Below, in pieces: positions 1-64,000 of a stretch of 64,000 nucleotides of DNA. The position numbers and the translations under genes were made by a program. The notes below the pieces were generated by a model. The model saw only the letters and a list, made by a program, of their open reading frames with translations. It did no database searches and had not been told where the DNA came from. Position 1 is the stretch's first letter; the number at the start of each line of letters is the position of its first letter. The stretch comes from Aldrovandia affinis (Eukaryota > Chordata > Actinopteri > Notacanthiformes > Halosauridae). The stretch covers positions 1,116,001 through 1,180,000 of the forward strand of contig JAINUG010000168.1 in NCBI GenBank assembly GCA_029706075.1, read 5' to 3'.

Positions 1-774
1 TTTGAGCCCAATGAATCATGGCATTGTCATCTTGGAATATGCCCGTGCCATCAGGGAAGACAAAATCCATTGATGGAAAAACCTGGTCATTCAGTATATT
101 CAGGTAGTCAGCTGACCTCATTCTTTGGGCACATAACGTTGCTGAACCTAGACCTGACCAACTGCAGCAACCCCAGATAATAACACTGCCCCCATAGGCT
201 TGTACGGTAGGCACTAGGCATGATGGGTGCATCACTTCATCCGCCTCTCTTCTTACCCTGATGCGCCCATCACTCTGGAACAGGGTAAATCTGGACTCAT
301 CAGACCACATAACCTTCTTCCATTGCTCCAGAGTCCAATCTTTATGCTCCCTAGCAAATTGAAGCCTTTTTTTCCCCGATTAGCCTCACTGACAAGTGGT
401 TTTCTTAAGGCTACACAGCTGTTTAGTCCCAATCCCTTGAGTTCCCTTCGCATTGTGCATGTGGAAATGCTTTTAGTTTCACTATTAAACATAGCCGTGA
501 GTTCTACTGTTGATTTTTTACGATATGATTTCACCAACCGTTTAACTGATCGCCGATCACGATCATTCAAGATTTTTTTCCGACCACATTTCTTCATCGA
601 AGATGATGGTTCCCCACTATCCTTCCAGGTTTTAATAATGCGTTGGACAGTTCTTAACCCAATTTTAATAGTTTCAGCAATCTCTGTTTTCTTTGCTTGA
701 TGCAGGCCAATAATTTGACCCTTCTGAAACAGATTAACATCTTTTCCACGACCACAGGATATGTCTTCCGACAT
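1..774 (-). pseudogene. Tc1-like transposase pseudogene (family A), C-terminus off window
   Basis: The first 130 or so codons from the ATG at 774 encode the paired-type helix-turn-helix DNA-binding region of Tc1 transposases (for example QRIIKTWKDSGEPSSS). The frame then shifts near 350-370, and the catalytic domain is read in another frame. WSDESRF, carrying the first catalytic Asp, is at about 287-312, and [10 protein letters not shown], carrying the second, at about 8-44. The third acidic residue (Glu) would lie beyond base 1. The frame break means this copy cannot make full transposase as it stands. Confidence 0.88.
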
Positions 775-935
775 GGTTGTTTAAGAAATGAGAAGCTACT
801 CACTGCATCAGTTAGGGTTAAATAACTTGTTGCCAGCTAAAACATATTAATCACTGCAGTAATTATCCAATGGAAGGCTCTTACCTATTTGCTTAGTTAA
901 ATCCAGGGGCTGGCTTTTTTTTTGGCCAGGCAGTG
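1..935 (-). mobile_element. Tc1-like DNA transposon (family A), cut by the window edge
   Basis: A transposase-coding region read on the minus strand ends upstream in a terminal repeat whose outer end (CACTGCCTGGCC) lies at about 924-935, beside a TA dinucleotide at 936-937, the target used by Tc1/mariner elements. Roughly 150 bp of AT-rich leader separate the terminal repeat from the transposase start at 774. The other terminus lies left of base 1, so the element is incomplete here and its TIR match cannot be checked. The outer boundary is inferred from the TA and the family's usual CACTG/CAGTG start. Confidence 0.8.
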
Positions 936-937
936 TA

Positions 938-1660
938 TTTTGGTAGTTTCATGACAAGAGATGATCACACTGCGTACAGGCGCAGTTGTTAAAGAGGTTA
1001 CTTTAACAAGAATAAATTACCTGTGGATGGGGTGAGGGTTCCGATCATTATGGTGAATCAGATCACCAGCTTTTCCCCCCTGTAATACTGTCCCTTTAAT
1101 GCCATAACAAACTGGTAAATGGAGTACATAATTGGAAGGCGTATCATGCTGCAATTATTAAACTAAACTGAAGTGCATGTGTATCCGTTTAACAGGAAAG
1201 CACTTTTCCCAGTAGGAAACGGGTATAGTTTCCCAGGAGGAGGAAGAGGAAAAGACACACATGTTAGTTTAGTTTGTGCATTTTCATCAAAGCTACATGT
1301 ATTCAAATGTGTTTATTAACAATATTAACTACATTTCATTGATGCTCTTGTGACACTCTGCATAGTATGACCAGATGTTCCGCACTTTGACTCGTTGTCC
1401 CGCATAGTAAAATATATTTGTTGTTATTTTATTAAGTAATATTTGTTACCCCCCGCTCAACAATATAATCGCAAACACCATTTCAACATTTTCTTGTTGT
1501 TATTTCAACTACTAAAGCATTTTAAATGAATACAACTTTTTATAACATATAAAATAGGGATATGATCCCCTGGCCCACAGCTCAACAATATCGTCAGCAA
1601 TCGCTTCATTATTTTTCATTCATTATTATTCCTTGTTATATTCACACCCCTGTAATCAGT
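938..1660. other. Unannotated AT-rich DNA
   Basis: About 720 bp between two Tc1-like elements. I see no convincing ORF, structural RNA, terminal repeat or tandem array. It may be decayed repeat or unique intergenic DNA. Confidence 0.5.
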
Positions 1661-1664
1661 CATT

Positions 1665-3245
1665 TGCGGTTCCTCCCTTGGCCTTTATAACAGAAAGTAG
1701 TCATCTTCTGTAGTGTCACACGAGGTTATGGAACTTTTTGGGGAGGATCCTCAACCGTTCCTCCATGCTGAATTGTTGTAGTTCCTTCAGATCCCAATTT
1801 GGTAGCCAATTACACCGGCTATTTTTCAAGTCAATCCCCCCCGTCGTAATGTAAATTCGCTGCCGTAGCCCTGTGACCGGTAGTAATGAGGGCGAAGTAT
1901 CGTCTCCTCCGAGATGGCACCCATCATGCCGTAGACCACAGGATTCAGGTCAGGAGACTGAGATGGCCACTTCAGGACATTGATCTTGTGCTCTGTAAAC
2001 CATTTCTTAGTTTCTTTGGATGGTAGCTTCCTGACAGAGGGAAGAAGGTTTTTGGACAAGATGTCTTGGTACAAGCTGGAGTTAATGGTTCCATTTATTT
2101 TAATAAGGGCCCCAGGGCCTGTGGATGCAAAACAACCCCAAAGCATTAAAGATCCACCATGTTTCACCGTAGGCATGAGGTGCTTGTCAACATTACTTGC
2201 ATTCTTTGGACACCAAACATAACGCTGATGTGAATGTCCAAACAGCTCGATTTGGCCACAAGACATGGTTCCAATTGTAGTTCAGATGTAGTTCGATGAA
2301 TTCAAGGCCACTTTTTTGTAGTGTGGGTCGACGGTGGAAGAGCCACACGCAGATTTCACGGGTATCTAAAAGCTGGACGCAAGCGACTAGCCACTCTAGT
2401 GGACAAACTCCACGGGAATAAACCCAACAGAAACAACCCTAGTAGGGCGAACGCTCCTCAACGAGGTGTGTGGAAAACAAATAGCTATAGACTTTAGCTC
2501 TGGGGAACAATAACCCCGACAAACAAAGAGTACAGATAACTAAATAAGACCCTTCTCTCTTTAACTGAGAGAACCACAGAGTGGTAAGCTAACCCTTTGT
2601 GTTTGGAATAATACAAAGTACCTTCTCTCTTTAACTGAGAGACCACAGAGTGGAAAACTAACCCTTAGTTAGATGTACCGGCTAGAGTGTAATAATGGTT
2701 TACACAGAAGCGTTTGTATGAGGAAAACGCAGAACTTAAATAGGAGGCGGAATGAACACTGATAATCCACAGCTGGACGTGATCGGAAAACACACCGACG
2801 AAAGACCATATAAGGAAGGTGGCTATAACAATGATTCCTCACACAAAACCAAAGAAAACAGGCTATCACATGGTCAAGCGCCCTCCAGCGGCTGAGCAAG
2901 GTAAAACCGTGAAATTTTTCATGGATTGTCTTCAAAAAAGCTTCCTTCTTGCAACTCTGCCATAAGGCCATTGTCATGTAGGCATCGTTGAATGGTAGCT
3001 TTAGACACCTTGTAACCCCAAGATGGCAGGTTGTTTTGTAGATCTTAAACTGTGCCTCTTGGACTTATTTTTGCCTCTCGAACCATCCGTCTCACTACAA
3101 GATAGACTTGTGTCCTCTACCTGGCAGGTTAGCCACTGTTCCAGTGACCTTAATTTCCAAATAATTGACAACAGTGGAAAGCGATATCTTTTAAATTTGT
3201 AGCCATCTGTCTGATGCTTTCAGGGAGTTCTTTGCCTTTCACCAT
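1665..3245 (-). pseudogene. Tc1-like transposase pseudogene (family B), split by insertions
   Basis: The N-terminus starts with an ATG at 3243-3245 (MVKGKELPESIRQM) and shows the Tc1 helix-turn-helix pattern down to about 2912, with several stops and frame changes. The catalytic half is at 1941-2266, including the block PTVKHGGSLMLWGCF and QSPDLNP. Between KLPS and KETKKWF a short deletion has removed the segment that normally carries the second catalytic Asp (DND). The C-terminal tail of the family is recognisable down to about 1665. Two foreign stretches interrupt it: about 2290-2910 and about 1826-1940. This is an old, inactive copy. Confidence 0.75.
2551..2669. repeat. Two-copy direct repeat, 70-bp period
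   Basis: Two roughly 49-bp copies (2551-2599 and 2621-2669) both begin CCTTCTCTCTTTAACTGAGA and run through CCACAGAGTGG to AACCCTT, with a few differences. They lie inside the roughly 0.6-kb stretch (about 2290-2910) that splits the family B Tc1 pseudogene. That stretch has no coding potential. It could be a solo LTR or non-autonomous element, but I could not fix its ends or a target duplication. Confidence 0.7.
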
Positions 3246-3726
3246 GATGATGGTTGACCACAGTATTTTCAAACGTTCCCTCCTTTTTATACCCTAGGGC
3301 AGGGGTGTCCAACCCGGTGATCACGAGCTACCAGTAGCTCGCGGCCTGCATATAAGTAGCTCGCCAAGCAATTTTGAAAGAACAGAATTTTTTTGCGCTG
3401 AAACACAAAAATTCCTACAAATAACCTGAAAGTTTGCAGCTTCTATCGGATAGTAGCCGCGAGCCACGTCGATATGATCCCACCCTTGATTAGTCATGGC
3501 TGGCTGAAAATGCCCACTGACATACACATCTGCCAATCAATGCACACCTGTCAACGTCAAACACCAATTGTGTACCTTGTAGTCTTTTGAAAAAATAAAA
3601 AACCCACCATGCGACGCGTGCAGTCTTTTGAACTTGAACCTGGGAAAGAGCAATGTGAGCGCCATGGAGCAGTTAGCAACTAACTAGCAAAACTCTAGCG
3701 ACTAGCGAAAATAATTTAGTTTGAAC

Positions 3727-4050
3727 ATGAACGCTGAGGCAGTGCCAGCCAAAAAAAAGCAGAAAACTTACAATTTTCATAGAGTGGGAGAATTTGTTTT
3801 TATTTTGTTGTGTCAAAAAGTGTGCTTGATATGCGGTGGTGCCGTTGCTGTTGGGAAAAGAGGGAACATTGAGCACCACTATACCACACTACACAAGGTT
3901 AAATTTGAGCGTGAACGGGACAGAAATCTTGTCCGCCATATCGGACATTCAATCCCGTTGCTCGCAGGATTTCTTCCCTTTCAGGAGACGTCCAACAGCA
4001 TCTGGAACGGGATCTGGGTACGTGCTGTCGGAACAGTGAAGTTAGAATAA
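3727..4050 (+). pseudogene. hAT transposase N-terminal fragment with BED-like zinc finger
   Basis: The frame from 3727 opens with a lysine-rich stretch (PAKKKQKTYNF) and then a BED-type zinc-finger pattern: the cysteines of VCLICGG followed by the histidines of IEHHYTTLH. This arrangement begins transposases related to ZBED5 and GTF2IRD2. The spacing is disturbed around EFVFILLCQK, and the frame leaves transposase-like sequence after about residue 70. The rest of the protein is at 5264-6296. Confidence 0.65.
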
Positions 4051-4086
4051 CTGGATTCAGAGAATGGTCTATTCTCTGAATCCAGT
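4050..4086. repeat. Perfect 16-bp inverted repeat (hairpin)
   Basis: Arms 4050-4065 (ACTGGATTCAGAGAAT) and 4071-4086 are exact reverse complements around a 5-base loop (GGTCT). It sits just past the end of the hAT N-terminal fragment, at the start of the sequence that interrupts it. Confidence 0.85.
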
Positions 4087-4089
4087 AGC

Positions 4090-5260
4090 CTTAACAGTGA
4101 AATGCCCTTGTTTAAATACTGAACACAAGTAGTATTACGCGTTAAAAAAACCCTCACTTATCCTACATGTAAAATATATTTATTTGATTTAATATAATAA
4201 TTGCGACACCGAATACCAATTATCAATTAAATCTCCAAATTCGTTGATAGGCAGAGCAAACTGGTGGATCAACCTTCATAAAAACTCACAATTAAAATTA
4301 ACAGCTGGTTTATTCAGTTACAACAGTTAGACAAAACATTCAATGTCCAATCTACAGACGTAGGTTCAATTACCTTAACAAATAATAAATCGGAACATCC
4401 AATATGTAGGGTTTAGTTCTGTCTCCTCACATATGGAATATTTATCGCTACCGTTTCACAAGCTTGCTCGTACCACATCAAGCTCCGCACTCATCTGGCC
4501 GCTAAAGACGCTAGTTCCAAAGTGGATATTCCGGCTTGACAAATACTAACTTCTAAACATAAAATTGACATGTAACAATCACAAAAGAGATGAAATGGAA
4601 GAAAATTATACCAAACCAAGCTTGTGTCTCTCCAAGAACAAACACACGCATGCAAGGTGTTGGCTGGCGCCAGATCTTTCAAGAGAGAAAACAGGACAGA
4701 GACTTGTAGAGTTCCCACCAAAATCTAAAATCGTGTCACCAGCAGGTCAGACTTTAAGTGTTGAGGGCGGGGGAGCGGCGGGGTTGGCTCACTCCCTTCT
4801 TAGCCCATAATTTACAATTTGGGGGAGAGTTCCATGGCAAGCCAGGTTCAGAACCCCTTTTTGTATTTTTGTTTTGGGTCACTTACTACCACAAGTTATA
4901 TTTTCAAGCTCGACATTGATATGTTCCTCTCATGTTGAGAATCGTGGCGATATCAAACATCACTAGGGCCTGGTGAAGCCAGCTTCATTTATACCAAGAT
5001 GTTGGTTGAGCTGATATTTGGGGAGGCATAATATGCTCAAGAGCATTGCTACCAAGTGAGGAGGCCAATCATACCATGTTGACCTCCACTTTAATCTGGT
5101 GGGCCATAATTATTTTCTCCATGATCCATAATATTCAGCTCAACTGTAAGTATAAATCTGAAGTTGTGGGGTGTGGCACTCGTTCACCAACCCAAGTGCC
5201 CTGGCTTCACTCACAGAGCCATAAACCTGCCAAAGATGGCCCCACTCTGTCTGCCTGCGC
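4090..5260. other. Uncharacterised insertion between the two hAT transposase fragments
   Basis: About 1.2 kb with no recognisable protein. It includes an AT-rich part (4100-4480) and a part reminiscent of an LTR or 3' UTR (4480-4860). I see no matching terminal repeats or target duplication and cannot name it. Confidence 0.4.
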
Positions 5261-5263
5261 AGG

Positions 5264-6296
5264 ATGGTTAAAATGCCCCCCCGACAGTGCTCTTGGTTTT
5301 CAATCCAATGCGATGAGTCAGTTGATGCTAGCAACACAGCTCAGTTAGCAGTATTCATTCGAATGATCTTTTCAGATCTCTCTGTGAAAGAGAAATTTCT
5401 GACAATATTACCAATGAAAACAACAGCCAGAGGTGTAGATATTTACAACATACTCAAAAACTACTTTGTGGAAAATACTGTGCCCTTGAATAAAATTGTG
5501 TCAGTAACCACTGATGGAGCACCTGCTATGATCGGGCGCCATGCAGGTTTCATAACAAATTGCAAAGCAGATCCTGATTTCCCCCGGTTTTTGTATTATC
5601 CACCAGCAGGCAATCTGTGCCAAAGTGATTGGATTTGACCATGTGATAACACCTGTCATAAAGATAATTAATTCCATAGTAGCAAAGGCCAAACAGCATA
5701 GGACATTCAAACTCTTTTGGAAGAACTGGCGTCAGAGTATGGTGATCTATTGCTGCATACTGAAATCCGATGGCTCAGCAGAGGACGAATCCTGCATCGT
5801 TTCCTTTCACTTCATGTCAAGAGATGAGGACACAACCCTACTATCAAACACAGCATGGCATCGCATGATCAGTTCTGTGAATGCCTTCAAAGCAAAGCTG
5901 ACCCTCTTCCTGCAGCACATCCAGAGGAAAAAGATGCAGCACTTTCCCTCTCTGCAAAAAATGTTACAGGAAAATGAAGCACCTGGGACAGCCAAAAGTA
6001 CATAGATCTCCTCACCAGGCTTGGTCAGGAATTTGAGGACCGGTTCAGTGACTTTGCAAACTGAAGCCCTGTGTGGCATTCATCAGCAATCCCTTCATGG
6101 AGGTGGACATATCTGAAGTGTCAGAAAAATTTAGTGAAGCTTGTATTTTGAATCCGAGAAGGAACTGGAACTGGACATGCTGTTGCTCTTGTTCCTCGGT
6201 CCATGAGGCAGGTCCGGATTCGGAACGAGACACTAGCCTACGCCGTCACTCCAGCTCTACATCTCTCCCTCCCCGTAATGTCTTCATATTGCAATA
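5264..6296 (+). pseudogene. hAT transposase catalytic-region pseudogene
   Basis: The plus strand reads WFSIQCDESVDASNTAQLAVF and then VSVTTDGAPAMIGRHAGF. These are the blocks carrying the first two catalytic acidic residues of hAT transposases of the GTF2IRD2/ZBED5 kind. Later frames give a dimerisation-region remnant (5625-6005, with the family's IRWL block visible only in an alternative frame) and a C-terminal piece with FISNPFMEVDISEVSEKF at about 6075. At least three frame changes and several stops separate the pieces. The assignment to the family is firm; any activity is excluded. Confidence 0.85.
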
Positions 6297-6300
6297 ACTT

Positions 6301-7109
6301 GCCTGAGACTGAGTATAAAATTAAAAGCAACTGGTTTACACTAGTTGCTTAGCCCAGCAGTTACATCTGAGAAACGCTTACCTATAGCCTACTCCCAATT
6401 AGTAAATAAATAAACCGCGAATGAAAGAGGCTATTGCCCAACGGAGACGTCGCAATATTTTTTAAGGCAGAGTCGCGAACTTGGTCTAGTCACAACTCCA
6501 GAAATGAAACCACATCATTATATTCCTTTATTCAAACATAATATGCTAGGCTATATGAATGGATCACAACTTTGTTGATAATTCTAGAAGTCAACATTGT
6601 TTTAACATTGGTGCAGATAGTTTGGGGAACAATGCAGGCTATGATGCAGGAAACCGACACAATGCAAGTCACACCTTAAGTTAGCCAACATAAATACCTA
6701 GGTGGCACATAGACTAAAACGTCCATTAATAAATTAAGCCTATGTGAATGATCACTTGGTAATATGTAGCCTACTTAGAAAGGCTGTCCTTTCAAGTATT
6801 TGTATATGATTTTTTAAATGTCCTTCTGATCTGAGAAATTAACCGTGAAAGGCTTTTCTTTTTAGGCTGTTTGTTCCATGTTACCAATTAAATATTATCA
6901 TTGTTGTTGATATTACGCTTTTCTTGTTTTTATTTATCCTATTGTTATACGCTCTGTAGAAGCTGTTTGTCATTTTGTGTTTTAGATTTTTGGCAGTTTT
7001 TTCTTGCACTCTACATTTCACACACTGGGTGGTAGTATGACCAACACAGAGAGCACTTATACACTTGCAACAGGAAGTTCGGCACGCGCAGGTAGAGGAA
7101 GCTGACACG
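6301..7109. other. Unannotated sequence between the hAT remnant and a solo LTR
   Basis: About 800 bp, AT-rich, with short ORFs only. The minus-strand ORF at 6881-7108 is low-complexity and shows no domain I recognise. No repeat structure seen. Confidence 0.45.
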
Positions 7110-7115
7110 GTTCTT

Positions 7116-8076
7116 GTGACGAACGTGATAAGGACCCAGACGCAGATCAGGATTCAGGCAAAAGAGTCGTTTATTGGGAAGCAGGGGTCAAAACCAGGAG
7201 TCAGATATAACGAAGGTACAAAATCACAATGCAGAGAGTAGTCACAAAAAGCAGTCCAAAAGATCAAAACAGGTAGGCAGATAGGCAAACAAACAGAATC
7301 GATAGGCAGGCTCGGAGTAGTAACAGAAGGGGTGTCTCGGGAAATACGATAAACTCTGGCTTTAGAAGAATAGGCTCAGGGAATAAAGATCAACTTTCTG
7401 ACGGGGAAGGAACATAAACACGGAACAGATATACAAACAGGAAAGGGCAATACAATAGGAATCAGGTGTGACTGGGAGGAGAGAGAGGTAGGAACACAGG
7501 TGTAAACATTGGGAATCGTTAATCCAATAACGAGGGGAAACGCAAGACACGGACTGGGAATCATACAAACATATAGACAATAAACGACCTGGGAGATCAG
7601 GCAGACACGTGCATAGTTAGAAGGGGAGGAACGCAAAGAGAGAAGCTGCGTGCGAATGAAAGGAAAAGTGAAAAGCTAACAGGGATAGGATAATGAGAGA
7701 AAATGACAGCGATAGTCAGAAGCGTGAGATAATTAGTGATTAGTAGTGTTAGTAACCTCATCTAAATCCCTAATGTTAGTAGATGAGTTGGTTAGTACTA
7801 TATACATCTAACTAATATATACAAAGTGCAATCTAGAAAGTAAGAAGGAAGAAAACGAGATAATAAGCGAAGACGGAGAAAACCCGAAATGTAGAACTTC
7901 CCGAAGTGCATGACAAGACAAGGAGTGGATCTCGAAATAACAGGAACAAAGACAGACAGGGACCAGAACGTGACAGAAAGATGAAAATGGAATACTGAAT
8001 AAAGAATAATGAATAATGACTGATGAAAAATAAACAAAGTACAAAAAACAACAGAACAGACACTCAGAACATAACA
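7116..8076 (-). mobile_element. Solo LTR, Ty3/gypsy-type, reverse orientation
   Basis: A 961-bp block is flanked by the direct repeat GTTCTT (7110-7115 and 8077-8082). On the minus strand it begins TGTTATG and ends CGTCAC, close to the TG...CA rule for LTRs. An AATAAA-like signal lies near its 3' end (complement of about 7151-7165). The closing segment with CTGGGTCC resembles the end of the solo LTR at 61218-61946. There is no internal coding region, so it is best explained as the product of LTR-LTR recombination. Its several overlapping minus-strand ORFs are not gene-like. Confidence 0.75.
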
Positions 8077-8082
8077 GTTCTT

Positions 8083-8705
8083 ACCAGGCAATATCACAGG
8101 CAATACCACAGGCAACAGGTGAACAGGTAACAGGTGAAGGACAAACTTGAACTTGAATTGTAAACCTGACTATTTTCATTTTCAAATAATAAATCAACAA
8201 AACGAAAGGTGTCTTCTGGACATTTAATTATTTGCCTGTGTATGGAACATGCCACCTGTGCATCAGTGGCTGTTATGGGACAGGAAATCTTTTTGTTGTT
8301 TTTGACCATTAAAAATAGCCACTACATGGTCCCTTGAAATTAGATAGGAAGGAACTGGTGAACGAATCATTTTAGGAAACTGAGTCAAAGAATCTGTGTC
8401 CCTGAAAGGAACCATAACGCCCACCACTACTAGCTTGCTACTTTAGAAAACATTGATTATTACCGCCCCGGATGTTTGTAATGTAACCAATCAATACCTC
8501 AAATGTGTTTGATTGTGCATTCAAAATGTCAATCAAATTTGCCTTGCATTTTTCCACAGCTTTACTGATTCTTTCAGATTTGTGTTAACCACTCAATTTG
8601 TATAAACACTAAAAATAAGTGTTTTCATGGCAGGTGGTTGATTTCACAGCAAAAGCACAATTTCACGGCCCGTGCCACAATTTTCACAGCCATTAATTTG
8701 GTAGG
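8083..8705. other. Unannotated DNA between the solo LTR and a hAT element
   Basis: About 620 bp. The first 45 bp contain short imperfect repeats of CAGGCAA/ACAGGTGAA. Nothing else recognised. Confidence 0.45.
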
Positions 8706-8713
8706 GCCCTAAT

Positions 8714-10036
8714 CAGGGCCGCGTTAAGCCTCCCCTGGGCCCAGGGCTAACACACCTCCCGGGGCCCTATGTCCACGATTTTCAAATGGAAAAGTAAAAG
8801 CACATTGACGCGACCAGGCCTGGCAACGATAAAGACATGCCGCAAATTAGACAAATAGGCCTATGACAAAGGATATCAGAAGTAGATAGTGAATATGTTA
8901 CAGAATGGGACCTACAATTGAAAACTTTGAACATTGTAATGTATTAAAAGCCGTCAAAGAGTACCGACTCTTATATTACAGTGCTCTCGAAATATTCACA
9001 TCTGTTACCCGAACGCATGAGTTCAAGTTCAAGTCATGACCAACCTTGCCCAGCATGGCAGGATAATGAAAGGGAGTAGTAGCCTAGTGTACAAAGTAGG
9101 CCTACAAACCAGAAATTTGACCACAAATGACAATGCACAAAACAATACACTTCCCGTTCAACCATTAGCATCAACAAAACAAGCATTGATATAAATTATT
9201 TAATGTTACTCACCTATAGGACAAAGTATCATACTTTGTGTAAATTAATTGAGCTACCGTTTTAATTTCAACATGTAGCATTAACACCTGCATCTACAAT
9301 AAATGCGAATGTATACAGCAAACTTCACATAATTTAAGTTTATACTGGCTTTAAAAAAATACTTTTCTCCAACCATTGCTACAAATTACAGGCCAACTTG
9401 CTAGAGAACATTAGGCTATTAAATTGCGTTGTTGTTGTTCAGCTAGCTAACGTTACTTACTTAGCAACCCAACTAAGCTATTCGGTCATGCAAAATTAGC
9501 CCACTTCGTTTTCTTCAGTTGAACTCGAATTAAGATGAATTTATCTGAAATAGTTTGTTGACAGTTATAAAATGGTGGTTGCTTGGGGGGGAATAGGTTA
9601 CAACATGTTTTTTTGCAGCGAACCCCGTTATAAATAGTAATTTATTACTTTCTGGTTGGACATCTGAGGTTATAGCTCTAGCTAAGTGTGGGTTTGCTCG
9701 CCAATTTCAGCAACTAAAGTATCAAAATGTTATCGCACGTGAAATTGACATAGGTCATTTTCTAATTTCACTAAAGCAGAACGACAGCGCGCATACATGT
9801 AGCGACGTAATTGCGCCGCGCGACAGGTTTACCTCTGCTCGTGACGGTTGCGACAGGACAATGTGGACTACCACAGGTGGGAAAGTGGACCAAAATGTAC
9901 AGTAACAGTCAAAACACCATAAAACCGTATTCAAAAATTCAATGTAGGCCTAAAGTAATCTACTATTCCCGGGGCCCCCTAGTGGCCGGGGCCCTGGGCT
10001 GCAGCCCATGTTGCCCAATAGGTTAACGCGGGCCAG
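8714..10036. mobile_element. Non-autonomous hAT element, 1.3 kb
   Basis: The left end CAGGGCCGCGTTAAGC matches the reverse complement of the right end, CTGGCCCGCGTTAACC, and the similarity continues inward through GGGCCC-rich subterminal blocks. The flanks are GCCCTAAT (8706-8713) and GCGCTAAT (10037-10044), an 8-bp target duplication with one difference, which fixes the hAT superfamily. No transposase is recognisable inside, so it would depend on a related autonomous element. Confidence 0.85.
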
Positions 10037-10044
10037 GCGCTAAT

Positions 10045-10490
10045 GATATATTATGATGTAAGGACGGATTTCTCCTCACGCTGGACTTTGATTCACTAAC
10101 ACACAAACTCTGGTTCAGCTGAAGGAGCCTTGTTGACCCACAGCACATTTGGCATTCCAACAGGGCAAGCCTGCAATTTGGGGGTCAGAGGCCACCTCAT
10201 GCCCGGTGCCATGACCCCTTCAGGCTGAAGGTCGGTCAAGGGGCAGGACACTATTAATGTAGTGGCATAGCACCCTCATGTGCAGCCCAATGTCAAACAT
10301 AATCCCAAACGCAGCATGATTTTTCTGAGTAAACAAAATGTAAAATGTAGAACACTACAAACTGTAGGAATATATGTGTAGATGTGTGTAAAGGTGTAAT
10401 GTGGATGTGGGTATGATATGTACCTCTGTGGATACATGCATGTATGTCGTTTCATGAGCATCAATTGATATATATACAGGGTTCTATGGG
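10045..10490. other. Unannotated DNA
   Basis: About 450 bp with no coding signal or paired terminus. The segment 10100-10260 is GC-richer and could be old LINE sequence, but I cannot support a name. Confidence 0.4.
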
Positions 10491-10495
10491 TAGTA

Positions 10496-10660
10496 GAAAT
10501 ATTCTTTAATAATATTAAGTAAGCTCCGTTTTTATTTATATGCTTGGCATGAACCACAATCGAATGGTTCAGAAATTATAATCTTTTCAGATTTTTCTGG
10601 GGAAAACTCTGAACCGTTCGATTGTGGTTCGTGCCAATGCATTATTATTAAAGAATATCA
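10496..10660. repeat. Imperfect palindrome (foldback/MITE-like)
   Basis: Arms built on AACCACAATCGAA (about 10541-10571) and its complement TTCGATTGTGGTT (about 10605-10640) are extended outward by ATATTCTTTAATAAT and its complement. The left arm carries an extra stretch of about 20 bp. The whole could fold into a long hairpin, as in foldback MITEs. No target duplication was identified. Confidence 0.65.
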
Positions 10661-10994
10661 TTTTTGGAACTTTTTTAGCATACAATATACCTCATTACTT
10701 ATATAGTTTATTTTATATGATCTCTTTTGTTTATCTTTATTAAGGGTATAAATAAGAACAGAGTGTACTATATACAGTGAGCACCATAATTAATTGGACA
10801 GTGACACATTTTTTGTTATTTTGGTTCTGTACTTTAGCACTTTGAATTTGAAAGGATACAATGACAATGAGGTTGAAGTGCAGACTGTCAGCTTTAATTT
10901 GAGGGTATTAAAGCTGACATCCATATCGGATTAACCATTTAGAAATTATAGAACCTTTTGTACATAGTCCCCCCCATTTTCAGGCACCATAATT

Positions 10995-11872
10995 CCCTCA
11001 TGGCTGCGTGCTCCCTGTGCCACTCACCTAATTAGTTATGCTGCCCTAGATCAGTGGTTCTCAACCTTTTTTGTGATCTGTACCACTAAAATATTTTCAA
11101 CAATCCCCAAGTACCCCCTACCCATGATATTTATCATATATCATAATTGCACCTTTCCTCTTTTCATATACCCCGCAGCCAACACAGATATTTTGATTTT
11201 TTAAAAACATTTTATTAAGATTCACCATTAATAATTACAAAAGATATTTTGATAAATAAAAAAATTATAATTTAAGATTCATCATTAATAATTACAAAAC
11301 AAAGCCAGCAAATCTGCAGGAAATAAGAGCCCAGGGTCCATCACATTTCAACTTGAAATGCTTTTATTTTGAGGCAAAAAACATGTGTTAGTACCACGGA
11401 TGCCGCTGGCCCGGTTGAGAAACAATGCCCTAGATTATGTCTGCTGGTTCCTACTCTTTCCCTGATCCGGTGTGATATTTTTATAGTCATAATTGCCTTT
11501 CCTCCTGGTGGCACCTCTGGAGCTCATGAGAGTCAACCCCCACCCCTGCCATGTGTTAGGATGCCCTTAGCTGCTGGTTCCATCCCCGCCCTGCCCTGGT
11601 ATCTGAGCCTCAAGAATGCCCTTCTGGTGGTTTGTTAATTTGAGCCTCAAGGACTATTTGTGTTGTTTTTCTCTGTATCCCACCATTTTCCAGGAGTTCA
11701 TCTCGACCGCCTTTTAAGGGGTCAGGGAATAATTTTCCAGTCTCCCACATTGGCTCCAATGGTTTTCTGTTTTTTTGATTCCCTCTGGAAAATGCCAATT
11801 GTGAAGCGCTGTGTGACAACCTGTTTGTAAATGGCGCTATACAAAAATAAAGATTGATTGATTGATTGATTG
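10995..11872 (+). mobile_element. 5'-truncated non-LTR retrotransposon tail ending in (ATTG)n
   Basis: The segment ends in GGCGCTATACAAAAATAAAG followed by ATTGATTG repeats, a 3' end found in fish L2/Rex-type LINEs. It is flanked by ATAATT at 10989-10994 and 11873-11878. Without the hAT MITE inside it, it is about 490 bp of 3' untranslated sequence with no protein recognisable. The clade cannot be fixed from the tail alone. Confidence 0.65.
11052..11427. mobile_element. hAT MITE, 376 bp, with exact 8-bp target duplication
   Basis: The termini CAGTGGTTCTCAACC and GGTTGAGAAACAATG are inverted copies. The flanks CCCTAGAT at 11044-11051 and 11428-11435 are identical. The short length and lack of coding capacity make it a MITE. 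It sits inside the LINE tail at 10995-11872 and so inserted after it. Confidence 0.9.
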
Positions 11873-11913
11873 ATAATTCATTGGACAGTTTAACATAATG
11901 TAGAATAAAGTAA

Positions 11914-12928
11914 TCATTTTGAATATTTGGTTGCATATCCTTTGCATGCAATGACTGCTTGGAGTCTGCGATGCATAGACATCACCAGATGCTGGGTATC
12001 TTCCCTGGTGATGCTCTGCCAGGCCTGTACTGCAGCCATCTTCAGTTCCTGCTTGTTTCGGGGACTTTTTCCCTTCAGACTCCTCTTCAGCGTGTAAAAT
12101 GCATGTTCAATTGGATTCAGATCTGGTGATTGACTTGGCCAGTCAAGGATTTTCCACTTTTTGGCCGTCAAAAACCCCTTTGTTGCTCCAGCAGTATGTT
12201 TCGAGTCATTGTCTTGTTGCATGATGAAGTGCCATCCAATGAGTTTGGAGGCATTTGGTTTTATCTGAGCAGATAAAATATTTATGTAGACTTAGGAATT
12301 CATTGTTCTACTTATGTCTGCAGTCACATCATCGATGAAGACAAGTGAGCCCATTCCACTGGCAGCCATACAAGCCCAAGCCATAACGGATGAGGTGGTA
12401 TGCTTTGGATCATGGGCATTTCCTTTTTTTCTCCACACTTTCCTCTTCCCATCACTCTGGTACATGTTAATCTTTGTCTCATCTGTCCACAAGACTTTAT
12501 TCCAGAACTCTTGGGTGCTTTTTAGCAAACTGTAATCTCGCCTTTCTGTTCTTCAGACTTATCAGTGGTTTGCATCTTGTAGTGTACCCTCTGTAGTCCT
12601 GCTGGTGTAGTCTTCTACGTATGGTATACTTTGACACATCTACACCTGCATCCAGGAAAGTGTTTTTGATCTGTTTTTGGGTCGTTGTCAGGGGGGTTTT
12701 ATTCACCATAGAGAGTATTCTCCGGTCATCCACTACAGTGGTCTTCCTCGGTCTACTGGGTCTTTTGACATAATTGAGTTCACCAGTTGTTTTTTTCTTG
12801 TTAATGATGAACCAAACTGTTGACTTGGGCATGCCCAGGCTTTTTGCAATGTTCATGATTGATTGATTTTCATTTCTGAGCCTTGTGACAGCCAGCTTAA
12901 TTTGCATCGACACTGCTGTCTTCCTCAT
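11914..12928 (-). pseudogene. Tc1-like transposase pseudogene (family C)
   Basis: Three open stretches together cover the transposase. 12928-12497 carries the helix-turn-helix region (AKSLGMPKSTVWFIINKKK). 12528-12292 carries WTDETKINMYQSDGKRKVW with the first catalytic Asp. 12222-11914 carries QQDNDSKHTAGATKGFL (second Asp) and [14 protein letters not shown] (third residue, Glu). The complete DD34E triad is therefore visible, but two frame changes separate the parts, one near 12500-12530 and one between 12292 and 12222. The reading ends at a stop at 11914. Confidence 0.9.
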
Positions 12929-13056
12929 ATTGCCTCAAATTGACCTCATTACAGGAAACGTGTTCCGTGTGGTACCATACTGGTTATCAAATGGCCTTTG
13001 TGATCTGCACTGGTGGGACGATACTGGTTTCACTTGTCCAATGCCATGATGAGTGA

Positions 13057-13980
13057 TTACAACCCGTGAGTTTGTTTAAACAGGGCTTGATCTATGGGGA
13101 CGTAAGGGGGTTTAACTTTATTCATTACTGCGGTGTTATAGTGTTTGTCACAACTGAGTTTAAATGATCGCTTACTTGATTGTCTTTTAAGTGTCGTTTT
13201 GTTGGAGTCATTGGATAGCCCAAGCCTACTCCCTTGTTTTGCTTCGTACTGTGACTTGCATTAATCAATCGTGTAGTGTTTTGTCCGACATGAATGTTTG
13301 CGTTATACACTCCTAAGCTCCGCAGTTTTTCGCATGTTACTGGTGTGTGCCATAAGTGCATTAGTCCTTGCTATTTTTGTAACAATGTTGAATTTGTAAC
13401 AATGGTTGAACGAAGTATTATCATGCGTTGTGGTTACTATTAGGTATGTTACAATTCGGGTGCGCAGTGGTGCTTTAGATGTGCCGGTGTCTCTGCGCGA
13501 GCGATTACGAAAGGTTATGCGCGTCCCCCAAAACTGCAGGCTTTTCATTGGCTGTCGTTTTTTCTTTCACCATTCGTCTGCGATATAACGTAGTTAAAAA
13601 CTCGATCCTTCGCCTTGTTTCCGAAATTTGATTAAACATTGCTCGGTTTGGTCATACGCTACGCTTCAAAGTCAGACTTGTGTTTAGTGCTTTCAAAGTC
13701 ATAGATCGCAAGTTCAGGACTAAATAAAAGGTATCCAGGACGGTAATTTAACATTTTATCTTGTTTCTGGTGAAATTTCATTGAAATCTGTCGATGCGAA
13801 ATGCTATATTTTTGACCCGGAATGTGAGATAACTTTGCCCAAATGCTCACTGCCTGCCGTGGTTTTTGCCGTGTCGCGGCAGGTGCGCAACATGTAATTA
13901 TGTGATTAATTGATTATGTAATATAATTTCAAATAATTAAAATTAAGATATATATCATATCTTTTTTAGAATATCTTTAT
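13057..13980. other. Unannotated DNA
   Basis: About 920 bp between the Tc1 element and a small inverted repeat. ORFs are short and overlap on both strands. No domain, repeat terminus or RNA gene recognised. Confidence 0.4.
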
Positions 13981-13982
13981 TT

Positions 13983-14100
13983 TTAAGAAAGTTATGGCCA
14001 TTTATGTTATTGGATCACAGCTTTTGTTTCAAGCCCATTGAAAAGCAATGGGGGTCAATATGCAAATTTTCGAGTGTTAAAATGACCATAACTTCCTTAA
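13983..14100. repeat. Inverted repeat with an inner hairpin
   Basis: Arms TTAAGAAAGTTATGGCCATT (13983-14002) and its near complement (14081-14100) match at 17 of 20 positions. A second hairpin, CCCATTG/CAATGGG, sits between them at 14034-14052. It may be the remains of a MITE. No flanking duplication recognised. Confidence 0.55.
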
Positions 14101-17100
14101 AACTTAACATATGAGAATGAATAAGGTATCAAATTTTCATGCTCTATCTGGAGCATCTCAAAATGTCAAAATTTTGTAACATACCTATTACTATGTCTGA
14201 TCCTTGTCAGTGTGCTATTCTCTATTTAGGATTCCCATTCTGTGTAAAGGTAATCTGTGTTTTCTTGTTGTAATTGAATGTATTCTGTTTCTAGTCGGTA
14301 TTCTAGTCGAAGCCGTGGGCTTTCTCAGTTACATACAAATCCGCATGTTTGTCGGGACTCGCTGTGGAGTGAGGGCTATTTAAAGTTGACACTATGGCCG
14401 AAGCCGTAGTTAATTTATACATCTTGCGATGCACTTGGACACATCTTCAGTGATATTACTTGGGGTCATCGGGTGTTTCGGGTCTTTCAACAATCAGACA
14501 CCCTCACTCAGGCGACCCAGCCGGGAGTGATCAATTCCCGGCTTGTGTCCAAGTAGCATGCGACCACGGATCGCCCTTTCTGATCCACAGCCATCTAGAG
14601 GCCTTTTCTGCTGCCTCTGTGCTGGTTCTGATGGCCTTCCTTTTACGTGCACCTGTGATGCCCAGGAGACTGTAGGCCTTGCACAGCAACTGAGCTGTGA
14701 AGCCTCTACAGCCCACCTCTATGGGCACACACCGAGCACGCCACCCCCTTCTGCGGCAGTCTTCCACCAAGTCTGCGTACTTGGCTCTCTTTCGCTCATT
14801 GGCTTCCTCCATCCGCTCTTCCCAGGGAACTGTGAGCTCTAGCAGGACCACCTGCTTTGATGTTTCAGAGAACAGCACAATGTCTGGTCTCAGGGTGGTC
14901 TCTGCGATGTTTTCTGGGAATCGGAGCTACTTCCCTAGATCCGCCTTCATCTGCCAGTCAGGTGCTGTTCCGAAGACCCCTACTGCTGCCTTTGGATGAG
15001 GCTTGGGCTTCTCTCCTGCTCTGACAAAGGCGATCACCTGCCTTGCCGGTCGGAGGCGCTTGGTCTGATCTATGGCGCTGCAGATGGACTCAGCAATCAC
15101 CTTCAGCACCTGGTCATGGCGCCAGCGGTAGCGACCTTCACCCAGTGCTTTTGGGCAACAGCTGAGGATGTGCTCAAGTGTTCCTCTTCTGAGGCACAAG
15201 GGACATGCTGGTGAGTCAACCTTGCCCCAGCAGAAGAGGCTGGATGGACTGGGCAGGACGTCATAGACAGACTGTATCAGGAACTTTATGCGGAAAGGCT
15301 CAGCCTGCCACAGCTCGGACCAGGTGATCTTGCGGTCTGTTGCTTGTTCCCATCTTGTCCATGCGCCTTGCTGCCGCATCCCCACCATCTGACTTGCGCG
15401 CAGCTCCTCGACCCCAGCTCTTACCTCCTCTTGGACCAGTTGGCGTCTGTCTTTGCCGTGGGCTTTGTCATAGCGAGTTGTTGGAATGCTACCAAGCCCT
15501 GCTCGGCCAGACGCCACTGGCCCCACCAGAACGCTGTGGCGTAGCCGTGACTCAGCCTCGTCCACTGCATCCTGCGCCCTCCACTTCCTCCCAGTCCTCA
15601 CGTCGATGCCAGCCTGGGAGACTTTTGGGTCACTGGACTCCCTGTACTGCAGCACCTCCCTTGCACGGGTAACCTTAAACTCCTCACTCAGGCTGCTCAT
15701 GGGGAGTTTCAGTTTGCTCTTCTTCCCGTACAGAGCAATGCTACTCAGGCTTCGTGGCAGGCCCAGCCACCTGCGGAGGTGATGGCTAATCCTCCTCTCA
15801 AAGCCCTCAACAGTGGACAGTCGGAACTCGTAAACAAGCAGGGGCCACAAAATCCTGGGGAGGATGCCTTGGTAAATCCAGGCCTTGAATTTACCTGGGA
15901 GCCCTGACCTGTCCACCATTGCCAGCCATGCCTCCAGCTTCTGGTTTGTGGCCTTGATGGATGCAGCGTCCTTCAGAGTGCAGTCAAAGGTCTTGCCGAG
16001 ACTCTTGATGGGTTTCTCGGTGACTGATGGGATCTGGGTACCTTCCAGAGAGAAGCAGAACCGGTCAGTCACCTTCCCTCTCTTCAGTACCAGGGACCTG
16101 GATTTTGCTGGCTTGAAGCACATCCGGGCCCAAGTGATGAGCCTCTCCAAGCCCTGGAGGATCCATCTGCACCCCGGCACTGATGTTGTTGTTACTGTCA
16201 GGTCGTCCATGAAGGTTCTGATGGGGGGCTGCCGAACTCCGGACTTGGTTAGAGGGCCTCTGCACTCTACCTTGGCTGACTTGACCAGCATGTTCATGGC
16301 CAAGGCAAAGAGGATCACTGAGATAGTGCATCCAGTGATGATCCCTTTTTCCAGCCGATGGCACTCTGATGTGCCTGCCCCAGAGGTGACTCTCAGATTG
16401 AAACTGTGGTAATAGTCCAAAATGAGGTCCCTGATCTTGCCTGGGACATGGTGCTGCTCCAGTGCTGTTTCCACCAACTTATGGGGTATGGACCCATACG
16501 CATTGGTGAGGTCCAGCCACAGCACTGCCAGGTCACCTTTTCCTTCTCGTGCCTCTCTGATGAGCTGTGTGACCACTCCTGTGTGTTAAAGGCATCCTGG
16601 CACCTTTGGGATTCCACCCTTCTGCACAGAGGTGTCGATGTACTTATTCTTCAGGAGGTACTCGGTCAGACGTCGGGCAACGATACTAAAGAATATCTTC
16701 CCCTCAACGCTGAGCAGCGAGATGGTCCTGAACTGCTCGATGTTCCTTGAGTTCTCCTCCTTAGGAATCCAGACACCTTCTGCGAATCTCCATTGTTAGC
16801 CTACCTTCCCCCTCCTCCAGATAACCCTCAGGATCTTCCACAATGGAAGGAGCCTGGGACACCTCTTGTACATTTTGTAGGGCACTCCACTGGGTCCGGG
16901 GGCTGAACTGGCTCTGGCAGCCTTGACAACCTCCTGGATCTCCTTCCAACTGGGCTCCTTGCTGTTGAAGTCAGTGGTGGATGTGGATGGTCTTATCAAG
17001 GCTGTGCATTCCCCTAGGTCAGGGGTCGGCAACCTTTACTATCAAAAGAGCCATTTTTGGCCCCTCTCCCACTACATAAAATTCATCTGGAGCCGCAACA

Positions 17101-17583
17101 CCTATTTGACCCTTAAAATGAAGATAACACAGTGTATAAAGTTTTGTAGTTATACTATATATACAGAGGGATTGACATTTATTCAAAAGCTTATTTCTAG
17201 TATGTTTGACAGAAGTTATCAAGTTTTTAAGGCAAAAGGAGGTCATACAAGATACTAATTAATTCCAATTTTTTTGTCCATAATATCATGGAAAAATCAC
17301 TAAGAAAACTAAAAAACATATTATAGGAACTAAAATAGGAAATAAAATGTGGATGTGTAAATATGTGTGTTTTTGTCACCCACTGTAAAAGAACTATAGT
17401 TTGTTGTATTTGTGAAATTATAGAACAACAAAAAGAAAACTGTTGACATTTTATTGCTGTTTTTACCTGTTATAACAAAGGAAAACCTCAAACTCTTATG
17501 AAGAGGAGAAAAAAAGCACTGGCATGTGTAGACCTACTTTGAAATAAAACACAGAACCATGCAGGTCTATTTGAGTCCTTCCC

Positions 17584-18208
17584 TTATTTGCATAACAGCG
17601 CTGTCTGCTCAATATCGTTTACATCACTTGACTCATCACAGGCGATTGAGTATGCTGGAGCTGAATTAATCTCCTCAATTTGTTGACTGGTAATGTTTTC
17701 TGCCATCTTAAATCTTAATGGTCCTGTCCTTGGCGGTCTTTGCATAGAGAGGCATATCTCAAATTTTCTGAACAATTTCACGTTTGTTTTTGAAGTCCGA
17801 CAATAGATGTTCTGATATTTTAATTAATGATTCTTTCATGTAGCTATTCTCCATCTGTGAACGGCTTTCCGCGCCTTACTATCTCCTGAGCTGCCACAAA
17901 ACTAGCAGCAGTAGTTGAGTTTGGAGATTTGATCCACTTCTTGAAAGTAGATTTGCTCTGCTCAGCTTTCGCAGCAGTTCGAAATCGCTTTTTTTCTTTC
18001 ATCTCCAGCTTGGTACTTTTCAGCAAATGCTGTGTGTTTGTTCTGGAAATGTCTTTCAACATTACATTTTTTGTTGTTTGCTAATTTCTCACCACATATC
18101 AAGCATACAGGTAAGCCCACATCGTTAGGAGTGAAAGCAAATAAATCTGTCCATGGTGAATTAAACTCTATTTTCCTCCGAGACTTTTCTTTTTTTGGAT
18201 TTATCCAT
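17584..18208 (-). pseudogene. hAT transposase N-terminal pseudogene
   Basis: From the ATG at 18206-18208 (MDKSKK...) the minus strand encodes a BED-like finger (VCLICGEKLANNKKCNVE) and then SKSTFKKWIKSPNSTTAASF and IACDESSDVNDIEQTALL. The last is the block around the first catalytic acidic residue in GTF2IRD2/ZBED5-type hAT transposases. Frame changes occur near 18060 and 17780. Sequence for the remaining two thirds of a typical transposase is absent before the terminal repeat at 17020. Confidence 0.82.
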
Positions 18209-18772
18209 GGTTAGCTTACCGGGGTTGGAAACTCAAGATTAGCCACCTTCAGACGGCAGGGAGCCAGGGAGAGGCGCCGGGGATGTGACGCATTTTTAAT
18301 TGACGAAATATTAAACACTTTTTTTATGTCAGTGTCACAGTATCACCTCGATCTCCAAAATAAGGTGTTCCCTTAAAAATTTAATAAAATAGCCGTTATT
18401 TATTTCCATAAAGTGCGCAGGCGTCGACCAGGACGGTCGCTTGTTGCAGTTGCTCCGCTCGTTTTTGCACTCTTTGTTATTTATAGTTGTATTAATCGCT
18501 CTTTTTTTTCTACTTTAACGTGTATACTATATTATTAGTAGTATACCCATCGGGAACCGTGTGGTTCAGAGGAATTTGGACCGTATTTATGATCGGATTA
18601 CTCCTTATAGTGAGACTCGCTCAGGGACAACAAACCCAGCAGCATGGCGCTATTGTTTACAGTAGGGAACAGCTGATGGGACTCCGCATGCCGGCCGGCG
18701 TAGCGGAGATGACGCACCAAATTCCTGAGGAACTAAAGAGGAACTCCCGCAGCATATCTCCCCTCTATTATC

Positions 18773-19666
18773 ATGGGCAACGTGAGATCGCTGGCAAATA
18801 AGATGGACGAGCTAACGGCGTTAGCCAGGAGCCAGGCGGAGTTTCGGGAGTGCAGCATCATGTGTTTCACAGAATCATGGCTACACAAGGACATCCCCGA
18901 CAACAACGTCTCCGTGGACGGCTTTCAGACGGTCCGGGGTGACAGGGATTGCATCGAGAGCGGTAAGCGTAAGGGAGGAGGGCTCGCTGTTCTTGTTAAC
19001 AACAAATGGTGTAATCCCGGCCACATTACAATCAAGGAACGGCTTTGTTCTCCGGACACTGAACTGTTAGCTGTGGGACTCCGACCATATTATTTGCCTA
19101 GGGAATGGTCGCATGCTATTGTTGTGGCCATATATATTCCCCCCTCTGCTAACCCGACGTCGGCGTGTGAAATCATACACAGCGCCATTGCCAGACTCCA
19201 GACCAAACACCCGAATGCCCTTATAATTATTTCGGGGGATTTTAATCATGTCACCATGAGGAAGACACTACCCAACTTCAAGCAGTATGTTAACTGTCCT
19301 ACCAGAGGGGAAAAAACGATTGACTTGCTATATGCTAACGTGAAGGAAGCGTACTCCTCGTCTCCGCTCCCCCCTCTGGGAAGGTCTGACCATAATCTGG
19401 TGTACCTCAAACCCACTTATGTGCCTCTAGTGAAAAAACAGCCTGTGACCACAAAGTCAGTGAGGAGGTGGTCTGAGGAGGCGATGGAGGCACTTAGAGG
19501 CTGTTTTGAGGTGACTGACTGGCAAGCACTTAGTGAACCGCACGGAGATGACATAGATGGGCTCACTGGGTGCTTAACTGACTACATAAACTTCTGTGTG
19601 GACTGCAATGTCCCAACAAGGACCATAACAAGCCATGGATTACAAAGGACATTAAGACCATACTAA
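18773..19666 (+). pseudogene. L2 LINE endonuclease domain (APE type)
   Basis: The 297-codon frame contains MGNVRSLANKMDEL, FTESWLH (catalytic Glu), GGLAVLVNNKWC, VYIPPSAN-like AIYIPPSANP, IISGDFNHV and GRSDHNLV. These are the ordered active-site blocks of the AP-endonuclease fold used by LINEs to nick target DNA. The start is simply the first Met in an open frame, so the true start may lie upstream. The frame breaks near 19625 and resumes at 19735-19953, which carries the linker to the RT. The active-site residues named are all present. Confidence 0.85.
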
Positions 19667-19934
19667 ATGCTAAGAAGAGGGCATTTAGGGCTGGGGATAA
19701 AGATGGGGTAAAAACAATCCAGGGGGAACTGAGAGTGACAATCAGAGAGGCCAAGGAGAAATACAGGAGGAAGCTGGAAGGAAAACTCCAGCAAAACAAC
19801 ATGAAGGAGGTGTGGAGTGGTATGAAGGCCATCACTGGGTTCAAGCAGGCTGGGGGCCGGGGGGTGGAGGGTGGGGTGGATAGAGCCAATGAATTGAATC
19901 TGTTCTTTAACAGGTTTGATGTTGATGGCCCTGT

Positions 19935-21520
19935 GTGCCCCCGACTCGTCTGACGGCAGCCTGCAAACACCTTCCACTCCACGGCACCCCCTCCCCCCTC
20001 CCGATGGCTCACAGACTGATACACCCCTACCCCCTCTCCCCCCAGTCAACACCCCGACCCCCAGTGACGAGGCTACTCCCCCCCAGTGGCTTCCTGACTG
20101 GCGACGCCACCCCTCCCCCACCCACGATGGCCTTCACAGCTGCTCAGGTGAGAAGCCAGCTGAAGCGTCTCCACACAAATAAGGCGTCTGGCCCGGATGG
20201 TGTCAGCCCCAGGGTGCTTAAAGCTTGCGCCCCCCAGCTGTGTGAAGTGCTTCAACATTTATTCAACAAGAGCCTGAGTCTTCAAAGGGTCCCCGTGATG
20301 TGGAAGACGTCCTGCATCGTCCCTGTGCCTAAAAAGCCACGTCCCAGTGGGTCCAATGACTATAGGCCGGTGGCATTGACCTCGCACATCATGAAGACCC
20401 TGGAGAAATTGGTCCTGGAGCAGCTCCGGCCCATGGTCAAAACATTCCTTGACCCCCTCCAGTTCGCCTATCAGCCCCGACTTGGAGTTGAGGACGCTGT
20501 CATCTACCTGACCAACAGCGCCTACGCCCACCTGGACAACCCGGCTAGCACTGTGAGAGTCACGTTCTTTGACTTCTCCAGCGCCTTCAACACCATCAGG
20601 CCGGCACTACTGGGTGAGAAGCTGGCGGAGATGCGGGTGGATGCCCCCCTCGTATCCTGGATTGTTGACTACCTGTCTGGCAGACCACAGTATGTGCGCT
20701 TGCAAAACTGTGAGTCGGACAGGGTGGTCAGCAACACTGGCGCACCGCAGGGAACAGTCTTCGCTCCCTTCTTCTTCACCGTCTACACCATGGACTTCAC
20801 CTACCAGACTGAGTCTTGCCATCTTCAGAAGTTTTCTGATGACTCAGCGATAGTTGGATGTATCAAAAATGGTGATGAAGAAGAGTATCGGGCTGTGGTG
20901 GGTAACTTTGTCACATGGTGTGAGCGAAACTACCTGTAGCTCAACGTGACAAAAACAAAGGAACTGGTGGTGGACCTGAAGAGGGTCAAGTCACCGGTGA
21001 CCCCTGTTTCCATCCATGGGGTCAGTGTGGACATCGTGGAGGACTACAAGTACCTTGAGTGTACATTGATAATAAACTGGACTGGGCTAAGAACACAGAA
21101 GCTCTCTACAAGAAAGGACAAAGCCGCCTCTACTTTCTGAGAAGGCTGAGGTCCTTCAACATCTGCCGGACTATGCTGAGGATGTTTTATGAGTCGGTGG
21201 TGGCCAGTGCCTTCCTGTATGCTGTCTCGTGCTGGGGCGGCAGACTGAATGCAGCGGATGCAAACAGACTCAATAAACTGATCCGCAAGGCCAGGGACAT
21301 TGTGGGGCTGGAGCTGAGCTCCCTGACGGCAGTGTCGGAAAGGAGAACGCTGTCCAGGCTGCATTCCATCATGGACAATACCTCCCACCCACTCCATGAC
21401 GTGCTGGTCGAACACAGGAGCACGTTCAGTGCAAGACTGATCCCACCCAGATGCACCACAGAGCGACACAGGAAGTCATTCCTGCCTGTGGCCATCAGAC
21501 TCTTTAACTCCTCACTCTGA
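19935..21520 (+). pseudogene. L2 LINE reverse transcriptase
   Basis: Reads ...[45 protein letters not shown] (catalytic Asp), GAPQGTVFAPFFF and KFSDDSAIVG, the FSDD form of the Y/FADD box usual in the L2 clade. A TAG at 20937-20939 (NYL*LNVTKTK) interrupts the frame where glutamine is expected, consistent with a single C-to-T change. A frameshift follows near 21060. The C-terminal part (21059-21520) ends with the family's RHRKSFLPVAIRLFNSSL. Confidence 0.9.
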
Positions 21521-23041
21521 GCACCAGCCACTCTGAGACTGAGCCAGCCAATAGGATAGCTGTGGAACATTTAACATTTACATCTACGCCATAGTGTAAA
21601 ACTAGAATCCACCGGGCTAATGGAAATGAATGTGCAATCAACCTCAATGTGCAATAACTACAAATTGACACATACTGTACATAGAATAGTACCTTAAGCG
21701 GATGCTACTTATTTTTACTTATTTTACTTATTTTTATTATTATTATTACTAGCATTATTGTTATTTTTTTCTTATTGATTCTCACGGTACAAACAGCCCT
21801 ATGTCTTGAGAATGTTTGAATGTTTGCCGTTGATGTATATACTGTGCCATGTATAATATGTGATATGTCTGAGTGCGAGCAACTGTAACTTGTCCCAATT
21901 TCCCCCCGGGGATCATTAAAGTTTTCTGATTCTGATTCTGATTCTGATATTATTATTTTTCATAGCTGTAGGGAGTCACTGCAGAGGGGCTGAAGAGCCG
22001 CGGGTTGCCGACCCCTGCCCTAGGTCATCCTCCCTCGCTGCATCACTGTAGATGTTGCGGAGATGGTGGTCTACTTCCTCTTTGGAGCAAGTGAGGTGGC
22101 CACTGCGTTTCTGGCCTAGCAGATGCTTAGTGAACCCGAAGGGGTTTGCAATGAAGGCAGACCGTTTCTTGGCCCTCTCTTTCGCCCGCCTTCTGTGCCA
22201 TTCTGCTCTGTGAAGAGTGATGAGCTTCTTCCTGAGGATGCTGCGGAGTTCTGCCTGCGCATTCCTCTCTTCCTCACCTGCTTCCTTGAACTGCCGCTTC
22301 AGTTTTCGTAGCTCCTGCCTTAGCTGGCTGATCTTCTCTGCCCTACGGTTCTTCACATAGGGAGTCTTGGTACCCCGTTCCTTCACCGTACCAAACCTCT
22401 AAGCAGCAAGGCTGATGATGATGGTTGTCATCGTCTGGAGCTTCCTGTCAGCGTCCCCCTTCGCCGTTGCTTCAAGGATTTCGTCCACATCATCATCAAA
22501 CAGGAGCCATTCTTTCTCCTTGTTGGCAGAAGGCCACTTAACCCGTCGATTTCCTCCTACTCTGCTTTGGAGTGGAGCTGCTGGCACATGGAGGTTCCGG
22601 GCACTGTGGGGTGACTCCAGGCCTGGCTCCTCCTGCGTCTCACCAGGAGCTGTTCCTGTGCGCTGTACCACCTGCTCCCTCATCAAGCATTTCATTTTGG
22701 CCTGGTGGATCTTCAGGCCACGTGGGGTTTTGCAGACCTTTCCACATACGCATTCTGCACTTGTTGTCGATATTCGGTTTGCTTGGGTCGTTGCCTGTGT
22801 GTCCGTCCGGTTGGGGTGCTCATCCTCCCCCCCTCTCGGGCACCCCTGGGGGTATTTCTCTGTAAGGCTTTCCGTAGCTACTATGGGCTCTCCCTCTCAG
22901 AAGCTGCAGTTTGGGGTGCTAACCCTCCCTGCCCCGGTTGCCGTCTTTCCGTGCTGTCCGCTGTCTCTCCAGCTGTCGCCACACTATTCGCGGTAGTCAT
23001 CCAGCCTGTTCCTGAACGTCACTGGCCTAGCCAGATTGAAC

Positions 23042-23225
23042 TAGTTAATTTATACATCTTGCGATGCACTTGGACACATCTTTAGTGATATTACCTGGGG
23101 TCATCGGGTGTTTCGGGTCTTTCAACAATCAGACACCCTCACTCAGGCGACCCAGCCGGGAGTGATCTCGGCTTGTGTCCAAGTAGCATGCGACCACGGA
23201 TCGCCCCTTCTGATCCACAGCCATC
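23042..23225 (-). mobile_element. 3' tail of a second REL-endonuclease LINE copy
   Basis: 184 bp nearly identical to 14407-14595, differing by a 4-base gap and a few substitutions. It encodes the last 20 or so residues of the LINE protein plus its 3' untranslated region. On the minus strand it ends exactly where the 5' end of the complete copy begins. It is 5'-truncated at 23225, where gypsy sequence starts. Confidence 0.88.
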
Positions 23226-23321
23226 GTGAAGCTTGCTGAAATAAAATTTGAATGAAAGAAAATGTAAATCGCAAAGGAACTTGAAATTGCAAGGATCAAT
23301 GAAAAGCTCAAATAAAAAGAA

Positions 23322-24797
23322 TTGGCTTTAGCTGATGAAAAGGTGAAATTAGAAGTTCACAAACAAAAAGATGCAGAAGCGTACCGAACTCACTGCTTGG
23401 AGTTAATTTCAATCGGAAAGCTAGAGTCATCTGTGTTATCTGGTGGTGGTGATATAGATGAGCCCAATTCATCTGGCAATAGGAATGCTGTACATAATTT
23501 AAGATTGGTTCCTAGATTCAATGACTGAGATCTGGATACTTTCTTTACTCTATTTGAAAGAGTTGCTGCAAATAGGCTCTGGTCCGAAGCTGATCAGAGT
23601 CTGTTGCTCCAATGTGTTGTGAACGGTAAGGCCCAGAGGTTTTTACTGCGTTGGATTCCAACACCCTCGAGTCCTATTCACGTGTTAAAGATGCGATTTT
23701 GCAGACCTACGAATTAGTCCCTGAAGGTTATTGGCAGTGATTTAGAAATGTAAAACGCGCTGATAAGCAGATCCACGTTGAGTTTGTGAGAGATCTGATG
23801 GTTCAATTTGATCACTGGCGTAAGGCCTCCAAAGTGACTGAGTATGACGAACTTTGCAATTTAATTATTTTAGAACAGTTAAAAAATATGATTCCGGAAC
23901 AAATCGCTACTCATCTCAGCGAGAGCGCAATGTCTGATCCGATAGAAGCTGCTGCTATGGACGATAATTATGCACTCCTTCACAAGCACACTTTTCGTGG
24001 TCTCCGTCAAAAAAGGAAATGGAGCATTTGACCAGTGGAAAAATAATCACCACGGCAACCCTCCCGCTGTGATATCTGTCCCTGGTACCGATGGCAATAA
24101 AATTTGTCATGCATGCAAAAACAAAGGTCATTGGAAAGGGGAATGTCCCATTTTTAAATCTGACCAATTCTCCCCGTCTAAAAATACTCTGGTGTTCTCC
24201 AAGCCTGCTATTTTGGCAGTACAGCCACGTGCTGACACTGTTCATGCCACTGGTTTTATACAAAACGTCCCATGTCGGCCCAGTGTTCCTGACCCTGATT
24301 TTGCTCCTTTTATTAATGACGGTTTTGTGTCTTTGCAGGGGTGTCAGGAGAGAAAGCCGGTGTGCGTGTTACGGGATACAAGGGCTTTACAGAGCTTCAT
24401 CTTAAATGGTGTTTTGCCTTTCGATGATGAGACTGCTACTGGGGAGAGCGTGATGGTTCACCATATAGAAATGACTAGAGTGAATGCTCCTTTGCATAAA
24501 ATTCACCTATGTACTGATCTAATACAGGGTAATGTCATTGTAGGAGTGAGACCATCCCTACCTGTAGAGGGTGTGCAAGTTATCCTCGGGAATGATCTGG
24601 CCAAGGGTTTTGTCTGGAAAGACATTACTCCACCTCTGCGGTTGAAAGCCGAGCCGAGAACGTCTGAGGAGCTGGATGAGGTTGCCGGCCGACACCCGCA
24701 GGTTTTCACAGCCTGTGTGCTGACGCGCTCCATGGCCAAGCCCGAGGCGGAACAGCCATGTGTTATGGATACAATCCTCACAGAGGGTGAATGCTCT
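23322..24797 (+). pseudogene. gag and protease of the Gmr1-like element
   Basis: Gag pieces are at 23322-23528 (ending NLRLVPRFND before a stop) and 23786-24031 (VRDLMVQFDHWRKASKV in frame), with further frames between. A CCHC zinc knuckle, ICHACKNKGHWKGECP, is at about 24103-24150. The protease region reads VCVLRDTRALQSFIL at about 24360-24405. The conserved glycine after the catalytic Asp-Thr pair has become arginine (RDTRA), which would be expected to disable the enzyme. The C-terminal part VILGNDLAKGFVW is the usual post-protease segment. The frame runs to the L2 insertion point. Confidence 0.85.
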
Positions 24798-24806
24798 GAT
24801 GTAAAG

Positions 24807-26742
24807 ATTTCTTTATTTGTCGTTGTCTTTGTACACTTGCGTGCATAAAAAAAACCGAAATATCATTCCCCCCAGCCCTCAGCAGTACTACAGTAAAAGA
24901 CAACAATCACAAATAGGCTCAAATATAAAAAACATAAAACAGTTTGCATAAAAACAACAATGGAGCAGCAGCTGCCCAGTGGCAGTTTGGTAAATATTAA
25001 TTAATATATTAATACTCTGCAGTATATTAAATTACGCAAAATTACACATATTAAATTACACAGTATATTAAATTGTAGTGAAATGTAGTGTAAAGTGCAG
25101 GTTCAGTTCAGTAGTAACAGTGTCTTAAAATGAGTAGGAGGGAGAGGGCACAGTCTGTTCACCATTCTGACTGCCTGTGGAAGGAAGCTGTTCAGCATCC
25201 TTTGGGATCGGGCACGGAGGCTCCTGTACCTTTTCCCCCGATGGCAGGAGGGAAAAACAGTCCATGGAAAGGGTGGTGAGGGTCCCTTATGATGCTGGTG
25301 GCCCTGCGAGTGCAGCGCTGGTTGTAGATCTCCAGCAGGGACGGGAGAGGGGCACCAATGATCTTACTGGCTAACTTCACAATCCTGCTCAGCTGATGTT
25401 TCTCCAGTGCCTTGCAGCTGCCGAACCAGGACGTGAGGCCATAAGATATGACAGATTCAATGGTGCCCCTGTAAAAGGTGGTGAGATGGGGGGCAGGGAG
25501 GCCTGCCTTTTTCAGACGCCGGAGGGGATGGAGCCGCTGGTGAGCCTTTTTACGGATGGCCGTGGTGTTGGTGGTGAAGGTCAGGTCGTCTGCCAGGTGG
25601 ATTCCCAGAAACTTGACGCTGCTGACTCTCTCCACTGCGGTGCCTCCGATGGTCAGCGGCATGTGGTGGAGCTTGCCGGCCCTCCTAAAGTCAATCACCA
25701 TCTCCTTTGTCTTGTCGGTGTTGAGGAAGAGATTGTGTGAGCTGCACCATGATGTAAGTTGCTCCACCTCATTCCTGTATGCAGACTCATCATCGTTCCT
25801 AATCAGACCCACCACTGTTGTGTCGTCTGCAAACTTGATGATGTGATTGCTGTTGGATCTGGCAGTGAAGTCATGGATGAGCAGGCTGAACAACAGGGGG
25901 CTCAGTACACAGCCCTGAGGAGACCCTGTGCTCACTGAGATGGTTCTTGAAGTCAGACTGCCCACCTTGACTCTCTGCTGCCTTTGTGACAGGAAGTTGT
26001 GGATCCAGCTGCAGGTTCCAGCATCCACATTCAGCCACCTCAGCTTTTCTACCAGCTGCTGTGGAATGATGGTATTAAACGCTGAGCTGAAGTCGATGAA
26101 GAGGAGTCTGGCATAGGTGTTTTTATCTTCCAGGTGTGACAGAGTGAGATGGAGTACAGTGGAGATGGCGTCTTCTGTTGAGCGGTTAGCTCTATATGCA
26201 AACTGTAGAGGGTCTAAGTCTGCGGGGAGGCGGTCCTTGATGCGCTGCAGGATGAGCCGCTCAAAACACTTCATGGCTATAGGTGTAAGAGCCACAGGGC
26301 GGAAGTCATTTAGGCAGGCTGGGTTTGACTTTTTTGGCACAGGTATAATAGTGGCACTCTTGAGGCAGGTGAAAAAACATATTTTAACTGCTCGGCGCAC
26401 TCCCTCACCACACTCCCGGGATGTTGTCCGGCCCCGCTGCCTTGCGTGGATTGACGCTGGCGAATACTTTTTTCACCTCAGCTGCTGTCACCTGAGGTAT
26501 CTGCTCGCTGGGTGATGGTGGGAGCATCTGTGCCTTGTTGCTGTTTTTAGCCTCAAAACGTGCGTAAAAGTCATTAAGCCTGTCAGGTAATGTAGGGTCT
26601 GTGTGGCTCGCCTGCGGGGGTGGCTTGTTGTCAGCGATTGTGTTAAAACCTTGCCACAACCGCCGTGAGTCTTGGTTGTCCTTGAAGTGGCTGCTGAGCT
26701 TCAGCCCATACAGCCTCTTCGCCTCCCTGATGCCCCGGGACA
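24807..26742 (-). mobile_element. 5'-truncated L2-clade LINE inserted in the gypsy element
   Basis: The minus-strand element is flanked by GATGTAAAG at 24798-24806 and 26743-26751, a 9-bp target duplication typical of target-primed insertion. It carries RT and the C-terminal domain but no endonuclease, as expected for 5' truncation. On both sides the gypsy reading continues (ECSDVK / VITLSPD), so this insertion is younger than the gypsy element. Confidence 0.9.
25192..26659 (-). pseudogene. L2 LINE reverse transcriptase, long open frame
   Basis: The frame 26400-25192 is open for 402 codons: [35 protein letters not shown] (catalytic Asp), [31 protein letters not shown] (FADD box) and a complete C-terminal domain ending [12 protein letters not shown]. 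The piece 26659-26405 supplies the upstream [12 protein letters not shown] block in another frame. It lacks the endonuclease because of 5' truncation, so it is not a functional element, though the RT itself is remarkably intact compared with the L2 copy at 18.4-22 kb. Confidence 0.9.
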
Positions 26743-26751
26743 GATGTAAAG

Positions 26752-28158
26752 GTGATTACTCTATCTCCTGATGTACCCATTAAGCCACAGCCAAATTAAG
26801 CTTCACTCTCCCCCTTGCTCACAGTCTCCCGTGATGAGCTGATAGCTGAACAGAAGTCTGACCCTACTTTGACTACTTTATTCGACATGATTCATACAGT
26901 CGCCAAACTTGAGAAAACTCAGCCGGGTTACTATATGTAGGATGGTTTACTGTTGCGCAAATGCCTGCTACACCCCACTGTGTTAGACGATGCCCAAATC
27001 ACGCATGTTGTACTGCCATTGCGGTTCGAAGGGGTGGTGGTGCGCATGGCACATGCTGGTTCTTCTGGGCATTTGGGTGTTCGTAAAACATACGACCGTG
27101 TTCTCCGTCAATTATATTGGCCCAAATTGAAATGCGACATTTCAGCGTATGTTAAGGCGTGTCATGTTTGCCTGGTCTCCGGTGGACCGGATATTGGGGT
27201 TCGCCCCGCACCTCTCAAGCCTATCTGTGTGGTGGAGGGGGATCCTTTTGATTGCCTGGTTTTGGAGGATGTTGGCTCCCTTCCAATGTCTCAGGGAGGA
27301 GATCGGTGTTTGTTGACTGTGATGTGCAGAGGCACTGGATGTCCTGCTGCCTTCCCTCTCTGCGCAATTGGGGCCAGGAACATCATTGGAGCACTTGCTT
27401 CATTTTTTTCTGTCTTCGGCATGGCCGGGACGATTCAGGCTGGTCAGGGCTCGGGTTTTGCCTCCCGAGCATTTTCTCAGTTTTTGAGGGAACTACGCAT
27501 CTGTCTACGCTACGAGCTACGCACGTGTCACCCCCAGAGTCAGGGCGTTCTAGAACGCTTTCACCTGACTTTAGAGTCCATGTTGCGGTCTTATTGTGTT
27601 GAGCTTTCCCGTGATTGGGAGAGTGGATTGCCCTGGATGTTTCTGGCCATTCTTGAAGGAGTGCAGGAAAGCACTGGTTTTAGTGCGAGCGACTTAGTCT
27701 TCGGACATACTGTGAGGGGTTCATTGCATTTGATTGCTGATGGGTGGAAGCAGACAGAACCCCCTAGGAGCCTATTGTCCTATGTTGATGACTTCCGTCT
27801 GAGGCTGTGTAGAGCGTGCGAGTTGGCGAGGGAAGGCCTATCCATTGCACAGTCTAGGGTGAAGTCCTGTTGTGATCGCAGGGCTGAAAGCCAGCCTGGT
27901 GATCGAGTGTTGTTGCTGTTGCCTATACTTGGTTCCCCATTCCGGGCCGGGTGTGGCGGTCCTTGTGCTGTGGAGCGTCGTGTGTCAGACTTGGATTATT
28001 TGGTCTATGCTCCTGATCGAGGGAGGAAGTTTCAGTTGTATCACATTGGCTTGATGAAGCCTTTTTGTACTCCTCGGTCTGCTACTGTTGGTGCAGGGGA
28101 TGGGGAGATCGATGTGGCCGTGGGGGCCATGGGGTCGTTCGTTTGTCCAGGCCGGTGA
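26752..28158 (+). pseudogene. Integrase of the Gmr1-like element
   Basis: A 401-codon frame begins at 26953 just after a TAG (QPGYYM*DGLLLRKC). It holds the HHCC zinc-binding region (AHAGSSGHLGVRKTYDRVL...ACHVC) and the catalytic core. The first Asp region reads LVLEDVGSLP. The second, usually TDQG, reads IQAGQGSGF, so the catalytic Asp has been lost. The Glu region is present (SQGVLERFHLTLESML). The tail reads FQLYHIGLMKPF, the family's C-terminal block. The frame ends at 28158 and leads straight into the linker that precedes RT. Confidence 0.88.
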
Positions 28159-28853
28159 GTTGTTGGGTCGCTTGGCTGTTTCCTTCGGTGACAGTGTTGC
28201 TGACAGCCTCCCTGATTCTGGCAAGACTGAAGACCTTGGGTTGCCAGGTGGGCCCGTGTTTCGGGGGCGATTTAAAGGTTCTGGGTGTCTCGCCACGTTG
28301 GAGTTCCAGTTGTCTTGTCTGGCTGGGGAGCAGCGCTCTGGCATTGTCGGTTTGATTAATTCACATTTGTCCTTGTTTGCCGATGCGCCGTCCCGGGCCA
28401 ATGTGGTTGAGCGCGACATCGATGTTGGTGGTGCTGAACTGGTTCAACTGCTTTTTTGCCGTGTCCCATTTGAGAGGCGGAATCTTAGCAGTGGAAGTGG
28501 GGTGTGTGCTTGGGAGTGGAATTGCTGCACCTGCCTCATCGCCATGGGCTTCGCCATGCCTGTTGGTGGCTGAGCCTGGCAGTGCATTTGGATTCTGTAC
28601 AGATTTTCAGAAGGTTAACTCCCTCACCAAACCTGACTCGTACCCTCTTCCACTTATAGAGGATTGTGTCGATCAGGTTGGTAACGCCGCTTATGTGACA
28701 AAGCTGGATCTGCTATGTGGTCACTGGCAAGTGCCACTGTCTAAGCGTGCGAAGGAAATATCTGCTTTTATCACTCCCGACAGCTTATATTCCTATGAGA
28801 GAATGGCCTTTGGTTTGCGGAGTTGTGTGTTTTGGCTGCCTCATAGGCCAGCC
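28159..28853 (+). pseudogene. Reverse transcriptase remnant of the Gmr1-like element
   Basis: The linker (SGIVGLINSHLSLFADAPSR at about 28337-28395) and the RT N-terminus (SPWASPCLLVAEPGSAFGF, KVNSLTKPDSYPLPLIEDCV, YVTKLDLLCGHWQVPLSKRA with the first catalytic Asp) are plain in two frames. After MAFGLRSC at about 28830 the homology stops. The remaining RT, including the second active-site block, and RNase H are deleted. About 35 bases later the polypurine tract begins. Confidence 0.85.
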
Positions 28854-28866
28854 TTAAGTGGGGAGG

Positions 28867-29169
28867 TGTTATGGTTCCTGGTATATTTGTGCTTGGTCCC
28901 TGTTGTTGTTGTCGTCTGCTTTGTCTTTCTGTGCAGGACAGTGTTTGGCCAGCAGGTGGCGGGGCTTAATTGATAGATTGGAGGACCAGTTCTATATAAG
29001 GCCGGACGGTGTAGGTAGTCTACCCTCTGCCAGTCCAGCCGAATGGACTTTATTCATTAATCAATTATATTATTTTGTTATTAGTCTACTTGTGTAATAA
29101 ATCCCTTTTTTGCATCATAACTCGCCTTGTTTTGACTTTGTTCGGTCCACCCGACCTTGGATCGCAACA
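28867..29169 (+). mobile_element. 3' LTR of the Gmr1-like element with polypurine tract
   Basis: 303 bp starting TGTTATGG and ending GCAACA. It is preceded directly by the purine run AAGTGGGGAGG (to 28866), the priming site for plus-strand DNA. A TATA-like TATATAAG is at 28993-29000 and an AATAAA at 29096-29101, in the order expected for an LTR. The matching 5' LTR is not in the window. Confidence 0.85.
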
Positions 29170-29184
29170 ATATATATATATATA

Positions 29185-30913
<1,729 letters not shown>

Positions 30914-31039
30914 GTCCCAGGGTTCACTGGGACCCTGACCAAGGCAGGAGAGAAGTGCAGGGAGGACAAATGCAATTATAGGGGCACACCCGTTTGTAAA
31001 ATGAACCTTAGAACTGTTAACGGTTCTCTAGACTCCAGT

Positions 31040-31150
31040 GCATTTATATTTACATTTTATATTGTAAGCATTTAGCAGATGCTCTTATCCAGAGCGACTT
31101 ACAAGATGTGCATAAATACATGGTAGGACTATCATAGTACGCGCAAGAGA
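31040..31150 (-). repeat. L2-clade LINE 3' tail (UnaL2-type stem-loop)
   Basis: On the minus strand it reads GTAAGTCGCTCTGGATAAGAGC and then ATCTGCTAAATGCTTACA. The stem-loop GCTCTGGATAAGAGC (complement of 31081-31095) is the 3' recognition hairpin known from UnaL2-type LINEs and their SINEs. It is the inverted counterpart of 35478-35592. Confidence 0.8.
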
Positions 31151-31680
31151 TCAGTGCAGTAATACAGCGATAGACATCATTGCAGGCAGCTGTGGACCAT
31201 ACCTGTAACACTGGGTACAGTGCCTTTAGGAGGGGGCATAATTACCATGCATTTCCTTTGCCCCTGTAGGGAATCTGTGTGATGGAGTAGCAGTGGGAGT
31301 GTACAACACTGTTGGCCAAATCTTACTGAAGGGTAATGTGGAATATGGGCGGTTTTGTCAGAATGGCATTTAAGGGAAGCCTAATGAGATGTTCGGGTAG
31401 CATTGCTTAACAATCTCCTGGCTTTTCCGTACTGAATTATTTGGGTTATGTACATTTTCAGTAACTGTCAACATGACTGAACAAATTGTGTTTTTGTATG
31501 TAAAGAGTGTTTCAACTCCTCTTCTTGACTATGCAACTGTTGCTTTCAATCCACAGCTCCAAATTACGATTTTGTTCTGTTGTGTGAGCCTACTAGAACC
31601 ACTGTGTCCAGCCTGAAGTGTGACGGTGTCCTAGTCTCCCTTGATTTAGGCACTGTGCTATGTATTTTGTGCCCTGGACC

Positions 31681-32198
31681 CATGTCCCAAAACATCTGTG
31701 ACCTCTCTCTGGGTTGGATGCAAGTCCCAAGAACTCTGAGATCCAACCCTGGCCAGCATAAGTGCCAAGACCTCTGAGGTCCGTGCAGGGAGGATACAAG
31801 CTATATGACCTCTGAGATCCGACCCTGATGGACACATTACATTACATTACAGGCATTTAGCAGACGCTCTTATCCAGAGCGACTTACAGTTTACATTTCT
31901 TTACAATCCATTTATGCAGCTGGATATTAACTGGAGCAATTCAGGTTAAGCACCTTGCTCAAGGGTACAATGGCAGTGTCCCACCTGGGGATTGAACCTG
32001 CAACCTTAACGTTACAAGGTCCCAGCTCCCTAACCATTATACCACACTGCCTGCCCGTGACACAAGTCCCAACACCTCTGAGATTGGCAGGGCAGGAAGG
32101 ACACAAGTCCCAAGACCTCTGAGATCTGTATCCAGTGCAATAAAGTTCCAAATCCTCTGAGTTTCAGGGTAGATACACATCACAAGACCTCTGACACT
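31681..32198. repeat. Degenerate minisatellite, units of about 33-41 bp, split by a SINE
   Basis: About eight imperfect units share the core CAAGTCCCAAGACCTCTGAGATC (with variants such as AGTGCCAAGACCTCTGAGG). Four lie at 31681-31830 and four at 32059-32198. The SINE at 31836-32058 sits between them with GACAC on both sides. Unit lengths vary and divergence is high, so the array is old. Confidence 0.8.
31836..32058 (-). mobile_element. tRNA-derived SINE with L2-type 3' tail
   Basis: On the minus strand the 5' end reads GGCAGTGTGGTATAATGGTTAG (A-box-like) and then GGTTGCAGGTTCAATCCC (B box), as in tRNA-derived SINEs. The 3' end has AAGTCGCTCTGGATAAGAGC, CTGCTAAATGCC and TGTAA repeats, the tail shared with L2-clade LINEs, which presumably mobilised it. 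The flanks GACAC at 31831-31835 and 32059-32063 are the target duplication. Confidence 0.88.
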
Positions 32199-32199
32199 C

Positions 32200-33609
32200 A
32201 AATCAAATCAAATCAAATTTATTTGTATAGCGCTTTTCACAATTGAATTGTCACAAAACGCTCAACAGAGGGGGAACCCAGGCCTAGACCCCCCCAAAAG
32301 CAAGCCTAAAGGCAACAGTGGCAAAGAAAAACTCCCTTAGTAGGGAGAAACCTTGGGAGGAACCAGACTAAAAGAGGGGGAGCCCATCCTCTTCTGGCCG
32401 GCACAGGGTATGTCCAAAAAAGACCATGTCATGGTCAGTCCAAGGTGACTCAGGGCTGAAAGACTTTGCCCCTCCTGAGTTAGGTAGTCAGCGGGGAAGG
32501 GGGGCTAAACCACGTGGAGAGGGTCCAGATCCAGGAACTGGGGTTGGCGTGGGGTGAGGGTTGATGGGGGCAGCTCACACTTCTCGCAGGATCTAGGGCT
32601 CGGGGGCAGGTGCCCCCGAGTCAGAGGCAGAGAAGAGAACATGCAGTCAGAAAAAAGCAGTGCTATAGCCAGTAGCATTATGTAAGAGCAGGGGAGCACA
32701 AGCATAGGACAATATACAGATACAGATAGCCCCAACAGGTGTAAGTTATGGCAGCATACCTATTAGGAGAGGGACAGAGAAAACACGCAGCCAGTTCCAA
32801 ACCATCCACACCTGATCAAGGATAACCAGCATAACAGTGGTGGTAACACGTTGAGGTGACAGTATGGAAAGTTTCTCACTCCGTAAGACACTAGGGCACG
32901 GCCTTCTCCATCTCTCCACCTAGACTATGTTTGGCAGTAGGCTAGGCTGAAAATATGTTTTTAATCTACACTTAAAAATTGAAACTGTGTCCGAATCCCT
33001 AACATGCCTTGGTAAACCGTTCCACAACAGAGGAGCTCTAAAAGAGAAGGCTCTACCACCAGCTGTGCTTTTCAAAATTCTAGGGAGTAATAGATGGCTG
33101 GCTTCTTGTGAACAAAGCAGTTGTGTCGCCTTATAAGGGGCAATCATTCCGGTCAGGTATAAAGGTGCAAGTCTGTTCACTGCTTTAAAAGTTAGCAACA
33201 GTACTTTATAATCAGCCTGATATTTAACAGGAAGCCAATGTAGTGATGCTAACACAGGAGTAATGTGCTCATACTTCTTGGGTCTAGTCAAAATACGTGC
33301 CGCTATATTCTGTACTAGTTGAAGACTCTTTAGAGAGCTACTAGAGGAGCCGGATAATAAGGCATTACAATAGTCTAGCCTCAATGCGACAAAAGCTTGC
33401 ATCAAGGTTTTTGCATCCTCTAATGACAGAATGTGCTGAATTTTAGCTATGTTTCTTAGGTGAAAGAAAGCTACTCTGGAAGTGTTTTTAATATGAGTGT
33501 CAAATGTAAGGTCCTGATCAATAATAAAACCAAGGTTCTTAACCATTAGACTTGATGTAACTATGCAATCACCTGCATTTAACTGCAGATCCAACTTCCA
33601 TCCATCCAT
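32200..33609 (-). mobile_element. Rex1-like LINE, 3' half, ending in (GATTT)n
   Basis: The minus-strand 3' end AAGCGCTATACAAATAAATTT is followed by GATTT repeats at about 32217-32200. Between it and the ORF lies about 700 bp of 3' untranslated sequence. The 5' side stops at about 33600, where the 3' tail of the next LINE (TCCA/TGGA repeats) begins. Confidence 0.75.
32920..33609 (-). pseudogene. Rex1-like reverse transcriptase C-terminal domain
   Basis: A 229-codon open frame: GDCIVTSSLMVKNLGFIID, FALRLDYCN-type VALRLDYCNALLSG, HITPVLASLHWLPVKY, and the closing RAPLLWNGLPRHVRDSDTVSI. These are the post-palm segments of Rex1/Babar-type LINE RTs. The catalytic core is missing because the sequence is truncated at 33609. 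The frame is clean for its length, but the protein fragment has no enzymatic centre. Confidence 0.82.
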
Positions 33610-33612
33610 CTT

Positions 33613-34808
33613 CTACCACTGATCCGGGTCGGGTCGCGGGGGCAGCAGCCTAAGCAGGGAGACCCAGACTTCCCTCTCCCCGGCCACCTCGTCCAGCTCT
33701 TCCGGGGGAATCTCGAGGCGTTCCCAGGCCAGCCGAGAGACATAGTCTCTCCAGCGTGTCCTGGGTCTTCCCCGGGGCCTCCTCCCGGTGGGACGTGCCC
33801 GGAACACCTCACCAGGGAGGCGTCCAGGAGGCATCCTAACCAGGTGCCCGAGCCAACTCATCTGGCTCCTCTCGACACGGAGGAGCAGCGGCTCTAATCT
33901 GAGCCCCTCCCGGATGACCGAGCTCCTCATCTCTAAGGGAGAGCCCAGACACCCTGCGGAGGAAACTCATTTTGGCCGCTTGTATTCGCGATCTCGTTCT
34001 TTCGGTCACTACCCACAACTCGTGACCATAGGTGAGGGTAGGAACATAGATCGACCGGTAAATCGAGAGCTTTGCCTTTAGGCTCAGCTCCCTCTTCACC
34101 ACGACAGACCGATGCAGTGTCCGCATCCTGCCGACGCCGCACCAATCCGCCTGTCGATCTCCCGCTCCATCCTTCCATCACTCGTGAACAAGACCCCGAG
34201 ATATTCGAACTCCTCCACTTGGGGCAGGATCTCCTCTCCGACACGGAGAGTGCACTCCACCCTTTTCCGGCTGAGAACCATGGTCTCGGATTTGGAGGTG
34301 CTGATTCTCATCCCAGCCGCTTCACACTCGGCTGCGAACCGCTCCAGCGAGAGCTGAAGGTCACGGCCCGATGAAGCGAACAGGACCACATCATCTGCAA
34401 AGAGCAGTGATCCAATCCTCAGGCCACCGAACCGGACCCCCTCAACACCCTGGCTGCGCCTAGATATTCTGTCCATAAAGGTTATGAACAGAACCGGTGA
34501 CAAAGGGCAGCCCTGGCGGAGTCCAACCCTCACCAGGAACAAGTCCGACTTACTGCCGGCAATGCGGACCAAGCTCTGGCACCGGTCGTACCCTTCTTGA
34601 AGAGGGGGACCACCACCCCGGTCTGCCAGTCCAGAGGCACTGCCCCCAATGTCCACGCGATGCTGCAGAGTCGTGTCAACCAAGACAGCCCCACAACATC
34701 CAGAGCCTTGAGGGACTCCGGGCGGATCTCATCCACCCCCGAGGCCCTGCCACCACGGAGCTTTTTAACCACCGCGGCGACCTCAGCCCCAGAGATAGGA
34801 GAGCCCAC
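33613..34808 (-). pseudogene. LINE reverse transcriptase (FADD) with internal deletion
   Basis: Segments: 34808-34530 (KKLRGGRASGVDEIRPES, TGVVVPLFKKG), 34683-34096 (GLRQGCPLSPVLFITFMD, LLFADDVVLFASSG, MRISTSKSETMVL), 34126-33836 (KLSIYRSIYVPTLTYGHELW) and 33930-33613 (SQMSWLGHLVRMPPGRLPGE). Frames change at the deletion and at about 34100 and 33930. The catalytic FADD pair is present, but the upstream block with the first catalytic Asp is deleted. Confidence 0.88.
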
Positions 34809-34825
34809 CCCCGAGTCCCCAGACC

Positions 34826-35454
34826 CTACTTCCTCACTGGGCCGCGACAGGCACCGACGACCTTGCAGCCACAGCTCCGGTCAGCCGCCTCGACAATGGA
34901 GGCATGGAACATGGCCCACTCGGACTCAATGTCCCCCGCCTCCCCCGGGACATGGTTGAAGCTCTCCCGGAGGTGGGAGTTAAAGCTCCTTCTGACAGGA
35001 GACTCTGCCAGACGTTCCCAGCAGACCCTCACAATACGTTTGGGCCTGCCAGGCCTGACCGGCACCCTCCCCCACCATCGGAGCCAACTCACCACCAGGT
35101 GGTGATCAGTTGACAGCTCCGCCCCTCTCTTCACCCGAGTGTCCAAGACATGCGGTCGCAAGTCCGACGACACGACCACAAAGTCGATCATCGAACTGTG
35201 GCCCAGGATGTCCTGGGCCCAGTGGACATATGGACACCGTTATGCCTGAACATGGTGTTTGTTATGGACAATCCGTGACAAGCACAGAAGTCCAACAACA
35301 AAGCACCACTCTGGTTCAGATCGGGGGGGCCGTTCCTCCCAATCACGCCCCTCCAGGTCTCACTATCATTGCCCACGTGAGCATTGAAGTCCCCCAGCAA
35401 AACGAGGGAGTCCCCAGAAGGAGTGCTCTCAAACACCCCCTCCAAGGACTCCAA
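34826..35454 (-). pseudogene. LINE endonuclease fragment
   Basis: 35454-35188 reads [18 protein letters not shown] and 35191-34826 reads [20 protein letters not shown] and ELSTDHHLVVSWLRW. These are the last active-site blocks (GDFN and DHHLV) of the LINE AP-endonuclease. The first half of the domain is missing through 5' truncation. Confidence 0.85.
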
Positions 35455-35477
35455 AAAGGGTGGGTATTCTGAGCTGC

Positions 35478-35592
35478 TGTACGCGCTCTTGCGCGTACTA
35501 TGATTGTTCCTACCATGTATTAATGTACATATTGTAAGTCGCTCTGGATAAGAGCGTCTGCTAAATGCTTAAAATGTAAATGTAATGTAAAA
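35478..35592 (+). repeat. L2-clade LINE 3' tail, plus orientation
   Basis: Reads GTAAGTCGCTCTGGATAAGAGC and then GTCTGCTAAATGCTT, followed by AATGTAAATGTAATG. The stem-loop is at 35541-35555. Over about 110 bp it is the inverted match of 31040-31150. Confidence 0.8.
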
Positions 35593-35647
35593 TGTATTCG
35601 GAAATCTAACAGCACCAACATGTCGTCTGCTGCCTAATTGTTTCCTC

Positions 35648-35712
35648 ATTATTATTATTATTATTATTAGTAGTAGTAGTAGTAGTAGTAGCCTAGTAGT
35701 AGTAGTATTACC
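35648..35712. repeat. (ATT)n/(TAG)n trinucleotide microsatellite
   Basis: ATT repeats (35648-35669) pass into TAG repeats (35669-35712), with one short interruption (CCTAG). Confidence 0.95.
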
Positions 35713-35846
35713 AGATTGAACACATTGCTTAGGCTATACGTAATGGTTTGCACAATAAATGTATTAATAAATTAAAACAACATAAGCTAGGCTACTTGTG
35801 GAAAACAAAACAAAAACACACATTGTTTTTTCCAAAACTACCCATA

Positions 35847-36269
35847 TTAGCATAATTGACACATCCTTGAAATGTATTTAATACATATTATAGTTCCACG
35901 CGTGTAAAACATTTCGGTCAATCTGTAGGCTATAAAATGTCCAATAATGCAGTGGTTTTCAAGAGGAAGAATGGCAGCATTGTCACTTTTCGAAGATATT
36001 GCCAACCGCGCAATAAGAAGGGAACGAGTTATTAGAGATTTTGACCTCAGTTTTAAATCAGACCACTTTTTATTTACGTCCTTCAGGGACCTTTGCTGCC
36101 CCCGCACCTCGTTCACAGCCTGGGCTACAGACTAACATGCCACATACTTGGTTTTACTGGTAAAGCTACTGGAAAGGCTCCCAAACAGCGTCCCTGCACG
36201 CATCTGCACCTCCGCCAACAGGACCTCAATTTCGGCCTCGCTAAAATTCGTTTTCTTGCAGCTCGCCAT
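35847..36269 (-). pseudogene. Myb/SANT-like DNA-binding protein of PIF/Harbinger type, broken
   Basis: From the ATG at 36267-36269 the minus strand gives MASCKKTNFSEAEIEVLLAEV, then an internal stop (KYVAC*SVAQAVNEV), and then RSLKDVNKKWSDLKLRSKS. This is the Myb/SANT-like helix-turn-helix module found both in PIF/Harbinger accessory proteins and in MSANTD-type host genes. The internal stop and the lost tail make it a pseudogene. The neighbouring Harbinger-like terminus at 36340-36538 supports a transposon origin. Confidence 0.7.
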
Positions 36270-36339
36270 TATCAAGTAGAGGATTTGTGTTTTGATTCGT
36301 GCTCCTTTATATGCTAATTATATTAATTAGGGGGCGTTT

Positions 36340-36538
36340 ACAAGGCGGAGATCTAAAACCATTCACCTGCGCACAAGATCATTTGCAATTTATAGATTTC
36401 ACATCTGGGGGACTGGCGTACGCATGTTTTTTGTGTGCGTACGTTCAGTTTCTCTGAATCACACTTACGCACATTTCAGAAATGATCTTAGATCAAATAT
36501 AGGATGGTTTCTACGTAACGTTTTATAAATGAGGCCCC
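36340..36538. repeat. PIF/Harbinger-like right terminus
   Basis: The block ends with TTATAAATGAGGCCCC (36523-36538), whose complement GGGGCCTCATTTATAAA is a common end of fish PIF/Harbinger-type elements. It contains the inner inverted phrase GTACGC...GCGTAC at about 36418-36442. The left terminus was not found. Confidence 0.5.
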
Positions 36539-36539
36539 T

Positions 36540-37640
36540 GGACTCCGGTGCATAATTATTCAGCTCAGCACCAAGGTGTATGCATCAGGTAACTTGGTAA
36601 ACTCTGGCAAACACATAAAAGATTAGAGTAATGAATTTGGCATGCAACAGTGGTGCATAGGCTTACACAACAGCCGGGTACACACTAATCATTATCTTTT
36701 AACCTTTTTCCGCCCCTCATTAAATAATTCCTTCCTTACAATGATTATAATTATGTATTATTTATATTGGTGCAATATTTTGATATATTTCTTTTATTTT
36801 GCTCATTTTAACAGCTGTCGCTGTTTTAGTTTTAAAAGTTGATCATGGTAAATGCCTGTCAGTTACTTAAAAAAAAAAACATTTTATTGCTAATTTAGTG
36901 TGTGTCTCATGGGTAACAACATGTTGTAGTGTGATTCTCAGTGTCACAGAAGTGAATTGTGCAACTTGGAGACATTACGAGACACTGAGCCATCACATTA
37001 GTATCTGTTTTGTGAGCAAAATGATGATCCATAATGGTTTGGGTGATAGAAACAGGTTTTATAGTCATCAAAACATTTTAGTATGTTTTCCACAAAGTGA
37101 ATAGAAGTCATTTGACCACCTTGGATAGGTTTTGGGACACTTGGCGACCACTTGTGACACCACTCACTAAAAGGCCTGTAGTTCATGAGTTCTTGGGTCT
37201 AGAAGTCTATCTTTTTTGCACAGACTTAGTTGGCATGTTGTACAAGGCATGCAGAGGTATATCATGAAATGTGAGACTTGAGACTCATTTATTGCTTTTC
37301 AAACTTGAGATTCTACACAAGAAACATTAAAGTAGGCATTTATAGTTATGTTTGATCTTCAGTCCTTTGGGATGTGTGCTATTTGAGTAAACCCCTATAA
37401 ACTACAATGTGTTTCCTTTCAAATGATACCAAATGTAGGCATGTGGCCATCACAGTACTTGAGCTATAAACTGTCATATTTGGATATGTCCAAATAAATG
37501 TGAATGCACAAAATAGGGGGTGATGATTAAGGGATCACTCATGCTTTTGGAAGTTAAACAAAATGTGAGTTTTCTAACTTGAAATGAGAAATGTTTCACT
37601 GCTGTATTGAATGACCATTCAGCCTATTTTGATCATAAAT
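36540..37640. other. Unannotated DNA
   Basis: About 1.1 kb, AT-rich, with only short ORFs. No domain, terminus or tandem array recognised. It could be unique intergenic sequence. Confidence 0.45.
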
Positions 37641-37800
37641 TCATTACATTACAGGCATTTGGCAGACGCTCTTATCCACAGCGACGTACAACAAAGTGTT
37701 AACCGTAGTCAAGAACAGTTTCGCTGAAAGCCATTCTAGAGGGAAGTACAATTCCAGGTGCTAGGAGCAACCACATAGTTAAACTAGGACCCTGTAGGAA

Positions 37801-38839
37801 CAGTGGGTTCGGAAAGTATTCAGACCCCCTTAAATTTTTCACTCTTTGTCATATTGCAGCCATTTGCTAAAATCAATTAATTTCATTTTTTTCCTTGTTC
37901 ATGCACACACAGCACCCAATATTGTCAAAAAAACACAGACTTGTAGACATTTTTGCAGATTTATTACAAAATAAACACTGAAATATTACATGGCCATAAG
38001 TATTCAGACCCTTTGCTGTGACACTTGTATATTTAACTCAGGTGCTGTCCAATTCTTCTGATCATCCTTGAGATGGGCCTACACCTTCATTGGAGTCCAG
38101 CTGTGCTTAATTATATTGATTGGACTTGATTTGGAAAGGCACACACCTGTCTATGTAAGGTCCCACAGTTGACAGTGCATGTCAGAGTAAAAACCAAGCC
38201 ATGAAGTCCTAGGAACTCTCCATAGACCTCCGAGATAGAATTGTGTTGAGGCATAGATCTGGGGAAGGGTATAAAAACATTGCTAAAGCATTGAAAGCAC
38301 CCAGGAGAACAGTGGGCTCCATCATTGTGAAATGGAATAAGTTTGAAACCACCACAACTCTTCTTAGAGCTGGCCGTCTGGCCAAACTAAGTAACCAGGC
38401 AAGAAGGGACATGGTCAGGGAGGTGACCAAGAACCCAATGGCCACTCTAAGAGAGCTTCAGAGTTCCTCTGCAGCGATGGGAGAACCTGGTAGAAGGACA
38501 AACATCTCTGCAGCACTCCCATCAATCAGACCTTTATGGTAGTGGCTAGACGGAAGCTACTTCTGAGTGAAAGGCATATGACAGCCCACCTGGAGTTTGC
38601 CAAATGGTACTTAAAGGACTCTAAGAGCATCAGGAAAAAGATTATCCGGTCTGATGAGACACAAATTGAAATTTTTGGCCTGAATGCCAAGTGCTACCAG
38701 TCTGTGTTTTTCTGACAATATTGGGTGCTGTGTGTGCATGAACGAGGAAAAAAATGAAATTAATTGATTTTAGCAAATGGCTGCAATATGACAAAGAGTG
38801 AAAAATTTAAGGGGGTCTGAATACTTTCCGAACCCACTG
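37801..38839 (+). mobile_element. Tc1-like element (family E), internally deleted
   Basis: The roughly 140-bp ends (37801-37941 and 38699-38839) are inverted copies starting CAGTGGGTTCGGAAAG. TA follows the right end (38840-38841). The left flank is AA, best explained as a mutated TA, because the intact LINE copy at 56.1 kb reads CTGTTGGTAAATC at this place. The body keeps only the front of a transposase gene. Confidence 0.9.
38202..38716 (+). pseudogene. Tc1-like transposase N-terminal fragment (family E)
   Basis: Reads ELSIDLRDRIVLRHRSGEGY and AKALKAPRRTVGSIIVKWNKF, the Tc1 helix-turn-helix region, with a stop just after the Met. The frame then breaks and reaches SDETQIEIF-like sequence with the first catalytic Asp at about 38650. 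The rest of the catalytic domain is deleted, and the sequence runs directly into the right terminal repeat. Confidence 0.85.
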
Positions 38840-38986
38840 TAAATCTGTAGCCACGATTCAAAGGCAGCAATAAAACAACCAGTGCGGAAAATATCGGCGA
38901 AATAATGCCTAAACCTAATACAATACATAAACAAGTAGACATGAGTGCAATACCAGACAGCTATGTCCCTAAGTAACAAAACCGGA

Positions 38987-40075
38987 CTACAGGGAGAGGT
39001 GCACCCTGAAGAGGTGAGTCTTCAGTCGTCGCTTGAAGGTGGCCAGGGTCTCGGCTGTTCTGACTTCCACGGGAAGGTCATTCCACCATCGAGGAGCCAG
39101 CCAGCACCGAAGCACAGGAGACGCCAGGCATCCTGAGGTAGCAGAACAGGTGGTCTGGCAGGTGTGTAGGGTTTGAAGATCTTGAGGAGCCAGGCATCCT
39201 GACTGCCTGGTAGCAGACCAATGTGGTCTAGCAGGTAGCCAGTGGAGGGTTTGAGCAGATCTTCTGGGAGGTATGTTGTGGGCTGATCCCTTGACTGCCT
39301 GGCAGATGCGGAAGGCCAGCCAGAGGCATTGCAGTAGTCCAAGCGGGACTACCATTGTTTGGACCAGGAGCTGGGTAGAGTACGTGGTAAGGAAGGGACG
39401 GATTCTCCTGATGTTATACAGGAAGAATCTGCACGCCCGGCTTACCGCTGCGATGTTCTTTGACAGGGACAGCCTGTTGTCCATCACCACACCGAGATTC
39501 TTCGCGCAGGGTGATGATGTCACCAAGGTGTCACCTAGAGAAATGGAGAAATCAAGGTGGGGAGAGTTTAGAGCAGGAATGAAGATTAGTTCTGTTTTAC
39601 CTCGGTTGAGCTTTAGGTGGTGACTGTCCATCCAGCTCTGAATGTCCCTCAGGCAAGCAGAGATGCGGGTCGAGACCTGAGTGTCTGATGGGGAGAAGGA
39701 GAGAAAGAGTTGAGTGTCATCAGCATAACAATGGTAGGATAGGCCGTGGGCAGAGATTACAGAGCCAAGGGATCGGGTGTAGAGAGAGAAGAGAAGGGGA
39801 CCGAGGACTGAGCCCTGTGGAACCCCGGTGGGGAGGGATCGAGGCGGTGATACTTTACCAGCCCAGGCGACCTGGAAGGAGCGGCCAGAGAGGTAGGATT
39901 CAATCCAGGCGAGGGCTGTACCACAGATCCCCGTAGCTGCCAGGGAGGACAGGAGGATGGAGTGCTCCACAGTGTCGAAGGCAGCCAAGAGATCCAGCAG
40001 GATCAGGATGGAGGAGAGGGAGACTGCTCGTGCGGTGTGAAGTGCCTCATTGACCGAGAGGAGAGCAGAGCCCAA
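38987..40075 (-). pseudogene. L2-clade reverse transcriptase (YADD), C-terminally rearranged
   Basis: A 362-codon frame with LILLDLLAAFDTVEHSILL (catalytic Asp), TGVPQGSVLGPLLFSLYTRSL and LSYHCYADDTQLFLSFSPSD (YADD), then KLNRGKTELIFIP and KNLGVVMD. Near 39350 the frame departs from the family and part of the next block (MDYCNASGWP) appears in another frame (39342-39022). The end WWNDLPVEVRTAETLATFKRR is family-like again. The 5' part is truncated, so there is no endonuclease. Confidence 0.87.
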
Positions 40076-40100
40076 TCCTGCAGGAGGAATTCTTTGTTTA

Positions 40101-40470
40101 GTTCATTTACATCTGGGAATTCAGGAATAATGAAGAGTTTTGCACGGGATATGAATTTGGATCCAGTAGGTGACAAGGAACTGTAGTATAGCTACTACCT
40201 CTTTACGAGTAATAAAGGCACCACAAATCCCCCCAAGGTGAGGGAGCGCTGTCAGTCCCAGCATAGGAGCCCACATTACTGCAGAAACAGAAACAGCTGG
40301 TAAATCTGCTGTATATTTAGGGATTCAAAACTCACAACCAGGGATGGCCATTCTGAGCACTTACAGTGCTTGAGTACTCAACAGTGAAAAAAATCTTAAA
40401 ATTAAGCTCCACATTGCTGATTTACACAAATGCATGAATGACAGAGAAGTTTAAAGAATATCACACGCAC
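40101..40470. other. Unannotated DNA
   Basis: About 370 bp between two LINE fragments. No coding or repeat structure recognised. Confidence 0.4.
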
Positions 40471-40475
40471 TGCAT

Positions 40476-41253
40476 TTTTTCACCTCCGTAACATCTCCCG
40501 ACTACGCCCCTTTACTCTCCCACTCCAGTGCAGAAACCCCAATCCATGCATTCGTCACCTCCCGTTTGGACTACTGTAACGAAATACTCTCAGGACTACC
40601 CTCCAAGCTCATCAATAAACTGCAATTTATCCAAAACTCAGCTCCACGAATCCTCACATGCACCAAATCCAATGACCACATCATTCTCACTCTCATTCAG
40701 CTACACTGGTTATCGGTCCAGCTACACTGGTTACCATCCACATTGATTTCAAGATTCGTCTCCTCACATATAAAGCCCTACACAGCCTTGCACCCCCCTA
40801 CCTCTCCGATCTGCTACAGGAATACACCCCCACCCGCAGTTTGTGCTCATCCTCAGCTGGTCTCCTCTCCATCCCACCAACCTGACTCAGCACAATGGGC
40901 GTTCAACTCCGCTGCCCGCATTCAACTCCGCTGCCCGCAGACTCTGGAACTCAGTCCCCACACACATCAGACATGCAGAGACACTACCCTCCTTCAAAAC
41001 ACTACTCAAAGCCCACCTATTCACCATGGCCTACCACTGACACTTCTCCCATTTCCCACTGTAAACTGTCTCCCATTGTACTATATATTATGTTGTTCAT
41101 GTGTTGACGTTGAGGTCGTCCTTATGTTTGAACTATTTTTTACCATTTATTTTTTATTTTTGTACCTTGACTGTAATTCCTGTGTTGTTTTTATTTACTT
41201 TTATGTAAGGTGACCTTGGGTGTCCAGAAAGGTGCCAAATAAATAAAATGCAT
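40476..41253 (+). pseudogene. Rex1-like LINE, C-terminal RT domain and 3' end
   Basis: Frames at 40566-41213 and 40843-41040 give MDYCNEILSGLPSKLINKLQ and AARRLWNSVPTHIRHAETLPS, the closing part of a Rex1-type RT. There are two short in-place tandem duplications: CAGCTACACTGGTTA at about 40698-40735 and TTCAACTCCGCTGCCCGC at about 40903-40938. The 3' end has GTAAGGTGACCTTGGGTGTC and AATAAATAAAATG before the pogo-like element begins at 41256. Confidence 0.82.
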
Positions 41254-41255
41254 TA

Positions 41256-42359
41256 CAGGCGCTCCTCACTTAACGACCGAGTTCCGTTCCTACAACTAGG
41301 ACGTTAAGCGAATTGGTCAATAAATGAGGAGCCGCCCCTTACCGATATTTCAAGCATACTGTACTGGTAGTGGGTTTGTGTCAACCATCTTTAGATATTG
41401 TTTTAATGTCACCATTGCACCATTTATAACATTTTTAGTATATTTTTAAATGTTTATACAGTAGTGTACTGTATACTGTAATAAACAGAATAGAGGAAAT
41501 CAGCTCTAATATACATTACTTAGGTTTGCATACTGTAAATACAGGTAATCGTTTTTATTTATTCTGAAGGTCTAAAGCAGGGGTCCCCAATTACCGGGCC
41601 GCGGACCAGTACCGGTCCGTGGATCATTTGGTACCGGGCCGCACAGAAAGAATAAAAACGTTAAAATTTTTATTTTATTTCCATTTTATTGACTATCGCA
41701 GTCTGCAGGGTGTTTTATTTTGAAAAATGACCACTTCCGTCTGTGCCTCTTTTCCGCACTTGTCTCAGTGGCAGTTTTTTTCCATGCACCAATAAATTAA
41801 GCCCACAAGCTAACCCTAGCAAAAATGAGTAAAAAACCAACATTGCTGGAGAGCTTCTTTGAAAAGGGGGAAAGACCCAATGATGAGACTGCCAAAAAAA
41901 AGAAAGCTGCATTTAAAAGAAGTTGAGTTGAGTTGAGTCACATTTACATTATAAATGTAATTATTAAATTAATAATTAAATTATATAATATGCACTTTAT
42001 TGTGTTTTGTTATGCGCGTGATTCTCCCCCTCCCGGTCATTGGAAAAATTGTCTTGCATGAAACTGGTCCGTGGTGCAAAAAAGGTTGGGGACCACTGGT
42101 CTAAAGGAAACTCCAACTTGATAACTTTGTTTTAATTTGCATAACTCTGTACATATTACAGAACATAAAAATACAATCAGTGATAATTACTGCGAGACTG
42201 AGAAAGGGTGATGCGAGATGAGATGCTTGACGCTGAGACGCCACGCTGCCGTTTCCACGACCAAAGTTCTCGTACAGAGTACAATACCGACTGGTCGGAG
42301 AGCTGGTCGTAAGTCCACGCGGTCGTTAAACAGGTAGGTCCTTAAGTGAGGAGTGCCTG
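41256..42359. mobile_element. Pogo/Tigger-like non-autonomous element containing a hAT element
   Basis: The left end CAGGCGCTCCTCACTTAACG matches the complement of the right end (CAGGCACTCCTCACTTAAGG). TA flanks both sides (41254-41255, 42360-42361). The CAGGC...CTCCTCACTTAA form and TA target fit the pogo/Tigger branch of Tc1/mariner. No transposase is recognisable. Without the nested hAT it is about 575 bp. Confidence 0.82.
41578..42098 (+). mobile_element. hAT element, 521 bp, exact 8-bp target duplication
   Basis: The ends CAGGGGTCCCCAATTACC and the complement of GGTTGGGGACCACTG are inverted. GTCTAAAG is identical at 41570-41577 and 42099-42106. A short frame at 41825-41926 (MSKKPTLLESFFEKGERPND) looks like the start of a Charlie-type hAT transposase, with the rest deleted. 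Confidence 0.92.
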
Positions 42360-42569
42360 TATTATTATTATTATTCCCTTGTTTCTCTCCGAGGTGTCCT
42401 TTTTATATACTCTGTACAGTCGCTTCTTTTGACTCAAAATCTCCAGTAAAGACTTAGTCATCCACTGTGGAGACATTTTATTATTTAGGACATCCTATTT
42501 CCTTACTTTTGCAATGAATTTACATTGTTATCTACAATAACCATTTTAAATTTAGTCCATGTTTCATTC

Positions 42570-43165
42570 ACAGTTCTCTTAAAAAAATTATACACTAAGA
42601 TACACTATGTACAAATAACTACACTATGATCACTTGTTCCTAGTGGTTCTACTACCTCTCAGCTTCAAATTCTTTCAGGATTATTACACAAAACCATTGA
42701 TGTATTTATTTCCCTCTTGTAGGCTGAATAACAGACTGTGTCAAATAGCAGTCATTAATCACATCTAAAAACTCCTCTTCACATTTATCTGACACTACTT
42801 CCCAATTAATAAAGGGGTAATTGAAGTCACCCATTATTACCGTCTCTCCATTCGCACAGGCTTGTTTTATGTTATCATAGAGCATAGTATTTATGTTGCA
42901 GTCAGAAGCTGGTGGTCTATAGCATGCTCCTATATTAAGGCCCTTCTCATGATCTCCCAGCAGTCTAATCCAGATGTCTTCACAGGGAATTAATGAGTTC
43001 ATTCCTGCACATTAAGATTGTCTTTCACATAAAGGGCCACTCCCCTTCCTCATTATACATTAATCCCTGTCCACTGCACCAAGCCATGTTTCAGTAATCC
43101 CAACAATGTCATAACCCCCATTCAACATGACGGCCTCCAGTTCCAAAAAAATATATTTATGCTTC
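42570..43165 (-). pseudogene. L2-type endonuclease domain
   Basis: Reads GGYDIVGITETWLG (catalytic Glu) at about 43120-43080, then stops, then GLNIGACYRPPASDCN and ETVIMGDFNYPFINWE in the open frame 43002-42706. A GTSDHSVVICT block with the last Asp-His pair is at about 42620-42590. All main AP-endonuclease blocks are visible, but stops and a frame break interrupt them. Confidence 0.85.
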
Positions 43166-43329
43166 TAGCATTCAAACACAGGAACTTCAGAGTATTACTC
43201 ACACTTATAGTGTCCTTCCCCTCCAAACTCTCTATTCAAATTATGATCAAAAAGATCTTTATTAATTATATCCTTATAGTTATTATTATACTCCGCCCTG
43301 GTATCTTCCATCTGGGCAGTCTGTACCTC

Positions 43330-44170
43330 CCTATCCTTAACAATACTACTAATTTACCTCCCCCCCCCTCCGGTTCAGGTGTAGCCCATCCTGCTTTTAC
43401 AGGTCACCCCTGTTCCAAAAGGAGTCCCAGTGCCCCATAAACTTGTACCCCGCTATCCTACACTAGGTTTGCAACGTGTTAAATCTCCATATAAAATTGG
43501 TACTGCACGTGGTACTGGCAGAATTCCCAAGAAGACCACCGTAGAAGTTCTGCTCCTGATCTTTGATCCTAATTCTATAAATTTGTCCTGGCGAACCTCA
43601 AACCTACCCTTACCTATGTCATTGGCTCCAACATGGGCCATCACCATTGGATACTCTGGCCAGAAGCTTGTCCACATGTTCCAGAAGGTCTCCAACCTGG
43701 GCATCAGGCAGGCAACATTCCATTCGAGACTCCTTTTCCCACTAACAGACTATACTGTCTACACCTCTAATTGAGTCCTCCACTATAACTAACTCCCTTT
43801 TCCTGGGTGGCGTGGCCGCCAGGGTGCCCTGAGGCTAATCAGTCCTCCCACCCACAGAGGGCTGGGCTAGATCCTCTTCCTGCAAGGGCTGGAATCGGTT
43901 AGACACCCAAACTCTGGAGATGCCGCCCCTGCATGTGCATGTCCTTTTCTATGCTTACGCCCCACTGTCACCCAACTCTCTCCTTACCTGCTCTAGAGGC
44001 TCCCCCCCCAGCCAGCTTTGGCATGCATGCTAACTTTCTAAAGGGCGTACTAATAAGTTCCTGGAACGTATTATTCCGCAGTTAGGCTTCGAGATCAAGA
44101 ATCTTGCTCTCGAGATGTTTCACAAACTGACAACGGTCGCAGATGAAAGCCTCCTGGTAGTCTCCTACCA
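43330..44170 (-). pseudogene. L2/CR1-type ORF1 with SGNH-esterase domain, broken
   Basis: Minus strand, from the 5' side: FICDRCQFVKHLESKILDLE, a CxxC followed by a short coiled segment, at about 44150-44095; RKRELVIVEDSIRGVD at about 43800-43750, matching esterase block I, where GDS is expected but EDS is read; VMAHVGANDIGKGRFEV (frame 43704-43453), matching the G-x-N-D block III; and QDGLHLNRRG at about 43370, block V with the catalytic Asp-His. The order and spacing identify the GDSL/SGNH esterase that L2/CR1 ORF1 proteins carry. Several stops and frame breaks make it inactive. Confidence 0.75.
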
Positions 44171-44179
44171 GAAACACAA

Positions 44180-46120
44180 TCATATAATTAAATGTAAAAT
44201 ATTTACTTATTTGTTTTCACATTGATTTCTTTATATATTTCTTTATATATTTAATTAATTAATGAATATTGACACATTTCATCTGTGGTGTGAAACGGGA
44301 AATAATTAAATCTGCCAACATCATCCAACCAGTGGGTGGGATCTAACATTCGATTGGTAGTTGAACTTGGCTTAATTGCTCTTGCCTACTGAAGTGTTTT
44401 TAATATGGTGCCCCCTGCGCTGGATGTCTATGAAATTTCGTAGTAATGTCGTAGTAAGAAAAATGATGGTACTAGCGGACCTAATCAAAGCAAATGGAGG
44501 ATTTTATAGAAGTGATTGTAATGCCAATGTTGCCGCAGGTAAATTTTTTGTCTGCAGGTTGAATTTTCTATAAATTAATCATTAAAAACATAATTTCAAT
44601 TGTCATTGTACATTAGTCACCATCCATTGGTTCAGTCATATGACAGTTCAAGGCAGAGGTTGCCCCTAAGTACAGGATATGAGATCAGATAATTATACCC
44701 AAATCCTAATCTTAACCATTTTGCTGAAATAAGTTAAACTGGCCTTACATCAGCTCCAGTCAACTTCCACCTACACCGATAGGAGATGCTGATTGGAAAA
44801 GGAGTGCATGGTCAACTGTAGCCACAAACCTGTTCAACAGACTGCTACCAACCTTTCTCCCTGCCAGCAGTAACACGAACAACATAGTAACACTAACAGG
44901 ACAACTACATTGCTACTGTAGTAAACACCAATGTTTTAATACATTTTATAGCCACAGACTGTATCATACATTATTCTAATGCCTGATTGATAATTATTGT
45001 AACTTTATTGTTTTTGACAATATTTAACAGCAGGACTGGCTAACTAGTCTTTCTTTTATATAAGTTTGGCAGCTGCAGTATGAAATACATTTCAGAGTAG
45101 AAACTGTAGATTCTGGAACAAAGTGTTATGGAGATGAGACAAAGATCAACCTATACCAGAGTGATGGAAAGAGGAAAGTGTGGAGAAAAAAAAGGAACAG
45201 CTCATGACCCAAAGCATATCACCTCATGGTGGAAGTGGTGTTATGGTTTGGGCATGTATGGCTGCCACTGGAACTGGCTCACTTGAGTTCATTGATGATG
45301 TAGAAATGCAACAAAACTCATTGGATGGTGCTTCACCATGCAGGAGGACAATGATCCCAAACATACAGCCAAAGTTACCAAGGAGTTTTTAAGGCCACAA
45401 AGTGGAATGTTCTTGACTGACCAACTCAAACACTCAACCCCAATACAATTTAGGATGTGTTTCACTTGTTGACGACCATATTGAAGGCAAAAAGCCCTCG
45501 AAAAACAACCAAGAACTGAAGATAGCTGCAGTACAGGCCTGGCAGAGCATCACCAGGGAAGATACCAAGCATCTGGTGATGTCTATGGGTCGGAGACTTC
45601 AAGCAGTCATCAATTGCAGAGGATTTGCAACCAAATATTAAATATGATGACTTTATTTAAGTTTGTGTTCATTTGTCCATTTACTTTTGATCCCCTAAAA
45701 TGGGGGGGACTATGTATAAAAAGCTGCAATTCCTACACAGTTCACCCGATATGGATGTAAATACCCTCAAATTAAAGGTGACAGTCTGCACTTCAGTCAT
45801 TCATTTCAAATACAATGTGCTGGAATACAGAGCCACACTGTGTGCACTGTACCTACTGTTCTCTCTACACTAAGCAAGCTAGCTAGGTTTGATCGTATGG
45901 TGATCATCGAAAACTGTATGTTTTACAAATTTCAACCATTCGAATGTTTGATCCCGCCCACTGGATTTGATGGATGATGTTGACAGATTTAATTATTTCC
46001 CATTTCACACCACAGGACAAAATGTGTGTAACAATATGAATTAATTAATTAATTAATATAGTAATTAATATAGAAATAATGAAATATATAATGAAATATA
46101 TTGGAAATATTTTACAATTA
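44180..46120. repeat. Large imperfect inverted repeat (about 190-bp arms, 1.6-kb centre)
   Basis: The left arm 44180-44365 and right arm 45934-46120 are inverted copies. The best-matched core is GTGTGAAACGGGAAATAATT in the left arm, with AAATCTGCCAACATCATCCA just beyond it. The outer parts are AT-rich with TTAATTAA runs. The centre holds a Tc1 fragment. It looks like a TIR transposon with long termini, but I found no target duplication and cannot assign a superfamily. Confidence 0.65.
45105..45650 (+). pseudogene. Tc1-like transposase fragment, same family as 11.9-12.9 kb
   Basis: Starts abruptly near 45105 with DETKINLYQSDGKRKVW-type sequence, continues VMVWACMAATGTGSLEFIDDV and ends with TCCAGGCCTGGCAGAGCATC-equivalent codons and a TAA at about 45643. 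The downstream sequence GGGGGGGACTATGTA is the family's subterminal block. The N-terminal half is missing and frames change near 45180 and 45390. Confidence 0.82.
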
Positions 46121-46153
46121 ATTATTTATGTTGACATTTCACTTTTTATTTAA

Positions 46154-46641
46154 TATAGGTGTGTTCCCAACACGTCTTCTAAAAATGAAACACCCTTTGA
46201 AGCCAGAGTAACGTGGAGTCTTGAACGCAGACGACAGGACAAGAGACTTGTAGTTTACAATTTAATAACAAACAAAGCTCTTCTTACAAATCAGGTCGAA
46301 TGTATAAATGTATAATGTAATGCCGAATGGTCAAAAAACTGTGTCGCTATCAGGAGCTGGCTTCATCTAACTAACCGGAAGCTTGATCTGCATCCCACAA
46401 TGCTGCACATAGGTCACGTGATTAATTCTAGATTCACAGTTCTAAATAAAGAAATGTTCTATCTCACTTGTCTCTGTGTCTATTTTTAAACTAATGAATT
46501 CTAAATGTACTTATACCATGAAATTATCATGTCAGTCTTTTTAACTAAATTATCAAACATGAAAATATTAATATATCAATATATAAAATATGAACTACCG
46601 ATACGGTATATAAATTAGCCGATTCCTAAACGGCCCCTACA
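46154..46641 (-). mobile_element. BEL/Pao 3' LTR
   Basis: 488 bp. On the minus strand it begins TGTAGGGGCCG and ends CACACCTATA. An AATAAA is in the interior. The end does not have a canonical CA, but the boundary is fixed by where the two LTR copies stop agreeing. Confidence 0.92.
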
Positions 46642-46771
46642 TTATCCGGCCCCTAATTGGTTAGGCAGGAGGGCTAAGCAATTAATACCTTATAAACTAA
46701 ACAATTATGATGTCTATGAACTGACAAACATAAAGTCTCTTGGGGACTATTCTAACTGAAGTCCTCTCTTC

Positions 46772-48001
46772 TCAGGCTGCTGCTTCTTCTAGCAGGCACA
46801 ACTTGCTTACTGGTCTCTCCAACATGTTGGTCTTGGTCTTTATCTTGACTCTTCGTACCACCCCGCTTGAATCCGGTAGTGTTTCGACTACTCTTCCCAG
46901 GAGCCAGGAGTTGCGTGGGGAAGTGCTGTCCACTAGGAGCACGACATCTCCAGTTGCGAAGTTTCGTCTTGGTGTTGACCATTTCTGGCGCTCTTGGAGG
47001 AGTGGGAGATACTCACGAGTCCATCTAGTCCAGAACAAATCCGACAAGTACTGGACTTGCTTCCATCTTTTCTTTGTGTACATGTCGTCTTTGTTGAAGA
47101 TGCCTGGGGGCATGTTAGGTTGGGACTTCAACAGCAACAAATGGTTGGGTGTCAGAGGCTCGAGGTCGTTCATGTCATCCGAGATGGTGGTGAGCGGTCT
47201 TCCATTGATGATGCTCTCGACCTCGCACATCGTCGTCTGAATACAGTCGCGTTTATGGCTTGCTCCTTCATGATAGAGCTGAGGATTCTTCTGACTGTTC
47301 GAATCTGTCTCTCCCAAACACCGCCTTGGTGGGAGGCTGCTGGGCTGTTGAATATCCATTTGATTTATTTTGGTTGTAAGGCTCTTTCGATCTTGTCATT
47401 ATCCAGTTGTTGGATTGATTCTCTCAATTCTCTTTCGCGGCCACGAAATTCGTGCCGTTATCCGAACGCATGATGGTGACTTGACCTCTGCGGCATACAA
47501 AGCGTCGGGTGCGTTTATGCAAGAGTCTGTGTCGAGGCTGTCTGCGACTCTATGTGTATGGCTCTCAGGGTAAGGCAGGTGAACAACACGCCGTATCTCT
47601 TGACTGTACCCGGCCCCGCTTTACATCAAAGGGCCCGAAGAAGTCGACGCCGGTGTTGGTAAATGGGGTTTATCGGGCAGGAGGCGATCTTCAGGTAAGT
47701 TCGCCATCTTCTGCTCCCCGACCTTTCCAGTGACCCTGCGGCACACAACACACTTGTTGAGTAGCTTTCTGATTGCAGAGTTGGCTTGTGGGATCCAATA
47801 TTTGCGTCTTAGCTGCGCCAGGACATAGCTGCGTCCGGCGTGTCCTGTCCTTTGGTGGATGTCTGACAGGATCAGTGTGGCAACTCTGCTGTGTTTAGAT
47901 ATGATGGCTGGGCGTTTGGCGGTCTCTGGCATGGCTGACTTGTTGAGTCTTCCGCCGACCCTCAGGATGCTGTCTTGAAGTATAGGGTCTAGTCTGAACA
48001 A
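46772..48001 (-). pseudogene. BEL/Pao integrase
   Basis: 48001-47621 carries the zinc-binding HHCC (SDIHQRTGHAGRSYVLAQL...NKCVVCR) and part of the catalytic core. Frames between 47640 and 47370 carry GVDFFGPF-like (first Asp) and RSDNGTNFV (second Asp) sequence and the third block with its Glu ([14 protein letters not shown]). 47359-46772 holds the C-terminal domain used by BEL integrases ([40 protein letters not shown]). Three or more frame breaks separate the blocks. It ends with TGA or TAA at 46772, about 130 bp before the 3' LTR. Confidence 0.9.
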
Positions 48002-49872
48002 CTGACTGTTGCGACTAACTTGCTTTCCCTTCTGTAGTACTTGGAGTTCTTCGTTGAACTGTTGTCTCTGAACTTGATTATTTCTGACTCGGCTGCGACC
48101 AGATCATCCAAGGTAAGTGGTTTCTTTTCCCTTGTTGATTTGTATTTCTTCATGTGATGTTCTAACTTTGACCTTTGCTTTTCATGGTCTTTTTCTGCTT
48201 GGATGATGGTTCTTGATAACTCCTTTCTTTCATCTTTCAGTTGTTGCAGAGTTCTCTTTAGTTTTAGAATCCAGGCCACAGCTCGTTTTAGTTTATGCCA
48301 CTCTGAGTAGTAGTCGATCAGCTTGTTCATTGGTTCTTTGTCCTCTTCGACTTTGATTGTGTTGACTGTCGCCATGTTCTTGACCTCAGGGTCGTTTTGA
48401 AGGCTTTCCTTCCTTTGCATGGGTTGCTCCGGCCAGTCAGACTCGTTGTTCAGCAGGAAACTTGGTCCGTCGATCCACGTTCTTGACTGTGCCAAGCTCT
48501 TGGCCTTCAGGCCCCTGCTGGGTAGATCCGCTGGGTTTTCTGTTGTTCTTACATACTTCCACTGGGAAGGCTTGGTGGCTTCTCGGATCACGTTGATTCT
48601 GTTTGCCACAAAGGTTTTGAAGCGAGCAGTGTCGTTGTCTATGTATCTGAGCACCGTAGTGCTATCGGTCCAGAAGGTAGACGGCTGTAGCGGAACTTGG
48701 AGTTCTTGGTGCAGCATCTTGTCTATCTTCACGGCGATGACTGCCGCTGTCAGTTCTAGTCTTGGGATCGTGACCTGTTTGAGTGAGGCCACTCTCGACT
48801 TGCCCATCACGAGGGAACAATGCTTCTTGCCTTGCTTGTTCTCCAGTAACAGGTAAGATGCGGTGCCATAGGCATACTCTGAGGCATCCAAGAAGTGGTG
48901 CAACTGCGCTGAAGCAGTGCGTCCGAAGTCGGCAGGTTTCAAGCACCTGTTCACTTGGAAGTTGGAGAGGTAGGTAACATCTTCTGTCCATCCTTTCCAA
49001 TCCTCTGCATGTTTTTCACTGATGTCTTCGTCCCATCCACTTTGCTCCTTACAGAGATCTTTCAGCAGGAGTTTAGCGGGCAGGATGACCGGTGCCAGTA
49101 GGCCGAGGGGGTCGTAGATGGAGTTGACGACGGCCAGGATTCCCCTTCTTGTCATTGGCTTGTCCGGCAACTTGATGCTGTAGGTGAAAGCATCTGTTTC
49201 TGTATCCCACTGTATACCGAGCGCTCTCTCGACAGGTAGAGCTTCAGAGCTGAGATCCAGGTTCTTTGTTTCTTTAGCTCTCTGTTCTTTGGGAATGGAC
49301 ATGAGCACCTTTCTGTTATGGCTCGTCCACTTTGTCAAAGTGAATCCTCCGCTGGCACACAGGGTGCGAAGGTCTTTAGCCAAGGTCATTGCGTCATCTT
49401 CGGTAGGCACGCTCTTCAAGCAGTCGTCTACGTAGAAGTTGTTTAGGACTGTCTGGACGGCTTCTGGGGACGCAGTGTCTTTGTGATCCTCAGCGGTCCT
49501 CTTCAATGCATATGATGCGATGCTGGGTGACGAGGTGGCGCCAAAGAGGTGCACCATCATTCTGAACTCTTCCATGGGCTCGTTCAACTTGCCGTCGGGC
49601 CACCAAAGGAAGCGTTGGAGGTCTGCGTCATGTTCAGGTACCTTCACCTGATAAAACATCGACTCAATGTCAGCCATCATCGCAACTGGCTCCTCACGGA
49701 ATCTTAAGAGGACACCAACCAGCGTGTTGGTCATGTTGGGTCCCTGTAGTAGTCTACTGTTCAGAGACTGGTCTTGAAAGGAGGCGGCGCAGTCGAAGAC
49801 TACTCGTATCTTTTCTCTTCTTAGGGTGATACACCCCGTGGTGTGGTATGTAGGACACCCTGGCGTCAGCAC
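47989..49872 (-). pseudogene. BEL/Pao reverse transcriptase and RNase H, 627-codon open frame
   Basis: Reads [36 protein letters not shown] (first catalytic Asp), [23 protein letters not shown] (YVDD active site), then RNase [40 protein letters not shown] and [11 protein letters not shown], which hold its acidic residues. The frame ends at 47989 shortly after a lysine-rich coil. Upstream, two one-base shifts near 49820-49870 separate it from the protease frame. The enzyme domains themselves look intact. Confidence 0.93.
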
Positions 49873-50765
49873 GGTTCAGCTGGTCGTCCGAACTCGGACG
49901 GCGTAGCCTTTTCGATGACATTGTCCATGAAGCACTTGTAATCTTCATAGAAGCCAGGGTCCTTCCTGAACTTTCTGTGCAAGCTAGCCAGGCGCTGCTC
50001 CGCCATACAACGGTTCTTGGGCATTGGCAGCTTGTGGTTCCTGAGCGGCAACCCGATGCTGTAGTGGCCGTTCTCGAAGGTTGTCGTTTTCTTCACCGAC
50101 TGCATGAACTGCTTGTCTTCTTGAGACATCTCTTCTTTGTCGTCGTAGTTACGCTCTGGGAAATCAGTGTTGTACTGTTGTACGAGTAACTTCTCGATTT
50201 CTGTCACTGTGATTCTGTTTACTGAGCAGTGAGGTGGTTTTTCCTTTTCACTCAGCTCCTTCCTTGTGGGTCCGTTCACGACCCAGCCAATGGCAGTCTT
50301 CACCGCATAGGGTCCTCCATTTCGACTGTTTATGACGTGCCATGGCTCCATTGCGCTTGAACAGTTCGCTCCGATAAGTAGGTCGACGTCCGCTTCTATC
50401 TCTGGCAGGCGCACTTCGCTGAGGTAGGGCCACTTCCGGATCTCTGATTGCTTGGGTATGTTCTCGGTGTGCACAGGTATGCTACCGTTGGTGTACGCCT
50501 TGGGGAGCTCGATGAACTTGCTGTCTTCCAGCCCACATACCTCCAAGTCTGATATCACGTAGCTGTTCATGGGTTTCTGTCCTCCAGGCCGATCTTGATT
50601 CATGGTGCTCAGAAGTATTTGTGTTGGTTTCCCTTTAACATTCAGTTTCTTTCGCAGGTCTTCTGTGATGAATGTCGCTGTGCTCCCCGGGTCCATAAAA
50701 GCATACGTTTCTACATGCTTGTCGCTCTTTCTTGACTTGATTTTCACCGGTACTATTGACAGCAC
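49866..50765 (-). pseudogene. BEL/Pao protease region
   Basis: Begins VLSIVPVKIKSRKSD in the frame offset by one base from gag. The active site reads YAFMDPGSTATFITEDL; Asp-Pro-Gly in place of Asp-Thr/Ser-Gly is a form seen in BEL proteases. The flap-side block DLLIGANCSSAMEPWHV follows. The C-terminal part (AVKTAIGWVVNGP, DKQFMQSVKKTTTFENGHY) leads into RT. The frame stops at 49866. Confidence 0.88.
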
Positions 50766-52942
50766 ACATTCGTTTTCTCCGGCCCCAGTGAGGCAGGTGG
50801 CCTCTGCTTGCGTGGGGACTTGTGGGCTTGCTTCTTCTTCTTCTTGAGCGCCGTTGTTCTTTCCTGAGAGGCAGAGTCTTCTTTATCTTTGTGTAGGATG
50901 TCTGGGTGCTTTAATTCACATTCCTTACACTCTGTTCTTTTCCTGCAGAACTTACTGAGATGGCCCGAAGCCAAGCACCCGAAGCATAAGCCCCTTGACT
51001 TCAAAAACTCCACCCGTTCCTTGTGCGGCTGATTCTTGATTTTGTTGCAGGTGGCTAGGGTGTGAGCTTGCTGACAGTACATACATGGCTTTTCGAAGGC
51101 GCTTCCTTTTTTATTTGGGTTTGTTGACTTCTCTCTTGCCCCTTTAGTCTTTTGGTTTTCAGCGGAGACGTTCGTTGCGAAGCTCCCTCGTTTCTCTTTC
51201 TTAGCTGGGGTAGGACGGCTGTCTGGGATGTCGCCGAAGAGGGGATCCGTTGCTATTTTGGCTTGATGCTCTATGTAGCTCACCAGGTCGGCAAATTTTG
51301 CTCTTCGGTCTCGCCTCTCTTTGATGTTGTAGGCTTCAGCGCGCCAATGCTCTTTCATTTTGTAGGGTAACTTGGATACCACTGTCCGTAGGTTGGTAGG
51401 GTTATCCATCTCCTCCAGGGACTCTATGTCCTCCATAGTGTTGCGGCATCCGATTAGGAACATTGCATAGGCATTTAGCGCCTTTCCGTCTTCAGACTTG
51501 ATCTGCGGCCACTGGAGTGCCTTGTCGATGTGTGCGCTGGCGATCCGTAGTTCGTCCCCGTAATGCTTGTGTAACAGTCACTTTGCTTCTTTGTAGCCTC
51601 TGCTAGGTTGCATGTGGACGCAGCTCCGAACTAGCTCTTGGGGTTCGCCATTTGTAAATTGTTCCAAGAAGTACAGTTTATCCTGATCGTTGTCTGTCTT
51701 CTGTTCTATGGAATGTTCGAATGCTCGGATGAAGGACTTGTATTGCAGTGCGTCACCCCTGAACACTGGAATATCCTTGGTTGGTAGCTGGGATTGCTTC
51801 TGCTGCTTTACGAGCAGCTCTGTGATCACGTTCTGCTTTTGCATGACCTTCAGTATATCACCATCTCTGCTAACGTTGGAATGAGAGCTGATGTCTTGTA
51901 GAGCCATCGGTGGTGTTTGTAGCATCTGCGGCGGTGTTTGAGGAGTCGTAACATCTGGTTGAGGAGGCGAGGCGCGGGTTACGTCGTGTCTCAGGCTCCC
52001 TCTGTTTCTTGACCTTCGCCCGTGACTACTCGCACCATCTTCTGATCTTTCGTATTCATTGAGCACTTTTAGTTTCGCGCTACTTTCGGCCAATGCAGTT
52101 TCCATCTCAAGTTCTTCCTTTTTAGCCTTTATTCTAGCTATTTCTATGCTCCGCCATTGCTTTGCTTGAACTTCTTCTGTTTCGCGCTGTTTCTTTAAGG
52201 CGACTTCTTCCAGTTCGCGCTGTTTCTTTAAGGCGGTTTCTTCCAACTCGAGTCGCTGCAGCTCCGCTTCTTCTTGTTCTAGTTGCTGCCTTCTCTTTAG
52301 CGCCGTGGCGCGTTCCAGTAGCGCTGCATGTTCTGCCTCTTGTCTAACACGGGTCGCTGACACTCTCGATTCTACTGTTGAGCGGCTTACGCGAGACCCG
52401 TGTGAGCATACTGACCCAGGGTTGTGGACGCCGGTCTGCGAGGCGCTATCGTCTGGCTGGACGCCATCTTGCAGGACATCTTCCGCTTCAGGCTGCCTTT
52501 TTAGCGGAGCGTTCTCTTTCTGCCGATCAGATATGTGTGCAGCTGCGATCCATTCTTTCGCTCTTTTAATAAAGCCTATGATGGACGCCATTTTTGGTTC
52601 AAACCAGTTCTCTTGGTCTATTGCCTGTTCATCTTCAGACATAAGGCCCAGTACTTCTCTGTTAAGACATTTAAATTCTTCTAATGTACTAACAAAGTCA
52701 TTTTCCATTCCATCTTGGACAAGTTCTGCATTTTGTTCATCCTTCATCAATGCTTCTGTTACATTAATTCTGGTAGACAAATCTCTTAATCTTTGTCTTC
52801 TTAGTGCAATGCATCTTTGTAATTTACTTTCCATTCCTTTTTCTGTTAGCCTACGTGACCTCTCCTTATCCTGCTCCGTAGGATTTTCCACGTTTCTTTG
52901 CTCCTTTTCCCCATCCATCTTATCAATTGCAGACTGGCTCAT
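50753..52942 (-). pseudogene. BEL/Pao gag with one in-frame TGA
   Basis: First ATG at 52940-52942 (MSQSAIDKMDGEKEQR). The first 250 residues are charged and coiled (ELEEVALKKQRETEEVQAKQ). Next come a capsid-like part (KDIPVFRGDALQYKSFIRAF), a TGA at 51578-51580 where arginine is expected (GYKEAK*LLHKHYGD), the remaining capsid (NLRTVVSKLPYKMKEHW), and two zinc knuckles (CMYCQQAHTLATC; CFGCLASGHLSKFC) with a third C-rich motif. Gag ends VCCQ at 50753, overlapping the protease frame by 13 bases. The TGA is compatible with decay of a CGA codon. Confidence 0.9.
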
Positions 52943-53078
52943 TTTAGTTGCATGCAATGTGTTCAAAAGCACCTTTTAATTCAAAGTCACTTTTCTCAAT
53001 AAAAACAAATGCAATACAGCTTCTATTACAATGCCAGACTCTGCATGGCTGAGTCAAAGTTGCATGCGCAGGATAGCT

Positions 53079-53190
53079 ATCAATCGCTTTAACCTTTTCA
53101 GTCGCGGAGCCTCCGTGTAGCTAGCTATAAATAGCTTTAACCTTTTCAGTCGCGGAGCCTCCGTGTAGCTAGCTATCAATCGCTTTAGCC
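53079..53190. repeat. 48-bp tandem repeat in the BEL/Pao leader (2.3 copies)
   Basis: Two 48-bp units (53079-53126, 53127-53174) share CTTTAACCTTTTCAGTCGCG followed by GAGCCTCCGTGTAGCTAGCT; a third starts at 53175. It lies between the 5' LTR and gag, the untranslated leader where packaging signals usually lie. Confidence 0.9.
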
Positions 53191-53439
53191 TTCTTTTACG
53201 TTAGCTTTCTTGGCTGTAGCTTTCTATCTTCGCCACATCTCTTGCTGGCATATAGACAATATGACGATTTCTCTTTACCTTGTCTCGTAGAGTCAAAGGA
53301 TTACCCGTTCTCCTACTTCAGATTGCCTCCCGTGTCTATGCTTCCAGCCACCTTTCAGTCCGGTTCCATCCAGTTCCAAGCCACTTTCTTCTCCGAGTCC
53401 GTGTGGCTCGCTAGCTAGCTTAGCTAGTTTTTTGACAAA

Positions 53440-53922
53440 TATAGGTGTGTTCCCAACACGTCTTCTAAAAATGAAACACCCTTTGAAGCCAGAGTAACGT
53501 GGAGTCTTGAACGCAGACGACAGGACAAGAGACTTGTAGTTTACAATTTAATAACAAGCTCTTCTTACAAATCAGGTCGAATGTATAAATGTATAATGTA
53601 ATGCCGAATGGTCAAAAAACTGTGTCGCTATCAGGAGCTGGCTTCATCTAACTAACCGGAAGCTTGATCTGCATCCCACAATGCTGCACATAGGTCACGT
53701 GATTAATTCTAGATTCACAGTTCTAAATAAAGAAATGTTCTATCTCACTTGTCTCTGTGTCTATTTTTAAACTAATGAATTCTAAATGTACTTATACCAT
53801 GAAATTATCATGTCAGTCTTTTTAACTAAATTATCAAACATGAAAATATTAATATATCAATATATAAAATATGAACTACCGATACGGTATATAAATTAGC
53901 CGATTCCTAAACGGCCCCTACA
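53440..53922 (-). mobile_element. BEL/Pao 5' LTR
   Basis: 483 bp, the upstream LTR for the minus-strand element. It lacks five bases (one AACAA step at about 53550) present in the other LTR and otherwise agrees by eye. The sequence just inside it (TTTGTCAAAAAAC) is not a standard tRNA primer site that I recognise. Confidence 0.92.
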
Positions 53923-54029
53923 TTTAATTAATTAATATTTGCACATTATTTCCTCCATAAAATAAAAAACAAGGTGTGGTTCACACTAACATTAACTAGA
54001 TAAGAAGAGGTGTTAGCTAAACTGCGTTT

Positions 54030-55795
54030 TTCCACCACACAGCAGGGCATGGCACGGCAGGGTAACCATCCATACCCATAACTATCCTGTTCATGGGTCG
54101 AGTCCCTGTGTCGTTTTTCTATCGCACAACAGAACCGTGAAAATAGTTAGTTAGATAGAACCGAGTTAGATAGGAGTTATCTGGTGACAAAAACGACTGT
54201 GCCGCTGTGCTGACATTGTACACATTCCAGCTCAAATTCACGAAAGCAGAACATGGCTTTCCCCATAACATTAGCTACAATTTTCTTACCTCTACCTAGG
54301 CGTTTGGGAGTCATACCAGGGGCAGCGAGTGCATGAGGTACCATACAGTGATTTCACACTAGGCTATATAATCTTTCATATTTGGCTATATTATTCGGCG
54401 TTGGTCCTCCAATGAATTGCAATTTACCATGATCACGTTTAATATCTCATATTTCTTACATCTGTTGCCTACATTTTTTCAATCGTATAAAATATTACCT
54501 ATATTTGTCTTTGTGTTTACATCTGTGCTTTCATACAGCTTGTCACTGCAAAAATATGTCCAGTACCAGCTAGGAGTAGTAGTGAACGATATATCGTGTT
54601 CCGATCGTTATTCTGATATGAGCATTTGTAATATAGCACCAAACTTTGCAATATAAGTCTATAGTAACGCTCGACACTGGGAATGTTTTGTTTTACATTT
54701 GTTTCGCACACAAACTCGCAGACTAGCTCTGTCTCCCCATAACTCATTTACCAAAATTACATCCCAGAGTCAGTCCTAGCCCAAGTAAGCATCAATCTCA
54801 GATGCGTTTGAAAAAAGAAAAGCTCTCGAAGGCACAATGAAATCACAGAGGCTATCACCTTCCACCTCCAAAAGACATGATACTAATATATACTGTAAGC
54901 AAATCTTCCAGAAATTGATCCACAGGCTTTATAAGCGAAACAATCAAAGCAACCACAACAAACCTGTGGTCCAGGCAGATAGCTGAGCCATATATAAGTT
55001 TAACGGTGCACTTTATTAAGAAGGACTTTGAGTTAAGAAGAGGCTGCTTGCAAACGTTGTTTTCCCCCAGAGATCACATGGGGAAAAACATAGTGCTCAA
55101 TTTTTTTTATTACCGACTTTTTAATTTTAATTTATGTAATATTTATTTTCAGTCACAACTTAAGAAAAAATCTTTTAAGGTTTAATTTATGTCTGTACTT
55201 CTTTTATTTATACAGTGCTGTGGTGAAAGAAACAGTAGGATGTCTGTGTTTATTCAGTAATGTGAACAGTTGAATACAGTTGAATAAATGTTTTCAACAT
55301 TTCAGTAGGCTAAACTAATATTGTTTGGGTTCCCTCAGTTCACTTAATATAATGGCTATTCTATGTCTGGAACACATATATCAATGATACATTTTCCACC
55401 AATGTGTTTTGTTACGTCGCGTGGTATATTGCAATATGTAGCAAGATTATCGCAATTATGAAATTTTGCCCATATTGTGCAGCCCTAGCAAAGAGCTAAA
55501 AAAAATTAAATGCCAGTGTCAGCAAGATTGTTGAAACACTTTGTCATTTGACACTAATGTCCAGTTCAGATCCTTTTGAAATCAATAATCAATAGAATGA
55601 AAATCAATAGTTTGCAGTATTGCTAGATCCACCCTTAGGTCCCTGTTTGGCTCGCTAGTACCTAAAGAGAGAAGTAGCTCAATTCAGCACGGGTACTTAG
55701 GTTCAGTACGGGTCGCTTAGCGGTAGAAAAAGCGACAGAAAGTGGGAGCACGGATTTGTCACCGTGCCGCACTATATTGTGTGGTGGAAAAACAC
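54030..55795. repeat. Candidate TIR element, 1.8 kb
   Basis: GCGTTTTTCCACCACACA near 54030 and the complement of TGTGTGGTGGAAAAACAC near 55795 are inverted, followed inward on both sides by a related GTCG(C)TTTTTCTA block at similar distance. Inside there is no transposase. A hAT-like end, whose complement starts CTAGGGCTGCACAATAT, lies at about 55395-55490. No target duplication confirmed. Confidence 0.5.
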
Positions 55796-55931
55796 AAATA
55801 AATAGTGTAGGTGCCTCATGGCTTTTCAGGAACCAAAAAACACATTTGATTGGTAGCTAATGCGTAATGGGGATATATGAATTGTAGATATCTCATGAGG
55901 TGGTTCTAAGACTGCCATGATATATTGAGTG

Positions 55932-56443
55932 ATTACATTACATTACATTACATTACAGGCATTTGGCAGACGCTCTTATCCAGAGCGACGTACAACGAAG
56001 TGTTAACCGTAGTCAAGAACAGTTTAGCTGAAAGCCACCCTAGTGGGAAGTACAGTTCCTAGGTGCTAGGAGCAACCACATAGTTAAACTAGGACCCTGT
56101 TGGTAAATCTGTAGCCACAATTCAAAGGTAGCAATAAAGCAATCAATGCAGAAAATAATGGCTAAGCCTAATACAATACATAAACAAGTAGACATGTGTA
56201 ATACTAAGCAACTATGTCCCTAAGTTAACAAAAACTGGACTACGGGGAGAGGTGCACCCTGAAGAGGTGAGTCTTCAGTCGTCGCTTGAAGGTGGCCAGG
56301 GTCTCAGCTGTTCTGACTTCCACAGGAAGGTCATTCCACAATTGTGGAGCCAGAACCGACAGGAGACGTGACCGGGAAGCGCAGGTGTGGAGGTGCTAGG
56401 CGTCCTGAGGTAGCAGAACGGAGTGGTCTGGCAGGTGTGTAGG
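55932..56443 (-). repeat. 5'-truncated L2-clade LINE, 3' untranslated region
   Basis: ATTAC repeats, the stem-loop (55972-55986) and about 450 bp colinear with 37655-39170 without the Tc1 insertion. It includes GGTGAGTCTTCAGTCGTCGC, which corresponds to the last codons of the LINE RT. It stops at GGCAGGTGTGTAGG. Confidence 0.88.
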
Positions 56444-56633
56444 TAGCTACTTCTGTAATGATAGCTGTACTTCTGATAGCTACTTCTGTAATTAAATCAC
56501 GGGCAATTATTTGTCTGTTTTGCTCTATTGCTATACTTTGACACCTTTACGTAGCCTGAACTGATATTAAACTCATATTTTAATATTCCTGTGTGAATTA
56601 TTTCCCCTGAAAACCAAGGGTAAGTGTACCTAT

Positions 56634-57108
56634 TGTGGCATCCCAAGGGGCAGGATGAGGAAATGGCCGCCTGCCTCTTTTATTCACTGGAGAGGAAACC
56701 AAGCAATTGGGACTGCTGAAGGTCATTCGGAGGCCTTTTTAAGTTACTGACTCCTGTCACACTTGGAAGGAGTAGGGTAGTGGTTGGAGAGAAGTGTTTT
56801 GGATTGCCATTCGTGTTTGAATTGAATTGAATTGGATTGTTTGAGGACCCCGCTTTGTGTACAGGCTTTTGGACTGTATTGAGGAACTGGAATTGGATTT
56901 AGACTATGGATTACGGACAGCGACGACAAGTAAGGATTGTGGACTTTGTGTTTTGGATTCCCCGAATACCCCGCCCTTTGTTTTGTTTTGTCAAGATTTG
57001 TTTAATAAAGTGTTGTTTTGTTTGTAATATTGACTCCTTCGGGTTATTTTACTTGCCTACGTCCTCTGCAAGGTCCGTGAGTGTCGCCCAATCCCAAGGG
57101 ACACCACA
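56634..57108 (+). mobile_element. Solo LTR, 475 bp
   Basis: Begins TGTGGCATCCC and ends GGGACACCACA, with CTAT on both sides (56630-56633, 57109-57112). TTTAATAAAG near 57001-57010 serves as a polyadenylation-type signal. No internal coding part. The family is probably Ty3/gypsy, judged only by its look. Confidence 0.75.
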
Positions 57109-57112
57109 CTAT

Positions 57113-58594
57113 TAACCTCACCAAAATCTACATTTGGACACAAGATATATTGCCATCATTTGTGTAGGTCAAGAAAAAGTGAAAAATTAAAAATAAATTA
57201 AAAAATTATCGCGTCCAGCGGGTTCTCTACTTGCGTCGTTGGCTCTAGCTAGCTATATTTTGTTGACAAACATTTTTTTTTCTGCAAATCCAGTTGGAAA
57301 CTTTGCTCTTGGGGAAATGCACTGCTTTTGTAGCTAGCTAACATTCTCATTAGTTATTTGACGTTATCTATTTGGCCTCAGTTCACCACCAATTGTGTGA
57401 CATAGGCTAGCTGCTAATCAAGTTAACCAGCTTGCTAATTAGCTACAGTATATTAATACGGATAGTCCGATACAATTTATTCAAAGTTATCAAAAGAAAA
57501 TTAACCCTGCTTAGTAATGACAATTGCTGATGCACAGTTGTCTAAATGTAATACAGGCCAGGCTAACCCAGGGTCTACTACATTTAAAAAGAATCCCAGT
57601 CACTTGATGCTATATACAACATGCAATGAGAAATTACATATTACAGTTTCTGGAGCACACTTTCTTATGTCTTACAGGATCCTATCATAAGGTATGATGG
57701 TATAAACATAGGGTTATTTTGTACATCATACATGACTGCGTTGCACATTGGCCCTTGCCGATGTTTACTACATTGGTATTTATATTTGTGGTTCCCTAGT
57801 CTAGCGACTAGCAAACTCCCCCATCTGTGGTGGAGCGTCATTAAACGAACAGACTTCAAGTCGCAGCGAGTATACTGACATTTGCTCGCAACGCCGTATT
57901 CGACAGCAGTTCGACAGCCTGTGCGAACACGCCAAATTCGATTTCGTTTGAAGTATACTGAGGTCTTTACCCTACCGGCTGCAGCGTTAGCTAATGACGT
58001 TCGATACCTAAGGACTTAAGCTTAAATGGCCTCATGATGGTAACTTTAGGTACCGTACCTAATAGTTATAACGTTAACGTTACTGAAATAAATTCAGTCA
58101 ATTAGCAACAGCGGTTTGCTAACAAGAACATATCAAGCTACCGTTTATCGAAAAGTATTTTGTTTTTACTTCATGCATCGGAGGTTAGAGTCCGTATCCC
58201 TGCGACATTCCACAGAATCACCTGATAGCCATGTTGCGACTAAACTCTTAACCTGAAATGTGTTGTTTAAACCGGGGGAAGTATGTCGCCGGAAAATTCC
58301 ACCAACCGAAGATTGTTTTGTGCACCAAAACGACTGATAATAATAGCCTAATAATGAAAAAATGCAAAACTGAGAGTAAGGTAGGTATCCAAAAAACCCA
58401 TGCTTACCTTGGCTACGTAGCTCTCTCTGTCAAAAGTGAGCGTTTCGGTAAATGTAAATTTACGCAGTAAACCTTCCCCCTGTAGTGGTTCAGGAAATGG
58501 CAGGTTTGGGCTATCGGCCGCTTATTGCAACAGGGTTAAAACTTCAAAATAAAAGTTCAATATCTGCAATGGGACAGGATTAGTATGTTGTTTA
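57113..58594. other. Unannotated DNA
   Basis: About 1.5 kb, the longest stretch without a recognised repeat. ORFs are short. No exon-like splice pairs or RNA genes identified. A candidate for unique host intergenic or intronic DNA. Confidence 0.45.
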
Positions 58595-58607
58595 TCTCAA
58601 CAAGGCT

Positions 58608-58945
58608 CATCTCATCTCATCTTCAGCCGCTTATTCCTAGTTAGGGTCACGGTGGGGCTGGAGCCTATCCCAGCATGCATTGGGGCGAGAGGCAGGAATA
58701 CACCCTGGACAGGTCGCCAATCCATCGCAGGGCACTACATACACAATTCACTCACACACTCATACCTACGGGCAATTTAGACTCTCCAATTAGCCTAACG
58801 TGCATGTCTTTGGACTGTGGGAAGAAACCGGAGTACCCGGAGGAGAACATGCAAACTCCACACAGAAAGGCCCCCGGCCTGGATTCGAACCCGAGACCTT
58901 CTTGCTGTGAGGCAACAGTGCTATCCACTGCACCACTGTGTCACC
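58608..58945 (-). mobile_element. tRNA-derived SINE with 13-bp target duplication
   Basis: On the minus strand it begins GGTGACACAGTGGTGCAGTGG (A-box region), then GGGTTCGAATCCAGGCC (B box), a conserved body (TTTGCATGTTCTCC, GGCGACCTGTCCAGGGTGTA) and a GATGAGATGAGATGAG tail. TCTCAACAAGGCT is identical at 58595-58607 and 58946-58958. Not a functional tRNA gene. Confidence 0.93.
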
Positions 58946-58958
58946 TCTCAACAAGGCT

Positions 58959-59890
58959 GTCAATGTAAAATATATAAAATAACCAAAACAACCAAGAAAC
59001 TCATCAAAATGTATTGTGTACCTCTGTGAAGTTGGCACCCCACCCATCACAAAAATAAATAAATGATATGGCAATTGCTTGTGCCGGTTCGTGCCTTAAA
59101 AGTTTTGATTTGTGCTGGTATGTTTAAAAAAAATATTTTTTAGATATCATTTATGTGCAATTACATCATCCAGCACCCCAACCATGTCCAAATCAGTCCA
59201 AAGTGGCCTCATTAGTTCGTGGTAAATTTGTGCCATAAAATAAGAACGTAACAATACATAACGACAGACCGTTTGGCCCATCTAGACTCATCATTTCCTA
59301 GTCTAATGAATATCCCTATAGTTCAGGGTCAATGTGGGGTGTCGGCACTGTCAGCCGAGTGTTGGATCCGGCAAACATCATATGAGCCGATTCCAGCCTG
59401 CGTTCAACACAGCTGCACAAATCTAGTATGCGGAATATCGCACGGACCAATTCTGGCTTGCGGTGTTGGGCCGGATCTGGCATGATTGAATCGGGCTGAT
59501 TCTGGTTACAGCTCAGTATGTTGTGAAAACTGGCAACTAAAAATTCACTACGCAACCACGGAACATTCCCTTACGTTAGCACTAGGGATGTTAATGGTTA
59601 ACCGACTAACCATTTTAACCGAAAATAGGAATTTTAACCGATTAATCTTATCGGTTAAACAGTTAATTTTAAACAAATCGCAGCATAATGTTGGCAATTT
59701 AAATTTCCATGCATATCAACTGGGGTGTGGGGGAAAACAATTCTTAAATCCAACACAGAGCGTGCCACCATAACCTGATATCGTCTATGTTAGGTTTCAT
59801 TTCGTTAACCTTCAGATGGCTACGTTTCGTTTCCTTAGCTTTCACATGGCTATGTTACTTGTAGGCAACGTTAGCTCTCACAGAGTCAGA
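58959..59890. other. Unannotated DNA with a possible hAT end
   Basis: About 930 bp. At 59580-59660, ACTAGGGATGTTAATGGTTAACC resembles the end of a fish hAT MITE, but no partner terminus was found. 59330-59480 has loosely repeated GGATC/GGCGG-type phrases. No gene seen. Confidence 0.4.
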
Positions 59891-60036
59891 CCCCTGATTC
59901 TAACAGGGGGCGATTCGGCAACTAGTTGCCCGAAATGCATTGATTGTCTATGAGAGAGGGCAACTTCCAGTGATTGGCCGATTTGGCGATTTGTGGGCGT
60001 GGCGGCGACACAGAAAAGTTGAAAATTCTGAACTTT

Positions 60037-60052
60037 CGGGCGATATCGCCCG
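60037..60052. promoter_or_regulatory. 16-bp perfect palindrome upstream of the MADF-BESS gene
   Basis: CGGGCGATATCGCCCG, 95 bp before the ATG. Related GGCGAT phrases recur in the left terminus (GGGCGATTCGG, TTGGCGATTTG) and near the right end (GGCGATTTATTCGCC). It may be a binding site for an element-encoded protein; that role is inferred from position only. Confidence 0.45.
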
Positions 60053-60147
60053 GTAAGAGCCAATCAAATTCATGCCTTGCTCTTTTTACCTTCCACGCGG
60101 AAACCAACACAACACCGAAATTTTGTTCCTAGTTCCGACACTTCAAC

Positions 60148-61137
60148 ATGGAGGAGAAACTGATAACAGCGGTCTGCAGTACCCCTATACTATACAATGT
60201 TTCCCTGCAGGAGTACAGGGACAAAAACAAAAAAAATGACGCTTGGACAGCGGTGGCAGCAATTGTTTGTTTCCCTGGTAAGTTTTCAATTCAAGTCAAT
60301 TCATTAATTGGTAACGTTATAGATGCCATATGCCATTAGCCATTATCCAAAACCATTGCTGCAACGTGTTTGGAATAGATTGTATGATAGTAAAACACAT
60401 AGTTATGTGCATAAGATATGCTCCTACCTGTATAGATAATACTTCTGTCATGGTGTACTGTAAAAAAGATGGTGAAGTTGTAGTATATCAATGACTGAAT
60501 AAAGTGTTCATGACTAAACATACTGTAATATAAAAATGTTTTTCCAGTTGATGTTTGCCGCAAAAGGTGGAAAAGCCTACGGACCACCTACAGGAGGGAG
60601 ATGAACAAGGAGAAGATGAAGAAGAGGAGTGGGGCTGGAGCAGTGGTTCAGCGGCCATGGCGCTACACCGAAGTAATGTCCTTCCTTCACCCTTTCATTC
60701 AGGAAAGGGAAACAAGTGGGAACATGGAGGATGGTGAGGGAGAAGAGGAAGACAGGCAGGAGTCACCAGAGGCAGTGCTTGAGAGAGAGGGAGAAAGTCA
60801 GACCCCAGGCACCACGCCAGAAAGAGAGGGCTCACAGAGAGAATTGAGAGAAGACATTCCTGTGGTGGCAGGCCCATGTACACCTACTCAAGTCCCAGCC
60901 AAAAAGAGAAAGGTGGCAGAGAAGTCAATGTCCCCATTTGAACGTCATCTCATTGAGGCTATCAATGCTACAGGAGCACAGGAAGACAACACATCTTCCT
61001 CAGATGATGAGGATATGCTTTTCTTTAAAAGCATATTGCCATCTGTTAAGAGGCTTTCTGGTCCCCGAAGAGCAGCACTGAAAATGAAAATTCACCAGCT
61101 TGTGTTTGAGGCAGAGTACAGCCAGGCTAATGATTAG
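60148..61137 (+). CDS. MADF-BESS domain DNA-binding protein, two exons, intact
   Basis: Exon 1 is 60148-60277. The intron 60278-60547 (270 bp) starts GTAAGT and ends TTTTCCAG. Exon 2 is 60548-61137 with stop TAG at 61135-61137. Spliced length is 720 nt, 239 residues. Residues 4-94 form a MADF domain (LITAVCSTPILYN, AWTAVAAIV, CRKRWKSLRTTYRREMNKEK, PWRYTEVMSFLHPFI), an Adf-1/Myb-SANT-like DNA-binding fold; its WKSLR helix is created across the splice. The middle is acidic. PAKKRKV (160-166) looks like a monopartite nuclear localisation signal. Residues 199-231 (DMLFFKSILPSVKRL...) fit a BESS protein-interaction motif. Likely an accessory protein of the surrounding Harbinger-type element; a domesticated gene is the alternative. 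Confidence 0.82.
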
Positions 61138-61217
61138 ACCGTCTATCAGATACACGAATATGCACTTTTTTATAAGACATCCCTCATTTGTTTTTATGTT
61201 AAAATGTGTCCCAACTC

Positions 61218-61946
61218 TGTCACGTCTCGTGTTCGTGTTCCCCGTAATTAGGTGTTTTCATTTATTCCATGTTTTCCTGGCTGTCTGGTCCGTGTTTTCA
61301 CTTTTACCTACCTGTTCCCAGTCTTGTCATTGTATTATCGTTTTCACCTGTTCCTCATGTGTCTGATTGCAGTTAGCTGCATTCGTGTTAATTCCTGATT
61401 GTTTCTCGTTATGTCTGATGTAGTTAGCTGTTCATTTCCTGATTGTCTCGTTATTGTATTATCGTTTTCACTTAATTCCTCATGTGTCTGATTGCAGTCA
61501 GCTGCATTCATGTTTATTCCTGATTGTTTCTTGTTATGTCTTAATGTATTTAAGCTGTGTGTTTTCCCATGTTCGTTGCCAGATTGTCTTGTGCTTTGCG
61601 TATGCTTACACTACTCTCCAGCGTTTTCTCTGTTTCCTCGCGTTTCGTTTCATCGTGTTTGTGTTCGTGCTTGTGCTCCAGTGTTCGTCTTGATCTCAGT
61701 CTCGTTCCCGCTCCCCCCTGTGTTCCCTGGACTGCTTTCACATTATCGACCTTCGCCTGCCCACTGACTACGCCTTGCCTGCTCCTGATACCCCTGAAGC
61801 CCGGAACGAACTCTGCCTGTCCCCGACCATTCTTTGGATCCCTGCGTTGCTCTGATTACTCCTGCCTGACCATCGCCTGTTTAAACAATAAAATAAGTTA
61901 TTGCATTTCTGGGTCCGCGCCTGGTTTTCTGGTACCAATCCTGACA
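61218..61946 (+). mobile_element. Solo Ty3/gypsy-type LTR, 729 bp, exact 5-bp duplication
   Basis: Begins TGTCACG and ends CCTGACA, flanked by AACTC at 61213-61217 and 61947-61951. AATAAAATAAG near the 3' end is the polyadenylation signal. It starts 80 bp past the stop codon of the MADF-BESS gene, and could supply or disturb its 3' end. Overlapping ORFs inside it are not gene-like. Confidence 0.93.
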
Positions 61947-62025
61947 AACTCAATGACTCTAGAATACTCTTTTCGGCTTTGTTCTTCTGAGGCGGGAAAC
62001 AGAGATGTGTATTTGGAAATAATGT

Positions 62026-62068
62026 GATTGATTTAGGGAAGCCAGTGTCTGGCCTCCCTAAATCAATC
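62026..62068. repeat. 20-bp hairpin with one mismatch
   Basis: Arms 62026-62045 (GATTGATTTAGGGAAGCCAG) and 62049-62068 pair at 19 of 20 positions around the loop TGT. It lies between the two convergent genes of the Harbinger-type element. No U-run follows it, and vertebrate genes do not use hairpin terminators, so a termination role is not proposed. Confidence 0.85.
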
Positions 62069-62648
62069 AGTCTGCTCATCACTAGGGGGTGTGTGATTTA
62101 TTCAGTCTATTGTATTGCTAATCAAGTCTAAATGGTTGACCTGAGTAGCCGGTTGATCACCTATCTATGTATTCTACTGGCCATTCCGGTTTCAGGAGTT
62201 CCTCTCTCTTCCTCTCAATCACCTATTCATATGTCAATGACTGACTCCATTTGGCCGCACAGATCCTTTGTAATTGTGATATGATTTACCTGTCTGCCTA
62301 CAGTTCAATATCTTACAATATGGATGGTTCTAAAAAGAATGTTTGTGTTAACTGCATTTACAGTAGTTGTTGCAATAGACATTTGTGTGCTTGTGTAAAC
62401 TGGAAAAAAGCTGTTGTAAGAAATGTGTACATTTATCTTTCTATCTGGAGTAATGGAGGTTTAGCTCTTTTAACCCTCAAGTGACTAACATATTTTATAT
62501 ACAAAAAAGACTGACTGGAGTCAGAAATACCCCAAGTTAAACTATTGAATAAAAGGGTCCAATTAATTCAAGAAAATATTTTTTTTATTGCAATATCATT
62601 AGATATATAAAAACTTTTATTTTGCATCAAAAAACTATAAAAACACAG

Positions 62649-62892
62649 TTATGCAACATTGTCTTGCCATGGGACCACACCCTCTGCAGAAAAGTAGGAG
62701 GCAAGTGTTTCCCTCACATGGCTGGAACCTCTCTCCATCCAGCTGCAGCTCCTACACCAGCCTGTGATATTCGCCGTGCTGCCGGCGGGTCTGCAAAATT
62801 CTGTGGACCCACACACGGGACCTCCTGCGTTTGCAGCGCAAGTAAATGGCCGCAATTGTAAAAAGCCTTCTGAGTTTGAGTTTGCGGTTCAT
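62649..62892 (-). pseudogene. PIF/Harbinger transposase, N- and C-termini fused by a deletion
   Basis: From the ATG at 62890-62892 the minus strand reads MNRKLKLRRLFTIAAIYLRC, then RVWVHRILQTRRQHGEYHRLV, a TAG at 62752-62754, then ELQLDGERF. This is the start of HARBI1-like transposases. About 25 residues later, in a shifted frame, it reads VRETLASYFSAEGVVPWQ and stops at 62649, which is like the extreme C-terminus of the same family. The whole catalytic middle is deleted, leaving roughly 80 codons of a protein usually above 340. Confidence 0.75.
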
Positions 62893-63062
62893 GGTTGAAG
62901 GAAACAATACTGTTAGCCAACTAATATTTATAATAAAGATTCTCAAAATCTATGATGAACTATTCGTTTACCATGCAAAAAGTTTGTAAGCACGTCGGAA
63001 GCATTTTTGAGGAAGCCACTGGGCGATTTATTCGCCTAGTATCGGCCCGTTAGAATACGGGG

Positions 63063-64000
63063 TTAGTCTTTATACATTATTGCTTGAGCAATTTTCCCTT
63101 TCGCCTTATTCTTCATCATTATAGCTCGACGAGTAAGTAAACTAAAAAGGAAAATTACAGTCGGACTACTAGACACGCTACCTTTAGCAGAACAGGTGGT
63201 CTTGTTAACTAATCGCAGAAAGGAAAACGAAATGGTCAGCAAGATCCACTTTGAGTGGAAGACTTTGAAGCACTTCTCTTACATGTTAAATATAATTGAG
63301 CATACCACAGCTCTTACAAAAGTTCAAGGAAACTTGATAAGCACCCCCAACCCCACCTCAAGGAGTTACGATGACTCCGCTAACAGCCGCCAACTTCCCG
63401 GCCATAAAGTTAAAGTCTGTCCAACTTTTTTTGTCACTGAGCACCCTGACTTTGCGCCGCCAAAAGTCGCTTCACCCGCCTACCGTCACCAACTCCCATT
63501 GAAAATGATTGAGTTCCAGCTGCTATCTTTGCTTCTGGTAGATGTGCCGTCTTTAGGTTTTGACAGCAATGCCACAGCACGAATAAATGTAAAGGACTGT
63601 TGTAAAAAGTGTGCATGTTGAATATATGCCATGACATCCTTACTCTATACGTATATTGCCTTTCAAGTAGATATGACAAAAAGATCTAAAAGCCAATGTA
63701 GAATAATTGTACTGGAATGACTGTGTCAGATTGAGAGTGTGTTTAAAATAGTTTTTTTGGTTGGTTTTTTTACCTTAATTTTTCAGGGAAGCCATATTCA
63801 GATCAAAGATCTTTTAAAAAAATGTGCCCTAATTACAACAACAAGACAGAAGACATATTAGTTATGGAAACACATTCTAAAAGTAAGATCATTTACAAAG
63901 CACAGAACAAATAAACAGACAAGAACAAATAACCACATCATTAAAAGAAAGAACACTATTCTGGGAACACATCAAACAACAGTAATTTAAAAATCAACTA
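63063..64000. other. Unannotated DNA to the window end
   Basis: About 940 bp. The plus-strand ORF at 63196-63621 (141 codons) shows no domain I recognise and starts and ends in unremarkable contexts. 63330-63510, read on the minus strand, has GGCGGCGCAAAG and TTTTCAATGGGAGTTGG phrases resembling subterminal Harbinger sequence, so a second element end may lie here. The last 250 bp are AT-rich with nothing recognised. Confidence 0.4.

Follow-up and report, generated by a model that had tools for sequence, protein, structure and literature searches.

The 64-kb window, which is the whole stretch of DNA analysed, carries on its plus strand and in this order gag, a CCHC knuckle, a protease-like stretch, integrase, a reverse transcriptase (RT) lead-in, an RT fragment, a polypurine tract and a long terminal repeat (LTR). 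Both the order and the coordinates of the original prediction held on re-analysis, and its two boundaries, 23226 and 29169, are real sequence edges (Table 1). Among the other contents of the window are Tc1, LINE and BEL elements, a mixture that would point to a fish; close after the LTR comes a Tc1-like transposon whose inverted repeats, of 203 bp each, are at 29180-29382 and 30593-30795.

Table 1. Features of the retrotransposon copy and of the LINE that interrupts it (positions in the window)
Feature	Position	Strand	Basis or remark
Possible displaced gag start (ATGGCCGAAGCC...)	14394..14406	+	Weak and putative; beyond the 8.8-kb LINE stack
Gag remnant	23226..24028	+	At least two frames, with stops
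N-terminal charged, coiled-coil-like part of gag	about 23268-23525	+	Judged by eye
SCAN-like capsid part of gag	23741-24028	+	Pfam SCAN
CCHC zinc knuckle of gag	24105..24146	+	CX2CX4HX4C in translation
Protease-like stretch	24300..24650	+	Motif-level reading
Left target-site duplication of LINE (GATGTAAAG)	24798..24806		Exact 9-bp repeat
LINE between protease-like stretch and integrase, foreign to the gypsy element	24807..26742	-	Pfam RVT_1, flanking duplication
Right target-site duplication of LINE	26743..26751		Codon phase runs on into the integrase frame
Integrase lead-in	26752..26952	+	Translation; two in-frame stops
Integrase (zinc-binding part, core, weakly supported C-terminal part)	26953..28158	+	Pfam, solved structures
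RT lead-in (LINSHLSLFADAPSR...)	28355..28508	+	Translation; frame unlike that of integrase or RT
RT fragment ending FGLRS	28509..28823	+	Ty3 RT match
Polypurine tract (AAGTGGGGAGG)	28856..28866	+	Sequence
3′ LTR, 303 bp, TG...CA	28867..29169	+	Sequence; directly after the tract

The capsid part of gag matches the Pfam SCAN family at E 5.4e-8, its 33 bits exceeding the cut-off of 27, and the Pfam zinc-knuckle matches of the CCHC segment, at E 0.04-0.16, are below cut-off. The knuckle and the protease-like stretch share one frame, while the remainder of gag and pol is broken. What of the protease that had been claimed? At 24375 a DTR stands in the position of the active-site motif, with ILGNDLA then following, and it is by this motif that we take the stretch to be protease; the claim stands as a motif-level reading, and the accompanying searches of Pfam and of solved proteases returned no match. 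Fold prediction was uninformative both here (mean pLDDT 35.9) and for integrase (32.6).

Integrase itself is much better marked, with Pfam Integrase_H2C2 above cut-off (E 1.1e-14), rve (E 0.013) and Integrase_p58_C (E 2e-4) below it, and, among solved structures, matches to the integrases of PFV (E 3.1e-15) and Ty3 (E 2.4e-11). When it is aligned to PFV integrase, the first of the aspartates that we take to be catalytic is replaced by E and the second by G, and the catalytic E is kept. In NCBIfam the matches were to IS481 (27.6 of 224 bits) and IS3 transposases, far below cut-off, and are taken as probably reflecting distant DDE kinship. The lead-in piece 26800-26937 gave no Pfam match.

For the RT fragment the best evidence is a match to Ty3 RT among solved structures (E 1.5e-18); in Pfam it matches RVT_1 alone, below cut-off (E 5.5e-5), and in NCBIfam nothing. 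Neither its lead-in nor the stretch 28158-28355 has a database match beyond chance, and integrase, RT lead-in and RT are in three different frames, so that some decay or a small rearrangement is conceivable at this junction. The RT reading stops at FGLRS, before YxDD, the catalytic motif of the enzyme, and after 43 bases the LTR begins. As those 43 bases are too few for it, RNase H is absent from this copy, in which the full series PR-INT-RT-RNase H is thus not legible; a deletion reaching the polypurine tract best explains why RNase H and the YxDD motif are both gone. Within the LTR, a TATA-like site near 28993 and an AATAAA at 29096 can be read from the sequence.

The other end of the copy is less simple. 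To look for a 5′ LTR, the 3′ LTR was aligned locally to the window in chunks, except for those that touch it (27401-30000), a stretch covered by other repeat searches; no second LTR, and so no flanking pair, was found within the 64-kb window. The best alignment in 12900-14406 scored 26, which is inside the range of 100 shuffles (mean 22.7, maximum 34), and no other scanned chunk gave a score above 55. The single LTR is read as decay of the copy and not as diagnostic of its clade. Immediately left of position 23226 is a LINE-end repeat of 189 bp (23042-23225, 95% to 14407-14595), so that this boundary is a repeat edge; the genuine 5′ portion of the element has either been lost or now lies on the far side of the LINE stack. 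The flanks at 14394-14406 and on the 23226 side form a continuous frame when overlapped by 1 base, and this short join hints, if weakly, that the start of gag may lie to the left of the 8.8-kb LINE stack; local alignment found no LTR on that side of it.

Gag and pol both show stops and frame changes on translation, and the copy is dead and cannot move by its own proteins. That it documents its domain order well, as had been proposed, is an overstatement for a copy that is truncated, interrupted by a LINE, deprived of RNase H and changed at two of the three integrase catalytic acids. Its intact relatives, to judge by the family, would make a Gag-Pol polyprotein in the order gag-PR-INT-RT-RNase H, which the protease would cut; RT-RNase H would then copy the element RNA, with the second strand primed at the polypurine tract, and the DDE integrase would insert the DNA. 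Once released, the enzymes should act as in Ty3 despite the different order of the polyprotein.

Is the position of integrase ahead of RT original to the element, or did it arise in the wreckage? The LINE bears on this question. It is on the minus strand, about 1.94 kb long and recognised by Pfam (RVT_1, E 2e-34); the 9-mer that flanks it is duplicated exactly and has just these two plus-strand occurrences in 64 kb, and by frame arithmetic the reading frame of protease on its left stays in phase with that of integrase on its right. From the duplication and the kept phase it follows that the protease-like stretch and integrase adjoined before the LINE came, and creation of the order by the LINE insertion is rejected. 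The continuity of protease into integrase in the original prediction is accordingly sound across the LINE and not in the window as it now stands, where the LINE intervenes. Less the LINE and one copy of the duplication, the distance from the protease motif to the zinc-binding part of integrase is 474 nt; in Ty3 about 468 residues lie between the start of the RT match and that of the integrase match, so RT-RNase H does not fit between protease and integrase here.

Controls for domain order consisted of placing the integrase and RT queries from the window on other polyproteins. On the Ty3 chain 7q5b the RT match (620-724) comes ahead of the integrase match (1088-1301). With tblastn against a plasmid collection, integrase matched three records (5 places) and RT the same three (4 places), and, taking the best place per record, RT is before integrase in all three: NZ_CP087956.1 (plus strand, RT 1740-2003, integrase 3169-4181), NZ_CP065944.1 (plus strand, RT 10858-11124, integrase 13456-14136) and NZ_CP065945.1 (minus strand, RT 16546-16812, integrase 13891-14514). 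The first of these records, although catalogued as a Wolbachia plasmid, appears to be insect DNA. Exact 8-residue patterns found no relatives of integrase and RT in IMG/VR or genome_contigs, an absence that says little as the patterns come from a decayed copy and the collections are viral and prokaryotic, and tblastn of integrase against phages also found none.

The alternative origin for the order is a chimera, in which a conventional gypsy element was stripped of the RT-RNase H that had stood between its protease and its integrase, and the RT fragment and LTR of another copy arrived downstream by nested insertion or recombination. That rearrangements occur here is plain enough from the decayed state of the copy, the three frames over the integrase-RT stretch and the apparent deletion after FGLRS. 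Yet integrase has its zinc-binding part, its core and a weak C-terminal part, 292 nt lie between the last of these and the RT lead-in, and the search for repeats of 30 bp or more saw none at the integrase-RT junction. The clean in-phase LINE insertion and the short spacing from protease to integrase favour a native order, and the SCAN-like gag points to a clade known for having integrase first. A chimera of two copies is thus highly unlikely and a native integrase-before-RT order much the likelier, so that the case originally made for the latter was right in substance.

The order PR-INT-RT is that of Ty1/copia elements, among which it would be normal. It is stated for copia in PMC2582038 and PMC6238403. 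Domain order alone speaks for such a membership, to which next to no probability attaches: the RT matches that of Ty3 and, in Pfam, RVT_1 alone, the integrase matches those of PFV and Ty3, and the gag has a SCAN-like domain. Membership of Ty1/copia was rejected on the best solved RT matches being to Ty3, the comparison being with Pfam and solved structures. The deletion from RT to the tract could have predated integration and be common to many copies spread in trans, as it leaves the priming site, the polypurine tract, together with the LTR; one copy only is seen, and the proposal has a very slight probability. The same very slight probability is assigned to the junction of FGLRS and polypurine tract marking a non-autonomous, RNase H-less Gmr1 lineage that would be mobilised in trans.

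The reading as a Gmr1-like element, which was that of the original prediction, remains the best: integrase is upstream of a Ty3/gypsy-type RT, the capsid part of gag is SCAN-like, and the combination of such a gag with integrase before RT fits the Gmr1 clade. We put at about 0.93 the probability that what lies here is a dead Gmr1-like Ty3/gypsy LTR retrotransposon copy with native integrase-first order and SCAN-like gag, later entered by a LINE and deleted from RT to the tract. Goodwin and Poulter (2002) are said to have provided the founding description of Gmr1-like elements. According to PMC2582038, the order in Gmr1 of Gadus morhua is PR-IN-RT-RH, and Saugg1 of Sparus aurata is described as sharing the Gmr1 structure (PMC3587641); the upstream position of integrase in Gmr1-like elements is also stated in PMC6238403, PMC2774666 and PMC8220671. 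The SCAN domain has been traced to Gmr1-like gag (PMC3424704, PMC4592553), and a frog survey gives SCAN in ‘over 50% of Gmr elements only’ (PMC4131045). In Gmr elements gag and pol are fused in one ORF, according to section 3.2 of PMC11117352.

What, then, does one more copy contribute? The integrase-first order of the Gmr1-like clade is already known, repeatedly in print, and to that the copy in the window adds little. Surveys of fish and frogs report many such elements, from dozens to hundreds of Gmr copies (47 Gmr sequences across ten Tetraodontiformes in PMC11117352, and about 200 copies in Silurana in PMC4131045). The calculation confirms that a Gmr1-like element had been recognised here from raw sequence, and a single copy here ties the integrase-first order to a SCAN-type gag.

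Set beside known systems, the element is like Ty1/copia in its PR-INT-RT order, whereas the sequences of its RT and integrase are of Ty3 type. With Ty3 and conventional gypsy elements it has kinship in both of those sequences, but Ty3 and the three plasmid-collection records have RT before integrase. Compared with the Gmr1-like elements themselves (Gmr1, Saugg1 and Gmr1-Gmr4 of Tetraodontiformes), the copy in the window has a LINE inside it and a single LTR, and has lost most of RT together with RNase H; that LTR, at 303 bp, contrasts with the 337-518 bp listed for puffer Gmr LTRs in Table 2 of PMC11117352; it is like them in having integrase first, a SCAN-type gag and a Ty3-type RT.

Immediately to the left of the decayed Gmr1-like Ty3/gypsy copy, which has its integrase upstream of the reverse transcriptase (RT), lies a stack of LINEs whose outer member, which may be of the site-specific HERO/R2 type, has an RVT_1 match at 14930-16576 (E 7e-13), with the other LINE nested in the stack at about 18.6-21.9 kb. 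The 189-bp 3′ end of the outer LINE is present again at 23042-23225, and the head-to-tail disposition of LINE 3′ ends may reflect repeated insertion at one site. On the other side, the Tc1-like transposon is bounded by 203-bp inverted repeats that are 99% complementary; its ORF, of 274 aa, matches transposase HTH domains, and a long TG repeat comes after the element.

Mobile elements neighbouring the Gmr1-like copy
Feature	Window position	Strand	Placement	Basis
LINE stack	14407-23225	outer LINE minus, nested LINE plus	left of the Gmr1-like copy	RVT_1 match, repeated 3′ end
Tc1-like transposon	29180-30795		adjoins 3′ LTR of the Gmr1-like copy	inverted repeats, ORF
BEL/Pao element	46143-53855	minus		long direct repeats, long ORFs

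The BEL/Pao element appears to be in better condition than the Gmr1-like copy. Its direct repeats (46275-46574 and 53556-53855) are 100% identical, a further pair (46143-46271 and 53429-53557) is 97% identical, and because of its repeats it is likely to be the younger of the two; its long ORFs match Peptidase_A17 (E 4e-48) and DUF5641 (E 2e-31).

Elsewhere, a transposon-like stretch of about 750 bp (13435-14193) is bounded on both sides by 20-bp inverted repeats, 90% complementary, and at 37800-38840 the 147-bp arms of another inverted repeat, 98% complementary, are spaced 747 nt apart. The first of two ORFs at 5264-6005 matches DUF4371 (E 1.7e-6, below the cut-off), and this region may be what is left of a hAT-like transposase. 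An ORF at 60601-61137 with a BESS motif (E 4e-12) is perhaps a host gene exon or a DNA-transposon accessory protein.

Three records filed as bacterial plasmids, NZ_CP087956.1, NZ_CP065944.1 and NZ_CP065945.1, are probably mislabelled eukaryote DNA; the gypsy-type RT and integrase that they contain are, judged by the best match of each, in the conventional order, RT first, as in Ty3.
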